NCBI GenBank assembly: GCA_024655905.1
Contig: JANLFP010000001.1
Span: 186,001 to 250,000 of the forward strand
Direction: 5' to 3'
Origin: Tepidanaerobacteraceae bacterium
Lineage (GTDB): Bacteria; Bacillota; Thermosediminibacteria; Thermosediminibacterales; Tepidanaerobacteraceae
Length of the DNA: 64,000 bases
Shown here piece after piece: positions 1-64,000 of the stretch. The translations under genes and the position numbers were made by a program. The notes under the pieces were generated by a model. That model made no database searches, was not told the DNA's origin, and saw nothing but the letters and a program-made list of their open reading frames with translations. How positions within the stretch are numbered: position 1 is the stretch's first letter; every line of letters begins with the position of its first letter.

Positions 1-36
1 CGCCTTTTTGCTTTCAAGCCTCTTCAATAACGACAT
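1..36 (-). CDS. Start of CpaF/TadA-type pilus ATPase (partial)
   Basis: The first twelve codons of a minus-strand gene run off the left edge. The ATG at 34-36 reads MSLLKRLESKKA, and a GGGGAG ribosome-binding site lies nine bases upstream. Its place directly after the TadZ/CpaE gene of a Tad pilus operon, and a start typical of CpaF/TadA proteins, suggest the hexameric secretion ATPase that powers Flp pilus assembly. Only 36 bases are visible, so no catalytic motif can be checked. The call rests mainly on gene order. Confidence 0.6.
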   Translation of the reverse strand, partial: MSLLKRLESKKA

Positions 37-87
37 CTTCAGTCACTCCCCAATCAGTGTTCGGATTTCAGCGGTCAGATTAAGTCG

Positions 88-108
88 GATTTGCCGAAAA
101 GGCAAATC
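88..108 (-). other. Hairpin between tadZ and cpaF
   Basis: Perfect 8-base inverted repeat (GATTTGCC and GGCAAATC) around a 5-base loop, just after the tadZ stop codon. No T-run follows on the minus strand, so it is not a clear terminator. It could slow 3' decay or set the level of cpaF relative to tadZ. Confidence 0.35.
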
Positions 109-1331
109 TAAAAACTGAACATTCTTGTCACAAAAGACTTTTTGGCAACCGTTTCCCGGCCCTCATCCACCTTGGCCAGGTCCAGCAGGCCGATCATGTC
201 TTTCACTGCGGCCGACACTTTAGTATAAGGCTGTCCCATAACAAAAGGCACCCCTTTGTTGATGGCACTCTGCACCGTTTTACCGTCGTCGGGCACCGCA
301 GCCGTTATGGCGGTATTCAACGTCTTTTCCAGTTCCTTGACCTTCAGTCCTTCGTTGCTTTGCTGGTTCAGAATAATCCTCACTTTAGACTCGCAGTTCA
401 GTGTTTTCATGATGTCAAGAGCGGTTTTGACGTGTTTCAGGGTGGTCAGGTCCTGGTTTAAAACAAGCGCTATCCTATCACACGCTTCCAGCACCTCAAG
501 ATTGATATCGCTATAAAGCGGTGCGGTATCCGCAATGACATAATCGAAATTCTCCCTTAATATTTTCAAGAGCTGTTCCACATGCGGCGGGTGTATCAAT
601 TCCGCCTGCTCCGGAGAAAGCGGCGCCGGGAGTAATCTTGCTCCCGACAGGTGTGGAATAAGAAACACGTCCACCAGTTGAAAATCCATTACATCCTGTT
701 CCTGTACCAGATCGGCTATGGTGTTTCTGGCGTTGATGTTGAGCATAACTGCAGCGTCGCCCGCAGTAAGGTCCAGATCCAGCAGAGCCACTTTTTTCCC
801 GGTCTCCTGCGCCAGAGCTACGGCCAGGTTGCAGGCCAGGGTCGTCTTGCCCACGCCCCCCTTGGTGCAGAAAAATGCGATTATTTTGCCGCGCTTTTGC
901 TTGAAGCCCTGCGAGGCATTAGAGGGCGTTTGCGGCGCAAGGTTCAAGTTGCGCCGTTTCTGAGATTCGTCGACCCGGCGGATGGCGTTGGCCAGTTCAT
1001 TGGCGGAGAAGGGCTTTACCAGATATTCCCTGGCTCCGGCAGCCATGGCCTTGCGAAGGTATTCCTGCTCCCCCTGTATGGAAATTATAATGATGGCGCA
1101 CTGGGGCAAATTCACGGAAATCTGCTCCGTAGCGCCGATGCCGTCCAGGCGGGGCATATTTATATCCATCAATATAACGTCGGGTTTCAGTTCCTCAGCC
1201 ATGGAAACTGCTTCATGGCCGTCGCCGGCCTCGCCCACCACCTCTATGTCGTCCTCAAAATAAAGCAGGCGTTTTATGTCTTCACGCGTGGTAGCTATGT
1301 CGTCCGCTATTAAAACCCTGATGGGTGCCAT
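108..1331 (-). CDS. tadZ: TadZ/CpaE pilus localisation ATPase with response-regulator domain
   Basis: 407 residues. An N-terminal receiver-like domain (about 1-120) keeps Asp10, Asp11, the phospho-acceptor Asp56 and Lys106 (VKPF). A short linker leads to a ParA/MinD-type ATPase whose deviant Walker A KGGVGKTT lies at 157-164. TadZ/CpaE proteins place the Tad secretion machine in the cell. Here the receiver domain looks phosphorylatable, whereas many family members have degenerate ones. The ATG at 1331 follows GGGGAGG at good spacing. The gene sits 15 bases after cpaB and before cpaF in a leftward Tad operon. The residues are seen; phosphorylation control is an inference. Confidence 0.88.
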   Translation of the reverse strand: MAPIRVLIADDIATTREDIKRLLYFEDDIEVVGEAGDGHEAVSMAEELKPDVILMDINMPRLDGIGATEQISVNLPQCAIIIISIQGEQEYLRKAMAAGAREYLVKPFSANELANAIRRVDESQKRRNLNLAPQTPSNASQGFKQKRGKIIAFFCTKGGVGKTTLACNLAVALAQETGKKVALLDLDLTAGDAAVMLNINARNTIADLVQEQDVMDFQLVDVFLIPHLSGARLLPAPLSPEQAELIHPPHVEQLLKILRENFDYVIADTAPLYSDINLEVLEACDRIALVLNQDLTTLKHVKTALDIMKTLNCESKVRIILNQQSNEGLKVKELEKTLNTAITAAVPDDGKTVQSAINKGVPFVMGQPYTKVSAAVKDMIGLLDLAKVDEGRETVAKKSFVTRMFSF

Positions 1332-1346
1332 ACAAAAACCTCCCCA

Positions 1347-2048
1347 CTATCGCATTAAATGTTCCGGTATGCTCGTGCGAAGCTGTACGATATCTGAATC
1401 TTCCGGCGAGCGCAGCGCCAGTTGAATGCTTCCCTGCTGGATGGCCAGGGCTATCTGTTGAGCTTGTTCCGGTTCCACCATAACGGTGACGGTCTGGGGC
1501 TCCTGTTTCGATGCTCCTTCTGTCGCAAGATTCCCATTGACGGCCAGAACCGGCACATTTTGAATTATGGTGGATGTGGCTGGAGTTTTTTGTTCACCCG
1601 GCGCGTTGAAAGTTACCAGCACGTCCACACGATCTCCCGCATTGATGAGCCCGTGCATGGCGGTTATGTTGTTGACCGGAATGGAAACAGCCCGCCTGCC
1701 CTTTTCCACTTTCGCCGAAAGACCCGCAGCGGCATCGGTTCTCGCCACCAGTTTGTTGCTCAGGATCACCTCTCCCGGATAAATATCGCCGCGCGCCATT
1801 TTGCCCGTCGCATCTTTGACGTCCACCACCGTACCCGGCAGTACGTATTCCACGGGCATTTCTTTGAATTCCAGCATATCGCCGCTTATGACCGTCCTGG
1901 CCGCGATTTTCTGTTTCGCCGTAGCCACCCGGGTGAAATTCCCGGATGTCCTGTAGGTTCTTTTTAAATCTTCCATATAATTGTATACGCCAAAAGCAGC
2001 CGCAAGGCCAAAAATAATCGCCAGTAAAAAGATGAGTTTATTTTTCAT
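1347..2048 (-). CDS. cpaB: Flp pilus assembly protein CpaB/RcpC
   Basis: 233 residues with one N-terminal membrane anchor (about 4-24) and a long extracytoplasmic part. It contains an SAF-type domain (about 43-105, with AARTVISGDML) followed by the RcpC/CpaB domain, which includes GRRAVSIPVNN and a GDRVDVLVTF strand. CpaB proteins act in the cell envelope during Tad pilus secretion and are thought to interact with the secretin or cell wall. The ATG at 2048 has a GGAGAA site. It lies between the TadG-like gene and tadZ. No outer-membrane secretin gene is visible, as expected for a monoderm. Confidence 0.87.
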   Translation of the reverse strand: MKNKLIFLLAIIFGLAAAFGVYNYMEDLKRTYRTSGNFTRVATAKQKIAARTVISGDMLEFKEMPVEYVLPGTVVDVKDATGKMARGDIYPGEVILSNKLVARTDAAAGLSAKVEKGRRAVSIPVNNITAMHGLINAGDRVDVLVTFNAPGEQKTPATSTIIQNVPVLAVNGNLATEGASKQEPQTVTVMVEPEQAQQIALAIQQGSIQLALRSPEDSDIVQLRTSIPEHLMR

Positions 2049-2070
2049 AGTTCAATTCTCCTCGCCATTA

Positions 2071-3018
2071 TCATTCCATCAGCTTTGCCGCATGCAGTCC
2101 GTAGTCGGTTCCGTTCGGGTCTATGGTATAACGCAATCCTTCCGGCGGAACCATTTGCAAAAAGTATCCTTTAACAATACTTTTATTTCCTGAACCTTCC
2201 ACTCCTTTCAACAGGAAGGCTGCAAACCCGACTATCTTGACTTTGTCCCTGCCGCTCAAGTCGGTGGGGTCGAAAATCGGCACTATCATAACTCTTGGGC
2301 AATCGGGGTGATAAGAATCTATGTTGCAACCGGGAGTATGCGGGCACTGATTCAAACGGTAATTTACGCCTTCTTCAGTAGGGCCCGACATGTTTCCCGG
2401 TTCCGTAAGTACCCAGTCTCCCACACTGACAGTGCCGCCGTAACCGTATTTCAGGTTGTTTTCATAGCTGGACGCTCCCCTCAATTCCAGGGCCAGGGCG
2501 CCGTAATTGCCCGGACCGTATGCATCGTGGGAACCGGATTTTAAGGTGTATTCCTGCCCGTATACCAGCGGCTGGTCGGGAATACCGAAGGGAACCACTC
2601 CGGTTATGCTTTTCACACTGCCGAATACGGCAGATGCCCTTGTCGAAACATTACCGCTATTTATACCAAAAACCCGGGCAAAGGTGAAATCTACACGGCG
2701 GGACGCTTCCACGGTCACCTTTGTGCTCCCGGCATCAAAGTTTATAATAGCCTCCTCCGGAGCAACACCGTTATACCCCAGGTATTCCAGGGCTTTTTGC
2801 CTGGCCGCCTCAGTGGATGGAAGTTCCCGGGCGGCGGCCAGGGCCGCGGCGTCGCATGCGTTCTGTAAACGATTTTTTTCCAGCACAAGGGCACCCACAT
2901 CGGTCACCAGAGCGGCAAAACCCAGGAGTACGGTCATCACGGCTGCGGCCAGCACCAGCACTGTCCCTCTTTCGTCCCGCCTAATTGTTTTGAAAAAGCT
3001 CTTTAGCCTCTTCATCAT
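2071..3018 (-). CDS. TadG-like pilus assembly/pseudopilin-related membrane protein
   Basis: 315 residues. Positively charged N-terminus (KSFFKTIRRDERG), one hydrophobic segment (about 19-45, VLVLAAAVMTVLLGFAALVTD), then a secreted domain with the NRLQNACDAAALAAARELP stretch that is characteristic of TadG N-terminal regions. The RRDERG..LVLAA context resembles the prepilin-like TadE/TadG leader. The C-terminal half carries Cys pairs (CPHTPGC, CPR) and no recognised domain; the von Willebrand domain of long TadG proteins is absent. Its start overlaps the tadE stop codon by four bases, implying translational coupling. It is probably a minor envelope component of the Flp machine. Confidence 0.75.
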   Translation of the reverse strand: MMKRLKSFFKTIRRDERGTVLVLAAAVMTVLLGFAALVTDVGALVLEKNRLQNACDAAALAAARELPSTEAARQKALEYLGYNGVAPEEAIINFDAGSTKVTVEASRRVDFTFARVFGINSGNVSTRASAVFGSVKSITGVVPFGIPDQPLVYGQEYTLKSGSHDAYGPGNYGALALELRGASSYENNLKYGYGGTVSVGDWVLTEPGNMSGPTEEGVNYRLNQCPHTPGCNIDSYHPDCPRVMIVPIFDPTDLSGRDKVKIVGFAAFLLKGVEGSGNKSIVKGYFLQMVPPEGLRYTIDPNGTDYGLHAAKLME

Positions 3019-3422
3019 TCTATCCTCATTGTAGCCCGAGATTTTAGCGTAACAGGATTCGGCAGCAGGCTGTCAAAAAGCGGAGTCACCAGTTCCACGT
3101 CGTAAGCTACTTCTATGGTGAACGGCACGCCCGGTGTCCGAGCGGTCTCATTCGGCTCCAATCTTGTTATATGCAAATTGGTGTCCGCCTCAGGCAGGGG
3201 AGTGGAATCCCGAACCCTGGATATAATTTCCGCATCGGTCTTGCCGACTGCTCCGGCCCTGGCCCCTTCCCTTGCCGCATGAGTTATAACGATGTATGAA
3301 TAAAAAATGCGCCCGAACTCCAGAACGCCGAACAGTATCAGGACAATGACCGGCAGAATCAGGGCAAGTTCCACCATGGACTGACCCTTCCGGCTCTTTA
3401 AATGCCTACAAACCTCAATCAC
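3015..3422 (-). CDS. tadE: TadE-family pseudopilin
   Basis: 135 residues with a short cytoplasmic leader, the typical KGQSMVELALILPVIVLILF pseudopilin segment (about 12-33) and a small secreted C-terminal domain. TadE proteins are processed by the same peptidase as Flp and form minor pseudopilins of the Tad system. The start is GTG at 3422, behind GAGGTGA with a 5-base gap. It begins six bases after the prepilin peptidase stop codon and overlaps the downstream TadG-like gene, so the three are co-translated. Confidence 0.88.
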   Translation of the reverse strand: MIEVCRHLKSRKGQSMVELALILPVIVLILFGVLEFGRIFYSYIVITHAAREGARAGAVGKTDAEIISRVRDSTPLPEADTNLHITRLEPNETARTPGVPFTIEVAYDVELVTPLFDSLLPNPVTLKSRATMRIE

Positions 3423-3428
3423 GAAAAA

Positions 3429-3941
3429 TCACCTCACCACATATGCCAGAGCGGTGCCCGCTGCAATGGCCACGGCGTAAGGAAAGGTCTGGACCGAACC
3501 TTCGTAAATGGAGTCCAGCAAATCGACTTGAGGAATAACGCCAAATGCGGAAAAGAGGGTAAGGATTGTGGCTCTGAACCGTACAGGAAATTCTCCGCTT
3601 TTTACCATAACTATCACGGAGATAACGCCTCCGACGATGGCTGTAAAAATAAACGCTGTCCAGACGAAACCGGGGCCTTTAAAGGCTCCCACGACTCCCA
3701 GAAGCTTGACGTCCCCCGCTCCCATCCCGCCCAGAATGAATGGCACCAAAAGAAGCGCCACACCCAGCATCATGCCTTTTATTCCGGTAATCCCTCCGGT
3801 AGCGCCTCCCGATAAAAAATTGCTCGCAAGACCTATGGCCGCCGCGGGGAAAAGCACGACGTTATATATCTTTTTGGATTTTATGTCTGTGTAAACGCAA
3901 ATTGCCATTAACAAAATAAGGAAACAATCCGCAATCGCCAT
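3429..3941 (-). CDS. tadV: A24-family prepilin peptidase (TadV/CpaA)
   Basis: 170 residues from the ATG at 3941, chosen because GGAAAGAG lies just upstream; an in-frame TTG at 3959 would add six residues. It is a polytopic membrane protein with the two catalytic aspartates of the A24 family: YTD near residue 19 and the GxGD motif (GMGAGD) near residue 77. It should cleave the leaders of Flp and TadE/TadG-type pseudopilins at the cytoplasmic membrane face. The length fits the short TadV form, which lacks an N-methyltransferase domain. It is the second gene of the operon, after flp. Confidence 0.9.
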   Translation of the reverse strand: MAIADCFLILLMAICVYTDIKSKKIYNVVLFPAAAIGLASNFLSGGATGGITGIKGMMLGVALLLVPFILGGMGAGDVKLLGVVGAFKGPGFVWTAFIFTAIVGGVISVIVMVKSGEFPVRFRATILTLFSAFGVIPQVDLLDSIYEGSVQTFPYAVAIAAGTALAYVVR

Positions 3942-3979
3942 AAAACCAGCTCTTTCCAATAGAGTTTTGTTGTTAAAGC

Positions 3980-4001
3980 GGCCCTACTGAAAAGTAGGGC
4001 C
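3980..4001 (-). other. Strong hairpin between flp and tadV
   Basis: Perfect 9-bp stem (GGCCCTACT with AGTAGGGCC) around a 4-base loop, 46 bases after the flp stop codon. No clean T-run follows, so it may be a partial terminator or mRNA stabiliser. That would keep the abundant pilin message above the assembly genes. The structure is seen; the function is inferred. Confidence 0.5.
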
Positions 4002-4046
4002 AACAATATAACTTTGAAACATACCGGTTTTAATTTTTTTGATCTA

Positions 4047-4229
4047 TCATTCAGAGGGAGTTGTGCCGTTTAAACCGTTTGTCACATCATTAAATTTAGA
4101 ATTGATACCCTGCCCCAAAGCCTTCAGAGCCACGATCACCACAACGGCCACCAGTGCCAGAATAAGCCCGTATTCGGCCATGCCCTGTCCTTCTTCTCCG
4201 GTCCACAATTTTTTGAAATGTTTTAACAT
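4047..4229 (-). CDS. flp: Flp/Fap-type pilin (major Tad pilin)
   Basis: 60 residues. A 14-residue charged leader ends in Gly and is followed by QGMAEYGLILALVAVVVIVAL. This is the Flp motif, with the Glu-Tyr pair shortly after the cleavage site and a hydrophobic helix. TadV should cleave at this Gly to release the major subunit of a thin bundled pilus used in adhesion and surface contact. The ATG at 4229 has a near-perfect AGGAGGT site seven bases upstream. It is the first gene of the Tad operon and is separated from the next by a hairpin. Confidence 0.93.
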   Translation of the reverse strand: MLKHFKKLWTGEEGQGMAEYGLILALVAVVVIVALKALGQGINSKFNDVTNGLNGTTPSE

Positions 4230-4470
4230 TTTCCCGACCTCCTTTTTTACTTTTAAATTCTTAACCCCTATTTGATTTTAATCATAGCAGTTTAAACAAA
4301 TCCGCGCATGATTCAAAAGTCGAAAAATTTTACTGTAAGGGCCTATAACCCAAGCGGGACGTAAGTCCCAAAAAAATAGGTCTTCAACCTGCTGCCAGAT
4401 GACATCCTGGGGCTGCGGCACCGGACCTTACCGGCAGACAAATTATGATTTTGCCGGGCACGGGGCACAC
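4230..4470 (-). promoter_or_regulatory. Long structured leader upstream of flp
   Basis: About 240 bases without a gene precede flp. On the minus strand they can fold into a GGGAC-TTAC-GTCCC hairpin (about 4354-4369) and a longer imperfect GC-rich stem over about 4380-4440. A run of seven T near 4370 could end a terminator-like element. I compared it by eye with the c-di-GMP-I, c-di-GMP-II, cobalamin and fluoride patterns and none fits. It may be an uncharacterised regulatory leader. No promoter is convincing; TTGAAT with TAAACT 16 bases apart near 4285-4315 is only a weak candidate. Confidence 0.35.
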
Positions 4471-4502
4471 AAAAAATTCACCCCGGGCTGCAATACCCGG
4501 GG
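4471..4502 (-). terminator. Intrinsic terminator after malic enzyme fragment
   Basis: On the minus strand, CCCCGGG and its complement form a strong stem with an 8-base loop, followed after three bases by six T. It ends transcription from the malic enzyme remnant and insulates the flp leader. Confidence 0.75.
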
Positions 4503-4542
4503 TTTTCCCATTGCCAAAATCTATTTTCTACTTTAGTATTTC

Positions 4543-4782
4543 CTATTTGAGTTTTTCCGGATCTATCATGATTCTTGCCACCTTTGTTTCCACAGCGGCT
4601 CTTGCCACTCTTGATGCCACATGGGCGGCTACCCTTTTGTCGAAGGCTCCGGGGATGCAGTAATCCTGAGAAAGTTCTTCATCGGTGATAAGAGAAGCTA
4701 TGGCATGAGCGGCTGCAAGCTTCACCGCATTTTCGATGTGCTCCCGCACAGGGGCTACACCCCGGCTTGGCAAATGCAGCAC
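4543..4782 (-). pseudogene. C-terminal remnant of NAD(P)-malic enzyme
   Basis: 79 in-frame codons match the end of malic enzymes (malate to pyruvate and CO2), recognised by AHAIASLITDEELSQDYCIP and a VARAAVETKVARI helix. The N-terminal catalytic domain and most of the NAD-binding domain, several hundred residues, are missing. No ribosome-binding site precedes the GTG at 4782. A good terminator still follows, so this is the tail of a once normal gene whose 5' part was deleted. It lies among other relics (a toxin and a peptidase), marking a decaying or recombining stretch. The family call is from memory of conserved sequence. Confidence 0.7.
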
Positions 4783-4847
4783 CCATATTAATTATATCTA
4801 TTACATAGCTTCTGCAAACATACTTTTACCGACGCCTATAAGACATT

Positions 4848-5100
4848 TTATGCGTTGTCTAAAGTAAAATCATGGGGTCCTACTGTTCTAAAAATAATTT
4901 TTTTATCTTGATATTGCCATGTCATCCTTATAGACATATTGATGCTGCATTCGAAAATATCACTTTCCCCTCTTATTTTTTTAGTCCTCAAAGAGGGGTG
5001 AAAAGGATTCTGTGCCATGAGATTTACTGTAATATTTTCTTTATATTGTCAGGGAGCTTTTTATAATCTTTTTAAATCTATTTGAATATAAAAATTCCAT
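4848..5100 (-). pseudogene. Frameshifted RelE/ParE-like toxin
   Basis: Pieces of one toxin appear in three frames, in the right order. From ATG 5100 comes MEFLYSNRFKKIIK; then, in a second frame, LPDNIKKILQ; then, in a third, NPFHPSLRTKKIRGESDIFE, continuing through MTWQYQDKKIIFRTVGPHDF to a stop at 4848. This order, the HPSLRTKKI core and the total of about 84 residues are typical of RelE/ParE/YafQ-type mRNA interferase or gyrase toxins. At least two frameshifts separate the pieces, so the toxin should be dead. It starts three bases after the antitoxin stop codon, the usual antitoxin-toxin arrangement. Confidence 0.75.
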
Positions 5101-5103
5101 AAT

Positions 5104-5373
5104 TCATGACTCCAATTGTTTTATGAGATCATTGATGTCTTTAGCATGATAGACTCTCCCTGCTTTTATATCTTCCTCAACTTCTTTTTCTTTTTCCTGC
5201 CATTTTTTGGACCAAAACCACGCTTGAGACCTGTCGACAATTAATACTGGTTTTATCACTATCTTGTCATCTTCTATAGTTATTTCTAGGGTGTCTCCCG
5301 GAGCCAGCCTCATCTTTTTTATTATTTCTGCCGGTAAAGTTATTTGGGAGCGCTCTCTCAACTTTGTTATCAT
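5104..5373 (-). CDS. AbrB/MazE-family antitoxin
   Basis: 89 residues from the ATG at 5373, ten bases after AGGAGG; an in-frame TTG at 5382 is too close to that site. Residues 1-45 form a swapped-hairpin AbrB/SpoVT DNA-binding domain (RSQITLPAEIIKKMRLAPGD). The C-terminal half (SQAWFWSKKWQEKEKEVEEDIKAGRV) is a charged helical tail like those that neutralise RelE-type toxins. It should bind its own promoter and the partner toxin. The toxin next door is broken, so this is an antitoxin without an active local partner. It may persist as a repressor or protect against a related toxin elsewhere. Confidence 0.85.
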   Translation of the reverse strand: MITKLRERSQITLPAEIIKKMRLAPGDTLEITIEDDKIVIKPVLIVDRSQAWFWSKKWQEKEKEVEEDIKAGRVYHAKDINDLIKQLES

Positions 5374-5423
5374 TACAGACAACCCTCCTGATATATGAAT
5401 TTCTTATTTTCACATCTATGTTG

Positions 5424-5452
5424 ATTATAGCATGTAGAATCTTTGATATCAA
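5424..5452 (-). promoter_or_regulatory. Sigma-A type promoter of the antitoxin gene
   Basis: On the minus strand, TTGATA (5447-5452) and TATAAT (5424-5429) are 17 bases apart, placed about 50 bases before the antitoxin start. This is close to consensus and suggests the antitoxin is still transcribed. Confidence 0.7.
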
Positions 5453-5530
5453 TTTTACTCTTATGCTTGTCTTACTTCCATGGTAAGTTTTAACCTGACA
5501 ACTTTAGATCATAACTTGTCGGTTAATATT

Positions 5531-5556
5531 AAAAAGAGGGCCTTACGGCCTTCTTC
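5531..5556 (-). terminator. Intrinsic terminator after iadA
   Basis: Stem AGAAGGCC with GGCCCTCT around GTAA, followed by TTTTT on the minus strand, 13 bases after the iadA stop codon. Confidence 0.75.
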
Positions 5557-5569
5557 TCAATATTCCCAG

Positions 5570-6742
5570 CTATTCAAATGTACCTTTAACTACAACCTTC
5601 CTTTCTTTAACCATGCATTTACCCCTGGCAAATACATATTCTATGTTCAAATCCTTATCCATAACCACGATATCCGCGTCGCTTCCGATCTGCAGGGCGC
5701 CTTTTTTGGGGTAAAGCTTTAAGGATTTTGCAGGGTTTTGCGTGATGACTTTCAATGCGTCCGACAGCTTTATGCCTTCTTTTTTAACAAGGGCCTTAAA
5801 TTCATCATGCAGCGAATCCATTTCCGCCACCAGCATACCGCGAACATTGCCATGTTCGTCAAAAAGAGGCATGCTGCCGTTTCCATCGGAACTCATCGTG
5901 ATATTTTCTATGTGTACCCCATGTTCAAGGCAATATTTCACGGCTTCCGACGCTTTATAAGACTTTATATCTCCAACGTCAGGATATACCCCTGAGGTCA
6001 TATCTATCATGCCGCCCATTTTGGCAAATTTTATTCCGTCCTCGAGAAGATATTGATTCCGGTTTATATGGGTGGGAGTAAACTGGGTAATAGGTATCTC
6101 TGTCTCTTCCAGAATTTCAAATATCATCCCCAGCTTGCGCTGGCCATCTCCCACGTGAAGGTGCAGCACACCGGCCTTGCCGCTGAGTATCCCCCCTACA
6201 CGAGCCTCGGCGGCCAGTTTCATTATCTCTTCCTTGCCGGGCTGCGCTGAGCGGTAATCCGATATGGCTATTTCTCCCGCTCCTATCACCTTGTCGATGA
6301 GGATTAAATCATTCCTCACATTATCGGTAATGGTTCGCGTTGGGACTTCATAGGCGCCGGTATATATGTAAGTCGATATGCCTTCAAGCTCCAGGCCTCT
6401 TGCCTTGGCCAGCAGGGATGCCATATGCCTGGTGGTCCCGTCTGTGCCGAGGCAGCCCACCACGGTAGTTATGCCCGCCCTTACGATATGGCTCAGCATC
6501 ACTTCCGGCGTGCGTGAAGCAAACCCCGCCTCCCCGCCTCCGCCAATAATGTGGACGTGCTGGTCGATAAAGCCGGGCACTACATATTTGCCTTTAACAT
6601 CAATCACTTCGACCTGGCCGTAAGAAGGCGCAGGAGCAATATCATCACTGATATTTGCAACGACGCTCCCGGCAATGAGCAGGTCTTTTTCACCGCCGTC
6701 ATCCGGATTAAAAATCATGCCGCTTTTCAATATTGTAAACAA
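5570..6742 (-). CDS. iadA: Isoaspartyl dipeptidase (beta-aspartyl peptidase, M38)
   Basis: 390 residues of the amidohydrolase superfamily. It hydrolyses beta-aspartyl dipeptides arising from damaged or isoAsp-containing proteins. The FIDQHVH motif gives His62 and His64, followed by the IadA-typical GGGGEAG loop. Further metal ligands are likely His196, His225 and Asp286 (SSDGNGS). At the place where E. coli IadA has its carbamylated Lys162 (GVKCAISDHRS), this protein has Glu157 (GAGEIAISDYRS), so a carboxylate may bridge the metals directly. The start is TTG at 6742 behind GGGAGGG. It lies downstream of the kinase and an M42 peptidase relic, in a peptide and sugar scavenging neighbourhood. 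Confidence 0.88.
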   Translation of the reverse strand: MFTILKSGMIFNPDDGGEKDLLIAGSVVANISDDIAPAPSYGQVEVIDVKGKYVVPGFIDQHVHIIGGGGEAGFASRTPEVMLSHIVRAGITTVVGCLGTDGTTRHMASLLAKARGLELEGISTYIYTGAYEVPTRTITDNVRNDLILIDKVIGAGEIAISDYRSAQPGKEEIMKLAAEARVGGILSGKAGVLHLHVGDGQRKLGMIFEILEETEIPITQFTPTHINRNQYLLEDGIKFAKMGGMIDMTSGVYPDVGDIKSYKASEAVKYCLEHGVHIENITMSSDGNGSMPLFDEHGNVRGMLVAEMDSLHDEFKALVKKEGIKLSDALKVITQNPAKSLKLYPKKGALQIGSDADIVVMDKDLNIEYVFARGKCMVKERKVVVKGTFE

Positions 6743-6782
6743 ACTCTACACCCTCCCATGATTTTTCAAATGCTGCCCTTAT

Positions 6783-6982
6783 GTTATCAATTCGGCATCA
6801 AGCGCATGGGAAATCTGGATATATGTCCGTCAACGCCTCTTATCACTGCCATCAGGCTTCCCGGTAACGGTTTTTATATCATCCACAAAAGGCCCGATTT
6901 ATTTCTTATATTATGCTTGCCACAGCCCCTTCGCGGCTTGCGGCCCATAAGCCGAAGCCAATCTTTCGAGCAGCTCTGACAT
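6783..6982 (-). pseudogene. Relic of M42-family aminopeptidase N-terminus
   Basis: A good ribosome-binding site (GGAGAAGGA) leads to ATG 6982 and MSELLERLASAYGPQ, the usual start of M42 glutamyl/leucyl aminopeptidases. Homologous pieces then continue in shifted frames: SREGAVASII, PFVDDIKT, and GSLMAVIRGVDGHI. Similarity ends near 6783, about where the AHMDE zinc motif would come. Several frameshifts and loss of the rest make it a pseudogene. The function of the intact enzyme, trimming N-terminal residues from peptides, would have suited its neighbour iadA. Confidence 0.7.
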
Positions 6983-7270
6983 TATATTTTCCTTCTCCGC
7001 TGAATATATTCCAGAAAAAGTGCAATCGGCCTTATGTATTTTCATAATCCTCAAGGCTGGCAACGCTCACCGGCGAGTGAATGCAGCGACACGGGGCCGA
7101 TGCCGCAACGCAGCACACCTGCAAAAAATACTGCTTGCCAAGCAATAAGTCGTCTTCAGGCGATAAGGACCGGCGTCCTCTCAATCTATCTTTATCTAAC
7201 AACATCCGTGCTTTTCAGCGTATTGCCGCCATTCTACTTTGCCTTTAGAAAACTATTCCCCGCAATCCAA
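6983..7270 (-). other. Decayed intergenic stretch after sugar kinase
   Basis: About 290 bases without an intact gene. Just after the kinase stop codon, minus-strand codons give a faint IDCG/YAEKHG pattern that might be the remains of a KDPG-type aldolase, which often follows a KDG kinase. The match is too weak to call. No RNA, promoter or terminator was recognised. Confidence 0.3.
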
Positions 7271-8314
7271 TCACCTGTTCATTTCGCTTTCCTGGCCGGC
7301 GTTTTTATGGCTTTTTATGACCCGCTCGATTTCATCAAAATCGCAGGCGGGCAGATCGCCGGGCACGGTGTTTTTTATTGCAGCCATGGCATTGCCGAAT
7401 TCAAGCGCTTTTTGCAGCAAGCCGTACTTCAAAATTCCGAAAAGCACTCCCGCCACATAAGCATCGCCGCTTCCTATCCTATCGACCACTTCTATATCTT
7501 CATAAGGGCTTTCCTTATAAAATGCATCCTCTTCGGCGCTGTAAATTCTGGAGTCCCACGTGTGCCTCGTGGGGCTTATCGCCTTCCTCTCTGTGACGGC
7601 AATCACCTTTATCCCAAAATCCTTCGCAAAGCCTCTCATTATTTCTTCCAGGGTCCCCGTCCTTTGGAGCATGCGCCGCGATGTCTCCTCGGATACGAAA
7701 AGAATGTCAACATCGGGCAGAACGGAAGTTATTGCTTCCCTCGCCGCAGCCTCATCCCATAAAGACGCCCTGTAATTAACATCCAGCGAAACCATCGCGC
7801 CGTTCTGCTTAAATTGTTTTATCATATGGATGACTGCCCGCCTCACGGTATCGCTCAATGCCAGGGATATTCCGCTTACGTGAAACATCCTGGCGCTGCT
7901 GTAGACGGAAGGGTTGATTTCATCTACGGTTAGGGTTGTAAAGGAGGAGCCGAATCTGTCGTACACCACCGTCGGTTTTCTGGGGTGGGCCCCGCTTTCA
8001 AAGTAATAAATTCCCAGCCGCTTTCTTGGGGAGCGGTCATACACGACATAGTCGTCGCTGACGCCGTAAAACCTTATCTTGTTTTTGATGAACTTTCCTA
8101 TCTCGTTATCGGGCAGTTTCGTCACAATGCCGGTTCTGAGGCCCAATGAAGAAATTCCCGAAACCACATTGAGCTCTGAGCCCCCAGCCCTTTTCTCGAA
8201 TAATTCTCCCTGGGATATTCTCTCCTTATCGGGCGGGGACAGCCGCAGCATAACTTCGCCGAAGCCTATCGCGTCAAATTCCTTTTTGCCTGCCTGTTGC
8301 TTTTGAAATTCCAT
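7271..8314 (-). CDS. kdgK: PfkB-family sugar kinase, 2-keto-3-deoxygluconate kinase-like
   Basis: 347 residues of the ribokinase/PfkB fold. It has the N-terminal GEVMLRLSPP and RAGGSELNV sugar-binding segment and the C-terminal signature DRIGSGDAYVAGVLFG, with catalytic base Asp284. Among PfkB proteins it most resembles KdgK, which phosphorylates 2-dehydro-3-deoxygluconate, but substrate identity is not fixed by sequence alone. The ATG at 8314 has GGAGGG upstream. An extra 10-15 residues precede the fold. It has its own promoter and is divergent from a D-amino-acid deacylase, so a role with 2-keto-3-deoxy or amino-sugar acids is possible. Confidence 0.72.
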   Translation of the reverse strand: MEFQKQQAGKKEFDAIGFGEVMLRLSPPDKERISQGELFEKRAGGSELNVVSGISSLGLRTGIVTKLPDNEIGKFIKNKIRFYGVSDDYVVYDRSPRKRLGIYYFESGAHPRKPTVVYDRFGSSFTTLTVDEINPSVYSSARMFHVSGISLALSDTVRRAVIHMIKQFKQNGAMVSLDVNYRASLWDEAAAREAITSVLPDVDILFVSEETSRRMLQRTGTLEEIMRGFAKDFGIKVIAVTERKAISPTRHTWDSRIYSAEEDAFYKESPYEDIEVVDRIGSGDAYVAGVLFGILKYGLLQKALEFGNAMAAIKNTVPGDLPACDFDEIERVIKSHKNAGQESEMNR

Positions 8315-8388
8315 AAATCGCCCTCCATTGAATTCAATAATATATGGTTGATTTAATGAATTGTGTCATGAGTTTATAATTTATCCCT

Positions 8389-8416
8389 AATATATCACAA
8401 GAACCATCCATTGCAA
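8389..8416 (-). promoter_or_regulatory. Probable promoter of the sugar kinase gene
   Basis: TTGCAA (8411-8416) and TATATT (8389-8394) lie 16 bases apart on the minus strand, about 75 bases before the kinase start. It sits in the 350-base divergent region between the kinase and the deacylase genes. Confidence 0.5.
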
Positions 8417-8503
8417 AGGCCAACTCATTAAAATAGTCGTCAATGAAAAATGCTCATATTGTTCTATGCATCTGCCCCGAAGCAATATTTTCGTTACCTG
8501 TTG

Positions 8504-8542
8504 ATGATGCATTTTGCATCATAAATGTCTATGCAATAAAAT
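8504..8542 (+). promoter_or_regulatory. Palindromic operator overlapping a promoter for the deacylase operon
   Basis: ATGATGCA and TGCATCAT form a perfect palindrome with a 3-base centre (8504-8522). It overlaps TTGCAT (8514-8519), which is 17 bases from TAAAAT (8537-8542), a plausible sigma-A promoter pointing to the deacylase and carrier genes. A repressor bound to the palindrome would cover the -35 box. Further ATGCA repeats lie at 8466 and 8531. The rest of 8315-8665 shows nothing else. Confidence 0.5.
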
Positions 8543-8665
8543 AAATTTTATATTGAAAGGATTTTTAAAACACATAACGAATATATATACACCATAGCCA
8601 TATACCGGGATTCAATTATACGCTAATACAAATTGGACAATATTGCGAGAGAAGGGAGGGATTGG

Positions 8666-10054
8666 ATGAAGATAGTCATCAAAGGCGGCAGGGTAATAGA
8701 TCCGGAGACTTCGTTCGATACGGCAACCGATGTAACCGTATCCGACGGAATAATTTCGCGCATCGGCCAGACATCTGGGCCTGCGGATTTGATAATCGAT
8801 GCGGAAGGAAGGGTTGTCTGCCCCGGATTCATTGACATTCATATGCATGAAGATGCAATTATTCCGCAGGGTGTCCATAAAACGACTCAAACCCGGGTTT
8901 TTGACTGCATGCTGAACATGGGCGTCACGACGGCGGTAGGAGGCAACTGCGGTGAAAGCCCTGAAGACATCGGCCAGTATGCCGGGATGCTGGAAAAAAC
9001 AGGTTTGCCCGTTAACTTCTGCTGCTATATGGGCCATAAAACTCTTAGGGAAATGGTGGGCCTAAAAGATCCGTATATTCCCGCATCCGGAAGTCAGATA
9101 GAAGAAATGAAATCATTATTGAAAAAAGCGCTGCAGGATGGAGCCGTCGGCATTTCCTTCGGCCTGGAATATACTCCGGGGGCGCCAACCGAAGAAATGA
9201 TCGCGCTGGGAAATGTGCTTTGCGATTTTGAAAACCGCCTTATGGCGGCCCATTACCGCTACGATGCGGAAAGGGGCATAGAGGCCCTGCGGGAACTGAT
9301 TTATGTATCCGAAACGACGCGAATCCCCATGCAAATTTCCCACCTGGGAAGCTGCTGCGCTTTCGGCAATATGAAAGAAGGATTGGCGCTCATAGACTCA
9401 GCAAAGCAACAGTCACTAGACGTTGAAGCGGACTGCTACCCTTACGATGCCTTCAGCACAACTATCGGCTCGCCTGTCTTTGACCCCGGCTGTTTTGATA
9501 GATGGAAATGCGATTACGACGCCGTATTAATAGCAGAGGGGAAATACAGGGGAAGCTATTGTGATGAAAGCATTTTCAACGAACTCAGGAAAAATTATCC
9601 CCAAACCATTGTTGTAGCATTTGTTATGAATCAGAATGAAGTCAAAGAAGCCATCCGTCATCCCGGTATAATGGTTGCCAGTGACGGTTACATCCATGAT
9701 GGCCAGGGCCATCCCCGGGTGGCCGGTACTTTTCCGAAAGTATTGGGCAGATTTGTAAGAGAAGAAAAGACCCTTGACTTGATTGAAGCTATTTCAAAAA
9801 TGACCATTCTGCCCGCAAAGAGGCTTAAACTTTCAGGAAAGGGAAGGATTCGGGAAGGATGCGATGCGGACATCGTCATATTCGATCCAGAACTAATAGC
9901 GGACAGGGCTACTTTCGAAAGGCCTCTGGAATCTCCTTCAGGAATTGACTGTGTTATTGTCAACGGCAAAGTTGCACTGGAAAAAAGTTGTCCTGCGGAT
10001 AAACCAAGCGGAAAAATAATAAGATTTGGAGGGATGCAATATGGCAGAAAATGA
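8666..10054 (+). CDS. N-acyl-D-amino-acid deacylase family amidohydrolase
   Basis: 462 residues from the ATG at 8666, behind GGGAGGG; an in-frame TTG at 8633 would include the ribosome-binding site as codons. It is an amidohydrolase with the D-aminoacylase ligand set: FIDIHMH (His59, His61), Cys95 in GGNCGESPED, His196, His226 in QISHLG, Asp340 in ASDG, and a HPR..GTFPKVLG tail motif. Such enzymes hydrolyse N-acyl-D-amino acids or related amides. The exact substrate is unknown. It overlaps the carrier gene by 14 bases, so uptake and hydrolysis are coupled. Confidence 0.82.
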   Translation: MKIVIKGGRVIDPETSFDTATDVTVSDGIISRIGQTSGPADLIIDAEGRVVCPGFIDIHMHEDAIIPQGVHKTTQTRVFDCMLNMGVTTAVGGNCGESPEDIGQYAGMLEKTGLPVNFCCYMGHKTLREMVGLKDPYIPASGSQIEEMKSLLKKALQDGAVGISFGLEYTPGAPTEEMIALGNVLCDFENRLMAAHYRYDAERGIEALRELIYVSETTRIPMQISHLGSCCAFGNMKEGLALIDSAKQQSLDVEADCYPYDAFSTTIGSPVFDPGCFDRWKCDYDAVLIAEGKYRGSYCDESIFNELRKNYPQTIVVAFVMNQNEVKEAIRHPGIMVASDGYIHDGQGHPRVAGTFPKVLGRFVREEKTLDLIEAISKMTILPAKRLKLSGKGRIREGCDADIVIFDPELIADRATFERPLESPSGIDCVIVNGKVALEKSCPADKPSGKIIRFGGMQYGRK

Positions 10055-11450
10055 AAACAGCCAAAGATACGGCTTCAGGATTCCTCATACTTTCGTAATC
10101 ATGTTCGCCATAATAGTTATTGCTGCAATTTCAACCTGGATAATTCCCGCCGGTCAGTATGACAGGGTGGAAAATCCCGTCAATCACAAGATGACCGTGG
10201 TGCCGGATTCGTTCAAATTCATAGAATCTTCTCCTGTAGGATTTTTCAGCACTTTTGTAGCGGTCCAGAAGGGAATGGTGGATGCTGCACAGATAATATT
10301 CTTTATTTTTATCGTTTATGCCTCGTTTTATATAGTCATCAAAACCGGAACCCTGAACAATGCAATTGCCCATGCCATCAGAAAAATGAAAGGCAAAGAA
10401 CAATTAATGATTCCGATTTCCATGTACATTTTCGGCCTGGCTGGAGCCATATTCGGAATGTTTGAGGAAACCTTCGGATTCATTCCTATACTTGTCTCCC
10501 TAGCCATCGCCCTCGGTTATGACGCCCTGGTTGGCATGTGCATGGTTTCCTTCGGCGTGGCCATGGGGTTCGCCGCGGCTTTCATGAACCCCTTCACCAT
10601 CGGAGTAGCTCAGGGCATAGCGAACCTTCCGCTTTTTTCGGGGCTGGGTTTTAGAATCGTTAGCTTTTTGGTTTTCGAAACCCTTGCCGTTTGGTGGACC
10701 ATGCGCTACGCCTCAAAAATAAAGAAAAATCCTTCCGCCAGCCTCGTGAAGGATATAGACTATTCCGCTTTTAAACTGAACCGGGAGGAACTCGAGTCCA
10801 AGTTTACAGGACGCCAGATGGTTATTCTTGGCATTGTCGGCCTGACCATAGTCTTTCTCGTTTATGGCGTTTTGAAACTGGGATGGTATATAGACGAACT
10901 GGCCGGTCTTTTCCTAATCATGGGCATTGTGTGCGGCCTTATCGGCGGTTTCGGCCCCAGCAGGATAGCCGAGTATTTCATCGAAGGGGCAAGGGACATG
11001 GTGTTCGGCGCACTGGCGGTGGGCCTCGGCCGCGGTATTCTGATGGTCATGAATCAGGGCCATATCACCGATACCGTGGTATATGCGCTTTCCCAGCCCC
11101 TTTCCCTCTTCCCGAAATGGGTGGCAGCCGAAGGCATGCTTTTGGTTCAAACGCTGATAAATTTCCTGATACCCTCCGGCAGCGGCCAGGCAGCCGTTAC
11201 CATGCCCATTATGGCGCCGCTTTCCGATGTGCTGCATATAACCCGCCAGACGGCGGTGCTGGCTTTCCAGTACGGCGACGGTTTTTCCAACATCTTCTGG
11301 CCCACCACATTGTTGCCGGTCATATGCAGCATTGCGAAAATCCCTCTGGACCGATGGTGGAAATTTTTCACACCATTCTTTTTCCTCATATTTGTAGTTC
11401 AGATGATTTTCATCGCCGTGGCAGTGGCCATAAACTTTGGCCCGTTCTGA
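10041..11450 (+). CDS. YfcC-family transporter
   Basis: 469 residues from the ATG at 10041, with GGAGGG seven bases upstream inside the end of the deacylase gene. About twelve membrane segments are visible, with conserved MFEETFGFIPI near residue 140 and the SGSGQAAVTMPIMAPLSD motif near residue 380. These are typical of the YfcC/ArcD-like group of the DcuC/AbgT ion-transporter superfamily. It sits in the cytoplasmic membrane and probably imports or exchanges the amino acid, dipeptide or acyl-amino-acid handled by the deacylase. The substrate is inferred only from context. It converges on hemL, with no clear terminator between them. Confidence 0.82.
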   Translation: MAENENSQRYGFRIPHTFVIMFAIIVIAAISTWIIPAGQYDRVENPVNHKMTVVPDSFKFIESSPVGFFSTFVAVQKGMVDAAQIIFFIFIVYASFYIVIKTGTLNNAIAHAIRKMKGKEQLMIPISMYIFGLAGAIFGMFEETFGFIPILVSLAIALGYDALVGMCMVSFGVAMGFAAAFMNPFTIGVAQGIANLPLFSGLGFRIVSFLVFETLAVWWTMRYASKIKKNPSASLVKDIDYSAFKLNREELESKFTGRQMVILGIVGLTIVFLVYGVLKLGWYIDELAGLFLIMGIVCGLIGGFGPSRIAEYFIEGARDMVFGALAVGLGRGILMVMNQGHITDTVVYALSQPLSLFPKWVAAEGMLLVQTLINFLIPSGSGQAAVTMPIMAPLSDVLHITRQTAVLAFQYGDGFSNIFWPTTLLPVICSIAKIPLDRWWKFFTPFFFLIFVVQMIFIAVAVAINFGPF

Positions 11451-11493
11451 TTCAGCTATTCGTGTGACTGATTGTTGGCTTTGGATAAGAAAG

Positions 11494-12786
11494 TCACCAT
11501 GCTTTTTTGCTGATTTTTCTTGCAGCATTTCTTGCTGCTTCAGCGGTCAGCTCTATATCTTCATCCGTATGGGCAGCAGACAGGAAAAATGTCTCGAACT
11601 GTGCAGGCGGCAGATAAATGCCCTGTTTGTTCATTTCTTTGAAGTATGCGGCGTAAAGGGCTGTGTCTGATTTTGTGGCGCTTTCGTAGTCCACAACCTC
11701 ATCCCCACTGAAAAATAGGGTTATCATGCTGCCCATACGGTTTATCACAAATGGTATGCCGGACCCGTCAAGAGCCTCTTTCAGTTCCCGGCTTAGTTTC
11801 TCGGCTTTGTTTTCCAGTTCTTCATAAATTTTGGGGTTTTTCGAAAGATAGTCAAGAGTGGCAAGGCCCGCTGCCATGGCCAGTGGGTTTCCCGAAAGCG
11901 TACCTGCCTGGTAAACCGGTCCGTCGGGGGATACCATCCTCATTATTTCTTCTTTGCCTCCGTAAGCGCCCACCGGCAACCCCCCTCCAATAATTTTGCC
12001 GAGAATCGTTATGTCCGGGACTATGCCGAAAAGCCCCTGGGCGCCGGAATAGGACACCCTGAAGCCCGTGATTACCTCGTCAAATATCAAAAGAGCGCCA
12101 TATTTGATGGTTTCTTCCCGCAGTGCAATCAAAAAATCTTCTTTCGCAAGCACGGTTCCCATATTGCCAGCCACCGGCTCCACGATTGCAGCCGCTATTT
12201 TTTTTCCGTATTTATCGAATATTTCCTTCACCATTCTTATATCATTGTACCGGGCGACAATGGTATCACCCGCTGTATTTTCGGTCACGCCCGCCGAATC
12301 GGGAGCCCCGAAAGTCAAGGCTCCGGAACCGGCCGAAATCAGCATGCTGTCGGTGTGGCCGTGGTAGCATCCCGCAAATTTCACAATAAGGTTCCTGCCG
12401 GTATAGCCTCTCGCAAGCCTGATGGCGCTCATGACGGCTTCCGTTCCCGAATTTACCATTCTGACGACTTCCATGGAAGGCACGGCCTGATTTATCTTTT
12501 CCGCCATCAGCACTTCCAGCTTTGTACATGCCCCGAAACTGGTTCCGCGTTCCGCCTGCTCTTTTACGGCGGATACCGCATCCGGAAAGGCATGCCCCAG
12601 TATGAGCGGGCCCCATGACATTACATAATCTATATACTCCCTGCCGTCTTCATCCCAAATGCGGCTCCCTTCTCCCCTTTTTATAAAAGGAGGGTTCATG
12701 CCCACAGCCCTGAAAGCCCTGACCGGGCTGTTTACACCTCCCGGCATGACCTTTTTCGCCCTGATGAATAACTCTTCCGAAGTCAT
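11494..12786 (-). CDS. hemL: Glutamate-1-semialdehyde 2,1-aminomutase
   Basis: 430 residues of the class III PLP aminotransferase fold. It converts glutamate-1-semialdehyde, made by HemA, to 5-aminolevulinate. Visible family features are the start [22 protein letters not shown], the [14 protein letters not shown] cofactor loop, FDEVITGFR, and the Schiff-base lysine Lys264 in [17 protein letters not shown] 12786 follows GGGGTGA six bases after the upstream stop codon. It is the last gene of the cobalamin operon, so 5-aminolevulinate production is under the same B12 riboswitch. Confidence 0.96.
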
Positions 12787-12792
12787 TCGTTG

Positions 12793-13380
12793 TCACCCCT
12801 CTTTCTCATCGCAAATCAAATTATAGTCTTCAATAATGTCAGAATACATTTTTGTCTTTTCTTCTTCGGAAAATTCCTGAGCTTTCACTCTTTGCCTCAC
12901 CTCCCACAGCCTGTTCAGCAATTCCTCATATTCCTCGGTCAATATCCTTTCCAGTTTGTTTTTCAGAACTTTTGCAAGAAGGGGACTCCTGCCGCCGGTG
13001 GAAATGGCCACCGCAAGGTCTCCCCTCCTCACCACCGAGGGTGCTGTAAACGATGAAAGTGCCATGTCGTCCGCCACATTCACAAGAATATTTCTTTCGG
13101 AGGCTTCCAAAGCCACCCTTTTGTTGACGTTTCTGTCGCCGGATGCTGCAACGGCCAGGAAATAACCATCCACATCCCCTTTCATGTAATTTCTCTCCAC
13201 TATGCTTATTCGCCCGTTTTCACGAAGTTTGCGTATTTCTTCATTAATACTGGGTGCTATTACAGCAACATGCGCACCGCATTCCAGGAGGCCCCGCACC
13301 TTTCTTGCGGCCACACTGCCTCCGCCCACGACAAGGCACTTTTTTCCTTCGATATTCAGCATTATCGGGTAGCAAGCCAT
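12793..13380 (-). CDS. Precorrin-2 dehydrogenase/sirohydrochlorin synthase (CysG-N/Met8 type)
   Basis: 195 residues. The Rossmann motif [11 protein letters not shown] (about 18-28) and the [18 protein letters not shown] segment identify the CysG N-terminal or SirC/Met8 family. It oxidises precorrin-2 to sirohydrochlorin with NAD and may also insert metal. Sirohydrochlorin is the substrate of the cobalt chelatase CbiX in this operon, so the enzyme links the hem genes to the cbi genes; siroheme synthesis could also use it. It overlaps the end of hemB by 19 bases. A second ATG six codons in (before LNIEGKK) is an alternative start. Confidence 0.9.
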
Positions 13381-14336
13381 CCCGCCACATCCTTTGCAAA
13401 GTACGTTATTATTAAATCTGCTCCTGCTCTTTTTATAGATGTCAGAATTTCCATCGCCGCCGATTTTTCATCCAGACATCCCATCCGACCGGCAGCCTTT
13501 ACCATGGCATATTCGCCGCTGACATTGTAGGCTGCCAGAGGGATATTGAAGGTTTGCTTCGCCCGACTTATCACGTCAAGATACGCGAGTGCGGGCTTCA
13601 CCATGACTATGTCCGCTCCTTCTTCAATGTCAAGAGCGATTTCCCTCAAAGCTTCATCGGAGTTGGCCGGGTCCATCTGGTAGGACTTCCTGTCCCCGAA
13701 TTGCGGCGCCGATCCGGCAGCCTCCCTGAACGGTCCGTAAAAACACGAGGCATATTTTGCGCTGTATGCCATTATCGGTACATTCTCAAAGCCTTCTGTG
13801 TCCAGCAGCTTTCTTATGGCTCCTACCCTTCCATCCATCATGTCTGAAGGAGCCACCATATCAGCCCCCGCCCTGGCATGGGATAAGGCCGTCTTTGCTA
13901 TGAGTTCTGCGGATTTGTCATTTGCCACATATCCATCCTCAACAAACCCGCAGTGCCCGTGGGAGGTGTATTCGCACATGCACACATCCGTTATGACCAT
14001 CATATCTGGAATGTTCCGTTTGATAGCCCTCACCGCATTTTGTATGATGCCGTCATCAGCATAGGCACCGCTTCCCATCTCATCTTTTGCCGAAGGCACG
14101 CCGAAAAGCAGGACTGCTGGAATTCCCAGGTCTTTTACTGCTTTTGCCTCGTTTATCATCATATCTATGGAAAATCGCCGGATACCCGGCATGGAAGCCA
14201 CTTCCTGAATCATGCCCTCTCCGGGAACCACAAAAAGCGGATATATCAAATCTTTGACATCCAGAGCCGTCTCCCGCAGCATATCCCGCAGGGCGCTGCA
14301 TTTCCTGAGTCTTCTCGGTCTTTTGACAAGGTCCAT
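13362..14336 (-). CDS. hemB: Porphobilinogen synthase (5-aminolevulinate dehydratase)
   Basis: 324 residues from the ATG at 14336, with GGAGG five bases upstream; an ATG four codons earlier overlaps that site. HemB condenses two 5-aminolevulinates to porphobilinogen. The zinc-type active site is visible: Cys119, Cys121 and Cys129 in [14 protein letters not shown]. The two active-site lysines are Lys194 (YSAKYAS) and Lys247 ([10 protein letters not shown]). So it is the zinc-dependent form rather than the magnesium-only one. It follows the cobA-hemD fusion after 55 bases. Confidence 0.96.
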
Positions 14337-14391
14337 TTTAACCTCCATTCTCGCCGCTTTCCAGCGGCAACGAAAGTTATGAAGCGTTATT

Positions 14392-15939
14392 TCAAAGCCA
14401 ATTTTCTCTCTTTGCGATTTCTTTAATCAGTCCTTCATATGTATGTTCATCGGGCACAAAGTCGACCCTGAATCCTTCACTCTCAACAGCCTTCTTAGTA
14501 ACGGGGCCTATTGCCGCTATCCTGGCGTTCTTAATTTTTTGAAAAGCCTCCCCAGTGAGCGTTTGCATGTAACGGAATGTGGACGGACTGGTAAATACAG
14601 CAATATCAATACCCCTATCCAGTTCTCTCAAAAGTCTTCCCCTCTTTTTATAATCCGGTTCATTTTTATAGGCTACTACCTTTTTGGCGGAAAAACCCGC
14701 CCGCTTAAGGCCCGATATAAGTTCTTCGCCTCCTATGTCTGAAGTAATCACGGCGGCTGTCCCGCCGCATTCTTGCTTCTCGAGCATTTCCAGCAGGTTT
14801 GCGGAGGCATATTGCTTGGGAACCAAATCCGGGTATAGAAAACATTCCTCCAGCATTGCACTGGTGCTGGCCCCCGTGGCGGCAATTCTTACGCTTTTCA
14901 ATCGACGCACGTCGAATCTTTTCTTCCGCAATGCCCCGGCGAAACTCTTCGCTCCATTCTTGCTGGTAAAAATCAGCCAGTCGAAAGACTCCATATTCTC
15001 CAGCAATTCTTCCAAAGCATGATATGCCGGAGAAATTTTTAATACGGGACAGTATATCACCTCCGCCCCCTTATCCTTTAAAAGGGATATTTCCTCGGGT
15101 GAAAATGCCGCCCCATTTTTCCTGCCTTCCTCGGAAAGGCTTCCTGTTATAAGAATTCTTTTCCCGAACAGCTTCCCTTCCTTTTTTCGATTTAATTCAT
15201 TTTCATACCAGCCGAGGACTTTCCCCAATTCAACCACATCGCCCACTGCTATCAGCGCAGGGTTTTTTATTTCCGCGGACATGGCCTTTTCCGATATGTC
15301 GGAAAGCCTCCCGAAAACCGTTTTCTGGCGTGGGGTTGTACCTTCCATAACTATGGCTGCCGGAGTTTCCGGGGGTTTTCCGCATGCGAGCAGGTTTTCC
15401 GCAATTTTATCTAAATTTCCAATTCCCATTAAAAAAATCAGAGTACCGTCAAGCTTCGATATGGTTTTCCAGTCCATATCTTTTGACCTCTGCGCACATC
15501 CATGCCCGGTAAAAATGTGTATTGCAAAACTCATCTCCCGATGTGTGACGGGTATGCCTGCATAGGCCGGCACTGCAACTGCAGAGGTTATGCCAGGGAT
15601 CACCTCGAAGGGTATGCCCTTCCCCGACAGAAACAGCGCCTCCTCCCCTCCCCTGCCGAAGACGAAAGGATCGCCTCCCTTAAGACGCACCACCGTTTTG
15701 CCTTCCAGCGCCTTTCTTGCCAGGATGGCGTTTATTTCCTCCTGGGGCACCGGATGCCTGCCGGGTTCCTTTCCCACATTCACAAGTTCAGCATCATCCC
15801 GTGCAAGTTCAATTATTTCGCGGTTCGCGAGCCTGTCATATATTATCGAATCGGCCCGCTTAATAATTTCCGCCGCCTTTACGGTCAGGAGTCCTGGGTC
15901 GCCGGGGCCTGCTCCGACAAGAAATACTTTCCCTTCCAT
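14392..15939 (-). CDS. cobA-hemD: Uroporphyrinogen-III C-methyltransferase/uroporphyrinogen-III synthase fusion
   Basis: 515 residues. The first 245 or so form a SUMT methyltransferase ([17 protein letters not shown], the [13 protein letters not shown] loop, and [12 protein letters not shown]) that makes precorrin-2 from uroporphyrinogen III with S-adenosylmethionine. After a short linker, residues from about 255 form HemD ([29 protein letters not shown]), which cyclises hydroxymethylbilane to uroporphyrinogen III. This fusion, common in Clostridia, commits the ring to B12 and siroheme. The ATG at 15939 is preferred over a GTG one codon upstream and shares a base with the hemC stop codon. Confidence 0.95.
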
Positions 15940-16814
15940 CACAGCTCACCCAATTCTTTCGCCAGTTTTGCACCGATTTCTTCGGCTTCAAAAATTTTTC
16001 CGCATACACAACCTTTCTTAACTCTGCCTCCCATTTCAATCATCCCGATCAGATTCAGCATATCTCCTTCAATTTGCGCATAGGCGCCCATCGGGATTTT
16101 GCAGCTTCCGCCAAGCGCCTTCATGAAAGCCCTCTCTGCCCTAACAGCGCTGGCAGTATCGGGTTCCTCCAAGCATTTAATAAAATGCATCCTTTCGTCT
16201 TGCTCCCTCATCTCCACAGCCAGAGCTCCCTGTCCCACCGCGGGCACCATTATGTCGGGGGAAAAATATTCGCAAACTTCACCTTCCATACCCAGCCTTT
16301 TCAATCCGGCAGCCGCCAGGACTATTCCTGACAGGTTCAGTTCCCGCATTTTTTTTATTCTTGTGGGCACGTTTCCTCTCAGCGGCATTATTTCAATGTC
16401 GGGGCGAATATTTTTCAACTGGACGGCTCTCCTCAGGCTGGAGGTGCCTATGCGTGCACCTCTCTTCAAATCGGCAAATCTTTCTCCGTTTGCAGAAATA
16501 AATGCATCCCTGGCGTCTTCCCTTTTTGTTACGGCTGCAATGCAAAGCCCTTCCGGGATTTCATAAGGCATATCCTTCATGCTGTGCACTGCCATGTCGA
16601 TATTTCCGAAAAGCAGGGCATCCTCGATTTCCTTGACAAACAGCCCCTTGCCCCCCTCTTCGCTCAATGCCGAATCCAGAAATCGATCTCCCCGGGTTTT
16701 TATCGATACTTTTTCGAATATCCAGTCGGCGTTATATTTCCTCAATTCTTCAATTACCGCATCGGTCTGAATTAAAGCCAGCTTGCTGTCCCTGCTCCCC
16801 ACCCTGATAATCAT
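15939..16814 (-). CDS. hemC: Hydroxymethylbilane synthase (porphobilinogen deaminase)
   Basis: 291 residues from the ATG at 16814, with a GGGAGGGCGG site upstream; an upstream in-frame start at 16856 would add 14 atypical residues. It polymerises four porphobilinogens. MIIRVGSRDSKLALIQT is the family start, HSMKDMP carries catalytic Asp81, GTSSLRR and GNVPTR bind substrate, and Cys238 in GGSCKIPMGAY anchors the dipyrromethane cofactor. The reading frame ends in TGATGG, so stop and next start share a base. Confidence 0.96.
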   Translation of the reverse strand: MIIRVGSRDSKLALIQTDAVIEELRKYNADWIFEKVSIKTRGDRFLDSALSEEGGKGLFVKEIEDALLFGNIDMAVHSMKDMPYEIPEGLCIAAVTKREDARDAFISANGERFADLKRGARIGTSSLRRAVQLKNIRPDIEIMPLRGNVPTRIKKMRELNLSGIVLAAAGLKRLGMEGEVCEYFSPDIMVPAVGQGALAVEMREQDERMHFIKCLEEPDTASAVRAERAFMKALGGSCKIPMGAYAQIEGDMLNLIGMIEMGGRVKKGCVCGKIFEAEEIGAKLAKELGEL

Positions 16815-16833
16815 TTTCAAGCCGCCCTCCCTT

Positions 16834-18078
16834 TTAATTCTTTTGAAAAACTTCATAAACCGCCCTATCGAGCCTGCCTTCTTCCGCCAGGGTTTTGAGC
16901 CCCATCAGATACCGGTTTACAATCTTTGCGCCGACCCTTTCTAGCGCAATTCTAACTTTGCTTTTTTCATCTTCAGTAATTCCGTCCAGTTTGTTTATCA
17001 GCCGCTCATACTCAGAAAGGCAAACCTTTTCAGCAAAATCGTTCAAATGTTTTATCACGGGTATTATCGAAAGAGAATTTATCCAGGCCAAGAATTCCCG
17101 CACCGACTCATCCACCATTTTTTCGATGACATCTATGAAGCTTTGTCTTTTTTTCCTGTTCTCTTCAGCCACTTCCTGCAGGTCGTCCAAGGTGTAGAGC
17201 TTCACCCCTTCAATGCTTCCTATTGCAGGGTTGATGTCCCTTGGCACAGCAATATCTATCATGCAGATTGACTTTCCTGTGCAATTTTTCCTGAATTTTT
17301 CAAAGTCAACAGTATAGTGGGGAGCATTAGTGGCACTGATGACTATGTCGCTTTGCGCTATCCGATTGTATTTTTGTTCATAGGGAATTACCGAAAGCTC
17401 CGGCATCAGGCGTTTTAATTCTTCGGCCTTTTCCATGGTGCGGTTTGATATATATACATCCTTTATTCCAGCCTGCAGCAAGTATTTTATGGCCAGCTGC
17501 CCCATTTCCCCCGCGCCTATTACGAATGCCTCCCTATCTCTCAAATCTCCCATCACTTTCTGAATGAATTTAACCGCAATATAACTTATGGAAATGGGGT
17601 ATTCCGTTATGCCTGTTTCAGCCCTGGCTCTTTTTCCAAGGGTTACGGCTTCTTTAAAAAGCCTGTTTAAGATTTTGCCGGCGCCTTTTTCCTCCCTGGC
17701 CAGGTCCCATGCATCCCTCACCTGCCCCAGAATCTGGTCTTCCCCAAGGACCATTGATTCAAGGCCGCAGGCCACCCTGAAAAGATGCCTGACAACCCCG
17801 GCACCCCGAAGGGTGCAAACATGCGGCGCCAGGTCTTCCGGGCTCAAGCCTGAAAAGTCGCAGAAAAAAGACTTTGCAGCACTGTCGTCGGACAAAACGG
17901 AAACAAAATATATCTCGCTGCGGTGACAGGTGGAAAGCACAACCGCCTCGGATATGCCTCCGGCATTCTTCAGTTTTTTAAGGGCTTCGGCCTCCCGCCT
18001 GCCGAAAGCGCTCTTTTCCCTGACCTCCACAGGCGCCCTTTTATCAATGCCTACCATCATAAGAGTTTCAATTCCCAT
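16834..18078 (-). CDS. hemA: Glutamyl-tRNA reductase
   Basis: About 414 residues. It reduces glutamyl-tRNA with NADPH to glutamate-1-semialdehyde, the first step of the C5 pathway. The catalytic Cys is in VVLSTCHRSEIY (near residue 51), the tRNA/substrate motif is GLESMVLGEDQILGQVRDA, and the NADPH site is IGAGEMGQLA. The C-terminal dimerisation helix is complete. ATG 18078 lies 11 bases after AGGAGG; a TTG two codons earlier lies five bases after it and is an equal alternative. Having hemA inside the B12 operon places the entry step under corrin control. Confidence 0.95.
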   Translation of the reverse strand: MGIETLMMVGIDKRAPVEVREKSAFGRREAEALKKLKNAGGISEAVVLSTCHRSEIYFVSVLSDDSAAKSFFCDFSGLSPEDLAPHVCTLRGAGVVRHLFRVACGLESMVLGEDQILGQVRDAWDLAREEKGAGKILNRLFKEAVTLGKRARAETGITEYPISISYIAVKFIQKVMGDLRDREAFVIGAGEMGQLAIKYLLQAGIKDVYISNRTMEKAEELKRLMPELSVIPYEQKYNRIAQSDIVISATNAPHYTVDFEKFRKNCTGKSICMIDIAVPRDINPAIGSIEGVKLYTLDDLQEVAEENRKKRQSFIDVIEKMVDESVREFLAWINSLSIIPVIKHLNDFAEKVCLSEYERLINKLDGITEDEKSKVRIALERVGAKIVNRYLMGLKTLAEEGRLDRAVYEVFQKN

Positions 18079-18115
18079 TTTCAAAAAATCCTCCTCATGG
18101 AAGCATCTTTAAATT

Positions 18116-18865
18116 TCACGACAAGTCCTTTCGGATTTCCTCCAGGATTTCTTCCATGCTTCCAACCACCAGCGGATAATTTACCGCAGGCCTTTCCACC
18201 AGTATTGCAGGTATATGCAATTTTTCAGCCGCCCTCAATTTTTCCAGGACTCCGCCTGCGGAGCCGCTATCCTTTGTAATAACCACTTCGGCGCGGCAGT
18301 CTTTGAACATGCAGTAATTCAATTCCAGACTGAAAGGCCCTTCCATGGCAATGATTTCTCCCGGCAGAAAACCCAAATCCTCACATTTTTTCAGCACTTC
18401 GCTTGTGGGGAGGACCCTGGCGGTGATGCTCTTCCCCCGTTTTTTAAGCATGGCAAACTTATCCAAATTCTTGCTGCCTATGGTTAGAAAAATCCTTTCG
18501 AACTTCAGCGCTTCTGTTGCAGCTTCATCGAAGTCTTTCACCCTTATCAAATCGGGGAAAAAATATTCTCCGCCACCTTCCCTTTCATACCTGATATATT
18601 TGATTTTCGCATTCCTGCAGGCATCAATGGCATTGAGGCTAATTTGCATCGCAAACGGATGGGTGGCATCGATTACCATATCCACATTTTTCTCCCGGAT
18701 AAAACATTCTAGTGATTTTGCGTTTAAAGGACCAATCCTCGCCCTCGCCTTTCCCTCCAGGAGCTTTCCCCCATAATCCGTTGCTGCGCTGGCAATTACC
18801 GAAAATTTCAGGCACGAAAGTTTTTCCGCTATTTCTCTGCCTTCTTTTGTGCCCGCCAGAACCAT
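18116..18865 (-). CDS. cbiJ: Cobalt-precorrin-6A reductase
   Basis: 249 residues from the ATG at 18865, two bases after the cbiH stop codon; longer in-frame upstream codons only repeat the antisense of cbiH. It starts with MVLAGTKEGREIAEKL and has DATHPFAMQISLNAI, the CobK/CbiJ signature, and a C-terminal ITKDSGSAGGVLEKLRAA region. It reduces the ring of cobalt-precorrin-6A with a nicotinamide cofactor. The anaerobic context (cbiG, cbiD, cbiX) supports CbiJ over CobK naming. Confidence 0.92.
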   Translation of the reverse strand: MVLAGTKEGREIAEKLSCLKFSVIASAATDYGGKLLEGKARARIGPLNAKSLECFIREKNVDMVIDATHPFAMQISLNAIDACRNAKIKYIRYEREGGGEYFFPDLIRVKDFDEAATEALKFERIFLTIGSKNLDKFAMLKKRGKSITARVLPTSEVLKKCEDLGFLPGEIIAMEGPFSLELNYCMFKDCRAEVVITKDSGSAGGVLEKLRAAEKLHIPAILVERPAVNYPLVVGSMEEILEEIRKDLS

Positions 18866-18867
18866 AA

Positions 18868-19599
18868 TCAAAATACATACCCCCTGGGTGTGATCATTTT
18901 GCCTCCGGCTATAAAGGTGCTGCTGTTCCCTATGATTATCAGCGTGGTCATATCTATATTTTGTTTCAATAAATCTCCCAGTTTTGTGACAATGGTGCTC
19001 TCTCCCTTTCTGTAAGCATTTTTTACAATGCCGCAGGGAGTGCTGATGCACCGATACTTTAGGACGATGTCCAGCGCCCGGGAAATATTATCTCTTCTCT
19101 CGCTGCTTTTGGGATTAAAAAGTGCTATGACAAAATCCGCCCGGGCAGCCATTTCCAGCCTTTTTGCAATGGCTTCCCACGGAGTCAGATGGTCGGAAAG
19201 GCTTATCGATGCGAAGTCGGTCATCAGGGGCGCTCCCAGCAGAGAAGCCGCGGCATTCACGGCGCTTACCCCCGGTATAATTTCAATTTCTGCATTGATA
19301 TCACCGTTTTGTGCAAGCTCGTATAATATCCCGGCCATGCCGTATATTCCCGGGTCTCCACCGCTGACGAGCGCTACCTTCCTCCCGAGGAAGGCCAGTT
19401 CCAGGGCTTTTTTGCACCTGTCAACTTCCTGCCGCATGCCGGAATAGATTATTTCTTTATCCATAACAAGATGCCTGATAAGATTTATGTAAGTGGCGTA
19501 ACCGATAACCACTTCACTGTCCCTCAGCGCTTTTATGGCTCTCACGGTCATGTCCTTATGCTGACCGGGACCTATTCCCACAACTTTAATCCAGCCCAT
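18868..19599 (-). CDS. cbiH: Cobalt-factor III C17-methyltransferase
   Basis: 243 residues of the tetrapyrrole methylase fold: VVGIGPGQHKDMT at the start, VSGGDPGIYGMAG, PGVSAVNAAASLLG and the ALFNPKSSERRDNISRA segment typical of CbiH/CobJ. It methylates C17 and contracts the ring, the hallmark step of corrin formation. ATG 19599 has GGAGGA at good spacing. It is separated from the upstream gene cbiG by an unusual 321-base gap with a large palindrome, although all other genes here abut. Confidence 0.94.
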   Translation of the reverse strand: MGWIKVVGIGPGQHKDMTVRAIKALRDSEVVIGYATYINLIRHLVMDKEIIYSGMRQEVDRCKKALELAFLGRKVALVSGGDPGIYGMAGILYELAQNGDINAEIEIIPGVSAVNAAASLLGAPLMTDFASISLSDHLTPWEAIAKRLEMAARADFVIALFNPKSSERRDNISRALDIVLKYRCISTPCGIVKNAYRKGESTIVTKLGDLLKQNIDMTTLIIIGNSSTFIAGGKMITPRGYVF

Positions 19600-19641
19600 A
19601 AAATCCTCCGAAAATCATACATAGTTCTGTTGTAAAAACCA

Positions 19642-19859
19642 ATTGAAGGTGGTATGTGACGGCCAACGGCACCATAAGGTGAGGTTTAGCCGCTCTTGAG
19701 TCCGGAACTAGCGAAGCAGGGGCGGCATGCACGGATGCATGCCTGCCGGCACCTGAGGCAGGAGGCAGAATTGCCGGCTTACCCTGCGAAGCGCAGGGCC
19801 GGACTTCAGAGCGGTTTACCGAACGATCAGGTGCAGGGGCCGTCACTACCACCATTGAT
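19642..19859. repeat. Long imperfect palindrome inside the cobalamin operon (structured RNA or MITE-like)
   Basis: About 218 bases with nested inverted repeats. The outer arms (19642-19664 and 19838-19859) share GGTGGTA and GTGACGGCC. The second arms (19678-19705 and 19799-19824) share AGCCGCTCT and GAGTCCGG in imperfect form. Inside are GC-rich hairpins at about 19719-19747 (centred on GCATGCA) and 19782-19798 (CCCTGCG with CGCAGGG). It fills the only real gap between the cbiH and cbiG genes and encodes nothing convincing. It could be a mobile miniature element, an orphan guide-RNA-like remnant of an IS605 or IscB element, or a cis-acting RNA. I could not assign it to a family. Confidence 0.6.
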
Positions 19860-19920
19860 TTCCTACACCCGAATCATGCATTTGTTTTGAGTGACACATT
19901 GGACAGCATGCTTAGAGATT

Positions 19921-21021
19921 TCAGCAGCTGCACCAAAAATTGCATTTATATACGGCAAGAGTAATTCCTTTCATTTTGCAATATTTCAATTCCATACCGC
20001 GCATACTGGCAAGATAGGCTGCAGGCCTTGCCACAGAGCCCACTCCAGTCGTCTTCTTTACGAAATATGAAATGGGAAATTTCTCCTCTACATTTGCGAG
20101 CTCTCTGCAACTGTAATATTTCACCGGTGCATCCAGGTGCCTCGCCAGCATGTTTATGCATTCTTCATCTTTCTTCATATCGATTGTGGCGATGCATCCT
20201 ATTCTGTTTTCGGAAATACCAAGTTCTTCCATGGCTTTTTTAACCAGGTCCAGCAGCTTCTCAAATGCTGTGCCCTTTTTTGTACCTATACCCAGCACCA
20301 TATCCCGGGGGCGCAATACCACATGAGGAATGCCAGGCTGTGCGATTTTTCCATCGGTTATGAAAACGGCGGCAGCGGCATCGCGAAAAGTGTCGCAGGC
20401 ATCGCGGGGGGAGTTGTCGGAAAAATCCATTCTGCAAAAAGCCGCTGCCGTGCCGCGGAGCCTTTCTTTCATTGCATTCAACACGTTTTCCGGAATGCCG
20501 GGTTCCGCAACAAACGCAACTTTTTCACCGTTCACGAGGCAGGCGCTCACCCTTTTGAGCTCAAAAAATCTTTCTATGCAAAAGCCCATTTTCTTAGCCA
20601 TGACATCGATACCCTCAAAACCTGCAGTATCGCTGGCCGTTGTTACCACCGGCACGGCTCCCAGGATTTCGGCCACCCTGACGGCCAGTTCGTTGGCGCC
20701 TCCCAGATGCCCGGAGAGGAGACTTACGGCGAATTTCCCTCTTTCATCCGCAACAACCACGGCAGGGTCCATCGTCTTATCCCTGAGCACCTTTGCTATG
20801 GCCCTTACCGCGATTCCGGCCGCCGTAAAAAATACAAGAGCTTCATATCTGTTAAAGATGCCATGGACGAATTCTATAAAGTTTCCCTTTATCGCATAAA
20901 AATTCGGGCAATCGCAAAGCGCGCCATTTTCCGGAGCATAAAGGTCTGCCCCCATCTCTTTTGCTATCTTTGCCCCCAATCGGAACCCGTTTTTGGTAAT
21001 GGTAATCACCGCCAGCTTCAC
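19921..21021 (-). CDS. cbiG: Cobalt-precorrin-5A hydrolase
   Basis: 366 residues. The N-terminal part has VFFTAAGIAVRAIAKVL and the central motif LLSGHLGGANELA. The C-terminal CbiG/CobE domain has LGIGTKKGT and KTTGVGSVARPAAYL. It opens the delta-lactone of cobalt-precorrin-5A and releases acetaldehyde, a step specific to the anaerobic route. Its start ATGA overlaps the cbiF stop codon by four bases. The C-terminus ends in an unusual NFWCSC. Confidence 0.94.
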   Translation of the reverse strand: MKLAVITITKNGFRLGAKIAKEMGADLYAPENGALCDCPNFYAIKGNFIEFVHGIFNRYEALVFFTAAGIAVRAIAKVLRDKTMDPAVVVADERGKFAVSLLSGHLGGANELAVRVAEILGAVPVVTTASDTAGFEGIDVMAKKMGFCIERFFELKRVSACLVNGEKVAFVAEPGIPENVLNAMKERLRGTAAAFCRMDFSDNSPRDACDTFRDAAAAVFITDGKIAQPGIPHVVLRPRDMVLGIGTKKGTAFEKLLDLVKKAMEELGISENRIGCIATIDMKKDEECINMLARHLDAPVKYYSCRELANVEEKFPISYFVKKTTGVGSVARPAAYLASMRGMELKYCKMKGITLAVYKCNFWCSC

Positions 21022-21806
21022 TGCATCCCCTCCCGGTGGGCCGGTTTAGCGATGTATTTTTCGGCAGTCCGGAAGCCGTGGCTGAAAGCAGAATGGTACA
21101 GCATGGAGCGCTCATATTTTTTCCCCAGAAAATCGCCGACCAGTATGATGGCTGTCCTGTCGATACCCGCTTGTTTTGCCCTCTGCGGCATGTCTTTGAG
21201 CGTTGCCATCACTATTTTTTGTTCCGGCCAGGTGGCTTTATATACAACAGCCGCAGGCGTGTCCGGACCGTAAGAATTAGTGAGTTCATCAATGACTTTA
21301 TCGATCATGTCAGCGCTTAAAAATATAGCCATGGAAGCCCCGTGTTTCGCAAGCGATTTCAAGCTTTCCCCCTCGGGGACCGGCGTCCTGCCTCCTAGCC
21401 TGGTTATTATGAGCGTCTGGCTCACACCCGGTACCGTGAGCTCTTTTTTCAGCACTGCCGCTGCAGCGGTGAACGAACTTACTCCCGGGCAAACTTCATA
21501 GCCAATCCCCAGTTCATCCAGCCTCTCCATCTGTTCTCTTACGGCACCGTAGATGGAGGGATCTCCGGTGTGAAGCCTTGCCACATCCTGCCCTCCTTCG
21601 CAGGCTTTTTTCATTATTTCAATTATTTCCTCCAGATTCAGGCGGGAGCTGTCATGGAATTCTGCATCCTTTTTCGCGTACTTCAATATTTCCGGGTTGA
21701 TTAAGGAACCTGCATAAATTACCACATCGCATGCGCCCAGCAACCTCATGCCTTTCACCGTGATGAGTTCCGCATCCCCGGGACCAGCGCCGATGAAATA
21801 TATCAT
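21018..21806 (-). CDS. cbiF: Cobalt-precorrin-4 C11-methyltransferase
   Basis: 262 residues. Tetrapyrrole methylase with FIGAGPGDAELITVKG, the CbiF/CobM-specific LHTGDPSIYGAVREQM, PGVSSFTAAAA and RTPVPEGESL. It uses S-adenosylmethionine to methylate C11. The start abuts the cbiL stop codon (shared base) and the end overlaps cbiG. The C-terminal 20 residues are longer than usual and carry no known motif. Confidence 0.95.
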   Translation of the reverse strand: MIYFIGAGPGDAELITVKGMRLLGACDVVIYAGSLINPEILKYAKKDAEFHDSSRLNLEEIIEIMKKACEGGQDVARLHTGDPSIYGAVREQMERLDELGIGYEVCPGVSSFTAAAAVLKKELTVPGVSQTLIITRLGGRTPVPEGESLKSLAKHGASMAIFLSADMIDKVIDELTNSYGPDTPAAVVYKATWPEQKIVMATLKDMPQRAKQAGIDRTAIILVGDFLGKKYERSMLYHSAFSHGFRTAEKYIAKPAHREGMQ

Positions 21807-22492
21807 CAGTCCACCTTCCTTCCGATTATAAGGGAAAGATAATCCAGCTTTTTTCCCCTGTATTTTTCCAGGTCAAATGTTACTTCCTCATCTTCATGGC
21901 CGCCTCTTATGACGAGCCCCGCTTCAAAGCCCTCCGCCTTCAGAAGTTCCACGGCTTTGTCGTAGTCTCCGGATACCTTCATCAATACCACATTTTCAAA
22001 ACATCCGAGAATTATTTGTAGCATTTTTTCATTATCGGCAGGCACTACCGCAAATGGTTGGTTGCCCCGAGCTATGGGCATCCGGAGTTTCGAAGCCGCG
22101 GCAGAAAAGGAAGTCACCCCCGGAACGGTCTCGATGATGAATCCTTTCAATCTTTCCATGACATATATATAAGTGCTGTATATCATGGGATCTCCCAGGG
22201 TGATGAATGCCGCATCCCTGCCTTCCAGAAGCAGCCCTTTTATCCTTGCTGCATTTTCGTCCCATGCGGACTCAAGGGCGCATCTGTCCCGCGTCATGGG
22301 AAATTCGAGCTTCATCACTTCGCCTTTTATATAAGGCTTTGCAATTTCCATGGCAATGCTTTCGCCGCTCCCCGACGGTATAAGCACAACGGGAACACTT
22401 TCAAGAATCTTCACTGCCTTTAAAGTAATCAGTTCGGGATCGCCCGGGCCAACACCTACGCCGTATAACTTGCCGGCGGAGACTTCTGACAT
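21806..22492 (-). CDS. cbiL: Cobalt-precorrin-2 C20-methyltransferase
   Basis: About 228 residues. LYGVGVGPGDPELITLKAV, LGDPMIYSTYIYVMER and the TVPGVTSFSAAASKL loop identify CbiL/CobI, the first methylase after cobalt insertion. ATG 22492 is nine bases after GGAGG; an ATG two codons upstream is only three bases from it. The C-terminus ends in YLSLIIGRKV, which is common in this family. Confidence 0.94.
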   Translation of the reverse strand: MSEVSAGKLYGVGVGPGDPELITLKAVKILESVPVVLIPSGSGESIAMEIAKPYIKGEVMKLEFPMTRDRCALESAWDENAARIKGLLLEGRDAAFITLGDPMIYSTYIYVMERLKGFIIETVPGVTSFSAAASKLRMPIARGNQPFAVVPADNEKMLQIILGCFENVVLMKVSGDYDKAVELLKAEGFEAGLVIRGGHEDEEVTFDLEKYRGKKLDYLSLIIGRKVD

Positions 22493-22507
22493 TCGCATTT
22501 TCCTCCC

Positions 22508-23089
22508 TTATTGCGCCGATTTTGCGGATAAAATAAACACCGGATTTAAAGCCTGCATTATATGGCTGCCGCCAACCCTTGCGGACCTTGAAACATTCAC
22601 AAGGATTGCCTCCACTTCATACCCTCCGGCACAAAGGCAATCTTGAGCGCGATGAACGGTTTCAAGAGTGATGGCATTTATAACTACAATTCCGCCCTGT
22701 TTCAATCTTTTTTTTACCAGCGCCAGAATCTCTTCCATCTTCCCCCCTGAGCCGCCTATAAAGACCCTGTCGGGAGGCGGCAGGTCAAAGAGTGCTTCGG
22801 GCGCATCTCCCGGCACCACCGTCAGGTTCGATATCCCAAAGGCCTCGGCATTTTGCCTGATAAGTTCAAATGCATTTTCATCTTTTTCCACCGCATATAT
22901 CCGGCCTTCTGTGCAGTAAAGTGCAGCCTCCACGGAAACAGATCCCGTACCTGCGCCGATATCCCATACGGTAAAATCCTTTTTCAGCCTCAGCTTGGAA
23001 AGTGATATGACCCTCACTTCCTCCTTTGTCATGGGCACATCCCCCCTTATAAAAAGGCTGTCCGGGATGCCGAAGGCATATTCCCACAC
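22508..23089 (-). CDS. cbiT: Cobalt-precorrin-6B C15-methyltransferase (decarboxylating)
   Basis: 193 residues of a Rossmann-fold methyltransferase with GIPDSLFIRGDVPMTKEEVR, the S-adenosylmethionine motif VWDIGAGTGSVSVE and FIGGSGG. CbiT methylates C15 and decarboxylates the C12 acetate, acting after CbiE; in many bacteria the two are fused as CobL. Here they are separate genes that overlap by 43 bases. The start is GTG 23089 with a weak ribosome-binding site, so translation is probably coupled to cbiE. Confidence 0.92.
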   Translation of the reverse strand: MWEYAFGIPDSLFIRGDVPMTKEEVRVISLSKLRLKKDFTVWDIGAGTGSVSVEAALYCTEGRIYAVEKDENAFELIRQNAEAFGISNLTVVPGDAPEALFDLPPPDRVFIGGSGGKMEEILALVKKRLKQGGIVVINAITLETVHRAQDCLCAGGYEVEAILVNVSRSARVGGSHIMQALNPVFILSAKSAQ

Positions 23090-23685
23090 GTTATCACCAC
23101 CACGTTGATGTCAAACTTTTTCTGGCTCCGGGCCAGTTCTTCAACGGTATACTTTTCTATTTCTTCATTGTCATAGGAAAGGTTCTCCCCCACATATAAA
23201 ATTCTGTCCTTTATTCCGTTTTCTTTTAAAAGCCGGGCTATAAAACGCGGGTCATGATTTTCATCGGTCAGCACCACCAGGGTTCGGTATTCATTAACCA
23301 GGGACGCCATATCCGCCATGCGCCCGTGAAGGCTCACCACGGCAGAATCCTTCATTGGAAGTGCCAGCTTTGCCATGATGTACTGGGCCGAGCTTATGCC
23401 GGGGATCACTTCCACTTCTTCTCTATTTGCGTATTTCAGCACCAGGTCCAGAATGCCGTAAAGTCCGGGGTCGCCCGATGCCAGTATCACCACGCACCCC
23501 TTTCGGCTAAATACATCCTCAAAGTTCAATCCCTTTTCCAGGGGTATTTTTTCACACTTCAGATCTTGGAACAGATTCAGGTGTCTTTTTCCTCCCACCA
23601 GCAAATCTGCCTGCTCTATTCTTCTGATGGCCGCCGGCACCATGTAATCCCGGGCGCCGGGCCCCACCCCCACAACGGTTACCAT
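23047..23685 (-). CDS. cbiE: Cobalt-precorrin-7 C5-methyltransferase
   Basis: 212 residues. MVTVVGVGPGARDYMVPAA, LVGGKRHL, LASGDPGLYGI and PGISSAQYIMAKL mark the CbiE part of CobL-type enzymes. It methylates C5. The last 14 residues are read from DNA that also encodes the start of cbiT. The ATG overlaps the last codons of cbiD (ATGGTAA). Confidence 0.93.
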   Translation of the reverse strand: MVTVVGVGPGARDYMVPAAIRRIEQADLLVGGKRHLNLFQDLKCEKIPLEKGLNFEDVFSRKGCVVILASGDPGLYGILDLVLKYANREEVEVIPGISSAQYIMAKLALPMKDSAVVSLHGRMADMASLVNEYRTLVVLTDENHDPRFIARLLKENGIKDRILYVGENLSYDNEEIEKYTVEELARSQKKFDINVVVITCGNMPSASRTAFL

Positions 23686-24785
23686 TTCTCATCACCCCGT
23701 ATTCTGGCCAGAAGACCCCTCTTTTGTGAAATTAAGTCAACGTCTACTTTCAATCGTCCTCCTGCGTACCATGCACACTTATCCGCAATCCTGCGGGCCA
23801 CAAACCTGCAAAATTCTCCCGTATCGACGCCGGACTTTTCCATGATTTCCATGGCTTCCTCCGTTGTAGCGGATAAAAGTATTTTGTCCACCGCGTCCCT
23901 GTCGGCACCGAAATGAGCCCCGTAGGCTGCCATAATTTCCGCCCTGGCGTCAGCGATGCGGCCTGCGGTGTTGAATATTCCAGCCGCCACCTTTATGAGC
24001 TTCCCCATATCGCCGATGAGCCATATTTTTTCAAAGCCGTACTCCACCGCTTTTTCCAGCATGAATCCGAGGAAATTGCCATAGGATACTATCATGCTTT
24101 CATCCACGCCAATTTTCAGGGCATAGTTTTTTCCGTAATTGCCTGGCGTCAGGACTGCTTTTTTTTGTCCCTGTGATGCCATCATTGACAGTTCCAGAGC
24201 CATTGCATCCTTCAGAGCTTCCATAGACATGGGCTCTACGATTCCGGTGGTGCCGATGATGGAAAGCCCTCCTTCGATTCCCAGCCGGGGGTTGAAAGTG
24301 TTCTTTGCCACCTCTTCCCCGCCGGGAATGCTCAATGTTATTTTTATTCCGGCGCCTTCCGGCAGCACTTTCATCACTTCTTTGATTATCATGGCTCTGG
24401 GAACGGGATTTATTGCAGGTTCGCCCGGTTCTACAGAAAGTCCCGGCCTGGTGACGGTCCCGACGCCTTCCCCTGCGGCTAGCATTATGCACCCCGCATC
24501 GGTTTTTTCAGCTCTGGCAAATACCCTCATGCCATGGGTCACATCAGGGTCATCTCCAGCATCCTTTCTCACCCCGCACTCCGCCCAACCATCGCCTTTT
24601 TTCGGGGCTTCCACATCGAGGGTCAGAGGCCAGCCCTTTGGCGTGTCAATGACAACGGTCTCAGGGACGTTACCATGAAAAAGCATGTATGCGGCGGCTT
24701 TGGATGCAGCGGCGGCGCATGCTCCTGTGGTGTAGCCGCATCGCAGCTTCTTGCCGTTCTTTACGACAAATTTTTCAATTTTCAT
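23679..24785 (-). CDS. cbiD: Cobalt-precorrin-5B C1-methyltransferase
   Basis: 368 residues. The family hallmark is LRCGYTTGACAAAASKAA near the start, followed by GEGVGTVTRPGL, INPVPR and GTTGIVEPMS. CbiD has no sequence relation to the other methylases and is diagnostic for the anaerobic pathway. It overlaps cbiC by 11 bases and cbiE by 7. Confidence 0.95.
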   Translation of the reverse strand: MKIEKFVVKNGKKLRCGYTTGACAAAASKAAAYMLFHGNVPETVVIDTPKGWPLTLDVEAPKKGDGWAECGVRKDAGDDPDVTHGMRVFARAEKTDAGCIMLAAGEGVGTVTRPGLSVEPGEPAINPVPRAMIIKEVMKVLPEGAGIKITLSIPGGEEVAKNTFNPRLGIEGGLSIIGTTGIVEPMSMEALKDAMALELSMMASQGQKKAVLTPGNYGKNYALKIGVDESMIVSYGNFLGFMLEKAVEYGFEKIWLIGDMGKLIKVAAGIFNTAGRIADARAEIMAAYGAHFGADRDAVDKILLSATTEEAMEIMEKSGVDTGEFCRFVARRIADKCAWYAGGRLKVDVDLISQKRGLLARIRGDEKW

Positions 24786-25404
24786 TTTCCAGCATGCTTA
24801 ATAGGGCGTTTACTATAGCTACCGCCACGGTGCTGCCGCCTTTTCTGCCCCGCGTAATGATGTGAGGGATTTTCGAAGCCGCCAGTGCTTCCTTGGACTC
24901 CGCCGCTCCCACAAACCCAACTGGCACGCCTATGACGAGATCAGGCTTTATCCTGCCCTCTTTTGCCAGCTCCAGCAGCTTGAAAAGCGCCGTAGGAGCG
25001 TTTCCTATGGCAAATATGCCGTCTATTGCCTCCCGCTCTGCCTCCATAATGGAGGCCATGGCTCTCGTTATGCCGAGCTTCCTTGATTCCGACGCCACCT
25101 CCGGATAATCAGCGTAACATTTAACTACACATCCCGAAGCTTCCAAAGCCTTCCAGCTTATCCCTGCTTTTGCCATCCTTGTGTCGGTGACTATGCGGCA
25201 TCCTCTGCGCATGGCGGCAAGACCAGCCTCCACAGCCTTTTCTGAAAATTTTATAATATCCGCATACTCAAAATCTGCCACGGAATGGATTACTCTCCTG
25301 ACAATTGCCCATTCCCTTTCGTCAAACTTTCCTCTATGCACATGGCTTTCGATGATTTCATAACTCTTTTTTTCGATTGCACCCGGGTCGCTTATATATT
25401 CCAT
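24775..25404 (-). CDS. cbiC: Cobalt-precorrin-8 methylmutase
   Basis: 209 residues. It moves a methyl from C11 to C12 to give cobyrinate. The probable catalytic His40 lies in RRVIHSVADFEYAD; GCRIVTDTRMAKAGI and VGVPVGFVGAAESKE are other conserved parts. It starts with MEYISDPGAIEKKSYEII, the usual CbiC/CobH start, and lies 15 bases after cbiX. Confidence 0.95.
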   Translation of the reverse strand: MEYISDPGAIEKKSYEIIESHVHRGKFDEREWAIVRRVIHSVADFEYADIIKFSEKAVEAGLAAMRRGCRIVTDTRMAKAGISWKALEASGCVVKCYADYPEVASESRKLGITRAMASIMEAEREAIDGIFAIGNAPTALFKLLELAKEGRIKPDLVIGVPVGFVGAAESKEALAASKIPHIITRGRKGGSTVAVAIVNALLSMLENEN

Positions 25405-25419
25405 ATGCGAGCACCTTCC

Positions 25420-25794
25420 TTAAATTTCTACCAGATTTCCCTTCGCTCTTTCGGAGATTATGCTGCAGATTCTTTCGTCATACCCTATCGGTTCCGCCAG
25501 AGCAATTCGCACTTGGGGACAAGCGGCCTTAACTTTCTTTAGCTCTTCGGGGATGTCTTTCAGCACATGATTTCCCGCTGCAAGAAATGCCGGTACCGCC
25601 ACAATTTCTCTGATTCCCTTTTCAACAAGCCTGCTCGCCGATTCTGATATATCCGGCCTTTCGAACTGAAGAAATGCCACCTCCACATCCCCGTATTCTC
25701 CGGATTTCCTCAAATTATCCGCTATTTTATGCACCGTTTCCGCAGACCCGCGAGCCCTGCTGCCGTGGGCCAGTATCAACAAAGCCTTTCTCAT
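25420..25794 (-). CDS. cbiX: Sirohydrochlorin cobaltochelatase, small type
   Basis: 124 residues from the ATG at 25794; a TTG one codon earlier is possible. It is the short CbiX form, one chelatase domain that acts as a homodimer. Metal-binding His10 (LILAHGSR) and His76 (LAAGNHVLKDIP) are present. It inserts cobalt early into sirohydrochlorin, which defines the anaerobic branch. It is placed directly after the cobalt transporter genes, so uptake and insertion are co-expressed. There is no His-rich tail. Confidence 0.94.
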   Translation of the reverse strand: MRKALLILAHGSRARGSAETVHKIADNLRKSGEYGDVEVAFLQFERPDISESASRLVEKGIREIVAVPAFLAAGNHVLKDIPEELKKVKAACPQVRIALAEPIGYDERICSIISERAKGNLVEI

Positions 25795-25858
25795 CAAATC
25801 GCACTCCTTTTAAGATTGATTCCCCTGTTGAAAGTCGTTTTTTTCATATACGAAACTG

Positions 25859-26701
25859 TTATTCATCCGTCGCCCGGAACAAAAGCTCATCTTTGAATTC
25901 CGGAATACTTCTGGGCATCTTATTGAAGAAAAAGCCTTTCTGCTTTAAAATATCGCATATTTCCAGGAGCAGCGGCTTTCTCAAATCCGTATCCGCCAGA
26001 AGCTTATCGTTTTGAAAAATTTCCGCCGGGATTCCTTCCGCAGCTATCTTCCCCGCCTTCATTATGTATACATAATCGGCCCAAGCATATGCCAGCTCCA
26101 CATCATGGGTGGATAATATCACCTGCTTTCCCTTCCTGCAAAGTTCATCCAGGATTTCCAGAAGCTTTTGCTCATGCCCGGGGTCCAGGTACGCTGCGGG
26201 TTCATCAAGTATGAGAACCTCCGGGTTCATAGCCAGCACGTCGGAAATTGATACCCTTTTTTTCTGGCCGAAGCTTAAAAAATGGGTGGGCCGGTGCATT
26301 AATTCTTCTATGCCTGTGGCTTTCAGCGCCTCCTTCACCCTTTTTTCAACCTCGGCAGCGGGAAGGCCAAGATTCATGGGACCAAAGGAAACTTCCTGAA
26401 AAACACTTCCCGCGAACAGTTGGGTGTCCGGGTCCTGAAAGACTACGCCCACATTTTTTCTGAGGTCCATAAGAAAAGAGCGAAAATATCTTATCTCCCG
26501 GCCTCTGTAAAAAACCTTGCCGCTCTTCGGCTTCAGTATGCCGTTGAAGTGGAGAAAAAGGGTGGATTTTCCTGAGCCGTTTGGCCCCAGCACTGCGATT
26601 TTTTTGCCTTTTTCTATTGCCATAGAAATCCCATCCAATGCCCTTATGCCCCCAGAATATTCAAAGAACACATCCCTCATTTCAAGGATGCAATCGCTCA
26701 T
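25859..26701 (-). CDS. cbiO: Cobalt ECF transporter ATPase
   Basis: 280 residues from the ATG at 26701 behind GGAGGT; longer in-frame starts lack signals. It is an ABC ATPase with GPNGSGKST (Walker A), VFQDPDTQLF (Q-loop), a signature that deviates from LSGGQ to LSFGQKKR, ILDEPAAYLDPG (Walker B) and STHDVELA (H-loop). The C-terminal 60 residues are typical of CbiO. It drives cobalt uptake with CbiQ, CbiN and CbiM. The deviating signature residue is common in CbiO and is not a sign of decay. Confidence 0.94.
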   Translation of the reverse strand: MSDCILEMRDVFFEYSGGIRALDGISMAIEKGKKIAVLGPNGSGKSTLFLHFNGILKPKSGKVFYRGREIRYFRSFLMDLRKNVGVVFQDPDTQLFAGSVFQEVSFGPMNLGLPAAEVEKRVKEALKATGIEELMHRPTHFLSFGQKKRVSISDVLAMNPEVLILDEPAAYLDPGHEQKLLEILDELCRKGKQVILSTHDVELAYAWADYVYIMKAGKIAAEGIPAEIFQNDKLLADTDLRKPLLLEICDILKQKGFFFNKMPRSIPEFKDELLFRATDE

Positions 26702-26769
26702 TTTGACCTCCATTCCGCCGCTGCCGCTGGCGGCGCGCAATAGTAGTAAAAAGCTATTTTTCTAACTAT

Positions 26770-27537
26770 TCAACCTCTGAAAAGCCATGCGAGAATCAGC
26801 AGCAAAAATTCCGCCAATACAATAAAAAAGATATTTCTTTGGGATATTGGAAAACTTCTTGTCAGCACCCTCAGCTCCCCGTCGTATCCTCTTGCTTCCA
26901 GCGAGATGTATAGCGATTCCGAGTCCCTCCAGGATTTTACAAGAAGCGATGATGCGAGCCTTCCCAAGGAATGTACGGATGTTTTGGCATTTATATATCC
27001 CAGGCGCGAAGCCTGAGATATATAAATTTTTTCGGAAGTTTCCATGAGTACGAACAAAAACCTGTATATAAGCTCCATGAGCTCAAGGAGCAGCACCGGT
27101 ACTTTCATGCTTCTCAGCACCGCGACAATATCCATAACGGGGGTTGTAAAAGCAAGAAAATACAGGCAAGAAACCATAGCCATGGACCGGGAAAAAAGCA
27201 AGCCCGACATCTTCATGCTTTCAAGGGTTATGCCCACATTGAAGTCCGGCAGTGAAAGCTTTATCAGCGCATTGCTTCCGGCTGGAATTACGTTCACCAT
27301 CATTGTCAGCATGCCGATTATTATAAAAGAAAAAGGGATGAGGAGCATTTTCAGAAAAATTCTCGCCGGTATTCCTGCCTTGAATACCAAAACGGTTCCC
27401 ATCATTAAGACGATGGCCAGATTCAAAAGTGCATTCGGAATAAAGCCGACTGCCATGGTGGCCAGTGCAAACAGCAGCTTTTCAGCGGGATGTACGTCCT
27501 TCAACTTATTCAAATATGCATAATTATCTATCAGCAT
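26770..27537 (-). CDS. cbiQ: Cobalt ECF transporter T component
   Basis: 255 residues from the ATG at 27537 ([20 protein letters not shown]), overlapping cbiN by 14 bases; an ATG six codons upstream is less likely. It has five or six membrane segments and the coupling-helix motif SLEARGYDGE that contacts the ATPases. It transmits ATP hydrolysis from CbiO to the CbiM/CbiN module. Confidence 0.93.
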   Translation of the reverse strand: MLIDNYAYLNKLKDVHPAEKLLFALATMAVGFIPNALLNLAIVLMMGTVLVFKAGIPARIFLKMLLIPFSFIIIGMLTMMVNVIPAGSNALIKLSLPDFNVGITLESMKMSGLLFSRSMAMVSCLYFLAFTTPVMDIVAVLRSMKVPVLLLELMELIYRFLFVLMETSEKIYISQASRLGYINAKTSVHSLGRLASSLLVKSWRDSESLYISLEARGYDGELRVLTRSFPISQRNIFFIVLAEFLLLILAWLFRG

Positions 27538-27817
27538 TTTTATTCGCCCTGGCATATCCGAAATAGTAACCGATAAATCCCGCCCCTATGGCAGCCTGGA
27601 GGGCAAACAGAAGGCTTTCTATCTCCCCGCTGGGAGGTTCCCACAGCGGTGCGAACCACGGCTTATAATCCCCATCCACCTGTGCGATGGCTTCTTCCGC
27701 CATGTCATCGGCGCCTCCAAATTCCGCATTTTTCAATGCCAATATGGGATAGACCGTAAGAAGCATCACGAGCAGAGCAAGAATCAGATTTTTCATTAAA
27801 AATTTTTTATCTTTCAT
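27524..27817 (-). CDS. cbiN: Cobalt transporter auxiliary subunit
   Basis: 97 residues with two membrane helices flanking an extracellular loop. The loop region contains [24 protein letters not shown], with PPSGE diagnostic of CbiN. CbiN loads cobalt into CbiM. A perfect AAAGGAGG site precedes ATG 27817, which overlaps the cbiM stop region by 11 bases. Confidence 0.95.
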
Positions 27818-28547
27818 GGCGGACCTCCTTTGGAACCATCAAAAGGCTGGTTAGCATTTCTTCGTTATACGACGTGAGCAAGTTTATTACCATTACGGTT
27901 AAGAGGCCCTCGCTGATGGCGAGAGGCACCTGGGTTACCGCAAATATGCCCATGAATTTCAAAAAGGATGCGGAAAATCCGCCCGGATTTGCGGGAAAGG
28001 CCAGGGCAAGTTGCAGCGAGGTGGTCACATATGTCAACAAATCTCCCAGGGATGCCGCCAGAAACACCGAAAGCCACTTCGGCCCCCCGAGTTTGTTTAT
28101 TCCTCTATACACCAGGTAAGAGGCTATTGGGCCTGCCACAGCCATCGAAAATGTATTTGCTCCCAGTGTTGTAATGCCTCCGTGGGCCAGCAGCAGCGCC
28201 TGAAAGATGAGCACGATCATCCCCAGCACGCTCATAACCCAAGGCCCGAAGATAATGGCGCCCAAACCCACTCCCGTCGGATGGGAACAGCTTCCCGTTA
28301 CCGATGGCAGCTTGAGGGCGGAAAGCACAAAGGCGAAAGCTCCGGCGAAACCCAGCAGCATTTTCAGCCTCGGATTTGCATCCACCAGCCTGCGTATGGA
28401 GTAAAGCCCCAGTATCACGAAGGGAAGGGCGAGCAGGTCCCAAAGCAATGCCCACTTAAGCGGCAGGTATCCTTCGGCTATATGCATCGCGAGTGCCGTA
28501 CGCGGAATCCACAACATCATCGCAGCAATAAACAGCATCCTTCGCAT
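27807..28547 (-). CDS. cbiM: Cobalt ECF substrate-binding subunit
   Basis: 246 residues from the ATG at 28547 behind AAGGAGG. An N-terminal signal sequence ends in ALA, and the mature start is MHIAEGYLP, whose His forms part of the CbiM cobalt site. Also seen are [18 protein letters not shown] and [18 protein letters not shown]. It is the specificity subunit for cobalt ions and the first gene of the biosynthetic operon, behind a cobalamin riboswitch and terminator. Confidence 0.95.
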
Positions 28548-28678
28548 GATTTCTGCCTCCTTAGCAAATAATCTCTCGGTCATGACATATAAAGTTGCCT
28601 TCAAACTGAAGATGGCCCGGCGTCTTCCAAAGCAGTGTTGCTTTTTGCGCCTAAATCTCAATCTTGGTTTCTCAGCAC

Positions 28679-28713
28679 AAAAAATCCCCTTAACTACGAA
28701 TATAGTCAAGGGG
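28679..28713 (-). terminator. Riboswitch-controlled terminator before cbiM
   Basis: Stem CCCCTTGACTA paired with TAGTTAAGGGG, followed by ATTTTTTG on the minus strand, between the cobalamin aptamer and the start of cbiM. It is the expected expression platform for B12-dependent attenuation. Confidence 0.85.
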
Positions 28714-28778
28714 TGCCGGTCAGGCAAGTTTGCTTATACGACAACACCTCCTATCTCTCGTAGGATTAGTGTCCGCAG

Positions 28779-28935
28779 GTACAGGCAGGTCTCCTGGCTC
28801 AGGTTCATCACTGCCCTATGCCTTCCCGGTTTCCCAGTGGCGCATATAGGGCGTTCGCCTTCACAGTGGCGGGACCGCGCGGGAATTTCACCCGACTTCC
28901 CTTTTAGTTCAACAGCGATTGTTGAACACCTGTAC
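28779..28935 (-). promoter_or_regulatory. Cobalamin riboswitch of the cbi operon
   Basis: On the minus strand the conserved pieces occur in order: AGGTG, AAAAGGGAA, GGTGAAATTCCC, GCGGTCCCGCCACTGT and AGCCAGGAGACCTGCC (B12 box region). GTACAGG and CCTGTAC close the P1 stem. Coenzyme B12 binding should favour the downstream terminator and shut off cobalt uptake and corrin synthesis. Confidence 0.95.
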
Positions 28936-28957
28936 GTGAATTATTCGGTTTTGCTTG

Positions 28958-28986
28958 ATTATAGCACAAGTCACATCCAAAGTAAA
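28958..28986 (-). promoter_or_regulatory. Promoter of the cbi operon
   Basis: TTTACT (28981-28986) and a perfect TATAAT (28958-28963) are 17 bases apart on the minus strand. The start point would fall about 15 bases before the riboswitch, so the operon does not depend on read-through from the transporter genes upstream. Confidence 0.75.
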
Positions 28987-29001
28987 GGCTGGAAAAAGCC
29001 G

Positions 29002-29601
29002 TTATTCGTATCGCACGGTTACTTTCATCCTTCGATAGAAGCGTTTCAATACTTTTATAAAGCCCTCACCAAAATAATAATATAATATTGCATTTCCCGC
29101 AGCATGAAAGCTGTCGAACCAAATGCTGGAAATACAGGCGGCAATGAATGCATTTATGTTGAGGGGCCTTACAAATGACGACCAGTACCAGAGGTTCATT
29201 ATCCAGCCGAAAAAATACCCCCATAAAAGGCAATAAAAGGTCATGCCCAATCTGCCGATGCCGGGAAAAATCCTTTTGATAAGTCCGGCCGAGGCCCCCG
29301 CCAGTCCCCACGCCAGCATCTGCCAGGGAGTCCACGGTCCCTGGCCCATGAAAAAATTCGACACCAGTGCAGCCGCGGCTCCCACCATGAAACCGGATTC
29401 CGGCCCCATGACATAGCCCGACACCATAGCAATGAATGTGGTGGCCTGTACATTTGGCAGGGCGGCGAATACCACACGGCCCATGGCAGCCGCTGCAGAC
29501 ATCACGGCAACAAGCGCCACTTCCTTTGAAGTGGCTTTCCCCCGTTCAAAGCTCAGGAACATGACTGCGAGAACCAAAGCCGCCACTATCGTGTATGCCA
29601 T
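29002..29601 (-). CDS. ECF transporter S component (probable cobalamin/corrinoid)
   Basis: 199 residues from the ATG at 29601, which follows the EcfA stop codon by one base; an upstream in-frame start has no signal. Five or six hydrophobic helices with GRVVFAALPNVQATTFIAM and GPWTPWQMLAWGLAGASAGL match the ECF S-component pattern found in thiamin, cobalamin and queuosine-type subunits. It is the membrane specificity subunit. Its ligand is inferred to be cobalamin or a precursor because the operon begins with a B12 riboswitch and two transcobalamin-like proteins. It is the last gene of that operon, upstream of the second B12 riboswitch. Confidence 0.8.
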   Translation of the reverse strand: MAYTIVAALVLAVMFLSFERGKATSKEVALVAVMSAAAAMGRVVFAALPNVQATTFIAMVSGYVMGPESGFMVGAAAALVSNFFMGQGPWTPWQMLAWGLAGASAGLIKRIFPGIGRLGMTFYCLLWGYFFGWIMNLWYWSSFVRPLNINAFIAACISSIWFDSFHAAGNAILYYYFGEGFIKVLKRFYRRMKVTVRYE

Positions 29602-29602
29602 A

Positions 29603-31303
29603 TCACCACAGGCCCCTTTCAAGCGCAAGCTTATAATTTTGAGAAAGAAGCGGCGCCAGCGTCTCCATCGCATCTTCCACCGTCAGAATATCTGCGGCAA
29701 ATCCCCTGCACATCCTAGCCATCTGCGTCGAATAAAACATCGAATTGCCCAGGACCTGCTTTGCGGAACCATCGCTTACGATCTTCCCGTCGTGCAGTAT
29801 TATTACTCTTTTTGCGTATTCGGCGGCAAATTCCACATCATGGGTTACCATAACGACACACAGTTGACTACTGCACAGCCCTTCAAGATACTCCCCCAGC
29901 GCAGCCTTGAGAGCGTAATCCATTCCTCTTGTGGGCTCATCCAGAAGCACAAGGGAGGGATGCGTCACCAGAACTGAAGCCAGAGCCACCCTCTGCCTTT
30001 CCCCGCTGCTTAAATCCCTGGGATTTTTGTTTCTGTGGCGCTTCAAGTCCATCTCGCCGAGAAGTCTGTCTATCCTGCCGTCGTCGGGAATGTTAAAGTT
30101 CTTAATGGTAAAGGCCAGTTCCTGCTCAACCGTATCCTGCAAAAGATAATCGTTTGGATTTTGTGCAAGGTATGCCACTCTTTTTTCCCTGAATATTTCC
30201 CCTTTGTTCCCGCATTCTTCTCCCTGAAAAAAAACTCTGCCCCTGTCGGGATGCAAAAGACCTGCCATGATTTTCAAAAGCGTGGATTTTCCGGCGCCGT
30301 TTGCACCCAGAATCGCTGCAAATTCTCCCGGAAAAACACGCAAATTTATATCGCGCAGCACTTCTTTTTTATCGTTATAAGAAAACCATACCTTTTTCAG
30401 GGATATTACATCGCCGCTTTTGTCCCCGATTTTTTCAACAGAACCGGCCGATCCGAGCGATTCTTCATCAGCATTATGCAAGGGCAAGCATTTTTTGAGA
30501 ATACCGCGCCCTTCTTTTACGGTAGCCGGAATGTCGGGAAAACCCATTGCTGCAAAAAAACGTGCCACCGGAGGGATGAAGGGCATTCCACCGGCAACGC
30601 TTTTTGCAGCGACTTCCCGCGGTGCGCCTTCGATTATCAATTTCCCATCCTTCATGACGGCCACTCTGTCGGCCAAATGAAAACACCTTTCCAACCTCTG
30701 TTCGATGAGAATCACCGTCTTCCCCATTTCTTCATTCAGGCGCTTTATCAAATTGAAAAATTCTTCCGCGCAAGCCGGGTCCAGCTGCGACGTGGGTTCG
30801 TCCAAAATTATGGCTTCCGGCTGCATGGCGAGCACCGACGCCAGGGCTACTTTCTGCTTTTGCCCTCCGGAAAGCTTATCTATAAATCTCCCTTTCACTT
30901 CCGCCAGGTCCAGGAAGTCCATTGCTTCTGCCACCCGCCGAAGCATTTCCTGCTGAGGAAGCCCAAGGTTTTCGAGACCGAAAGCGATTTCTGCCTCCGC
31001 TTCGGTTTTCACCAACTGCTTTTCGGGGTCCTGAAAAACCATGCCCACATGCCTCGAAAGCTTCCGGCGGTCCATGCCGCGTATATCCCGCCCTTTAAAA
31101 AGGACCCGTCCGCTGAAAATCCCTCCGTAAAAATCCGGCACAAGCCCTGCCAGCACCCGGGCAAGGGTAGACTTGCCAGAGCCGGACCCGCCCGCCACCA
31201 GCAAAAATTCCCCTTCATCCACCGATATATTTATGTCCTTCAACGCCGGTTTTTCACTTTCCGGATAATAGTAACTGACATTTTTTACCTGAAATATCGG
31301 CAA
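29603..31303 (-). CDS. Fused ECF transporter ATPase (EcfA-EcfA')
   Basis: About 566 residues from a TTG at 31303 (GGGGGTGG five bases upstream), reading PIFQVKNVSYYYPE; the earlier frame is antisense to ecfT and unlikely. Two ABC domains are fused. The first has GGSGSGKST, VFQDPEKQL, LSGGQKQKVALA and ILDEPTSQLD. The second, after about residue 300, has GANGAGKST, LSSGERQRVALA and LLDEPTRGMD. Both appear catalytic. The fusion replaces the EcfA/EcfA' pair that powers an ECF importer with the T and S proteins next door. The linker (about 235-300) has no motif. Confidence 0.9.
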   Translation of the reverse strand: MPIFQVKNVSYYYPESEKPALKDINISVDEGEFLLVAGGSGSGKSTLARVLAGLVPDFYGGIFSGRVLFKGRDIRGMDRRKLSRHVGMVFQDPEKQLVKTEAEAEIAFGLENLGLPQQEMLRRVAEAMDFLDLAEVKGRFIDKLSGGQKQKVALASVLAMQPEAIILDEPTSQLDPACAEEFFNLIKRLNEEMGKTVILIEQRLERCFHLADRVAVMKDGKLIIEGAPREVAAKSVAGGMPFIPPVARFFAAMGFPDIPATVKEGRGILKKCLPLHNADEESLGSAGSVEKIGDKSGDVISLKKVWFSYNDKKEVLRDINLRVFPGEFAAILGANGAGKSTLLKIMAGLLHPDRGRVFFQGEECGNKGEIFREKRVAYLAQNPNDYLLQDTVEQELAFTIKNFNIPDDGRIDRLLGEMDLKRHRNKNPRDLSSGERQRVALASVLVTHPSLVLLDEPTRGMDYALKAALGEYLEGLCSSQLCVVMVTHDVEFAAEYAKRVIILHDGKIVSDGSAKQVLGNSMFYSTQMARMCRGFAADILTVEDAMETLAPLLSQNYKLALERGLW

Positions 31304-32199
31304 TAGCGCCACCCCCAGCTCAAAAGTGAGGGAATGGAAAGCATGGAAAGCAATAATGCGAGCATGCGCATATCCCCCCGGGAATACGCCGGGCCCAAAC
31401 GAGGATAAAAGTTCATGACACCGTATCCCTTCACGGTGCCCCACGCCCCGGTCAAAAGGGCCGCCGCAGCCGCTGCCAGGCAGACTGAATCCGCGGGTTT
31501 AATGCTATCCCGGACATAGCGTGTCCTCCTTCCGCTGCCGAAAGCTCTGGCATGCATGGCTTCAGCGATCTCCATTGAGTCTTCCAGTGATGACAGCAGG
31601 AGGATATATATCAGATTCGTGTATTTATTGATTTTCTGTTTGAAGGTGCCTCCGGAAAAATCCACTCCCCTGACCAACTGAATCTCTTTAATATTTTCAA
31701 GATGCCTTATCATCGCCGGGAACATCCTCGTGGCAAGGGACAGCACAAGCGCGGATTTGAAGGCAAACCGCTCCAGCATATTCATGGCTTTGTCGGGATG
31801 CACCATGATATTGTAGAGGCAAAAAATGCTTATCACGTCCAGAAGCCTCAGGCTCATCACAGCGCCGTAAAACACCGCCTCCATTGAAACGGTGATTTCT
31901 CCAAACACCGGCAGGCTCGGGCCCCGCCACAGGATGGTGGCTCCGGCTTTTGAAACCAGCGGGTTGATAATCATAATTGGGACTGTCATAAACAAGCCGC
32001 CCTTTAAAAACAGCTCCCATGTTTCAAGCCCTTCCAGCATCCACACCGAAAGCCCCGTGCAGAAAAAAAGTCCCGCAAGATAGAAGGGATTTGTGAATAT
32101 GAGGGTCAGCACCAGCAGAGTGCAAATATAAGCCAAAGACGCGGCTGGATGAAGTTTTTGCAAAAACAATCCCTTTTCATGATAAAACAGTTCTTCCAT
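31285..32199 (-). CDS. ECF transporter T component
   Basis: 304 residues from the ATG at 32199, 13 bases after the DUF4430 gene; the longer frame has no signal. CbiQ/EcfT-family membrane protein with the coupling motif EAMHARAFGSGRRT and the RMFPAMIRHLENIKEIQLVRG helix. It links the fused ATPase to the S component. The C-terminal 70 residues form an extra hydrophobic region. It overlaps the ATPase gene by 19 bases. Confidence 0.88.
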   Translation of the reverse strand: MEELFYHEKGLFLQKLHPAASLAYICTLLVLTLIFTNPFYLAGLFFCTGLSVWMLEGLETWELFLKGGLFMTVPIMIINPLVSKAGATILWRGPSLPVFGEITVSMEAVFYGAVMSLRLLDVISIFCLYNIMVHPDKAMNMLERFAFKSALVLSLATRMFPAMIRHLENIKEIQLVRGVDFSGGTFKQKINKYTNLIYILLLSSLEDSMEIAEAMHARAFGSGRRTRYVRDSIKPADSVCLAAAAAALLTGAWGTVKGYGVMNFYPRLGPAYSRGDMRMLALLLSMLSIPSLLSWGWRYCRYFR

Positions 32200-32212
32200 C
32201 GTTTTTTCATCC

Positions 32213-33049
32213 TCACTGCTTTTTCTCGATCTCATCCCATGCGGGCGCCGGTTTATCCAGGCTTTCGCTGTACCACCACAGCACCCTGTCTCCCGGCGCA
32301 AGTTTCATTTTATCCGCCGCCGTCATGGGCACCCGGTCATTAACTTCATACATCCAACCTTTCATTCCGTTATTGGATTCGCCGGCAATGCTTGTTACAA
32401 ACCCTGCGAATCTGGGGCTGATGCCGTACTCAACGCCCGAAGCATCCAGGGCGCCCAGCACCGTGGCGCCCCATTTGTCATCATCTTTTATTATCACTTT
32501 TGCGGGACCAAATATGATTTTCCCTCCGGCTCCAACTATGGCCAGGCTGATTTGCGTGCCCTCTTGCTGCCCAGCCGCACCGCCGTCCGAAGCGGTCGGT
32601 GTTTCCGCACTGCTTTCTTCGAGAACAGCGGCGCCGTTTTTGTCCTCGCCCTTATTTTGGCTTTGAGCCTGGCCGGAGCCGTTGCGTGCAGGCTGTTGAG
32701 AGTTGTTTTTGCCCTGTGAATCCTTCGAAATAGCGGAATTTGCACTTTCCGCGCTATAAGCAGAACTTATTGCCTCTGAGCCGGAAGCAGCGGATGAATC
32801 GCTCATTTCCCGGGAAATATGTGTTCGACTGCTATCCTGACTTGATCCATCAGATGCCGAAGCCTGCATGGAATCCCGCTTATCCCGGCTTTCTCCCGTG
32901 CTTTCCGGGCCTCTCATCTCAATTGCTGGCTGTTTTGCCGATGATACGGATTTGCGGTCCGCATCGCAATTCATGCCTGACAAAATCAGCGGTCCCGCTA
33001 TACCCAGCAGTATAGCCGCAAAAATCATCACATAAACCGTTTTCTTCAT
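32213..33049 (-). CDS. Membrane-tethered DUF4430 (transcobalamin beta-domain-like) protein
   Basis: 278 residues. Residues 5-26 are a membrane anchor or signal. Residues 30-165 are a low-complexity linker rich in Ser, Ala, Gln and Lys. Residues 166-262 are a DUF4430 domain with IVGAGGKIIFGP, WGATVLGALDASG, NNGMKGWMYEVN and RVLWWYS. The same domain, sharing GALDA, GWMY.VN and WWYS, occurs in the SLH protein upstream. DUF4430 resembles the C-terminal domain of animal transcobalamin and intrinsic factor. Its start overlaps the SLH gene stop codon (ATGA). I infer that it is a tethered corrinoid receptor handing ligand to the ECF importer. Confidence 0.82.
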   Translation of the reverse strand: MKKTVYVMIFAAILLGIAGPLILSGMNCDADRKSVSSAKQPAIEMRGPESTGESRDKRDSMQASASDGSSQDSSRTHISREMSDSSAASGSEAISSAYSAESANSAISKDSQGKNNSQQPARNGSGQAQSQNKGEDKNGAAVLEESSAETPTASDGGAAGQQEGTQISLAIVGAGGKIIFGPAKVIIKDDDKWGATVLGALDASGVEYGISPRFAGFVTSIAGESNNGMKGWMYEVNDRVPMTAADKMKLAPGDRVLWWYSESLDKPAPAWDEIEKKQ

Positions 33050-36000
33050 TTCATATCAAGCATCCTGTAAATCATTACAGCGCATTCAGCGCGGCTTACG
33101 GTGTTTTTCGGCCTGAATGTGCCGTCTTCATATCCTTTCAGCAGGCCTTTTTCTGCGGCTGAAAATACCGCTGATTTGCTCCACGAGGATATGCTGTCCC
33201 CGTCTTTAAAACCATCAAATTGTTCTTTGCCTGATAATTTCAGTACTCTTGAAAGAATCACGGAAATTTCCTCACGGGTTATGGTGGAATTCGGGCGGAA
33301 GGTGCCGTCCTGGTAACCGCCGACGATGCCTGCAGCCGAAGCTGCAAGGACCGCATCGCAATACCATGCGCCTTCTTTCACATCCGCAAATGCTGTTTTT
33401 GTCTGTTCCGGTCTGGTTAGCCCGAGGGCTTTCTGCAGAATGCTCACAAATTCTGCCCTGGTCACCGGTCGGGAGGGTTCAAAGCGGTTTCCGTCAACAC
33501 CGCTCAATATACCGGCTCCTGCAAGGGTTTCCACATAGTCTTTCGCCCAACCAAAGGATTCGCCAATGTCCGAAAAGGATTTTCTCTCTTCCTTAATCAT
33601 TACTGCATATTTGGAAAAATGATTCAGCCTGGCAATCACAACGTTCCTCGCCAAATCCATTACGGCGGGAACTGCTACCCAGCGCCCGGTTTTTTTATCG
33701 TAGCATGAAAGGCTCGCATTTTCCGGTTTCGCAACTGGAGGCAAAAATACCTTCAGTGTCATAGTAACGGGAGTTTTGAACAATGTGCCGTCGGGGCCGA
33801 AATCATATATTCCCGATGCCAGCTTGAATCCCTGAGGCACTTTCCCCAGGCTTTCGTCAGTGCCCTGTTTCAGCGCATCATTGCCGACTTCCTGAATATA
33901 TATTTTTGCATCTTTGTTGAGAGCTCCAGCCGGTATAACAAGCCCCGCTTCCTGGCCCGCATCAGCCATTACCGCTCCATTGCTCGCAACAACTTCGCAC
34001 TCGACACTTGCAATATTTTCTTCGAGCATCGACTTTTGAGCCTTAAAGCCGCTGATATCGGCATAGCTCCGCTGCCCCTGGACAATCACTGCCGGACCTT
34101 TCAAATCATCCAGCGGTTTTCTGTCATCCTGCTTCAATCCCAGTTTGCCCTCTATGCTTCCCAGGGCCGCAAGCGCATCTTCTGACGCCCGCAGCTTCTC
34201 TGGAAGTTCTTTGTTCTGTTCCTTCAGATCCGAAGGAACTTCCGTCGTCGCTGCAACGGCCGAGGTGGTGAGACTGGATAGGCTTCCCCAGGATGGGCCG
34301 CTGGATTTATAATCGGTGCTGTACCACCAGATGATTTTATCGCCGTCGCTCACGCTCTTTTCTGAAGCCTTGACACTGGGTATGCTGCTGTTGACCTTGT
34401 ACATCCAACCGTTCGTTCCGCTGTTTGCCTGGCCTTCTATGCTCTTCACAAAACCGTTGCTGTCCACATAGTCAAGTCCGGTGGCATCCAGTGCCCCCAG
34501 GGCTGTGAGACCCCATCTGTCATCCGATGACAGCGTAACCGAATCGGGCCCGAACAGAAGCTCATTGTTTTTGCCCACCACGGCCACGTATACCTTAATC
34601 TTTTTTTCTACCGCAACGGGTGTGGTGCTCCCCCCGCCTTCACCCGAACCCGATTCATCCTCTAACAGCAGAAATGCGCTCAGGGCTTCTGCCGCATCCA
34701 GTATGTTTTTGGTTGAACCAAAGCTTCCATCTGAATTCAATGCATTTTGAAGCATATAGTCCACAGGCGACTTGCCCTGGCTGCTCTTCCAGCTTTTCGG
34801 GTCGATGCCCAGTTTTGCCAGCGTAATGATGGTCTCCGCTGTATCCACGACGGGGTCGTCCGGGTAGGGCGCTGTTGTGTAAACGCTGCCGTCGGGTTGA
34901 AGCTGCGCTTTCATATACGCTAGGCCGCTTTGTATGGCAGCCTGTATCTGTGCATCGCTCGACGATCCGGGCAGATAAGACAGTGCCCTTATGGCCTGGG
35001 CCGTTGACATGAAGTCAGGGCAAAAAGTACCAAATGTTTCACCCCAAGCTCCTGCGGTATTATCCTGGGCTTTGCTCTGCTTCGACAGGATGTAATTTTT
35101 TACATCATCGGCGCTTATTTCGCCAATCTTTCCCGCTTCTCCTAGGGCGATATACGCCCACATGTCGCTGTACACACTGTTTTCAAAACCATTGGCGGAA
35201 TGCCGGGCCTTCAAAATGTTTGCCAGCTTCTCCATCCTTTCGGTATCCTGCAACTGGCTTAGAGCCATCAGCACCAGCGACACTGTTTTAGTCTTTGAAT
35301 CCCTGACCCATTCGGAATCGGTGCCCAAATAATCATAGCCGCAGGAATCCAGAGCAATTACTGCTTCGGCAGTGGCAAAAGTGCTGTCAAACTGAGTATA
35401 AATCGCAGCAGTATCCGAATCCTGAATATCGTTGAGATAAGTAAAGCCATCGCGCAAGGCTTTGTAGACTTCGCTTCCTTCAACGCCCGCACCGTCGAAA
35501 TAGCTCAAAGCCGTTAGGACCTGCGCGGTGAGGTCCGGCTCCTCGGAAAAATACACGCCCCATGCGCATCCGGCAGGAGTGCCCCATTCGTTTTTGTGCA
35601 CATGTTTGAAGCCGTTTATGTAATTCAGCGCCTTTTGCTCATCAATTCCGTCAAGTTTTCCCGCTTTGCCCAGCGCAGCCAGCACCATAACATCATCATA
35701 AAGGCTGCTGCCAAAATATACGGCATCCGACACGGTGTTGGCCCTGCTCTTAATCTCTTGAGCAAATTGGCCTATCATATCAGAATCGGGCGATACGGCG
35801 CAAAGCGCCGCCAGGTTTTTTGCAAGGGTTACCGTGTCCCCGCTCTTGATATTTTGGGCGGCATTTTCCGCAAAGCTGACCACCTCCTGCTTTAGAGTCC
35901 TATCCCCCTTTTTCCATTCTCCCGAGTCAAGGTCCTCTCCCGCCAGCGCGACAGCTTCCACGCAGCGGTAATCGAAAGTCCATGCAGCAGGGTCATATCC

Positions 36001-36525
36001 ATTATTTTCATAGCTTCGCTTCAAATAATCCACAGCCCCGTCAATGGCCTTATCTACTTCGCCGTATAGAAAAGAATCCTGCGAAATGTGCCGTTTTGCC
36101 AGCGCCAGCGCTTCCAGCGGGGCTTTCGTCCCGTATTCGTTGGCATACGGTCCAAAACTGCCATCATTATTCTGTGTGCCTAAAATGTAAGTAACCGGAC
36201 TCCTGTCATTGCCCAGAAGATCCGCCTGTCTTTCAATTTCTGCTTTCAGGGACACGCCATCGCGAGTCCACTTGTATGCTGAAAGGTCTTCACCTGCCTT
36301 TGCAAGGGCATAGGCAGCGTAGCCATCGATTTTTTGGGCTGAATTAAACTCATTATTAATAAACATTGCGGCCTTTTCCGCAAGCTCTTTGGTCGTATAG
36401 GAGGAGGTTGCGGCAAACGCTTTAACCCCCGTTCCCATCGATTGACACGCGGACATGCTTATACACATGAAAACAATTATTAAAACAGAAATAAAACGCT
36501 TCACTCCAGAATACCGCATGCACAT
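33046..36525 (-). CDS. S-layer-anchored intrinsic-factor-like protein (alpha/alpha toroid, DUF4430, SLH)
   Basis: 1159 residues. Domains in order: a secretion signal (about 8-27, with a possible lipobox SAC at Cys27 and an AFA site near 38); helical repeats of the prenyltransferase/squalene cyclase type over about 45-620, with recurrent AALGKAGK, ALSYF and NNDGSFG units; DUF4430 at 643-737 (GWMYKVN, IIWWYS); a spacer; a ZU5-like domain at about 850-975; and three SLH domains (about 984-1155) that bind cell-wall polymer. Alpha-barrel plus DUF4430 is the layout of intrinsic factor and transcobalamin. The gene follows a cobalamin riboswitch and precedes an ECF importer, so I infer corrinoid capture at the S-layer. 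An ATG at 36519 is an alternative start. Confidence 0.88.
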   Translation of the reverse strand: MCMRYSGVKRFISVLIIVFMCISMSACQSMGTGVKAFAATSSYTTKELAEKAAMFINNEFNSAQKIDGYAAYALAKAGEDLSAYKWTRDGVSLKAEIERQADLLGNDRSPVTYILGTQNNDGSFGPYANEYGTKAPLEALALAKRHISQDSFLYGEVDKAIDGAVDYLKRSYENNGYDPAAWTFDYRCVEAVALAGEDLDSGEWKKGDRTLKQEVVSFAENAAQNIKSGDTVTLAKNLAALCAVSPDSDMIGQFAQEIKSRANTVSDAVYFGSSLYDDVMVLAALGKAGKLDGIDEQKALNYINGFKHVHKNEWGTPAGCAWGVYFSEEPDLTAQVLTALSYFDGAGVEGSEVYKALRDGFTYLNDIQDSDTAAIYTQFDSTFATAEAVIALDSCGYDYLGTDSEWVRDSKTKTVSLVLMALSQLQDTERMEKLANILKARHSANGFENSVYSDMWAYIALGEAGKIGEISADDVKNYILSKQSKAQDNTAGAWGETFGTFCPDFMSTAQAIRALSYLPGSSSDAQIQAAIQSGLAYMKAQLQPDGSVYTTAPYPDDPVVDTAETIITLAKLGIDPKSWKSSQGKSPVDYMLQNALNSDGSFGSTKNILDAAEALSAFLLLEDESGSGEGGGSTTPVAVEKKIKVYVAVVGKNNELLFGPDSVTLSSDDRWGLTALGALDATGLDYVDSNGFVKSIEGQANSGTNGWMYKVNSSIPSVKASEKSVSDGDKIIWWYSTDYKSSGPSWGSLSSLTTSAVAATTEVPSDLKEQNKELPEKLRASEDALAALGSIEGKLGLKQDDRKPLDDLKGPAVIVQGQRSYADISGFKAQKSMLEENIASVECEVVASNGAVMADAGQEAGLVIPAGALNKDAKIYIQEVGNDALKQGTDESLGKVPQGFKLASGIYDFGPDGTLFKTPVTMTLKVFLPPVAKPENASLSCYDKKTGRWVAVPAVMDLARNVVIARLNHFSKYAVMIKEERKSFSDIGESFGWAKDYVETLAGAGILSGVDGNRFEPSRPVTRAEFVSILQKALGLTRPEQTKTAFADVKEGAWYCDAVLAASAAGIVGGYQDGTFRPNSTITREEISVILSRVLKLSGKEQFDGFKDGDSISSWSKSAVFSAAEKGLLKGYEDGTFRPKNTVSRAECAVMIYRMLDMK

Positions 36526-36683
36526 TCATCCTTTCAAAAATTCTTCATCCCCCAAAGTTAATAAACCTTCACCGGAATACGGCAATTCCCCAAATAATAA
36601 AGGCCTTATCCTCCCCCTTCCCCTATATCTTCTCAGGATGGGCAAGAATAAAGCCTTTTGCCGCAGTTCGTTTTTAAGAAATT

Positions 36684-36713
36684 AAAAACCCCGCTCTCCA
36701 GAAAAGGCAGGGT
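36684..36713 (-). terminator. Riboswitch-linked terminator before the SLH gene
   Basis: On the minus strand ACCCTGCC and GAGCGGGGT form an imperfect stem followed by TTTTT, between the second cobalamin aptamer and the SLH gene. It is the probable expression platform. The 158 bases from here to the start codon hold only the ribosome-binding region and nothing else I recognise. Confidence 0.65.
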
Positions 36714-36757
36714 AGACCGCTTCCCCATCCTGCGTAGGGAGCCACAGCGCTTTTGCC

Positions 36758-36893
36758 GGCCAAAGGTCTCCTGGCTGAGGTTCACAGCTTCCCCACGCCT
36801 TCCCGAATTTTTCGGTGGCATCATGTGGGGTCGCTCCCCTTCACAGTGGCGCGACCGCGCCGGAATTTCACCGGCTTCCCTTTCGGCCTGCAG
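36758..36893 (-). promoter_or_regulatory. Cobalamin riboswitch of the corrinoid uptake operon
   Basis: The minus strand shows AAAGGGAA, GGTGAAATTCCGG, GCGGTCGCGCCACTGT and AGCCAGGAGACC in order, with GGCC arms closing the element. It is shorter than the copy near 28.8 kb but keeps the B12-box core. B12 binding should terminate transcription of the capture and uptake genes. Confidence 0.93.
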
Positions 36894-36925
36894 CAATATT
36901 AAATTCAACAACGAATTCTTTTTTA

Positions 36926-36954
36926 ATAATAATTGAAAAATTATAATATGTCAA
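36926..36954 (-). promoter_or_regulatory. Promoter of the corrinoid uptake operon
   Basis: TTGACA (36949-36954) and TATTAT (36926-36931) are 17 bases apart on the minus strand, about 30 bases before the riboswitch. Confidence 0.72.
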
Positions 36955-37033
36955 GAACCGGCAATCAGCATTTACACCTCGATTCGGCGCTTGAATCGCG
37001 GCCCATAGGCATAAAAAGCTTGCCCGCTTTCGG

Positions 37034-38404
37034 TTAATCCATGCCGCTTGTTTTTTCAATAAAATGCCGAAGGCAAATTCCCGCCATTTCCTCATCTTGC
37101 TTCGTAACCGACTGGGGATAATACCTTGCCCTGATGTACGCCTCTGTCATACAGCGAATCGGCGCACTGAACTTTTCCCCGTATGTGTTTATAATACATA
37201 AAGCAAATTCCATGGGCGTCTGCGCAGGTTCCCTGACGCAGCCTTTTTGCTTCACTTCTCTCAACAGATTCACATAGAGTTTCCGCACCCTGGTCGCCGG
37301 AGCATCGGAAAACTCAACTGTTTCTTTTTTCTTCCGGCGCATTCGCATTAAGCGCCTTATTGATTCAATAACGCTCTTTTTCGCATTTTGCCACTCGAAT
37401 ACCGATTCCCTTATTTCCTCCACATCTTCTGTCCCGCCCGGCTGAAGTTTTCGCAAAACCATCAGCAGGACCGCGGCAAATGCAGCTGCTACGGCTATCA
37501 GAATCATGACTTTAAAAAAAGATGTCACAGCGGGAGGCAGGCCCCTATACTCCGCGTGAGCAAATATTGAATCGCCGCCGGGATTCCCTGCGACAGGCTC
37601 CGGCTCCTTTAACCTTGCAAATCTTTTCAAAATATTGACAATAAAGCCTAAAACATATATTATGGGAGCCACCACAGGCGTTATTATTTTTATGAAGATA
37701 TCGATAAAGGGGTTGTAAAAATGCTTTATCATGTTAAATAAATTTTTAGGATAGAGTGGATTATACGCCGAAAAAATCAGACCGGCTCCGGCGGACAGCA
37801 GAATCGAAACTGCAACAGATAGCCGGATCCATCTCTTTCTCATAGAACCCGCATAATGTTCCGGCATTGTGGAATTTATCCGTTCCACATTATAGAAGGC
37901 AAGTATAATCAGAGAAAGAATAATATACATAAAAAGAACCGGCAACAATTCCTCGAACAGTCTCGCGCTTTTGACAAAAAATGATAACAATATAAGAAGC
38001 GCAGTATAAATCTTCAGTCTGTTCAACACGTCGTAATGTTCTATCCTTCGATTGACGGAAGCGCCGCAAACAAACGACAGGTAAACCGTCACAAGCCACA
38101 TAAAGCGCGAAAAATCAAATTCAAATGAATGTGCGGGGAGCATGCCGTACAGAGCAAGAACCAGAATGCATAAGAAAAATGCAAGCCGTCGTTGAATTGA
38201 CCCCGTCAGCTTCGAATGTATATGTTCAAACAGCCTGCCCGCAATTATCAAAGCCGCAATTTCCCAGGGTTTCAGCAAAAACGCCTTGCTTAAAGACCCA
38301 CAATAGCCCAGCATTATGATTCCCATGCGCAAAAGAGAGTAGCCCAACCCCAGTATGAAAAGCTGTTTTATTATATTAAACCAGTCTAATTTGCTCCATC
38401 TCAC
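37034..38404 (-). CDS. Multi-pass membrane protein with DUF4129 domain
   Basis: About 456 residues from a GTG at 38404, eight bases after GAGGAGGG and inside the end of the DUF58 gene. Eight or so membrane segments fill the first 230 residues. A loop and another helix (about 310-335) lead to a cytoplasmic DUF4129-like C-terminus with VRKLYVNLLREVKQKGC, TPMEFA and YIRARYYPQSV. In related clusters this tail belongs to a TgpA-type transglutaminase; here no transglutaminase domain is present. It lies in a MoxR-DUF58 operon, whose molecular role is poorly defined and may be envelope or protease assembly. Confidence 0.72.
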   Translation of the reverse strand: MRWSKLDWFNIIKQLFILGLGYSLLRMGIIMLGYCGSLSKAFLLKPWEIAALIIAGRLFEHIHSKLTGSIQRRLAFFLCILVLALYGMLPAHSFEFDFSRFMWLVTVYLSFVCGASVNRRIEHYDVLNRLKIYTALLILLSFFVKSARLFEELLPVLFMYIILSLIILAFYNVERINSTMPEHYAGSMRKRWIRLSVAVSILLSAGAGLIFSAYNPLYPKNLFNMIKHFYNPFIDIFIKIITPVVAPIIYVLGFIVNILKRFARLKEPEPVAGNPGGDSIFAHAEYRGLPPAVTSFFKVMILIAVAAAFAAVLLMVLRKLQPGGTEDVEEIRESVFEWQNAKKSVIESIRRLMRMRRKKKETVEFSDAPATRVRKLYVNLLREVKQKGCVREPAQTPMEFALCIINTYGEKFSAPIRCMTEAYIRARYYPQSVTKQDEEMAGICLRHFIEKTSGMD

Positions 38405-39545
38405 GCCAGTTTCCCTCCTCTGCAACCCTGTAGGTTTTAATTCTTTCAAATGCTTTTACATTGCCACCTTTATCGCCCGTCAAAATTAGAGCAATCTCAA
38501 AACCCTTCAACGACATGACTTTCAGCAATTCCGACATGCGGTCATTTAAATATGGGGTTATGAAAATTATCTTCTCATCGCGTTTTAATCTCGAGTATGC
38601 TTTAAACATCACGTCTTCAACAGCAATCATGCTGAAAGGATGCATGCGGGCGAGGCTTTCCAGAATTGCTTTCAGATGGGATATGCCCCTCCCGTAGGGA
38701 ATGCAGGTGGTAAGTTCGGTATCCATATTTTCGGACATTACTCTGGCGTTGCTGAGAAACATGACCTCAAACCCTTCCGATACAGCCTTATTTACAACCG
38801 AAGCTGCGGTCATTATGGAAAGCTCCAGCAGGTTTATATCTATCCCTTCCCATGGAAACTGATACGTATTTATATTAAAAAATACCGCGGCCTTCCGATC
38901 GAAACTTGCGTCATACTCCCTTACTATCAATCTTGCCGTTCTTGCGGAAGCTTTCCAGTCAATGCTCTTTATACTGTCTCCCGGCACATAATCCCTCGTT
39001 CCGGATACATTGCATGAATCTTTGAACACAAAACTTTTTTTGATGAGGCTTCCCGCCGGGCTGTAATTTTCGCCGCTTTCCGTCTGCACATCCACTATGC
39101 GGGGATAGACCACGAGCTTTGCCGGCATTTTATTTATCATGCTTTTGGTTGCAAAACCAAAAATGTCTCCGGATAAAATCCTGGTGGGACCGAAGAAATA
39201 ATATCCCCTATTTTCGCACAATATCGGATATTTTCTGGTTATTTTCTCATACCACATCGCCGAAAAAAGCGCCGAAAGCATCCGCCTCTTCACCTTGTAA
39301 TGAGCCGAAGGCCTGCCCTTTAAAAACCCTACATCCGAGGGCACCTCCGTTTCAATCATAAGCCACGGCAGCGGGAGCAGCTTGTTGTTGGTTATCTCCT
39401 GAGCATACTCCAGTCGTTCGCCAAAAAAAGCGCACTCCCTGCTCAAGCGGTGGGAGAAATTTAATCCCGCAAAGCTGCAGCGGCCCCACAGGAGTGAAAC
39501 TCCTACCACCAGCAATACCGATATTAGAATCAAGACCCCCAGCAT
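38376..39545 (-). CDS. DUF58 domain protein
   Basis: 389 residues from the ATG at 39545, one base after the moxR stop codon. Two N-terminal hydrophobic stretches precede an extracytoplasmic or cytoplasmic beta region, then the DUF58 core with DYVPGDSIKSIDWKASA and LIVREYD, and a von Willebrand-like fold after it. DUF58 proteins almost always accompany MoxR ATPases, which may act on them as chaperones. It overlaps the DUF4129 gene by 29 bases. Function beyond that association is unknown. Confidence 0.85.
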   Translation of the reverse strand: MLGVLILISVLLVVGVSLLWGRCSFAGLNFSHRLSRECAFFGERLEYAQEITNNKLLPLPWLMIETEVPSDVGFLKGRPSAHYKVKRRMLSALFSAMWYEKITRKYPILCENRGYYFFGPTRILSGDIFGFATKSMINKMPAKLVVYPRIVDVQTESGENYSPAGSLIKKSFVFKDSCNVSGTRDYVPGDSIKSIDWKASARTARLIVREYDASFDRKAAVFFNINTYQFPWEGIDINLLELSIMTAASVVNKAVSEGFEVMFLSNARVMSENMDTELTTCIPYGRGISHLKAILESLARMHPFSMIAVEDVMFKAYSRLKRDEKIIFITPYLNDRMSELLKVMSLKGFEIALILTGDKGGNVKAFERIKTYRVAEEGNWREMEQIRLV

Positions 39546-39546
39546 A

Positions 39547-40512
39547 TTACCTGCCCCATTCCTCCAGATTTTCCACCGGAACCGGCACTTTTTCCAGTAT
39601 TTCCGCAATTACCTGTTCAGGCCTTACATCCTCCAGCAGATTTCTGGATGTCAGGACTATGCGGTGGCTCAATATGGGCACTGCCAGATCTTTTATATCA
39701 TCCGGAACCACATAAGTTCTCCCTCTCAGGGCGGCCAGAGCTTTCGCACTTTTGTAAAGATAAAGCGAAGCCCTGGGGCTTGCGCCCAATCTTGACGAAG
39801 CATGAGACCTGGTCTCCCGCACAATGTTCAAAAGGTAATCTTCCACAGCCCTATCCATATAGATTTCATTTATAAGGTTTTGCATCTCTAAAATATCTTC
39901 TCTATCAACAGCAGGCCCAATCTCGTGCAGGGGATTTTTTTCTCCAAAATGATGTATAATCTCCCGCTCTTCTTCCATCGACGGATATCCCATATCGATT
40001 CTCATAAGAAACCTGTCCATCTGGGCTTCCGGCAGCGGAAAGGTTCCCTCCATTTCAATGGGGTTCTGGGTGGCTATGACCATAAAAGGCATTTCCAGCC
40101 TCCTCGTAACCCCCTCAACGGTGAACTGCTTTTCTTCCATGGCCTCCAGCAGGCTTGACTGAGTTTTGGGCGTGGCCCTGTTTATTTCATCGGCCAGCAG
40201 GATATTTGCCATGATGGGGCCCGGCCTGAATTCAAACTCAGCCTCCTTTTGATTATAGACATTAACCCCCAGCACATCGGAAGGCATGAGGTCCGGCGTA
40301 AATTGAATCCTTCCGAATTTTAAATCCAGACACCTGGATATTGTTTTGGCCATCATGGTCTTGCCAACGCCGGGCACATCCTCCAGCAGTATGTGCCCTC
40401 CTGCCAGCAGGGCCGTCAATATAAAATCCAGTGTCCTTTCCCTCCCCACCATAACAGCAGCCGCATTTTGCCTGATGCGGCCGATTTTCTCCGAGAAATC
40501 CGCAAAATCCAT
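39547..40512 (-). CDS. MoxR-family AAA+ ATPase
   Basis: 321 residues. AAA+ ATPase with Walker A PGVGKT (47-52), Walker B LLADEINRA (Asp108, Glu109), FTPDLMPSDVLG and ATQNPIEMEGTFPLPEAQMDRF, all standard for MoxR. MoxR proteins remodel or assemble partner proteins, often the DUF58 and von Willebrand proteins encoded beside them. ATG 40512 follows TGGAGG. The 150 bases upstream show no clear terminator after the dynamin gene, so some read-through from the fluoride-controlled operon is possible. Confidence 0.92.
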   Translation of the reverse strand: MDFADFSEKIGRIRQNAAAVMVGRERTLDFILTALLAGGHILLEDVPGVGKTMMAKTISRCLDLKFGRIQFTPDLMPSDVLGVNVYNQKEAEFEFRPGPIMANILLADEINRATPKTQSSLLEAMEEKQFTVEGVTRRLEMPFMVIATQNPIEMEGTFPLPEAQMDRFLMRIDMGYPSMEEEREIIHHFGEKNPLHEIGPAVDREDILEMQNLINEIYMDRAVEDYLLNIVRETRSHASSRLGASPRASLYLYKSAKALAALRGRTYVVPDDIKDLAVPILSHRIVLTSRNLLEDVRPEQVIAEILEKVPVPVENLEEWGR

Positions 40513-40662
40513 TATAAAACCTCCATAAAATTTTCATTTCTATGCACTTAAAATTAAAACCTCCTGTAATGCCAATAGATTATTAAACTATTTCTCAAGC
40601 AGCGCCTTCCGATAGACGCCTCCCATAACATCATTTCTACCTATAATCTGCCAAACCGAAGC

Positions 40663-42426
40663 TTATGGAAGGCTCAAATTATGAATCTCATTTACTTTCA
40701 TCTCCAGCTCCCTTATTTTGGAAGATATCATTTTCAACATTTCAACCTTATCCCGGCCGGCCGTTTCTCCCTGCCGCCTCATATCCGCGGCTTTTTCCAC
40801 GGATGTCAGTATGTTCTGTTTTGTTTCCATCAGCATATCTTTCAAATAAGCGGCATAGTTTTTGAAGGTTTTTTCCATTCTCTGCGAAATATCGTATCTC
40901 ACCCTGCCGCACTGCCTGTCGAATTGCTGCTGAAGCCACTTTTTCATGTGGCCCAGGACAATTTTTTTTGCAATAAAACCCGGCAGAAAAGGAGCGGCTG
41001 AAAGGGGTGTAGGCACCAGAAAATGCTTTTCAGGTTCCATATTATAGTAAAAATAGCCCGCCTGCTTAAAACCTTTGATATGCCTGAAACCTTCATACTT
41101 GATTTCAAATATATCCGCAGTCAAATTCTGCAAATCACAAATGATTGATTCCATTTTTTTTGCAAGCTTTCCTGTAATCTTTTCGGAAATTTCGGCCAGG
41201 TACCTGATTTCTTTATTTTTCCAGTCATCAATTACATTCAAGGTCTCCTCGGTAATGTATTCTCTTGATTTTTCTATGAGTTCGCCGGTGGATAGATACA
41301 TATTTTCAACAAAATATTTTTCCAGAGCGGATTCCAATCCTTTGTAGTTGTCGTTCATGAAATCCTCATAATCCCTTTGGAACCTTGCGAATACCTCTTT
41401 TGTCTCCCCTTCAAACACAAACAATATGTCTTTTTCTTCTTCCTCCAAACTTTGAATTTTTTCCTTCAATATGGAAATTTTCCCGTCCAGCTCTTCCAAG
41501 GGGGTGGTTAAAGCCTTCATTTCAAGGTCGCAGGCAAATTTCAATTGCGAAATTATTCTTTTTGCCGCCATGCGGACCGATTCCAGTAATGCATCTTTTT
41601 TCTCAAAAGAAATAAAATCTTCCAGATCGTTTATGAATTCCTGAATGCCGCTTTTTTCCCACCCGGATGCGTCGTTTTCCAGGGCAGCCTCCAGAGCCGT
41701 TTTGGCGGAAATCGAATATATTTTAATATTTTCTTTTTCCAGTTCTTTCTCCAGAATACCTTTCGCAAATTCCAGCGCTTCGCTTATATCTTGTTTTTCT
41801 GCATAGTCCACCTTGTTCAACAGGAAAAATATCCTTACGGCCTTTTTGTTCACCTCTTTTAAAAACTCCAGTTCATTTTTAGCAACCGGCGAATCTATGG
41901 TGAACAAAAAAATTGCGGCATCCAGTTTCGGCAAAAATTCGTACGTGGCATCCGTATTGTGCTGGAATACCGAACCCACTCCGGGAGTGTCTATGAGGAT
42001 TATGCCGTCTTTTAGAAAATCCGAAGGGTATTCTACGACAACCTGCCTTACTCCCTTCTCATTATTGGGGTTGCCTTTTTCAGTGACATAACCGTCCAGC
42101 ATTTCAAGGGGAATCTGGCTTTCCTTGCCATCGTTGAATTCTACGGTTATCTTCAACCTCTCGCCGTATTTTATAAGTGTAACTATTGAAGTTAAAGGCA
42201 CGATTGCAGTGGGAACGATCCTTGCTTTCAACAATGCATTTATAAAGGTGGATTTGCCTCTTTTAAATTGGCCTACTACAGCCAGATTAAACCGGTTTTG
42301 AACCAATTTTTGTATTTCATACTCTATTTCATCCTGCAGCTTATCAGCAATATTGATCGAAAGGCCCTTTATTTCCTTTAAACAATGGATCAATATGTCT
42401 TTTTTGATATAAAAATCCGCCTTCAT
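40663..42426 (-). CDS. Dynamin-family GTPase
   Basis: 587 residues from the ATG at 42426, nine bases after GAGGTG. The large GTPase domain keeps G1 GQFKRGKST (52-60), G3 DTPGVG (Asp146) and G4 NKVD (204-207). It is followed by long coiled helical stretches (about 290-470) and an amphipathic PLSAAPFLPGFIAKKIVLG segment (about 500) that could enter membranes. Bacterial dynamin-like proteins remodel or repair membranes. It is the second gene of a leftward operon whose leader is a fluoride riboswitch, 46 bases after a small protein of unknown function. A membrane role under fluoride stress is an inference. Confidence 0.87.
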   Translation of the reverse strand: MKADFYIKKDILIHCLKEIKGLSINIADKLQDEIEYEIQKLVQNRFNLAVVGQFKRGKSTFINALLKARIVPTAIVPLTSIVTLIKYGERLKITVEFNDGKESQIPLEMLDGYVTEKGNPNNEKGVRQVVVEYPSDFLKDGIILIDTPGVGSVFQHNTDATYEFLPKLDAAIFLFTIDSPVAKNELEFLKEVNKKAVRIFFLLNKVDYAEKQDISEALEFAKGILEKELEKENIKIYSISAKTALEAALENDASGWEKSGIQEFINDLEDFISFEKKDALLESVRMAAKRIISQLKFACDLEMKALTTPLEELDGKISILKEKIQSLEEEEKDILFVFEGETKEVFARFQRDYEDFMNDNYKGLESALEKYFVENMYLSTGELIEKSREYITEETLNVIDDWKNKEIRYLAEISEKITGKLAKKMESIICDLQNLTADIFEIKYEGFRHIKGFKQAGYFYYNMEPEKHFLVPTPLSAAPFLPGFIAKKIVLGHMKKWLQQQFDRQCGRVRYDISQRMEKTFKNYAAYLKDMLMETKQNILTSVEKAADMRRQGETAGRDKVEMLKMISSKIRELEMKVNEIHNLSLP

Positions 42427-42472
42427 TTTTTCACGCACCTCTTTTCCCGTTTACATCATAATTATGAAATGG

Positions 42473-42760
42473 TTAGAAATCCAGGATTTTCCCGTCAATC
42501 CCCATGTATTTGCGGCACATTTTCAGCACAACGTCGGGGTCTCCTTTGATATAAAAAATAAGTTCATCATCTTTTCTATATCCCGTCACCATATATCTTT
42601 TTTCAGATTCAAACGGTATCTCAAAAACGCGCTCGAAACCTTCTCTGATTTCTTCTACAGACACCCCGTTTTTCATCAAAACTATCCTGCCGTTTTTTAT
42701 GACTCTGACAGGGTTTTCTCCTGTGCTGTCCATATTCTTCGATAATCGGCCTATTTTCAT
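42473..42760 (-). CDS. Small protein of unknown function, first gene of fluoride-switch operon
   Basis: 95 residues from the ATG at 42760, six bases after AAGGGATG; an ATG three codons upstream sits inside that site. It is soluble and charged, with KNGRIVLMKNGVSVEEI and a GYRKDDELIFYIKGDPDVV region that may form strands, and one Cys (CRKYMG). I recognise no family. It stands between a minus-strand fluoride riboswitch and the dynamin-like gene, so it should be induced by fluoride and may partner the GTPase. Confidence 0.7.
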   Translation of the reverse strand: MKIGRLSKNMDSTGENPVRVIKNGRIVLMKNGVSVEEIREGFERVFEIPFESEKRYMVTGYRKDDELIFYIKGDPDVVLKMCRKYMGIDGKILDF

Positions 42761-42884
42761 GAAATTCATCCCTTACGGAACATTCTTCTATACTAAAAGA
42801 GCAAAATTAAAACCACCGCCAGTATTGCACATAGAAAACCAAAGCAAAATGGTGCACTGGGATTCTATCATTCCAAGCCCTCCC

Positions 42885-42926
42885 AAAAAAATTATGGCTC
42901 CTACCAAAATCGGTTTTGGTAGGAGC
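42885..42926 (-). terminator. Terminator of fluoride riboswitch A
   Basis: A perfect 13-bp stem (42897-42909 with 42914-42926, loop TCGG) is followed on the minus strand by ATAATTTTTTT. Its 5' arm (GCTCCTACC) is also the 3' edge of the fluoride aptamer, so ligand binding and termination exclude each other. Confidence 0.9.
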
Positions 42927-42965
42927 TATTAGCCCTGCGGCACTAAAGCGAGCTCCATCGCTTGC
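42918..42965 (-). promoter_or_regulatory. Fluoride riboswitch A (small protein and dynamin operon)
   Basis: On the minus strand: AAGCGATGGAGCTCGCTT, a short P3 region, then GCTAATAGCTCCTACC. This is the crcB/fluoride aptamer pattern (GATGG..C in P1, then GCTAATG.CTCCTAC), with A for the usual G before CTCC. Fluoride should block the terminator and turn on the 95-residue protein and the dynamin GTPase. It is divergent from copy B, 127 bases away. Confidence 0.88.
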
Positions 42966-43046
42966 ATTATTATATATTTTACCATGCTAACAAAATTTAA
43001 GCATATATTTTTGGATTTGTCAAATTGAAATAATTTTTTTTTGACA

Positions 43047-43075
43047 TTGATATTTTGATTTTTCCTGTATATAAT
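43047..43075 (+). promoter_or_regulatory. Promoter before fluoride riboswitch B
   Basis: TTGATA (43047-43052) and TATAAT (43070-43075) are 17 bases apart, 18 bases before the aptamer. A TTGACA at 43041 has a poorer 23-base spacing. Confidence 0.7.
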
Positions 43076-43092
43076 ATATCTAAATTATGAAA

Positions 43093-43140
43093 TGCGGTGA
43101 TGGAGCTCACCATAAAAGCAGAATGCTGATGGCTCCTGCT
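43093..43140 (+). promoter_or_regulatory. Fluoride riboswitch B (MutS-like operon)
   Basis: GCGGTGATGGAGCTCACC, then GCAGAATGCTGATGGCTCCTGC: a close match to the fluoride (crcB) aptamer with all conserved blocks. It precedes a terminator and the two MutS-like genes. Part of the 560-base gene-free region 42761-43321, which otherwise holds copy A, the promoters and a 140-base leader. Confidence 0.93.
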
Positions 43141-43179
43141 GTAATGAGTATTATCATTAGGGCAGGAGCCTTAATTTTT
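43131..43179 (+). terminator. Terminator of fluoride riboswitch B
   Basis: GGCTCCTGC pairs with GCAGGAGCC, with a second inner stem TAATGA with TCATTA, followed by TTAATTTTT. The 5' arm is shared with the aptamer, as expected for transcription control. Confidence 0.9.
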
Positions 43180-43321
43180 ACTTGGAAGCGTAATGCGGCG
43201 ATAGCCTTTACAAAAGCGCGCTCTTTAGCATCGGATGAATTTTAGGAGAAGGGTTTCATGCATTTGCATGCCGGGTTCTGTCGCAGACTATAGAAAGGTT
43301 TGAATAGAGAGGTGTTTTTCT

Positions 43322-44857
43322 ATGACTTTTTACAGCATACTATTTGGAACAACTGAAGACGGCATAAAAAAAGAAACGCTTGAAGCGCCCGCCTTTTTTG
43401 CGGATTTAAATCTTGATCAGATTATTGACGCAATTACCGCCGGCAGGCAGGAATATAACTTAAAACCGTTCTTTTATACTCCCCTGAACGATATAGACGC
43501 GATAAAGTACCGCCACGAAATAATGCAGGATCTCGAAAATAAAATTCTTTTTGAGAAAATAAAGTCGTTTGCGCAAAAAATGCGGGAAATGCGAGAGCAC
43601 CTGTCCCAAAAAGACAAGCTTTACTACAAATACCAGAAGGAAAGCTGGTTTTTGGATGCGGTGGAAATTTATTGCGATGCCGTCAATTGCCTGCTGGATG
43701 ATTTGAACATTGTGGATTTAAAATCGCGCGGTTTCCTGGCATTCCGAGAATATCTGGCGGATTATGTCAAATCCAGCCGTTTTACGTCGCTTCTGGCTGA
43801 AACCAAAAACCTCAAAGCTGATCTGGCCACAGTAAAATATTGCCTTCTCATAAAAGGCAACCGCATCAATGTCCGCAAGTATGAATCTGAAATCGACTAC
43901 AGCATAGATGTGGAGAAAACCTTCGAAAAATTCAAGCAGGGAGCCGTAAAGGATTACAGGGTTAAATTTCTGGATACACTGGACATGAACCACGTCGAAG
44001 CAGCAATACTCGATCTGGTGGCTAAACTGTATCCCGACATATTTTTAGATCTGGACGATTACTGCGAAAAACACGGCAATTATCTGGATAAAACCATAGG
44101 CATTTTTGACAGAGAAATACAGTTCTATATCGCCTATCTGGAGCATATCTCAAAATTCAAACGAGCGGGATTGAAATTCTGCTATCCAATGATTTCCGAT
44201 AAAAGTAAGGAGGTTTATGATTACGAAGGATTTGATCTGGCTCTGGCTTATAAGCTCATCAATGAAAATTCTGCAATTGTCTGCAACGATTTTTACCTGA
44301 AAGGCAAGGAACGCATATTTATCGTAACCGGCCCCAACCAGGGCGGAAAAACCACCTTCGCCCGCACCTTCGGCCAATTGCATTATCTTGCTAGCCTGGG
44401 ATGTCCCGTCCCGGGCCAAAAAGCGAAGCTTTTTCTTTTCGACAGGCTTTTTACGCATTTTGAAAGGGAAGAAAACATAAAAGATTTAAGGGGCAAACTG
44501 GAGGATGAGCTGGTAAGGATTCATAACATTTTAAATCAGGCCACGCCGAACAGCATTATCATAATGAACGAAATATTTACTTCCACCACACTGCAAGACG
44601 CCATTTTCCTGAGCAAAAAAATAATGGAGAAAATAATACAAATGGATTTGCTGTGCGTCTGCGTAACTTTTATTGATGAACTGGCTTATTTGAGCGAGAA
44701 AACTGTAAGCATGGCAAGCACCGTAGTTCCGGAAAATCCGGCGCTCAGAACATATAAAATCTTGAGAAAGCCTCCGGATGGGCTTTCATATGCGATATCC
44801 ATCGCCGAAAAGTATCGGCTTACATATGATTCTTTAAAGGAGCGCATAAAATCATGA
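43322..44857 (+). CDS. MutS-like ATPase protein 1 (MutS domain V only)
   Basis: 511 residues. The C-terminal part is a MutS-type ATPase: Walker A TGPNQGGKTT (336-345) and a Walker B in which the usual Asp-Glu is Asn-Glu (IIIMNEIFTSTT, Asn416-Glu417). The first 330 residues are helical, with no mismatch-binding or connector domain, so it resembles the lever/clamp plus ATPase half of MutS. It is the first gene behind fluoride riboswitch B and overlaps the next MutS-like gene by four bases. MutS-like genes are known members of fluoride riboswitch regulons, but their role there is not established. Confidence 0.85.
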   Translation: MTFYSILFGTTEDGIKKETLEAPAFFADLNLDQIIDAITAGRQEYNLKPFFYTPLNDIDAIKYRHEIMQDLENKILFEKIKSFAQKMREMREHLSQKDKLYYKYQKESWFLDAVEIYCDAVNCLLDDLNIVDLKSRGFLAFREYLADYVKSSRFTSLLAETKNLKADLATVKYCLLIKGNRINVRKYESEIDYSIDVEKTFEKFKQGAVKDYRVKFLDTLDMNHVEAAILDLVAKLYPDIFLDLDDYCEKHGNYLDKTIGIFDREIQFYIAYLEHISKFKRAGLKFCYPMISDKSKEVYDYEGFDLALAYKLINENSAIVCNDFYLKGKERIFIVTGPNQGGKTTFARTFGQLHYLASLGCPVPGQKAKLFLFDRLFTHFEREENIKDLRGKLEDELVRIHNILNQATPNSIIIMNEIFTSTTLQDAIFLSKKIMEKIIQMDLLCVCVTFIDELAYLSEKTVSMASTVVPENPALRTYKILRKPPDGLSYAISIAEKYRLTYDSLKERIKS

Positions 44858-46374
44858 AGGTTTTTCTCATGTATAAAGATCGCGATTTTGATATGCAGCA
44901 GAACTTGCCATGGAATGAACAAATACTGACACAAGACCTGGAGCTGGACACATTGTTTTACGCCATGGCATCGGACGACAAATTTTTGTTCGAAGTGGTG
45001 AAAAAAGCCGTCTTGACCGGTTTGAACAATGATCTCGCTACCATACTATACCGCCAAAATATTCTTAAGGATTGTTTGAAAAATTCTTTCATCGTCAGGG
45101 ATATCTACAATATCGCGGTAGAATCGATAAAAAGCGAGAAAGAGCATTATTTTGGCCTTTTCAGCAAATATCCTTCTACAATACTGCACAGGTCTATAGA
45201 AGTGCTGCAGGTTTTTGCGGATATGCTCAAAAAACTAAAGAATATCGCCGATGAGCATGCCGAAAAATTTGAATCAGAGGGTTTTGCAAGATTTTTTGAC
45301 ATGCTCAAAAAAGAACTCAGCGATGAATATCTCGCCAGCATACAAAATCATCTTAAAGAATTAAAATTCCAAAACGGAGTTCTGATCAGCGCCGAACTTG
45401 GAAAGGGCAACAAAGGCATCAATTATATACTTCGCAAACCACATGACATAAAAAAGAGCTGGATAGACCGGATCTTCACCAAAAAACCGCCCGTTTACAC
45501 ATATACAATTGCCGACCGCGATGAAAGCGGCGCCAGGGCCCTGTCGGAATTGAACGACAGAGGCATCAATCTCGTGGCCAATGCGCTGGCTCAATCCAAT
45601 GACCATATTCTCAGTTTTTTCAACGCATTGCGGACCGAGCTGGCTTTTTACATCGGCTGCTTGAATCTATATGAACAACTTTCTCAAATGGGTGAACCGG
45701 TATGTTTTCCTCAGCCCGCAGCTTCCCATGAGCGAAAGTCTTCTTTTAAAGAATTATATGATGTGTGCCTTGCATTAACAATGAAACAAAAAGTTGTGGG
45801 CAACGATTTGAATGCCGACAAAATAGATTTAGTGATAATCACGGGCGCCAATCAGGGCGGCAAATCGACTTTTTTGCGAAGCATAGGTTTGGCCCAACTG
45901 ATGATGCAGTGCGGCATGTTTGTGCCGGCCGAATCTTTCTGTGCCAATATCGCAAATGGCATTTACACGCACTACAAACGGGAAGAAGACGCTGCCATGA
46001 AAAGCGGCAAGCTCGATGAAGAACTCAGCAGAATGAACGATATAGCAAGCCACATAACTTCAAATTCCATGGTGCTGTTTAATGAATCATTTGCCGCCAC
46101 AAACGAAAGAGAGGGCTCGGAGATTGCAAGGCAGATAACCTCTGCATTATTGGAAAGCCGCATCAAGGTTTTCTTCGTCACACATCTATATGAATTTGCA
46201 CACGGATTTTATAACAAAAGAATGGAAAACGCCATTTTCCTCAGGGCTGAAAGGCAAAGCGACGGGAGTCGGACTTTTAAAATAATCGAAGGGGAACCTC
46301 TGCAAACGAGTTTCGGCGAAGATTTGTACCGATACATTATGGCGGACAAGAAGGATCTCATCCCGTTCGATTAA
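44854..46374 (+). CDS. MutS-like ATPase protein 2 (MutS domain V only)
   Basis: 506 residues, distantly related to the gene before it and translated from an overlapping ATGA. It has Walker A TGANQGGKST (about 330), a HYKREEDAAMKSGKLDEELSR segment like the MutS signature loop, Walker B with Asn-Glu (MVLFNESFAATNEREGSE) and FFVTHLYEF. The N-terminal 320 residues are helical, with no mismatch-recognition domain. Two different subunits encoded together suggest a heterodimer, as in eukaryotic MutS pairs. The target (DNA, RNA or something else) is unknown. Confidence 0.85.
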   Translation: MKVFLMYKDRDFDMQQNLPWNEQILTQDLELDTLFYAMASDDKFLFEVVKKAVLTGLNNDLATILYRQNILKDCLKNSFIVRDIYNIAVESIKSEKEHYFGLFSKYPSTILHRSIEVLQVFADMLKKLKNIADEHAEKFESEGFARFFDMLKKELSDEYLASIQNHLKELKFQNGVLISAELGKGNKGINYILRKPHDIKKSWIDRIFTKKPPVYTYTIADRDESGARALSELNDRGINLVANALAQSNDHILSFFNALRTELAFYIGCLNLYEQLSQMGEPVCFPQPAASHERKSSFKELYDVCLALTMKQKVVGNDLNADKIDLVIITGANQGGKSTFLRSIGLAQLMMQCGMFVPAESFCANIANGIYTHYKREEDAAMKSGKLDEELSRMNDIASHITSNSMVLFNESFAATNEREGSEIARQITSALLESRIKVFFVTHLYEFAHGFYNKRMENAIFLRAERQSDGSRTFKIIEGEPLQTSFGEDLYRYIMADKKDLIPFD

Positions 46375-46434
46375 AATAATGCCTGCCCTTATTTTGATCA
46401 TTTCTAAAACCTCCCTATTTTAAGGTTATAAGGT

Positions 46435-46557
46435 TAGGGGACACACCTCTTCTTCTGAGGACAGATGTTGGGGGACGCACCTCCTTTTCTGGAGAATGCG
46501 TCTTGGGTAGGCGGAGGAACGTCCCCAATTATGCTGGGCAGTCGGAGGAATGTCCCC
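46435..46557. repeat. Four REP-like short repeats in inverted arrangement
   Basis: Two units of the form GGGGACRCACCTC (46437 and 46472) face two units of the form GGAGGAAYGTCCCC (46513 and 46544), so the cluster is an inverted array downstream of the second MutS-like gene. This looks like REP-type dispersed repeats common in related thermophiles. No transposase is near. The surrounding 46375-46926 region otherwise contains only the two riboswitches and terminators listed. Confidence 0.6.
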
Positions 46558-46600
46558 ATTTTCTTACATTTTCTCGCTCATTCTTAGGATTTCATCCTGT

Positions 46601-46637
46601 AAAAAAATAAAAAACCCTACCAAAAAAATCTGGTAGG
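46601..46637 (-). terminator. Terminator of fluoride riboswitch C
   Basis: CCTACCA paired with TGGTAGG (loop of eight bases rich in T on the minus strand), followed by TTTT and a second T-run. It overlaps the 3' end of aptamer C. Confidence 0.75.
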
Positions 46638-46680
46638 AGCCATTAGCACATCAGCATAAATAGCGATCTCCATCGCCCTA
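46632..46680 (-). promoter_or_regulatory. Fluoride riboswitch C (orphan, antisense to MutS-like gene 2)
   Basis: On the minus strand, GGGCGATGGAGATCGC is followed by a P3-like hairpin and GCTAATGGCTCCTACC, a good fluoride aptamer. It has its own terminator, but no minus-strand gene follows: the next DNA is the repeats and the 3' end of the plus-strand MutS-like gene. Read-through under fluoride would make an antisense transcript. It may be a leftover of a duplicated divergent control region. Confidence 0.85.
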
Positions 46681-46756
46681 TATTGCCAATAGTTTCTGCT
46701 TTTCTAAATAAATTAAACCATAAGTCCAAAAGTTTGTCAAATAATTTTACAATGAT

Positions 46757-46802
46757 AGGGTGATGGAGCTCACCAAAATCGCATCAGGCTAATGGCTCCT
46801 AC
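46757..46802 (+). promoter_or_regulatory. Fluoride riboswitch D (antiporter and UspA operon)
   Basis: GGGTGATGGAGCTCACC, then CAGGCTAATGGCTCCTAC: a fluoride aptamer upstream of the antiporter and universal stress genes. It is divergent from copy C across about 75 bases, mirroring the A/B pair. Confidence 0.93.
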
Positions 46803-46834
46803 TATATCGTGAATATGGTAGGGGTATTTTTTTT
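46798..46834 (+). terminator. Terminator of fluoride riboswitch D
   Basis: CCTACTATAT pairs with ATATGGTAGG around a short loop, followed by a T-rich tract ending in eight or more T. It shares its 5' arm with aptamer D. Confidence 0.85.
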
Positions 46835-46926
46835 GTCTCAGGGAGGTGAAATTATATACTGTCTGACATATATTAACCCCTGCCATTTATGCAGCAAAAA
46901 ATGTATAACTGAAAGGAGCAATTTCT

Positions 46927-47679
46927 ATGAACAATACATGGCTTGTGGCATCTGAATGGATATTTCTGGCAATAGTTAGCGGTCTTGCGGCGGGGTGGAC
47001 CGGTTTATCCATTTCGGGCACGGTACTTGCCCTCGGAGTTCTATTTGCCAGTTTTAACATATGGATGCTGTTATTTGTTGCTGTCACCGCCGTGCTGCTT
47101 CCTTTTATCCCGAAAATTACACGCTGGTTCATAAAAACATACGGAAATCGCATAAGCCAACTGGAGGTAAAATACTTCCTGTTCCTGCTTTTTTTCCTCG
47201 GCGGCCTTGCTTCAATGGCAAACAGCGAAGCGGTGCTTCCTGCGTATCTTCTGGGATTGAGCGTTGCAAGTTTTTTCATTGAGGAAAAAAAGCTCACCAC
47301 AAGAATACGGACCATTGCATTTTCACTTCTTACACCTTTTTATTTCTTGAAAGCGGGGCTTTATGTGTCCCTTACCGCCTTTGTCGCAAATATCGGTTTA
47401 ATTGCGCTGTATCTGTTATTGAAAGTTGCTACCAAATTTATAGGTGTTTGGCCGTCAACCAGGTTTTTTAAATTCGATTCGAGAGAAGGCATGTATACGA
47501 CCTTGTTGATGTCGACCGGCCTAACCTTCGGTTCCATATCATCACTTTACGGACTAAACCACGGAATAATAACGCAAAACCAGTATACCATCCTTGTTTC
47601 GGTCGTCATACTGAGTGCGGTCATACCCACAATAATAGCGCAATCGTTTTTCAATCCTATTCATACTGAAAAGGAGTGA
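46927..47679 (+). CDS. Short cation:proton antiporter-like membrane protein
   Basis: 250 residues with about seven membrane helices. It resembles the second half of CPA2/KefB-type sodium or potassium/proton antiporters (GLTFGSISSLYGLNHGIITQNQYTILVSVVILSAVIPT). Full-length relatives have about 380 or more residues, so roughly the first 130 are absent. A good GAAAGGAG site lies nine bases before ATG 46927. A second GGGAGGTGA at about 46840 has no usable start behind it and may mark the lost original start. Either it works as a half-size protein or it is a 5'-deleted gene. Fluoride riboswitch D lies upstream. Confidence 0.7.
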   Translation: MNNTWLVASEWIFLAIVSGLAAGWTGLSISGTVLALGVLFASFNIWMLLFVAVTAVLLPFIPKITRWFIKTYGNRISQLEVKYFLFLLFFLGGLASMANSEAVLPAYLLGLSVASFFIEEKKLTTRIRTIAFSLLTPFYFLKAGLYVSLTAFVANIGLIALYLLLKVATKFIGVWPSTRFFKFDSREGMYTTLLMSTGLTFGSISSLYGLNHGIITQNQYTILVSVVILSAVIPTIIAQSFFNPIHTEKE

Positions 47680-47686
47680 AATAACA

Positions 47687-48118
47687 TTGTTTGAAAAAAT
47701 TTTATTGGGTTACGACGGTTCTTCATATTCCAAAAAGGCTCTTGATTACGCTCTGGACCTGGCGAAAAAATATATTTCCAGTCTGACCATAGCCTGTGCC
47801 ATACATGTTCCCAATTTTTCAGACAGCCGCGATGAAATAAACGGGGCGCTGGAAGATGCTCAAGTCTATACCGAAGACATTCTGGAAAAAGCAAAGGATT
47901 GTGCAGCCGAAGCAGGCATAAAAGTGGATACCAGAATCACGCCGGGCCATCCTGCGGAAATTCTTACACATCTTGCCGAAGAAGGGAAATATAACCTTCT
48001 CATAGTGGCCGATAAAGGCTTGAGCGGAGTAAAGCGGTTCCTACTGGGAAGCGTATCCGAAGCCGTGGTGAGATACGCCAAATGCCCGGTGCTCATAGTT
48101 AAAAACAAGAATGTGTAG
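47687..48118 (+). CDS. Universal stress protein (UspA family)
   Basis: 143 residues from a TTG at 47687 behind AAGGAG. It has the Usp fold with FEKILLGYDGSSYSKKALDYAL at the start and an ATP-binding type loop DKGLSGVKRFLLGSVSEAVV near the end. It follows the antiporter by seven bases, so it should share fluoride control. Usp proteins paired with antiporters often gate or sense nucleotide for the transporter, which would fit here, but that is inference. It converges on the ger genes. Confidence 0.9.
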   Translation: MFEKILLGYDGSSYSKKALDYALDLAKKYISSLTIACAIHVPNFSDSRDEINGALEDAQVYTEDILEKAKDCAAEAGIKVDTRITPGHPAEILTHLAEEGKYNLLIVADKGLSGVKRFLLGSVSEAVVRYAKCPVLIVKNKNV

Positions 48119-48137
48119 AATAAATCAAACGCCCGTT

Positions 48138-49235
48138 TCAAAAAACTTTCTTTACAGAATCCAATGTGATTAGCATCAGCGGCAACAGCAATTCAAACAC
48201 AAGGCTGTAAAACGGCCATATTTTTGATGCAAATTCGGTTTGCTCAATTACATTTTCATATACAAGAATCGACAGCGCAGTCATTATGATGCCGGAAGGG
48301 ATGACTATCGGCCTGTAGTCTTTCAAGGCGAAGAGCTGGGTGCATCCCTTAACAAACGCATAGAGGCACACAGATATCTTTATGAGACCGGATAGAATCC
48401 AGATGACAATCGTAAGTGTATCTGTGCGCTCGAATATTTCCGCCAGTTCTATGCATCGTATCATGGAATGGGTAGAATACACAAAATTTTTTGCATTTGA
48501 ACCGAATACCGCCACGGTCTCCGCCGTTATTGAGGCGATAATCATGGCTGACGCGATAATCGCCCCAGCCATGATTTTTTTTGCATCCCCGGAGTTGCTC
48601 ATATTGGGAAATATCATTAAAAACAGAACACCTTCGCCGAAGGGAAAGGTCATGGGTATTAAAGAGGTTTTCAACACCCGGGAAAATCCGTTTTCAAAAA
48701 GCGGCAGAAGCTTTGCCGCGTCAAAATTCGGGATGGTAAAGCAAAAAATGATTATAACAGCCATAGAGACTAAAATTACCGGCATCAACATCAGATTGAA
48801 CCGGCATAAAACCTCCAGCCCTCTATAAACCGCCATAGCTGCAATTAGCATGATGACGGAATTAAAAACGATAAGCGGCGTGCAGGGCATAAGAGAAATC
48901 ACCATAAAGTCGCCGAAATTCCTCAATACCAGGGCCCCCAGGTGAAGGGCAAACCATGCGAATAAAAGGCCCATAATCTTCCCCGGAATTTCCCCCGCTA
49001 TATCCTGAGCAAACAGGATAATTGTCCGCCCGGAAAAGCGGATACACAATGCCGCATAAAGCTTCGACAATAAAATCCCGGCACCGGCTGCTATAAGTAT
49101 CGCCGCCCATCCGTCTCTTCCGGCCGTAGCGGCTACTGCAGAAGGCATCAGGATAAAAGCGCTTGCCAGGAAAAAATTCAGCGCCAGAAAAAATACTTGA
49201 ACGGAAGACAATTTTTCTTCTTCTTTCACGCGCAC
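48138..49235 (-). CDS. Spore germinant receptor permease subunit (GerAB family), copy 2
   Basis: 365 residues from a GTG at 49235 (AAGGATTGG upstream). Ten membrane helices of the amino acid permease-like GerAB fold, with LYAFVKGCTQLFALKDYRPIVIPSG near the end, a common GerB feature. It binds germinant in the inner spore membrane with A and C subunits. It is the last gene of the ger cluster and the second B-type gene, so the receptor might use alternative B subunits. Confidence 0.9.
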   Translation of the reverse strand: MRVKEEEKLSSVQVFFLALNFFLASAFILMPSAVAATAGRDGWAAILIAAGAGILLSKLYAALCIRFSGRTIILFAQDIAGEIPGKIMGLLFAWFALHLGALVLRNFGDFMVISLMPCTPLIVFNSVIMLIAAMAVYRGLEVLCRFNLMLMPVILVSMAVIIIFCFTIPNFDAAKLLPLFENGFSRVLKTSLIPMTFPFGEGVLFLMIFPNMSNSGDAKKIMAGAIIASAMIIASITAETVAVFGSNAKNFVYSTHSMIRCIELAEIFERTDTLTIVIWILSGLIKISVCLYAFVKGCTQLFALKDYRPIVIPSGIIMTALSILVYENVIEQTEFASKIWPFYSLVFELLLPLMLITLDSVKKVF

Positions 49236-49258
49236 CCAATCCTTTAAAGATAATATGA

Positions 49259-49474
49259 TTATTTCAACAGCTTCGACAGTGGCCTGAAGAGAGCCTCAAT
49301 CGGTTTTGTCGGGCTTGGTATCTTTACTCCCAGCGCCTGGGGAATGCTCAGCGCCATCCCCAACGCAATTAAGACAAAAAAGGCGATAAGCTCCCTCCGC
49401 ATATTCTTTTTAAGCATTCCCGGAACTTCTATAAGAATGACGGTTGCAAAAATCATCAAGAGCAAAACAATCAC
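49259..49474 (-). CDS. Small two-helix membrane protein in ger operon
   Basis: 71 residues from a GTG at 49474 (GGAAGGGA upstream). Two hydrophobic helices (about 1-19 and 28-46) and a short basic tail with KIPSPTKPIEALFRPLSKLLK. Small D-type proteins with two helices are known beside some germinant receptor operons, and this may be one. Sequence alone does not prove it. It lies between gerC and the second gerB. Confidence 0.65.
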   Translation of the reverse strand: MIVLLLMIFATVILIEVPGMLKKNMRRELIAFFVLIALGMALSIPQALGVKIPSPTKPIEALFRPLSKLLK

Positions 49475-49502
49475 GCTATCCCTTCCTTTGTCATTTGATG
49501 AT

Positions 49503-50690
49503 TTATTTATTCGTTCCCGGCCTTTTTGTGAGAAGGCCCATCTCTCTCACATTTGCTTCCACCTGAATTTCTACTTTTGCCTGCTTGAATTTGTCATCCC
49601 AGTTATGCTTTATGTCTTTCCACTCGTTTTTGAATCTTCTGTGATATGCCTGCCCAAATCCGAATACATCAACTCCATAATCATCCTGCGCCTTCCGCAG
49701 TGCCGACTGAGCCCTCTTTCTAATTTCGGCAGCCATGCTGTCATTTATTTTTTTGATTTTCTCGGGTTCGGACAGGTCTCCCATTGACTGTTGCTCTATC
49801 ATGTCTCCTTCGACTCTGATTTTTACCTTAAAAGTGGGAATACTATCAACACTTTCGGCCTTAATTTCTCTTGCATTCCTTTTTACTCTTATTGAAACCA
49901 TTTTGTCCGGTTCATCCGGTGCGGGAACGGTTATAATTCCTTTCAGGTTTTGGCCTTTCAGCCACATAAGCCCCCTGGTTTCATCGGCATCCAGCCATCC
50001 CACCATTCTGTCTTCCTTGAAAAGAGCGGTTCCAGCCATTTCCACCCGCCTGCCCCCGGTTTCAGCCTGCTGGGATTCATCCGAAGCTTCATTGACTTCA
50101 ACGACTCTTACGCCTGCCGCAGCCGGTTGAATCCCTTCCTCTGCCAGCATTTCAACAAATTCAAACAGCTTCACCGCATAACCCGTCTTCATCCTTGTAA
50201 GAAGCCCCACAGCCTGGGAAGAGGTTTTTTCAAGTATTGAACCCGTCTTTAAGAAATCCTCGGCCGTTCCTTTCGCCACCATCACCCACATGGTCTCCCG
50301 CGGTTCCCTATCCCGCTCGAAAAAATCCGTAATAGTGCGGACTCCCTTTTTTGCCATATTTTCACCTATTATCAAGGCCACACAGTGACCCCAGTATATT
50401 TCCCGGGGGATTTTCATGGCCAGGTACCGCTCCGCCTCTTCTATAGTAGCCCCATCGGAGGAAACTTCCATGCTCGCTGCCTGTTTCTTGCCGCCCATGC
50501 TTTCCTGCCCCGAGGCGAATGCCATCGGAATGGCCACCTGAACGGTCAGCCTGATGCGGTCATTGTCAATCGCATCTATTCCTGCTCCCAGCACAATGGC
50601 AACTTCATTCAATTCCCTTCGGCTCCAGCAGCCTGACATAAAGTTTGCTATTATAAAAATGCATATTGCCAGCCAAACCTTTTTCTTCAA
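49503..50690 (-). CDS. Spore germinant receptor lipoprotein subunit (GerAC family)
   Basis: 395 residues from a TTG at 50690 that overlaps the upstream stop codon. It has a lipoprotein signal with Cys21 in FMSGCWSRRELNEVAIV, the standard GerAC start, and the C-terminal Ger(x)C domain (QSALRKAQDDYGVDVFGFGQAYHR). It is a lipid-anchored subunit on the outer face of the inner spore membrane. Translationally coupled to gerB. Confidence 0.94.
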   Translation of the reverse strand: MKKKVWLAICIFIIANFMSGCWSRRELNEVAIVLGAGIDAIDNDRIRLTVQVAIPMAFASGQESMGGKKQAASMEVSSDGATIEEAERYLAMKIPREIYWGHCVALIIGENMAKKGVRTITDFFERDREPRETMWVMVAKGTAEDFLKTGSILEKTSSQAVGLLTRMKTGYAVKLFEFVEMLAEEGIQPAAAGVRVVEVNEASDESQQAETGGRRVEMAGTALFKEDRMVGWLDADETRGLMWLKGQNLKGIITVPAPDEPDKMVSIRVKRNAREIKAESVDSIPTFKVKIRVEGDMIEQQSMGDLSEPEKIKKINDSMAAEIRKRAQSALRKAQDDYGVDVFGFGQAYHRRFKNEWKDIKHNWDDKFKQAKVEIQVEANVREMGLLTKRPGTNK

Positions 50691-51781
50691 GCGCCATGCC
50701 CCCGACCCTTAATAATTGATGCCAGCCACAGCAGCAGCGGAATGCCGACTTCAAATATTATTATTGAATAAAACGGAAACGTGCCCATTAGAAAGCGGAG
50801 TTCATCCCCCACCCCTTCGTGTATGAACATCGATAGAGAAGCTATAACAATACCCACAGGAAATACAATCGGCCTGTAGTCCGAAATCCCAAACAGCCAG
50901 GATATGCCAATTACTAACGCAAAATAGAATATACCGATTTTAATGATTCCTCCTATAGCCCATGACATGAAAATCAAATAATCGAGCCTTTCAAGAAAAT
51001 TAGCCAGGGAAATTATGCGAACCTGGTTGTATACGGGGTACATCATGGCTGAAGCATGTTCCGCTCCAAAAACCAAAAGAACCCCCATTATGCCTACTAA
51101 AAAAAATGCGCCTATCAACAGTACTGAAACATCATTAATTTTTCTTATGCTGCAGTTAGCTTTGAGCGCAGGCGAAAATACGGAAAACACCACTATCTCC
51201 CCCATCCAAGCCAGAGGAACCAAAGCTCCTTTCAATACATCTTGGGGACGTGTTTCAAACATGGGCAGCATCCTGTCAAATCTGGCATTGGCATAAGAAA
51301 GAGCGGATATCAATAAAAACAGTATAATAACAAGCACGAACAAAATATTGAATCTGGCCATAACTTCAAAGCCGCTCTTTACCGCATATGCCGAAACGAT
51401 AATCGCCGCAACCGAAAATATTATTAAAGGAGTATCGGGCATTATGGCAACTTCAAGAAACTCTCCGTATTCCCTCGCAATTCCGCTGCATGTATGAAGA
51501 ATCCACCATGCAAAAAGCGCGCCCGCAATCTTTCCGAATAACCTTCCTAACAATTCTTCCATTACTTCAAAAATGGTTTTGCCCGGGAATTTTTCAATTA
51601 TGGATGATATAAGCCGCCCGATGAATATCCCCGCGGCAGTTGCCAACAATGCCGAAATCCATGCATCCCTTTTTGCAAAACCTATCGTTACGGCCGGTAC
51701 GCCTAAAAGAACGGTAGGGATAACCAGATTTACCATCAGGAAAACCGCCTGCATATCATCGATAATTTCCTTTTCCAGCAT
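50687..51781 (-). CDS. Spore germinant receptor permease subunit (GerAB family), copy 1
   Basis: 364 residues, about ten membrane helices, with LAREYGEF-like REYGEFLEVAIMPDTPLIIF and ISWLFGISDYRPIVFPVGI. It is the likely germinant-binding subunit of the A-B-C receptor. It starts 17 bases after gerA and ends overlapping gerC. It is clearly paralogous to the gene at 48138-49235. Confidence 0.93.
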   Translation of the reverse strand: MLEKEIIDDMQAVFLMVNLVIPTVLLGVPAVTIGFAKRDAWISALLATAAGIFIGRLISSIIEKFPGKTIFEVMEELLGRLFGKIAGALFAWWILHTCSGIAREYGEFLEVAIMPDTPLIIFSVAAIIVSAYAVKSGFEVMARFNILFVLVIILFLLISALSYANARFDRMLPMFETRPQDVLKGALVPLAWMGEIVVFSVFSPALKANCSIRKINDVSVLLIGAFFLVGIMGVLLVFGAEHASAMMYPVYNQVRIISLANFLERLDYLIFMSWAIGGIIKIGIFYFALVIGISWLFGISDYRPIVFPVGIVIASLSMFIHEGVGDELRFLMGTFPFYSIIIFEVGIPLLLWLASIIKGRGHGA

Positions 51782-51798
51782 AATAAAGCAGCCCTTTC

Positions 51799-53433
51799 TT
51801 ATTCTCCGTTTTCGGGAGGCATAGGTTTCATGCCAAAGGATTCCCGTTTTTTGTTATGGCCAGGTATGGAGCGCGGGTTTGCGACCATTGCCCACCATGG
51901 AGCCCGAATAACCACATCCTTTAGGTCGGAATATGCCGTGGGAACCACCGGCGAAAGATACGGCACTCCGAAAGAGCGCAGGCCGCAAAGGTGTATGCAT
52001 ATGGCGGAAATACCGATGGTTAGCCCGAAAATACCCAGGGTTCCGGAAAGTATCATCAGAAAAAATCGGAGCAGACGAAAAGAAATGCTCGCGCTGTAAT
52101 GAAACGTAAATGACGATATTCCAGTAAACGCCACCACTATAATTGTTGCCTCCGCCACAAAACCGGCCCTTACGGCAGAATCGCCCAGAACCAGCGCCCC
52201 TACGATGCTTATGGCCTGGCCAATTGGCCGTGGCAGGCGGATACCGGCTTCGCGCAGCACTTCGAATACCAGTTCCATCAAAAAAACCTCAAAAAACGCA
52301 GGATAAGGGACCTTTTCCCTTTGCGCCGCCACACTCAATAAGAGCGCCGTAGGCAGCAGTTCGTGATGGTAGCTTACTATCGCTATATAGAGCGAAGGAA
52401 GCACGAGAGATGCAAAAGCCGCCAGATACCGGACTATTCTAACGGCGGAAGTGAAGATGAATCTTTCGTAATAATCTTCGGAAGCGTGGAGAAATTCAAC
52501 CATGAGGCTCGGCACTGTCAGCACAAAAGGAGTGCCATCGACAAAAATCGCGATTCTCCCCTCCAAAAGCATTGCCGCCACACGATCCGGCTTTTCGGTA
52601 TGATTGACAGTAGGAAAAGGGCTCCACGGTTCATCTTCTATCAATTCTTCTATGTACCCGGTCTCCAGGATGGCATCAATTTTTATTCTTTCAATCCTTG
52701 TCTTTACTTCTTTTATTATCGCTGGATTTGCAACTCCCTCCAGATAGGCTATGGCCACATCGGTGGTCGACAGCCTTCCGACTTGAAAGGATTCTATCTT
52801 GAGGTTCGGATTTTTTATCTTCCTGCGCAAAAGTGAAGTATTGACGCGCAAGGATTCCACAAAAGACTCCCTGGGCCCGCGCACGGTGGGCTCGGCTTCC
52901 GGATCGGTTATGGCACGTGCTTCCCATCCCCTTGCCCCGTTGATTATGGCAGTATCATGCCCATCCACAAGCAAAACGGTGTCTCCCGACAGGATTGCAT
53001 TGACCACTTCGCCCACTTTATTCGTTTCCTTAATCTGGTGTATGCACAGGCCCCGCTCTTTAATGAATTCCAGTGCCTGTGCTTTGGTGATAACACGGCC
53101 CGGCACGGCCATCGGCACCTCCAGGGCCAAGGCGCGCATGATCTGGTCGCTGACCTGCCCCTTGTCCGCTAGGCCGTCGGTATAGATGAGCGCCAATTTA
53201 ATCTGCTCATTTTGAGCAAAAACAAACTCCCTGAAAATTATATCGCTGCATTTTTCGAAAATTGTCTTCAGACATTTGATATTTTTTTCGATATTTTCAT
53301 CCAGCAGCTTTCCTTCCAACGATTCCATATAGGCCACACCGGTCTTCAATCTGTTTTGCGGAAGTTTGTCATGATTTTTTTTGATATCGCTTCCGCGCAT
53401 TATAAATCTGCTTAAACTGCGGAAACCAGACAA
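51799..53433 (-). CDS. Spore germinant receptor A subunit (GerAA family)
   Basis: 544 residues. It has a large N-terminal soluble domain (VEVNDTVLL-like GDTVLLVDGHDTAIINGARGWE; EPWSPFPTVNHTEKPDRVAAMLLEGRIAI) and a C-terminal domain of five or six helices ending in APWWAMVANPRSIPGHNKKR. The start is TTG 53433 with GGTGATGA nearby; an ATG at 53400 lacks a good site. As for all ger operons, expression in the forespore (sigma G) is expected, but I could not find a convincing sigma-G promoter. Confidence 0.93.
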   Translation of the reverse strand: MSGFRSLSRFIMRGSDIKKNHDKLPQNRLKTGVAYMESLEGKLLDENIEKNIKCLKTIFEKCSDIIFREFVFAQNEQIKLALIYTDGLADKGQVSDQIMRALALEVPMAVPGRVITKAQALEFIKERGLCIHQIKETNKVGEVVNAILSGDTVLLVDGHDTAIINGARGWEARAITDPEAEPTVRGPRESFVESLRVNTSLLRRKIKNPNLKIESFQVGRLSTTDVAIAYLEGVANPAIIKEVKTRIERIKIDAILETGYIEELIEDEPWSPFPTVNHTEKPDRVAAMLLEGRIAIFVDGTPFVLTVPSLMVEFLHASEDYYERFIFTSAVRIVRYLAAFASLVLPSLYIAIVSYHHELLPTALLLSVAAQREKVPYPAFFEVFLMELVFEVLREAGIRLPRPIGQAISIVGALVLGDSAVRAGFVAEATIIVVAFTGISSFTFHYSASISFRLLRFFLMILSGTLGIFGLTIGISAICIHLCGLRSFGVPYLSPVVPTAYSDLKDVVIRAPWWAMVANPRSIPGHNKKRESFGMKPMPPENGE

Positions 53434-53473
53434 ATCATCACCAGCTTTTCAATTCATGCTTTAATGTTTTCCC

Positions 53474-53505
53474 ATAAAAATATTTTATCCCGGTTGAAAA
53501 CCGGG
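53474..53505 (-). terminator. Intrinsic terminator after the chemosensory operon
   Basis: CCCGGTT and AACCGGG form a perfect 7-bp stem around a 3-base loop, followed on the minus strand by an A/T-rich run ending in five T. It separates cheA from gerA. Confidence 0.75.
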
Positions 53506-53548
53506 TATACCTTATTTTTGCAAAATATCCACATGATGTCCGCTTTGT

Positions 53549-55609
53549 CTATTTTTGCACAGTCTTCCAAAATTGCCGCTTTATGAGCTCGACAGGATTC
53601 AGAACCGGTATGACGTTCCCTTCCGCGTCAACCGTGACGCCCAGTAAACGGGGGTTTTCTTTCATGTTTTTTGGAAGGCTTTTCAATACAAATTCCTGCT
53701 CCCCAAGAAATTTTTCCACGACGAAGGCAAAATATTTGCCGTCGAGTTTTATAATGAGAACGAAGATTGTATCAAATTCATCCTTATTAGAACATATCTC
53801 ATCTTCAATATCTTTATTTGTTTCTCCAAGCATTAAAGAAACAGGTACAACCGTCGAAATTTTGCCCCTTACTTCCGCATAAGCTTTATCCGCATAATAA
53901 TAAATTTTTTTTGATTCTATTTTTGTAATCTCTTCGATATATTCAACAGGAATCAAATATTTCTGCCCGGATGTCCTGAACAAAATCCCGGAAGCCATAG
54001 TCATTGTTATGGGAAGCTGTAATGAAAAACAGGTAAAAGAATTCTTTTGCGTAGTTATTTTTATGCTTCCCTTTGCCTCATCCACGGTTTTTCGCACTAT
54101 TTCCATGCCGACACCCCTGCCCGAAATTTCGGTGACTGATGCGGCAGTTGAAAATCCGGGCAAAAAAATCAGATTATATATATCCTCATCTCTTTCCATT
54201 TTTTTAATATCGCTTTCATTTATGAGTTTTTTTTCAAGCGCTTTTTTTAAAATCTTTTCCCTGTCAAGGCCCTTTCCGTCGTCAAAAATGTCTATATTTA
54301 TATATCTGCCCTTATTGGATGCAGCAATTTTAACGGTACCCCGGACAGGTTTCCCTTTTATTATTCTTTCCTGCTGATTTTCTATCCCGTGATCCACAGC
54401 ATTTCTTATCAGATGAATAATAGGTTCATTTATTTTCTCTGCAAGGTTTTTGTCTATAACCGCATCTTTACCCTCAATGATAAGTTCTACATCCTTATCC
54501 AATTTTTTTGAAAGATCTCTTACAACCCTATGGTATTTATTGAAAATCGAATCTACGGGGACAAGTCTTGCTTCCATCGCCTCATTTTGAATTTCTTCCG
54601 ATAATCGATAAACCTGATTGCAAAGATTCTTTACTTTTTTAGCTGTTTTCGACAGCTTATATTCATCGTTCAGCTCTTTATAAATTTGATTAAATGCATT
54701 TTTTAACGCTATAAGTTCTCCTGAAAGGCCTATTATAGTGTCTATTTTTTCCGATCTTATTTTTATATACTGAAGTTTCTCATCATGCACCGTTTCGCTG
54801 TTCTTTGTTATGCCGCCGGTATTTTGGAAATTATTTTCAAAACATATCATTCTGCCTTTTTCAATGCACATGCTTATGTTTCCTCTGCATCTATCAATAA
54901 ATGCTCTTAATACCTGTATAAAATCGGCATTTTCTTTTTTAACGGCCCATCTTAAATCTTCACCGCAGATTTTACATCCTTCATATTTTATTGACGAGGC
55001 ATTTTTTATTAACAATCCAATTAGAGTTTCAACTCTTTCAAATACAAATTTTTTAAGAAATCCCTTTTCCAGCCTTAACAGGCACTTTTCAAACAGGGCC
55101 TGTATTTTGACCAGGTTATCAAAAAAATTCTTATCGATTTCACCGTTTAAATAATTATTTTTAATCGGCATTTTGCCTGAGGAGTCGCTTTTAATACCAG
55201 AAATTTTGAATTTAATTCCATTAAAAATTTCATCGTCTATGTCAATCGAAAAACCTTCAGAGGTACCGACTCTTTTTTCGTTTATTTTATTTAATATCTT
55301 TTTTAATTCATCAGTCGCAAAAAGAAGGACATCTACTACCTCAGCGCCTTTTTTAATTTTTTCTTTTCTCAAGTCGTCAAGAATGCCTTCAATCATTTGG
55401 CAAAGTTCGGTAACCGGGTGGAGGCCTTCAATAAATCCCGACAGCCCTTTAAGCGTATGGAGCGGCCTGAACACCTCATTGACGTGCTCTGTGTCAAAAT
55501 GCTCTTCCATTTTGAGTATCTTATCCTCAATGCCGTCAAGATTGTCAAAAGCCTCCAGAAGAAAATCGGTTGCCAATTCAAGTTCTTCTTTTTTTACAAC
55601 TATTTCCAT
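53549..55609 (-). CDS. cheA: Chemotaxis histidine kinase CheA
   Basis: 686 residues. The HPt domain has phospho-acceptor His51 in RPLHTLKGLSGF. Region 110-280 replaces the usual P2 domain and includes YEGCKICGEDLRW and RCRGNISMCIEKGRMIC, an unusual Cys-rich stretch. Then come the dimerisation helices, the HATPase domain (HLIRNAVDHGIE, DDGKGLDR, GRGVGMEIVRKTV) and a C-terminal CheW-like domain. It phosphorylates CheY and CheB. It is the last gene of the operon, read from the c-di-GMP riboswitch at 62.4 kb. Confidence 0.95.
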   Translation of the reverse strand: MEIVVKKEELELATDFLLEAFDNLDGIEDKILKMEEHFDTEHVNEVFRPLHTLKGLSGFIEGLHPVTELCQMIEGILDDLRKEKIKKGAEVVDVLLFATDELKKILNKINEKRVGTSEGFSIDIDDEIFNGIKFKISGIKSDSSGKMPIKNNYLNGEIDKNFFDNLVKIQALFEKCLLRLEKGFLKKFVFERVETLIGLLIKNASSIKYEGCKICGEDLRWAVKKENADFIQVLRAFIDRCRGNISMCIEKGRMICFENNFQNTGGITKNSETVHDEKLQYIKIRSEKIDTIIGLSGELIALKNAFNQIYKELNDEYKLSKTAKKVKNLCNQVYRLSEEIQNEAMEARLVPVDSIFNKYHRVVRDLSKKLDKDVELIIEGKDAVIDKNLAEKINEPIIHLIRNAVDHGIENQQERIIKGKPVRGTVKIAASNKGRYINIDIFDDGKGLDREKILKKALEKKLINESDIKKMERDEDIYNLIFLPGFSTAASVTEISGRGVGMEIVRKTVDEAKGSIKITTQKNSFTCFSLQLPITMTMASGILFRTSGQKYLIPVEYIEEITKIESKKIYYYADKAYAEVRGKISTVVPVSLMLGETNKDIEDEICSNKDEFDTIFVLIIKLDGKYFAFVVEKFLGEQEFVLKSLPKNMKENPRLLGVTVDAEGNVIPVLNPVELIKRQFWKTVQK

Positions 55610-55627
55610 TTACACGCACCACCGATG

Positions 55628-56467
55628 TTACAGCTTTTGATAAACATAATAATTCTTCATTTTCCTGCAGGTGAATGAATCTGTTATCCTCCCTACTGAC
55701 TCCGAATGCCCCAAAAATATAAAACCATTGTACTTTAACTTTTTATGAAAAATTTCCAGCGCTTGTTTTCTGGAAACTTCATCAAAATATATAAGCACAT
55801 TTCTGCAAAAGATAAAGTCGTAAAAGTTATCGGGCACCATTGCATCGCTTTCAAGAATGTCGCCGTGTTTAAAACTTACGAGCATCTTTGAGGCATCGTT
55901 TATTTTGTATTTTTCTTCATCAACGGGTGTAAAATATTTTGATATATATGGACCCGCCACTTGCTTCAGGGATCTGCTTTCATATACTCCCTTTTTGGCA
56001 ATTTCGAGCACCCTCTTGTTTATATCAGTGGCAAGGATGAAAACATCCCATAATACAATATTTTCCAGCATTTCATTAAGAATTATTGCTATCGTGTACG
56101 GCTCCTCACCTGTGGAACAGCCCGCCGACCAGACGTTTATGCTTTTTTCCTTTCTTTTTTTCTTTATTTCGAGTATTTCGGGAAGGCATTCTTCGGCAAA
56201 TGCCTTGAGCTGCTCAAATTCCCTGAAAAAATATGTTTCATTTATGGTGATCTCATCTATAAGTTTTTGAAATTCATTTCCATCATCGCCGTATTTCAAA
56301 AAACTTATATACTCATCCATATCCGAAAGGCCATTTTGTTTTATTCTTTCTTCTATCCTTCTCTTTAAAAAATACACTTTTTTTTCTTCAAAAAATATCC
56401 CGCTCTTTTTGTTTATTAAATCCCTGATTTGTTGAAATTGTCTCGTATTAATATCCAACTGAGCCAC
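55628..56467 (-). CDS. cheR: Chemoreceptor methyltransferase CheR
   Basis: 279 residues from a GTG at 56467; the ribosome-binding site AGAAGG is very close to it, so translation may be weak or coupled. CheR N-terminal helical domain, then a methyltransferase with WSAGCSTGEEPYTIAI (S-adenosylmethionine loop) and FIFCRNVLIYFDE. It methylates receptor glutamates. The receptor in this operon is soluble and has several EE/ASEE candidate sites. Confidence 0.94.
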   Translation of the reverse strand: MAQLDINTRQFQQIRDLINKKSGIFFEEKKVYFLKRRIEERIKQNGLSDMDEYISFLKYGDDGNEFQKLIDEITINETYFFREFEQLKAFAEECLPEILEIKKKRKEKSINVWSAGCSTGEEPYTIAIILNEMLENIVLWDVFILATDINKRVLEIAKKGVYESRSLKQVAGPYISKYFTPVDEEKYKINDASKMLVSFKHGDILESDAMVPDNFYDFIFCRNVLIYFDEVSRKQALEIFHKKLKYNGFIFLGHSESVGRITDSFTCRKMKNYYVYQKL

Positions 56468-56479
56468 AACCTTCTCTTT

Positions 56480-56947
56480 TTATGCAGGCTTATTCCAGAG
56501 TCCAATATCCAACTCCATCACACCGCATTCTGCTTTCATAATCACCGTTTTTGATTTTATCCTGCTTACAATTATTCTCAGGTCTTCCCCTATAATAATC
56601 GTAGGAGGAGTTAACAAAGTATTAATACCGATATTTGATAACTTTATGGAAGCCGTTCCGGCTATCATGTTGCAAAGTTCTCCAAGGGCGCTGATTCCCA
56701 AATTATCGCAAATATTGTTTACTATTCCCATGGTCATAGCCCTTACCATTTGCCCGGCCACCTCATTTTCCATCCCAAGAACAACATTTCCTTTCATATC
56801 CCCTTCAAAGCCGATAACCGCATTCACGGGCATATTGCAGCAATTGGTATTTCGCTCTTCCAGCTTCAACGGTTCCAATTCTTTTAAACCGAGCTGGGTC
56901 AGAACCTCATTAATAGAACTGATAAAAACCGAATAAACAGGTGCCAT
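56480..56947 (-). CDS. cheX: CheX-type chemotaxis phosphatase, copy 1
   Basis: 155 residues from the second of two adjacent ATGs (56947), five bases after GGGGG. CheX/CheC/FliY family with catalytic-type LGELCNMIAGTASIKLS (Glu and Asn as in the E-x2-N motif). CheX dephosphorylates CheY-P. It shares a TGATGG junction with the gene upstream, another family member. Confidence 0.88.
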   Translation of the reverse strand: MAPVYSVFISSINEVLTQLGLKELEPLKLEERNTNCCNMPVNAVIGFEGDMKGNVVLGMENEVAGQMVRAMTMGIVNNICDNLGISALGELCNMIAGTASIKLSNIGINTLLTPPTIIIGEDLRIIVSRIKSKTVIMKAECGVMELDIGLWNKPA

Positions 56948-57408
56948 CATTTCCCCCCTTCCAGTCCGATGTTTGCAAAAAATTTTCCGGCAATTGTTTT
57001 ATAAATTATTTGCTTTGAAGTAATTTTGGGAGAAACAACCTTTAGCCTGCCCGAAAACACTGAAGGCGGTATAAGCCGTAGTTTCGTTTCACTATCATCG
57101 TTGAAATATGTGACCGCATTGCCGGAAATGATATTGTTCAATTCAGCCGCCGTTTCAAGAAGAATTTCTTCATCGATTTCTTCCTGACCAAGCATATTCT
57201 TTGCAAAAAACATGAGCAATTCATTATCATAATACAATATAGCCCGTCCTCTTCTTCCTCCTACAAACCCGACTACGGAAACGGTACCTTCTTCGTTTAT
57301 TTCATCGGTGTTTTCTCTAATATCTTGAACCTCAGGAATAAATTCGATAAAACCAAGAAAAATATCATCTATCGCCCTTATGAAACACCTCGACAATTTG
57401 TCAATCAT
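56947..57408 (-). CDS. CheX-type chemotaxis phosphatase, copy 2
   Basis: 153 residues. A paralogue of the preceding family member with the helix ETAAELNNIISGNAVTYF, which retains Glu and Asn in the ELNN pattern. The rest is divergent (FVGGRRGRAILYYDNELL). Two CheX-like proteins in one operon might act on the free CheY and on a second receiver, or form a heterodimer. It sits one base after cheY. Confidence 0.8.
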   Translation of the reverse strand: MIDKLSRCFIRAIDDIFLGFIEFIPEVQDIRENTDEINEEGTVSVVGFVGGRRGRAILYYDNELLMFFAKNMLGQEEIDEEILLETAAELNNIISGNAVTYFNDDSETKLRLIPPSVFSGRLKVVSPKITSKQIIYKTIAGKFFANIGLEGGK

Positions 57409-57409
57409 C

Positions 57410-57766
57410 TCATACCTCCAGAAACTTTAAAGCTTCGAGTATATCCTGTTTTTTAAAAGGCTTTGTGAGGAAGTTGGCGGCACCATTCTTTTTTGCCTCG
57501 TTTACTATCTCTTCATCGCCCATTGCACTTAAAAAGATTACCGGTATATCTACATTTGACTCGCGCAACCTTTTGAATGCCTCTAACCCTTCCATTACGG
57601 GCATTGTTATATCCATAAAAATTAAATCGGGCTTTGTTTCTTCGATATTATCCAGAACTTCCTGACCGTTTTCCGCCTGAAAACAGACTTCGTGGCCGCT
57701 TTCCTCGACAAACTTTTTTAATAGTCTATGTATCATAGGAGAATCATCTGCTATCATAATCCTCAT
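57410..57766 (-). CDS. cheY: CheY-type response regulator
   Basis: 118 residues, a lone receiver domain. The acidic pocket is Asp7 and Asp8, the phospho-acceptor is Asp52 (LIFMDITMP), with Ser80 and Lys102 (LTKPF). It is the output of the chemosensory pathway, but no flagellar motor genes are near, so its target is open. Five bases separate it from cheB. Confidence 0.92.
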   Translation of the reverse strand: MRIMIADDSPMIHRLLKKFVEESGHEVCFQAENGQEVLDNIEETKPDLIFMDITMPVMEGLEAFKRLRESNVDIPVIFLSAMGDEEIVNEAKKNGAANFLTKPFKKQDILEALKFLEV

Positions 57767-57771
57767 GCTTT

Positions 57772-58833
57772 TTACTCCCTTTCTTCTACAAGTTGTACCA
57801 GTTTATCTGCAATTTCATAGCTTGGAAGGATATAATCCGCCCCTCCCCTTTCAACTGCCTCGCGGGGCATGCCGTAAACGACTGCAGTCTCCTCGGATTC
57901 GGCTATCGTTTTGCCTCCGGCTTTCTTTATCTTAACCATCGCACTGGCCCCATCGTCCCCCATTCCCGTCATCAATACGCCTATGGTGTTTGTGCCGTAA
58001 GCCGAAAGCACCGAATCCATCATCACATCAACCGAAGGCATAAATCGATGTTCCGGTTTTTGAGTGAGCCTTATCTTCGCAGCATTTTCCGTTTTAAATA
58101 TCGTCAGGTGATAACCTCCTTTTCCGACATAGCACACCCCTTTTTCCACATTCATCCCTGCTTCCACTTCCGTGACCTTTATGCTACATGCATTGTTAAG
58201 TCTTTCCGCATACTGTCTGGTAAAAGTCGGCGGCATATGCTGCACCAAAAAAATTGCCGCATTTATTTTTTCAGGAATGAGCGGCAGGACATCCATAATC
58301 GTCTTTGGCCCGCCGGTGGAGATACCGATGGCTATAGCCTTAAAACTGCCCGGCGAATAGATATCGTCTCTTTTTCCGTGATTGAGCATATAAGTATTCT
58401 TTGTATCCCTTTTCCCCCGGGCTGCAATTGTCCTGGATCTGGATGCCGCCGCCGCTTTCACCTTTTCTATGAGTTCTTGCTTAATCTGCTTAATGTTAAT
58501 GGAGACGGTGCCTCCGGGTTTTGGCACAAAATCGAAGGCGCCAAGTTCTATGGCCTCAAAAGTCGTGACGGCACCTTCCTGAGTCAGCGAGGAAAGCATC
58601 AGCACCCTGCCGAGGTTTTCTTCTACTATGTATTGAAGGGCTGTAAGGCCGTCCATTTCGGGCATGTTGACATCCATTGTTATTACATCCGGTTTTAACT
58701 CTCTTGCCTTTTCGATGGCATCCCTGCCGTTTATGGCGAATCCCTCCACTTTAATTTCCGGGTCTTCTTCCAGCATCTGTGTTATCAATTTTCTCATAAG
58801 AGCAGAGTCGTCAACGATGAGCACCCTTATCAA
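57772..58833 (-). CDS. cheB: Protein-glutamate methylesterase CheB
   Basis: 353 residues. The receiver domain has Asp8, Asp9, Asp54 and Lys105 (VPKPGG). A linker with basic residues (about 125-160) leads to the methylesterase domain with catalytic Ser172 (GISTGGP), His199 (VQHMPP) and Asp294 (TGMGDDGA). It removes methyl groups from receptors and deamidates glutamines. It completes the adaptation pair with CheR. Confidence 0.95.
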   Translation of the reverse strand: MIRVLIVDDSALMRKLITQMLEEDPEIKVEGFAINGRDAIEKARELKPDVITMDVNMPEMDGLTALQYIVEENLGRVLMLSSLTQEGAVTTFEAIELGAFDFVPKPGGTVSINIKQIKQELIEKVKAAAASRSRTIAARGKRDTKNTYMLNHGKRDDIYSPGSFKAIAIGISTGGPKTIMDVLPLIPEKINAAIFLVQHMPPTFTRQYAERLNNACSIKVTEVEAGMNVEKGVCYVGKGGYHLTIFKTENAAKIRLTQKPEHRFMPSVDVMMDSVLSAYGTNTIGVLMTGMGDDGASAMVKIKKAGGKTIAESEETAVVYGMPREAVERGGADYILPSYEIADKLVQLVEERE

Positions 58834-58866
58834 AAATGGTTCACCTCGCGAAATTTATTTAATTTT

Positions 58867-60276
58867 CTATAATTCAAACAGGACCTTTTCATCAAGTATG
58901 ACCGTTATATTTTCAGTATTCTTTATTATGTATTTGATATATTTTCCTTTTATTCCATTTTCATCTTTTTCTATTTCTTCCAGCATATTCTTTTTTACTC
59001 TTTTCACCTCATACACCTTTTCCGCAATAATTCCGATTTTCGATTTGTCTCTTTCCATAATGATGAGCCTTGTGTTTTCCTGAATATCACAGGAGTTGCC
59101 ATAAAAAATATTTTTGATGTCAATTAGCGTAACAAGCTCTCCTCTTAAATTCACTATCCCCCGAATATACGGCGGTGAGCAGGGTATCGGGGTAATGGTA
59201 TTTATCCTGTTGATTTCTTTAACCGAAGATATTTCAAATCCCAGAATATATCCGTTCACTTCAAATGTTACCACTTGAATCTCATGTTCTTTGTCATCTT
59301 CTCTGCCGGCGGCCTTTTCTATATCCCTATCATTTTTATTATCCATAGCTTTAAGCACATCTCCGGATTCTTTCAGCACCTCTACGGTATCAAGAAGCAT
59401 TATAAGCCTCTCATCCCTCTTTGCAACTTCATATATATATCCGCTCTTTTCCGCAAGTGCGGGAGGAGGGGATACAAATTCTGAAGGAATTCTTAAAACT
59501 TCATTAACCCTATCCACCACGAAGCCGTATAGCCTGTCGTCATTTATAATAATTAAAATTCTTGTATCTTCATCTCTTTCTATTTCTTCCAGATTAAAAA
59601 ATGAACGCAGGCTTATCACAGGCACCAATTCTTCTCTCAAGTTTATCATGCCTTCAATAAACCCGGGAGTGTTCGGAATGGCGGATATGTTTTTATCATA
59701 CCTGATTATTTCTTTGATATTTTTAACTTCAACGCCGAATTCCTGTTTGTCCATTTTAAAAGTAATTATGTGCCTCTCTTTGCCGTCGTTGACAGCACTA
59801 GTTTGTGAAATCATCCTGTCTATTTCATTCACCTCCTGATGATTTTTAAAAACATCACTGGAGAATTTTTTGATGTCGATTATCAACGTTAACTTTCCGT
59901 CTCTATCTTTAACTATGCTGTCTACCATATCTTTTTCATCTTTGAATATACCCGTTTCAAGCCTTTCTTCTGATACTTTTATGACTTCCGTCACTTCATC
60001 CACAATAAATCCAAAAACTCTGTTTTTATCTTCCAGTACAAGCACCCTGCTTTTTTCTTCATTTCGCTCGGCATGTTTCCCGAAAATGCCTGCCAGATTG
60101 TATACGGGTATTATTTTGTCTCTCAAATTGACTATGCCTTCCATATGTTCGCCTGAATCCGGGATTTTCGTTATTTCCGGTATCCTGATAATCTCCCTGA
60201 CATCCTCCACATATATGCCAAAAAACTGTCCTCCGAGCTTGAACTTTAATAAATCAATCAGTCTTTCTTCGGGCAT
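58867..60276 (-). CDS. Triple CheW-domain scaffold protein
   Basis: 469 residues from the ATG at 60276 (GGCGGGTG upstream); a longer in-frame start has no signal. Three CheW domains in tandem, about 1-145, 165-310 and 335-469. Each has a GIVNLR or GMINLR motif (EGIVNLRDKIIPVYNL, EGMINLREELVPVISL, RGIVNLRGELVTLIDI). CheW couples receptors to CheA. Three copies in one chain could cross-link arrays or bind several receptors. No single-domain CheW is present here, so this protein probably does that job. Confidence 0.9.
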   Translation of the reverse strand: MPEERLIDLLKFKLGGQFFGIYVEDVREIIRIPEITKIPDSGEHMEGIVNLRDKIIPVYNLAGIFGKHAERNEEKSRVLVLEDKNRVFGFIVDEVTEVIKVSEERLETGIFKDEKDMVDSIVKDRDGKLTLIIDIKKFSSDVFKNHQEVNEIDRMISQTSAVNDGKERHIITFKMDKQEFGVEVKNIKEIIRYDKNISAIPNTPGFIEGMINLREELVPVISLRSFFNLEEIERDEDTRILIIINDDRLYGFVVDRVNEVLRIPSEFVSPPPALAEKSGYIYEVAKRDERLIMLLDTVEVLKESGDVLKAMDNKNDRDIEKAAGREDDKEHEIQVVTFEVNGYILGFEISSVKEINRINTITPIPCSPPYIRGIVNLRGELVTLIDIKNIFYGNSCDIQENTRLIIMERDKSKIGIIAEKVYEVKRVKKNMLEEIEKDENGIKGKYIKYIIKNTENITVILDEKVLFEL

Positions 60277-60292
60277 CGTTGTCACCCGCCTT

Positions 60293-62215
60293 TTATATTG
60301 ATTGCAGCTCATCTGCCAGAGACGCTATGTCTTCTATCGCCGAAAGAAGTTCCTTCATGCCTTCCGCCTGCTCTTTTGCGGCCTTCTCGGCTTCGGATAC
60401 AGCCGCAAGGGATTGTTCGGCGGCCGCGGCTATATTATCCGTGCCTTTCTTGGCCTGTTCAATGGCCGCCAGAGATTCCTGGGCATTGGTGTTTATTGCT
60501 TCAAGGGATTCTAACATTGTTTCAATGTTCTTTTCCACATTTTCCAGATTTGCCGCGGTCTTTTGGGACTTTTCCACTTCAGCCAGCGCCGAAGCGACTG
60601 CCATTTCTATATCAGCCGATACTTTCGATACCTGAGCCTGAATGTTTCTTACCATATCCTTTATCTTTTCAGCATTTTCGGCGGACTCGTTTGCCAGCAT
60701 TCTTATATCTCCCGCCACCACCGAAAAGCCTCTGCCGTATTCTCCAGCTCGTGCAGCCTCTATGGAGCCGTTTACGGCCAGCATGTTCGTTTGAATAGTA
60801 ACGTTTGAAATCGAGTCGACAATTTTGTCTATCATCCTGATTTTTTCTTCGAGCATCTTTACATTTTCGGATGACTCTATGTTTGATTTGGCAGAATTTT
60901 CGATTCCGGTGATTATATTTGCCATCAACCGCTTATTTTCGTTCATTTCTGCACTGAATTTTTTCTCGATTTCAAGGATGCTTGACGCTTTACTTCTAAT
61001 ATCCGTTGATAATTCCTTTAACTCTTCCCCGATTTCCCTAGCTTTCTGCGTATTTTGCCCCTGGACTTCAGATCCTTTTTTTATCTGCTCTATCGCTGCC
61101 ATAATTTGCTGAGAAGCGGTCGTTGCCTGCTCTATGCTGGTCGAAAGCTCTTCTGAACTTGAAGCCAGTTCTTCCGATGATTTCTTAAAATCCACCGAAT
61201 TCTTCAGCCTTTCGGCAGTATCCGACAGCGCTTGAGCTGCCATATTTACTTCATCAAGAGATTTTACCTGTTCTTCAACCGCTTTTGACGCCTCTTCCGA
61301 CGCTGAAGCGGATTCCTCTGAAGCGGAGGCAATCTGTTCGCTGATTTTTAAAAACTCAAGTGACTCTGCAGCAATCCTTTTACTGTTTTCTTCCATTTCA
61401 TGCATGTGTTTTTTGACAAGAGCGGATTGTTCTATCAATGATCTGAATGCCTTTGCAACGTTTTGGCTCTTCTCCACTTCTTCTTTTGAAGCGGCAACCG
61501 ACCTTTTTACATCCTGCACAACTGCATTCACGCTCTTTTTTATCTCATCTACTACTTCTCTTATGTTTTTTGCCGATCTTTCGGATATCTCCGCCAGATT
61601 CCTCACTTCATCAGCGACCACAGCGAACCCTCTTCCGTGTTCCCCGGCCCTCGCGGCTTCTATTGCAGCGTTTAATGCAAGCAAATTTGTCTGATCTGCT
61701 ATTCTCACCACCGCATTTACTATTTCTCCTATCATTTCCGATTGCTTTTCAAGGTCTGCGATCATCTGTGCTGATTTTTCCGTCTTCTCCGAAGACTTAA
61801 CAACACCTTCGATCAATAAGTCAACATCTCTGACAGCATCGGCGAGGATTTTTTCGAATTCATTTATTGCCTCGACACTGCTATGTATCTTTTCCGCTGC
61901 AATTTTTATTCCTCTGTCAATCTGCGTTATAGCAACTCTCGACTCTTCAGATGCTGAAGAAGATTCTGCAGCGCCTGAAGCTATCTGATCCATGCTTTTG
62001 GAGAGTTCTTCGGCTGCGCTAGAGGCTTCTTCCACTCCCGCTGAAAGCTGTGCGGTAGCTGTCGCTATTCTTTCCGCTATTTGCTGCTGTTTTGCCAGCG
62101 TCCTCGCCCTTGCCCTTTCCTCGGCTTTTTTTCGCGCAAGTTCCCTTTTTCTCTCCATTTCCTCTGTTAGGTCTGTTGAAACGGAACTTTCAGGTTTTAA
62201 CAGCTTTTTATCCAT
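60293..62215 (-). CDS. Soluble double-tip methyl-accepting chemotaxis protein
   Basis: 640 residues from the ATG at 62215 (AGAGGTGG upstream; a GTG at 62224 is inside that site). No membrane segment and no sensor domain; an RK-rich start (about 20-45) leads into coiled coil. It contains two signalling hairpin tips about 300 residues apart. The first is canonical, [20 protein letters not shown] (about 177-196). The second is variant, [20 protein letters not shown] (about 477-496) followed by VVAGD where VVADE is usual. Each tip is flanked by ASEE-rich helices. It looks like an internal duplication of a cytoplasmic receptor. What it senses is unknown. It is the first gene behind the c-di-GMP riboswitch. 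Confidence 0.9.
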
Positions 62216-62289
62216 TTGCCCCACCTCTTAAATTTTAATTTTGTGTTTTGTGTTGAACCATAATAATCAATTTGATGTACAAAATGCAT

Positions 62290-62314
62290 AAAAAAGGGTA
62301 CCCTGCCGGTACCT
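62290..62314 (-). terminator. Terminator downstream of the c-di-GMP riboswitch
   Basis: GGTACC pairs with GGTACC around a 5-base loop and is followed by CTTTTTT on the minus strand, 75 bases before the receptor gene. It is the probable expression platform. Confidence 0.75.
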
Positions 62315-62363
62315 GTCAATAAAAAATTAATACTTACGATTTTTCGACAAAAATTGCATCATG

Positions 62364-62446
62364 GTCCGGCAACCCGGCAGCCATAGCTTTTCGGCCTTAG
62401 GCCCGCGGCTTTGCGTCCCCACCTTTCGATGGGTTTGCTCTTTTCG
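62364..62446 (-). promoter_or_regulatory. c-di-GMP-I (GEMM-I) riboswitch of the chemosensory operon
   Basis: On the minus strand: GCAAACCCATCGAAAGGTGGG with the GAAA tetraloop, GGGACGCAAAGCC, GGGCCTAAGG (tetraloop receptor) and TATGGCTGCCGGGTTGCC. These are all core blocks of the class I c-di-GMP aptamer in order. It should make expression of all eight chemosensory genes depend on c-di-GMP. Whether ligand turns them on or off needs the alternative pairing to be worked out. Confidence 0.93.
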
Positions 62447-62538
62447 GTTTTGTCAAAAATTGATATTTTTAAGATTTATTTGTTATTATACGACACAAAT
62501 TACCATAATCCTTCTTTTTTCGATTTATTTTTATATAA

Positions 62539-62566
62539 TTTTTTTTTTTTTTTTTTTTTTTTTTTT
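62539..62566. repeat. Poly-T tract of 28 bases
   Basis: An uninterrupted run of 28 T on the plus strand, next to the end of a pseudogene and upstream of the riboswitch promoter region. Slippage or sequencing error is possible. Nothing else was recognised in 62447-62584. Confidence 0.95.
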
Positions 62567-62584
62567 GAATTTTATAATATTTGT

Positions 62585-63637
62585 TTAAACAGAGTTACGC
62601 ATTCTCCGCAAAATACTTCCCTTTTCAGGGCTGTAATCTCCGGAGCCGTATGTAAGGGTATGTTTTGCCTGCTGGAGCAGGGCGGACTGTCTGAACTCGC
62701 CCTCCAGATAGTCGGCCCTGGTGATGTTGGCAGCGGGGGAGAAGGTATTCTTTGAAGTCCCGCTGATGATGCCCTTGGAAGCCATAACCTCAACGGGTTT
62801 TCTGGCCCATTCCACACCACCCAGGTCATTGAAGGTCTTATGCACATAGGCTACGGCATAATGACTGAAATGAGTGGTGGTAAAGGTCACGGTCCCGGCG
62901 GCCGGGTCGTAGCGCCCGTTGGGCACCGAGAACACGTTGCCGCTTGAGTCGATGTACCAGATGACGATATGCTCTGGATCAGCCAGCTCCGCTACTGTCG
63001 GCGTATAGGGGATGCTCACCGTCACCGGCGCGTCCGGATTGTTCCATTCGGTTTGCGCTCCGTCCAGGGTCAGGGTTAGCTGGATAATTGGCCGGTCGCC
63101 GACGGCCGCTTTTACTTCCTCCGGCAGGCCGGTTTTGTCGCCCCGGGCGATGGTGATGCCTGCCTGCTTTCCTTCCGTTCCCGGCATTCCCGCCAGCATG
63201 CCGGACGGGATGGTGACGCTGCCCGCGCCGGTGGAGAAGGTCAGCGATCCGCCGCCGGGTGTCGTCAGGCAGGCGGCGGGGATACCAAGCGAATAGCTGC
63301 TGACACCTGGATCTGAAACGCCGTCAAAAGCGGCGGAATCACTGGCGACGGTATCCTCGTTGTCCAGCAGCGCGAGGACGCGCTCCGTCTCGCCCGGGCG
63401 GCAGAGATAGCCGTACACAGTTCTATATTCCCCTCGCGCAAGGTGCCATTCGCCAAGCCGCCGGTAGAGCGCAGCACGTTCTTCTTCATCCTTCTGCTTA
63501 CCCCGGAGGAAATCCAGCAGCACATTGTGGATTTTATAGACCCCCGCTGCCTCGTCGAAGGCAACAAATGCGTTTTCGCGGCGCAGCTTTTTAAGGGTTG
63601 GCTTGTAAACCATCTCATTGATGATGGAAATAGCCAT
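62585..63637 (-). pseudogene. Chimeric fragment: MalT-like LuxR regulator joined to SLH-type surface protein
   Basis: About 350 open codons built from two unrelated parts. Residues 1-100 (LKKLRRENAFVAFDEAAG, YKIHNVLLDFLR, EWHLARGEYRTVYGYL, TERVLALLDNED) match the middle of MalT-type LuxR regulators. From about 105 on, the sequence is a secreted surface protein (GGGSLTFSTGAGSVTIPSG, TTTHFSHYAVAYVH) with one SLH repeat (FNDLGGVEWARKPVEVMASKGIISG) that is cut off after NITRADYL; a 35-residue unrelated tail follows. The first frame continues upstream to the intron relic near 63685. No ribosome-binding site or signal peptide is seen, so it is a recombination product. Confidence 0.75.
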
Positions 63638-63685
63638 TGTCGTCTGCGGCGTGTCGGCAGGAACGCCGAGACTTTTGAGCCTGCT

Positions 63686-63934
63686 AGGAGGTAAGTGGTT
63701 ATTTCACCTACCGACCTCTCACACCACCGTACGTACCGTTCGGTATACGGCGGTTCAAATAGGAATTAATGTACTTGTAAATACCTTTCAATTATTGTCG
63801 GAAACCCTTGTTTCCTAAACCTTTCATTGGTTAGGGCTCTTGCAAGTATAGGGCTGTTGGTAATTCTCCAGTAGCCTTTTCTTGTGTTCGCATACCCCCA
63901 CGCTTTGTAATTGTCAATCCCAAGCCTGTAAGTG
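63686..63934 (-). mobile_element. 3' fragment of a group II (probably IIC) intron with maturase tail
   Basis: Reading the minus strand, the last 50 or so codons of a group II intron reverse transcriptase/maturase (LGIDNYKAWGYANTRKGYWR, ILARALTNERFRKQGFPT, ending RYLQVH at 63766) are followed by domain V (63722-63757, GAACCGCCGTA..CGTACGGTGGTG) and a domain VI hairpin (about 63687-63713). Everything upstream of the maturase tail is missing. The 5' boundary is right after a terminator hairpin, the preferred target of class C introns. It is inactive. Confidence 0.85.
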
Positions 63935-63936
63935 TT

Positions 63937-63975
63937 AAAAAAGCGGATGCATTTTCATTTGAAAACACATCCGCT
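63937..63975 (-). terminator. Intrinsic terminator at the intron insertion site
   Basis: AGCGGATG pairs with CATCCGCT, with an inner stem GTTTTC/GAAAAT, followed by six T on the minus strand. It ends a gene beyond the right edge of the window and forms the 5' flank of the intron fragment. Confidence 0.85.
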
Positions 63976-64000
63976 CATTTTATTGAAAATCCTTATTCAG

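Follow-up and report, generated by a model that had tools for sequence, protein, structure and literature searches.

The window analysed here, a stretch of 64,000 nucleotides from a Tepidanaerobacteraceae bacterium, carries an operon in which a cobalamin riboswitch stands before the gene for a 1159-aa surface protein, followed by a gene for a 278-aa protein and by the three genes of an ECF importer; beyond these lie a second cobalamin riboswitch and a corrin operon. The features, all on the minus strand, are as follows.

36926..36954 (-): sigma-70-like promoter, TTGACA-17-TATTAT, agreeing with the consensus at 11/12 positions; the region has 2 such sites where 0.5 would be expected
36764..36881 (-): core of the aptamer of a cobalamin riboswitch, spanning model positions 45-169 of RF00174 (93.2 bits, E 7.5e-22; cut-off 31.5)
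36684..36712 (-): terminator-like hairpin and T run between aptamer and gene, the probable expression platform, from by-eye reading and RNA folding
33046..36525 (-): surface protein, 1159 aa, ATG ORF, with signal peptide, two alpha/alpha toroids, DUF4430, a ZU5-like domain and three SLH repeats
35344..36393 (-): first toroid-like segment, residues ~45-394; the toroid-toroid boundary is approximate, and as a separate unit the segment is absent from short-form homologues
34648..35343 (-): second toroid segment, residues ~395-626, from predicted structure and internal duplication
34318..34602 (-): DUF4430, transcobalamin beta-domain-like, residues ~642-736 (Pfam 677-736, E 9e-13)
33745..33996 (-): ZU5-like domain, residues 844-927 (Pfam E 5.6e-5, marginal, just over the cut-off)
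33055..33585 (-): three SLH repeats, residues ~981-1157, a cell-wall/S-layer anchor (Pfam E 5.9e-42)
32213..33049 (-): 278-aa protein with N-terminal membrane segment, Ser-rich linker and C-terminal DUF4430; its start overlaps the 3' end of the 1159-aa gene
31285..32301 (-): EcfT (CbiQ family), transmembrane coupling protein (PF02361 E 1e-13)
29603..31444 (-): fused EcfA-EcfA' ATPase (TIGR04520 E 2e-124)
29002..29673 (-): CbrT-like ECF S component (6FNP chain A, single-sequence E 1e-11; profile E 3.7e-29)
28767..28948 (-): another cobalamin riboswitch, preceding cbiM and the operon for de novo corrin synthesis (RF00174, 120.5 bits)
11494-28727 (-): complete corrin/uroporphyrinogen operon behind the second riboswitch, genes named by reading their sequences

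The initial annotation had placed the large protein at 33046-36525, coordinates that proved exact, and had put a cobalamin riboswitch before it, which the RF00174 match on the same strand bears out. The hairpin between aptamer and gene was not flagged by a strict terminator scan. Among close homologues of the 1159-aa protein, picked by protein similarity alone, the riboswitch lies upstream in 18/18 of the loci that include upstream DNA, which excludes a chance arrangement, and all three DUF4430 genes of the host genome sit behind riboswitches. In some relatives a tandem pair of cobalamin riboswitches precedes the gene (L015, L016, L017, L025, L028, G001:C45).

Read by eye, the export signal of the 1159-aa protein consists of a hydrophobic N-terminal segment followed by AFA-A. 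The Pfam scan returned only SLH, DUF4430 and ZU5, with no match to DUF4465 (a model for B12-binding proteins), and the helical-repeat domain has no Pfam match, PF01122 (Cobalamin_bind) included. Among 28 aligned relatives, toroid matches are to Prenyltrans (8/28) and SQHop_cyclase_C (9/28), and PF01122 matches weakly in 4/28, at best with E 0.0016. The claimed union of a helical-repeat domain, DUF4430, a ZU5-like domain and three SLH domains in one protein thus holds, through Pfam and, for the toroid, through the fold predicted by AlphaFold2. The two toroids are an internal duplication (BLASTP E 4e-11; hhalign 98%), and one-toroid homologues (L012, L070, L017, L022, L100) have the layout of intrinsic factor, a toroid and then DUF4430. 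Searched by sequence against the PDB, the full protein finds SLH structures only, its SLH part matching the Sap SLH structure 6bt4 (E 3e-17); the SLH repeats are there to be seen, and through them the protein would be tethered in the wall or S-layer.

The importer and the neighbouring corrin operon

An ECF importer had been claimed behind the gene, and its parts are indeed all present: EcfT, the fused EcfA-EcfA' ATPase and an S component. Against all PDB chain sequences, the sole match of the S component is CbrT (6FNP chain A, E 1e-11), and a profile built from 22 operon S components reaches 6FNP chain A at 3.7e-29, the next S component following only at 0.005. The 6FNP entry is ECF-CbrT of Lactobacillus delbrueckii, for which import of cobalamin and cobinamide has been shown biochemically (PMC5997447). 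The 278-aa protein encoded between the surface protein and the importer is predicted to be a second binding module, given its own DUF4430 domain.

Could the system instead serve cobalt, another cobalt complex or a tetrapyrrole, and not a finished corrinoid? Cobalt import genes, too, are placed under cobalamin riboswitches, EcfT belongs to the CbiQ family, and CbiM-Q-O, with its CbiM cobalt importer, adjoins the locus together with corrin biosynthesis genes under the second riboswitch. However, the S component is CbrT-like and not CbiM, so the importer is of the B12 type and not the cobalt type; the adjoining operon already provides a full CbiMQO for cobalt; hemin is not accepted by ECF-CbrT (PMC5997447); and the carrier fold, described below, is that of B12 binders. 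We therefore regard this alternative as unlikely, and a corrinoid as the probable cargo.

The corrin operon next door holds cbiM, Q, O, C, D, E, T, L, F, G, H and J, as well as hemA, hemC, cobA/hemD, hemB, a sirC-like gene and hemL, the cbiD match having an E of 5e-100. Judged by these genes, the host is a B12 producer with a complete anaerobic corrin pathway beside the operon of the surface protein. The benefit of a corrinoid trap is less obvious in an organism that makes corrin itself and, as a complete operon adjoins, the trap would supplement and not replace synthesis; the system is best seen as one for the salvage of scarce corrinoids, or the recapture of lost ones, alongside synthesis.

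Further genes and RNA elements of the host lie around these two operons or recall them. Directly upstream of the riboswitch operon are genes for a MoxR-type AAA ATPase, DUF58 and DUF4129 (window 37034-40512, (-)), and the MoxR and DUF58 gene types recur on the host's contig C5 in a second riboswitch-linked surface cluster (L060 8751-10136, L071 9991-11607). There, RF00174 (C5:44460-44653) is followed by a 461-aa DUF4430 lipoprotein, by MoxR ATPase, DUF58 and BatA/VWA genes and then a toroid and SLH protein without DUF4430. In a genome of the same genus (G012, contig C2; L067, L068), tandem giant proteins of ~970-1950 aa, which combine SLH, CARDB and Ig-like domains with one or two copies of DUF4430, share a cluster with two cobalamin riboswitches. 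The window also contains three fluoride riboswitches, at 42913-42971 (-), 43087-43145 (+) and 46750-46808 (+), of which two form a divergent, back-to-back pair, and a c-di-GMP-I riboswitch at 62365-62449 (-), scoring 83 bits.

Predicted structure and the animal B12 carriers

Animal transcobalamin and intrinsic factor bind B12 between an alpha/alpha toroid and a beta-domain. AlphaFold2 models residues 38-748 of the 1159-aa protein with a mean pLDDT of 90.8 (28 homologues as input) and an alpha/alpha toroid fold, and a single-toroid form with a mean pLDDT of 82. When the single-toroid form was compared by Foldseek with ~350,000 PDB chains, ranks 1-12 were all transcobalamin, haptocorrin and intrinsic factor, with which it aligns end to end, in the same domain order and at 12-15% identity. 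For the long form, haptocorrin is the top match and B12 carriers make up 14 of the first 17.

Superposition on transcobalamin, proposed earlier as a check, gave a divided answer: fold and domain order match, but the models do not fit as one rigid body, with an rmsd of 15-25 A (for the chain as a whole, ~24 A). TM is 0.36-0.46 for the short form against the carriers and lower for the long form. The linker has a pLDDT <50, and the modelled mutual orientation of the domains is unlike that of transcobalamin. Given this non-rigid superposition and low-confidence linker, it is by inference that we place the ligand between the two domains. No His is conserved across the second toroid and DUF4430 in the aligned homologues, so no cobalt ligand can be named.

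By sequence, the DUF4430 profile has transcobalamin-1 as its best PDB match, a weak one (E 0.009), and the toroid profile finds squalene cyclases best and prenyltransferases too, all weakly, so the kinship of the toroid with transcobalamin rests on structure comparison. These same matches, together with those of the squalene-hopene cyclase C-terminal and Prenyltrans models in some relatives, are what might lead one to see in the toroid a surface enzyme that modifies corrinoids, akin to prenyltransferases or cyclases, and not a carrier. Yet in the Foldseek comparisons the B12 carriers outrank the other toroid-bearing proteins among the hits, which are squalene cyclases, prenyltransferases and complement thioester domains. 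The 1159-aa protein also lacks DxDD, the acid motif found in squalene-hopene cyclases, as do 26/28 aligned sequences. We rejected the enzymatic toroid on the lack of DxDD in the 1159-aa protein, and give it barely any credence. The CGEQ thioester motif is likewise absent from the protein.

Linkage and operon content across the Bacillota

Of 299 evenly drawn Bacillota genomes, 90 contain DUF4430. Among the matches listed, 104/141 DUF4430 domains follow RF00174 on the same strand at a distance of up to 6 kb and 110/141 at up to 10 kb, with opposite-strand controls of 0 and 2, respectively; had homologues mostly stood away from B12 genes, the initial reading would have been in difficulty, and the reverse is found. 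Of the DUF4430 proteins of at least 800 aa, 48/53 fall within 10 kb of a riboswitch, and the remaining 5/53 are on contigs where no riboswitch could be read upstream. A generic surface domain unrelated to B12 can thus be rejected for the large proteins, given this phylum-wide linkage. The DUF4430 proteins of genomes without any RF00174 are mostly small, and two of these (L082, L094) adjoin CbrT-like S genes. What appears to be a minimal form (L082, L094, L086/L142), in which a small DUF4430 protein stands beside a CbrT-like S gene and both toroid and SLH are missing, offers a lead for the identity of cbrS in the nrdJ-cbrS-cbrT-pduO cluster of L. delbrueckii.

A set of 40 loci from across the phylum was chosen for a riboswitch before DUF4430, and their counts therefore measure operon content and not linkage. 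EcfT and EcfA are each present in 35/40, and an S gene in 24/40, several of the stretches stopping short of it. A protein with both DUF4430 and SLH occurs in 37/40 loci, and toroid, DUF4430 and SLH meet in one protein in 27/40. The operon is conserved. At least two DUF4430 genes are found in 34/40 loci and a separate toroid-only gene in 21/40; these toroid-only and DUF4430-only genes suggest that the two halves could also work as separate proteins.

This content also bears on whether the large protein has a chiefly structural role, as an S-layer component or adhesin that simply shares a transcript with a B12 importer. SLH and ZU5-like domains, and the Big-type Ig domains of relatives, are certainly common among structural surface proteins. 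On the other hand, the large protein keeps a constant place in many families, its gene coming first after the riboswitch, and SLH was not detected in some forms (L029, L030); the frequency of second DUF4430 and toroid-only genes indicates that the carrier domains, and not the anchors, are the conserved core. A mainly structural role is accordingly very unlikely in our view, and a carrier held at the surface is the reading we retain.

Among DUF4430-bearing genomes, cbiD is present in 39/73. A 2007 study had said that the hosts of such proteins usually lack B12 synthesis (Burroughs et al. 2007, PMC1796856), a statement that this larger sample does not bear out.

The proposed trap and known B12 systems

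We conclude, with a probability of about 0.82, that the locus encodes a riboswitch-controlled surface corrinoid trap feeding ECF-CbrT. A cell-surface corrinoid trap was already the reading of the initial annotation, and it is now supported by three independent lines: fold, regulation and transport partner. When intracellular cobalamin is low, the riboswitch would let transcription pass, and at high B12 it would repress. The 1159-aa protein would then be secreted and held to the cell wall or S-layer by its three SLH repeats, where a corrinoid could be gripped between the alpha/alpha toroid and the DUF4430 beta-domain, as the predicted fold and domain order suggest. The ligand may be handed to the membrane-anchored 278-aa DUF4430 protein and from there to the CbrT-like S component, for whose inward transport, by homology, the EcfT/EcfAA' module would provide the power.

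Taken together, our results suggest that B12 is caught by many Gram-positive bacteria using the two-domain design of animals. A bolder proposal, which we put forward tentatively and with the odds somewhat against it, is that Gram-positives possess a complete relay of the intrinsic-factor type, made up of a two-headed (two-toroid) S-layer carrier, a membrane DUF4430 acceptor and, in numerous species, stand-alone toroid and DUF4430 proteins which assemble around the ligand and hand it to ECF-CbrT; that monoderm anaerobes, B12 producers included, capture B12 at their surface chiefly by this route; and that a system of this kind was ancestral to the animal carriers. How thick-walled, S-layered bacteria gather B12 before it reaches a membrane transporter has been little studied, and the published characterisation of CbrT involved no capture partner (PMC5997447). 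A conserved, riboswitch-controlled carrier of intrinsic-factor design offers a direct bench test, and the carrier reading gives an annotation to DUF4430, still a domain of unknown function.

The idea of a trap is less new than the initial annotation implied, because it was predicted in 2007. Burroughs et al. described secreted toroid-SLBB proteins of Gram-positive bacteria, with paired SLBB genes per operon and CbiO/CbiQ neighbours, predicted a role in B12 scavenging and proposed transfer to animals (PMC1796856). The locus fits their transcobalamin-like SLBB clade (PF14478), with its SLBB/DUF4430 domain and toroid, secretion and CbiO/CbiQ-like genes, and our finding supports their view of Gram-positive bacteria as the source from which animals acquired transcobalamin-like proteins. 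Riboswitch, S-layer, SLH and S component go unmentioned in the text of that paper (PMC1796856), and the open-access literature, to which our survey was confined, yielded no study of the bacterial proteins beyond it and no later experiments. What is new here is the riboswitch linkage, CbrT, the SLH anchoring and the toroid duplication, as well as operons in which toroid and DUF4430 are encoded by separate genes, and the presence of the system in B12 makers (the host, and roughly half of those tested). Evidence on regulation, transporter and anchoring makes the old scavenging prediction firm and testable. In another member of the Clostridia, corrinoid-starvation proteomics of Dehalobacter reported cobalamin-riboswitch repression, with such a protein unmentioned (PMC4285132).

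How, then, does the system compare with those already known? With ECF-CbrT of Lactobacillus delbrueckii (PMC5997447, 6FNP) it shares a homologous S component and an ECF module; unlike that published complex, the locus encodes an ECF module of its own within the operon, along with a putative surface capture protein. With BtuG of Bacteroides it would share surface-exposed B12 capture by a protein from riboswitch-controlled loci, but BtuG is a lipoprotein that serves a TonB-dependent outer-membrane transporter, and that study found no BtuG homologues outside the Bacteroidetes (PMC6143338). Our scans saw no sequence relation between the two, BtuG being judged from PMC6143338; the trap would be its functional counterpart in other gut and anaerobic communities. 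Closest of all in design are transcobalamin, haptocorrin and intrinsic factor, the nearest structures in the whole PDB, which likewise have an alpha/alpha toroid at the N terminus and, after it, a beta-grasp domain of the DUF4430 type. The 1159-aa protein departs from these animal carriers in its low sequence identity, its second toroid, its ZU5 and SLH domains and the modelled orientation of its domains; and whereas the animal carriers are soluble and taken up by receptor endocytosis, the bacterial carrier would be bound to the cell and coupled to an ECF importer.

Follow-up and report, generated by a model that had tools for sequence, protein, structure and literature searches.

A double-tip soluble chemoreceptor of an F9-class operon in a Bacillota genome keeps its two signalling tips 300 residues apart

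We report that a chemoreceptor gene in a 64,000-nucleotide stretch of a Tepidanaerobacteraceae genome (contig JANLFP010000001.1, positions 186,001 to 250,000; hereafter the window, whose numbering is used throughout) is the dosM gene of an F9-class chemosensory operon. It adjoins a triple-CheW gene, a hallmark of the F9 class, with a set of che genes beyond, and encodes DosM, a kind of receptor already published, from Vibrio cholerae. Sequence comparison suggests that its two hairpins most likely stem from one ancient tandem duplication that preceded the spread of the DosM class, and the distance between the two tips is the same in 109 of 109 intact rows of a collection that covers several phyla, one further draft gene having a single residue more. 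By analogy with V. cholerae, DosM is probably a rigid dimeric rod whose two ends would be inserted into facing baseplates of CheA and CheW3 in a cytoplasmic sandwich array.

The dosM gene and its operon

The operon and its leader comprise the following features:

62365..62449 (-): c-di-GMP-I riboswitch aptamer in the dosM leader (Rfam RF01051, 83.4 bits, E 1.5e-15)
62297..62313 (-): intrinsic-terminator-like hairpin with a T run, lying between the aptamer and dosM (a single one; shuffles average 0.6, weak by itself)
60293..62224 (-): dosM, double-tip soluble MCP, 643 aa from GTG or 640 aa from the ATG at 62215 (Pfam, ORF reading)
58867..60312 (-): cheW3, three CheW domains (Pfam, three stretches), overlapping the dosM 3′ end
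57772..58833 (-): cheB (Pfam)
57410..57766 (-): cheY-like receiver (Pfam)
56947..57408 (-): cheX, first copy (Pfam)
56480..56950 (-): cheX, second copy (Pfam)
55628..56467 (-): cheR (Pfam)
53549..55609 (-): cheA, with Hpt, dimerisation, ATPase and CheW domains (Pfam; P2 hit absent at E 0.001)

The genes follow one another on one strand as dosM, cheW3, cheB, cheY, two cheX, cheR and cheA, with gerA-type spore germination genes beyond. DosM and a triple CheW are given as hallmarks of the F9 class, whose full cluster was counted in 64 of 2781 species (PMC9321776, excerpt); here the triple-CheW protein is encoded by the gene next to dosM, and Pfam places cheA, cheB, cheR and cheY all in the cluster. 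The same source describes F9 receptors as 44H and 98% of DosM homologs as being without a sensor domain (PMC9321776, excerpt), and 24H receptors may signal through F9 (PMC7534058, excerpt). F9 also usually coexists with another chemosensory class and flagella, and the genome indeed carries a second chemotaxis/flagellar cluster (L061) with CheA, CheC, CheD, FliM, a FHIPEP protein and a sigma factor, a single CheW being encoded separately. The CheA of that cluster (L061:10075-12060) has a Pfam P2 hit, which the F9 CheA (53549-55609) does not. An ORF with an S-layer homology domain, 62585-63637 (-), lies just upstream of the F9 operon.

In relatives, dosM adjoins a multi-CheW gene in 10 of 10 cases (the contig of L056 stops after the first CheW domain). 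Among the best 80 named loci, a protein with at least three CheW domains is encoded at dosM in 76, the remaining four being L079 and L096, without room on the 3′ side, and L092 and L142, where two CheW domains are seen (L142 close to the end of its contig). According to a home-made profile, 38 of these 80 loci have four CheW domains beside dosM, not three; none of the 38 belongs to a record titled Bacillota, and Pfam confirms four linked domains in both loci checked (L086 and L104). Tandem cheX genes matching those at 56480-57408 were seen in only one of the ten relatives, L060.

The dosM frame (60293-62224) is uninterrupted, with zero internal stops and 643 residues counted from the GTG. An in-frame ATG at 62215, residue 4 of this count, is preceded by the Shine-Dalgarno-like AGAGGTGG and is a better start than the GTG at 62224; it coincides with the end of the gene in a first-pass annotation made from the DNA alone. 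Pfam finds MCPsignal (PF00015) in two stretches and no further family at E 0.001, and in a whole-genome PF00015 search, which gave 14 matches across 13 receptors, the two stretches scored separately at E 1.7e-35 and 2.2e-26. The top 19-residue hydropathy mean is about 1.0 (none above 1.01), leaving no membrane-like segment, residues 200 to 383 contain zero Gly and zero Pro, and the chain is predicted to be nearly all helical in an AF2 monomer model. The QTN motifs of the tips occupy residues 178-180 and 478-480. The first-pass annotation, which had described a soluble receptor with two tips exactly 300 residues apart and no recognisable sensor domain, is confirmed on each of these points.

A c-di-GMP-I riboswitch in the leader

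As judged from the sequence, a c-di-GMP-I riboswitch and a terminator-like hairpin precede dosM here, and the riboswitch is found in a few other Bacillota as well. The aptamer scores above the RF01051 gathering score of 35. We take model position 11 of the aptamer to be Vc2 G20 (Vc2 numbering); the dosM aptamer has an A at this place, and so does not carry the G of c-di-GMP preference, which 16 of 16 other aptamers read all have. A is the cGAMP-type letter. The Hypr enzymes that make cGAMP change the Asp of the GGDEF-domain motif G[HY]xxGD, and since all eight GGDEF domains found in the genome retain the Asp ending this motif, no cGAMP maker of the Hypr type was found among them. The G20 position has been described as a selectivity factor and not a hard filter (PMC9262584, excerpt), and cGAMP as the ligand is a lead suggested by the aptamer.

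Among the matches listed, 4 of 33 genomes have a riboswitch no more than about 650 bases upstream of dosM, namely the present one and three of a single genus (G121, G231 and G278); in G278 both dosM matches have one, the second match being partial. A riboswitch also precedes dosM at this range in 1 of 30 scanned loci from the best 80 named (L076, Lutispora thermophila), small genes between riboswitch and dosM not being excluded in the counts of G121, G231, G278 and L076. In G018, G072 and G134, again among the matches listed, a riboswitch lies some 1.5 to 1.8 kb upstream. The 4 of 33 genomes and 1 of 30 loci rule out the riboswitch as a general F9 feature. About 28 consecutive T (A on the dosM strand) at 62539-62566, between the S-layer-homology ORF and the riboswitch, form a tract whose length may be variable.

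In this organism a cyclic dinucleotide would probably control the operon by way of the leader riboswitch, and this signal would offer a way to learn when the array is produced. A literature search that covered few subscription papers found nothing joining DosM or F9 arrays to a riboswitch.

An old internal duplication

The two halves of the protein and their junction map as follows:

61205..62104 (-): copy 1 of the duplicated hairpin, about residues 41-340 (self-alignment; tree)
60305..61204 (-): copy 2 of the hairpin, about residues 341-640 (self-alignment; tree; match to PDB 9a69_B)
61175..61237 (-): junction between the copies, residues 330-350 (heptad register shifts once, by one residue; K348 in 108 of 109; model break at 343-345)

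Compared with itself, DosM peaks at offset 300, where 89 of 343 residues are identical (26%); the runner-up among the offsets listed below 500 is 293, with 53 of 350. The self-alignment has a local score of 379; 500 shuffles averaged 92 and never exceeded 145. The hydrophobic phase of the heptads is fairly steady within each copy outside the tips and shifts once, by about 100 degrees or one residue at 330-344, because 300 equals 43 x 7 - 1.

We built a tree from the 22 first hairpins (H1) and 22 second hairpins (H2) of 22 proteins, V. cholerae DosM not among them, together with 26 single-tip hairpins. H1 forms a single clade (support 98/98), as does H2 (100/99), and the two are sisters with respect to the 26 single-tip MCPs (100/95), which were taken from the present genome and its phylum, 18 of them having entered as DosM-like hits, so that a wider sample could alter the sister result. 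Long branches are carried by four receptors of the present genome and by both halves of L162; L003, L011, L013, L014 and L049, whose tip was unreadable, were left out. From the two sister clades it follows that the duplication is old and that the variant second tip is a conserved type. Among the 22 proteins of the tree, the double-tip receptors show common ancestry rather than separate fusions, and a fusion of two unrelated receptors is not favoured, H1 and H2 being sisters against the 26 single-tip MCPs used. Self-alignment and tree together bear out the internal duplication that the first-pass annotation had proposed.

A fixed spacing of 300 residues

The tips are 300 residues apart in 109 of 109 intact rows, which represent 108 distinct genes, own gene included. 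These rows combine 75 intact loci among the best 80 of at least 519 named-genome stretches with 34 rows from scans of the phylum and of gammaproteobacteria. The named-genome scan, which used the tip-2 half as query, confirmed the at least 519 stretches, of which the best 80 loci were retained; as both query and ranking relied on tip 2, relatives with a very different tip 2 could escape, and the distance to tip 1 was unselected. All 75 intact loci have both tips readable and a spacing of 300, four others are split or without an in-frame tip 1 (L075, L077, L079 and L098), and L119 is interrupted by a contig end. Their organisms include Bacillota, Thermodesulfobacteriota, Myxococcota, Acidobacteriota, Verrucomicrobiota, Nitrospirota, Bdellovibrionota and Pseudomonadota (phyla from tree members). 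The gammaproteobacterial DosM proteins have a spacing of 300 in 9 of 9 cases; three gammaproteobacterial rows that the motif missed were read separately and give 300.

In a first set of 11 genes, ten have the spacing of 300 and L027, from a draft genome, has 301 through a one-residue insertion. An alignment of 32 DosM sequences, from which L027 is absent, shows no insertions after residue 27 and no deletions between residues 46 and 641. A smaller alignment had given L031 an offsetting pair of seven-residue gaps after tip 2, with total length unchanged, which is gone in the larger one. Full-length relatives (E below 1e-120) occur in 11 of 61 related genomes, own genome counted; at E 1e-80, 30 of the 299 genomes searched within the phylum have a match, in a few cases split or partial, and so do 9 of 369 genomes of the gammaproteobacterial sample. 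Two or three dosM-like genes are carried by genomes G123, G199, G278 and G293 and by locus L131. Our literature search, covering few subscription papers, found no report of a fixed DosM tip spacing.

The first-pass annotation had named an assembly artefact as one threat to its reading. An assembly or duplication artefact of an ordinary MCP has the exactness of the spacing as the sole point in its favour; the spacing is common to 107 distinct genes of other genomes, the halves at their 26% identity are not near-copies, and each falls into its own clade. We therefore rule the artefact out, its probability being negligible.

A specialised second tip

The two tips were placed by sequence and by conservation across the 109 rows:

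61586..61708 (-): tip 1, canonical
60686..60808 (-): tip 2, conserved variant

By its pattern of conservation, tip 2 reads as an old specialised tip. All 109 rows share G486, E489 and D506 of DosM. At four places where tip 1 reads L, L and A (in 109 rows each) and E (in 107), tip 2 has M in 99, V in 101, G in 109 and D in 109 of the 109 rows, its fixed differences being G at +5 and D at +25, with V at +3 (101/109). The hairpin mostly retains its E, R and G positions. Using what we take to be the E. coli Tsr numbering, the equivalents of E385, R388, E391 and R394 read E in 109, R in 103, E in 104, and R in 61 or K in 48 of the 109 rows. The changed residues noticed at first pass are thus real and fixed, and, being fixed across phyla, they rule out a decayed second tip.

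A proposed dimeric rod between two baseplates

We propose that one 300-residue soluble MCP hairpin was duplicated in tandem and joined end to end at the tip-distal ends. Two DosM chains would pair lengthwise into a coiled-coil rod with one tip per end, the N-terminal and C-terminal arms meeting near the middle so that a bundle could run along the whole length. Counted from R41, where the conserved positions begin, the N-arm reaches tip 1 after about 140 residues, and the C-arm is 162 residues long in 11 of 11; as they add up to about 300, the termini meet at the middle of a straight rod, as the bundle needs. Each end would join receptor trimers beneath a baseplate of CheA and the linked-CheW protein, with each tip presumably binding, and the rod may keep two facing baseplates at a fixed distance in a flat cytoplasmic sandwich, as in V. 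cholerae. Close to the middle, stretches rich in glutamate are likely substrates for methylation by the CheR and demethylation by the CheB of the operon.

The bridging of two arrays, or sandwich array, that the first-pass annotation had suggested is upheld by homology, through the gene partner of dosM here and cryo-ET of V. cholerae DosM, which is seen to span two baseplates (PMC7534058, excerpt). By the same analogy, we infer that the tips lie at opposite ends of DosM. Because it has no sensor domain, DosM would be mainly a scaffold, again as judged from V. cholerae, and the signal would come from other soluble receptors of the same array; the function of F9 arrays is called unknown or poorly understood (PMC7184735, PMC7534058, excerpts). 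As to the source of the signal, it counts against this model that most F9 loci have no second receptor beside dosM: 83 of 90 loci, which vary in length, showed no one-tip MCP, pieces of broken or cut dosM aside. The one-tip MCPs of the other seven loci are soluble in L063, L084, L054, L057 and L058 and have membrane-like segments in L130, L055 and, again, L057. Receptors of the present genome without a membrane-like segment, and thus candidate array partners, are L007, L008, L010, L013 and L014; two are short (280-290 aa), one has a zinc-binding CZB domain, and the C-terminal part of one resembles, by eye, a phosphonate-type binding protein.

Given a helix rise of 1.5 Å per residue, a straight rod with 300 residues between its tips would be expected to measure about 45 nm. 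The F9 baseplates of V. cholerae are reported to lie 35 nm apart (PMC3964821, PMC7184735, PMC7534058, excerpts), a difference that counts against the rod and is a weak point of the model, the spacing of VC1403 lying outside the counted genes. The AF2 monomer model (mean pLDDT 89, pTM 0.63) has helices at 19-342 and 346-642 with a break at 343-345, and contains MCP-like hairpins (2ch7, 3g67). Its structure matches often cover parts of both halves as one bundle (e.g., residues 127-560), and from these ranges the two hairpins of the monomer model seem to lie next to each other; a monomer model cannot form the homodimer and so cannot decide the packing. Pore-forming toxin and TTYH channel structures, which ranked above the MCP rows, were taken as common long-helix bundles.

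These observations could also be accommodated by a chain that folds back at 343-345, so that the two hairpins of a single molecule build the four-helix bundle made elsewhere by two separate receptors, with both tips at one baseplate, and the sandwich is made of two facing layers that overlap in the middle. The break in the model, the matches spanning both halves and the conserved junction motif would suit such a fold, and tips 1 and 2, being specialised, could occupy different places in one dimer; moreover, single-tip layers of E. coli Tar fragments face each other 31 nm apart (PMC3964821, excerpt), and overlapping layers would suit 35 nm better than a 45-nm rod. We nevertheless hold the fold-back to be quite unlikely: a monomer model would be expected to pack its halves anyway, the homodimer being beyond it, the side-by-side packing itself comes from match ranges, Gly and Pro are absent at the junction, and the V. 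cholerae cryo-ET was interpreted as an extended rod linking both baseplates (PMC7534058, excerpt). That DosM is a single-chain pseudo-dimer whose tips have their own places in the receptor trimer, with a sandwich built from two overlapping facing layers, strikes us as quite improbable; if true, it would reconcile the invariant 300-residue unit with the 35-nm array and revise the published rod model.

An alternative of another kind concerns the tips alone, with only tip 1 coupling to the kinase and tip 2 serving as a structural plug in contact with CheW domains or other receptors and without control over CheA. The fixed differences at +5, +25 and +3 would be in keeping with a plug, but the retention of E, R, E and R or K at the Tsr-equivalent positions argues otherwise, and we regard it as possible though unlikely. 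For the extended dimeric rod, which we prefer, the invariant spacing provides a figure that cryo-ET can test in any carrier species.

Comparison with known systems

The soluble receptor of Thermotoga maritima (PDB 3g67, 3g6b) is a soluble hairpin that resembles hairpin 2 of DosM in sequence and the model in fold, and differs in having one tip on a chain of 213 aa. In the predicted structure, copy 2 matches the cytoplasmic domain of Bacillus subtilis McpB in length and fold: DosM 341-643 aligns with the McpB-containing 9a69_B over 303 residues (rmsd 2.4, 25% identity), and DosM 355-643 with 9a65_B over 289 residues (rmsd 1.7). McpB, presumably a 44H receptor, is a single-tip membrane receptor with a sensor domain, unlike DosM.

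The double-layer cytoplasmic arrays of Rhodobacter sphaeroides and of E. coli Tar fragments likewise have two baseplates facing each other across a receptor layer, but are built from single-tip receptors, set end to end in the case of Tar (PMC3964821, excerpt). The closest counterpart is DosM of V. cholerae (VC1403; F9, cluster I), which shares two signalling domains per chain, a cytoplasmic location, a triple-CheW partner and a che cluster (PMC7534058, PMC9321776, excerpts). The member described here, compared with VC1403 by description, differs in belonging to the Bacillota, in the two cheX genes of its operon and in its leader riboswitch.
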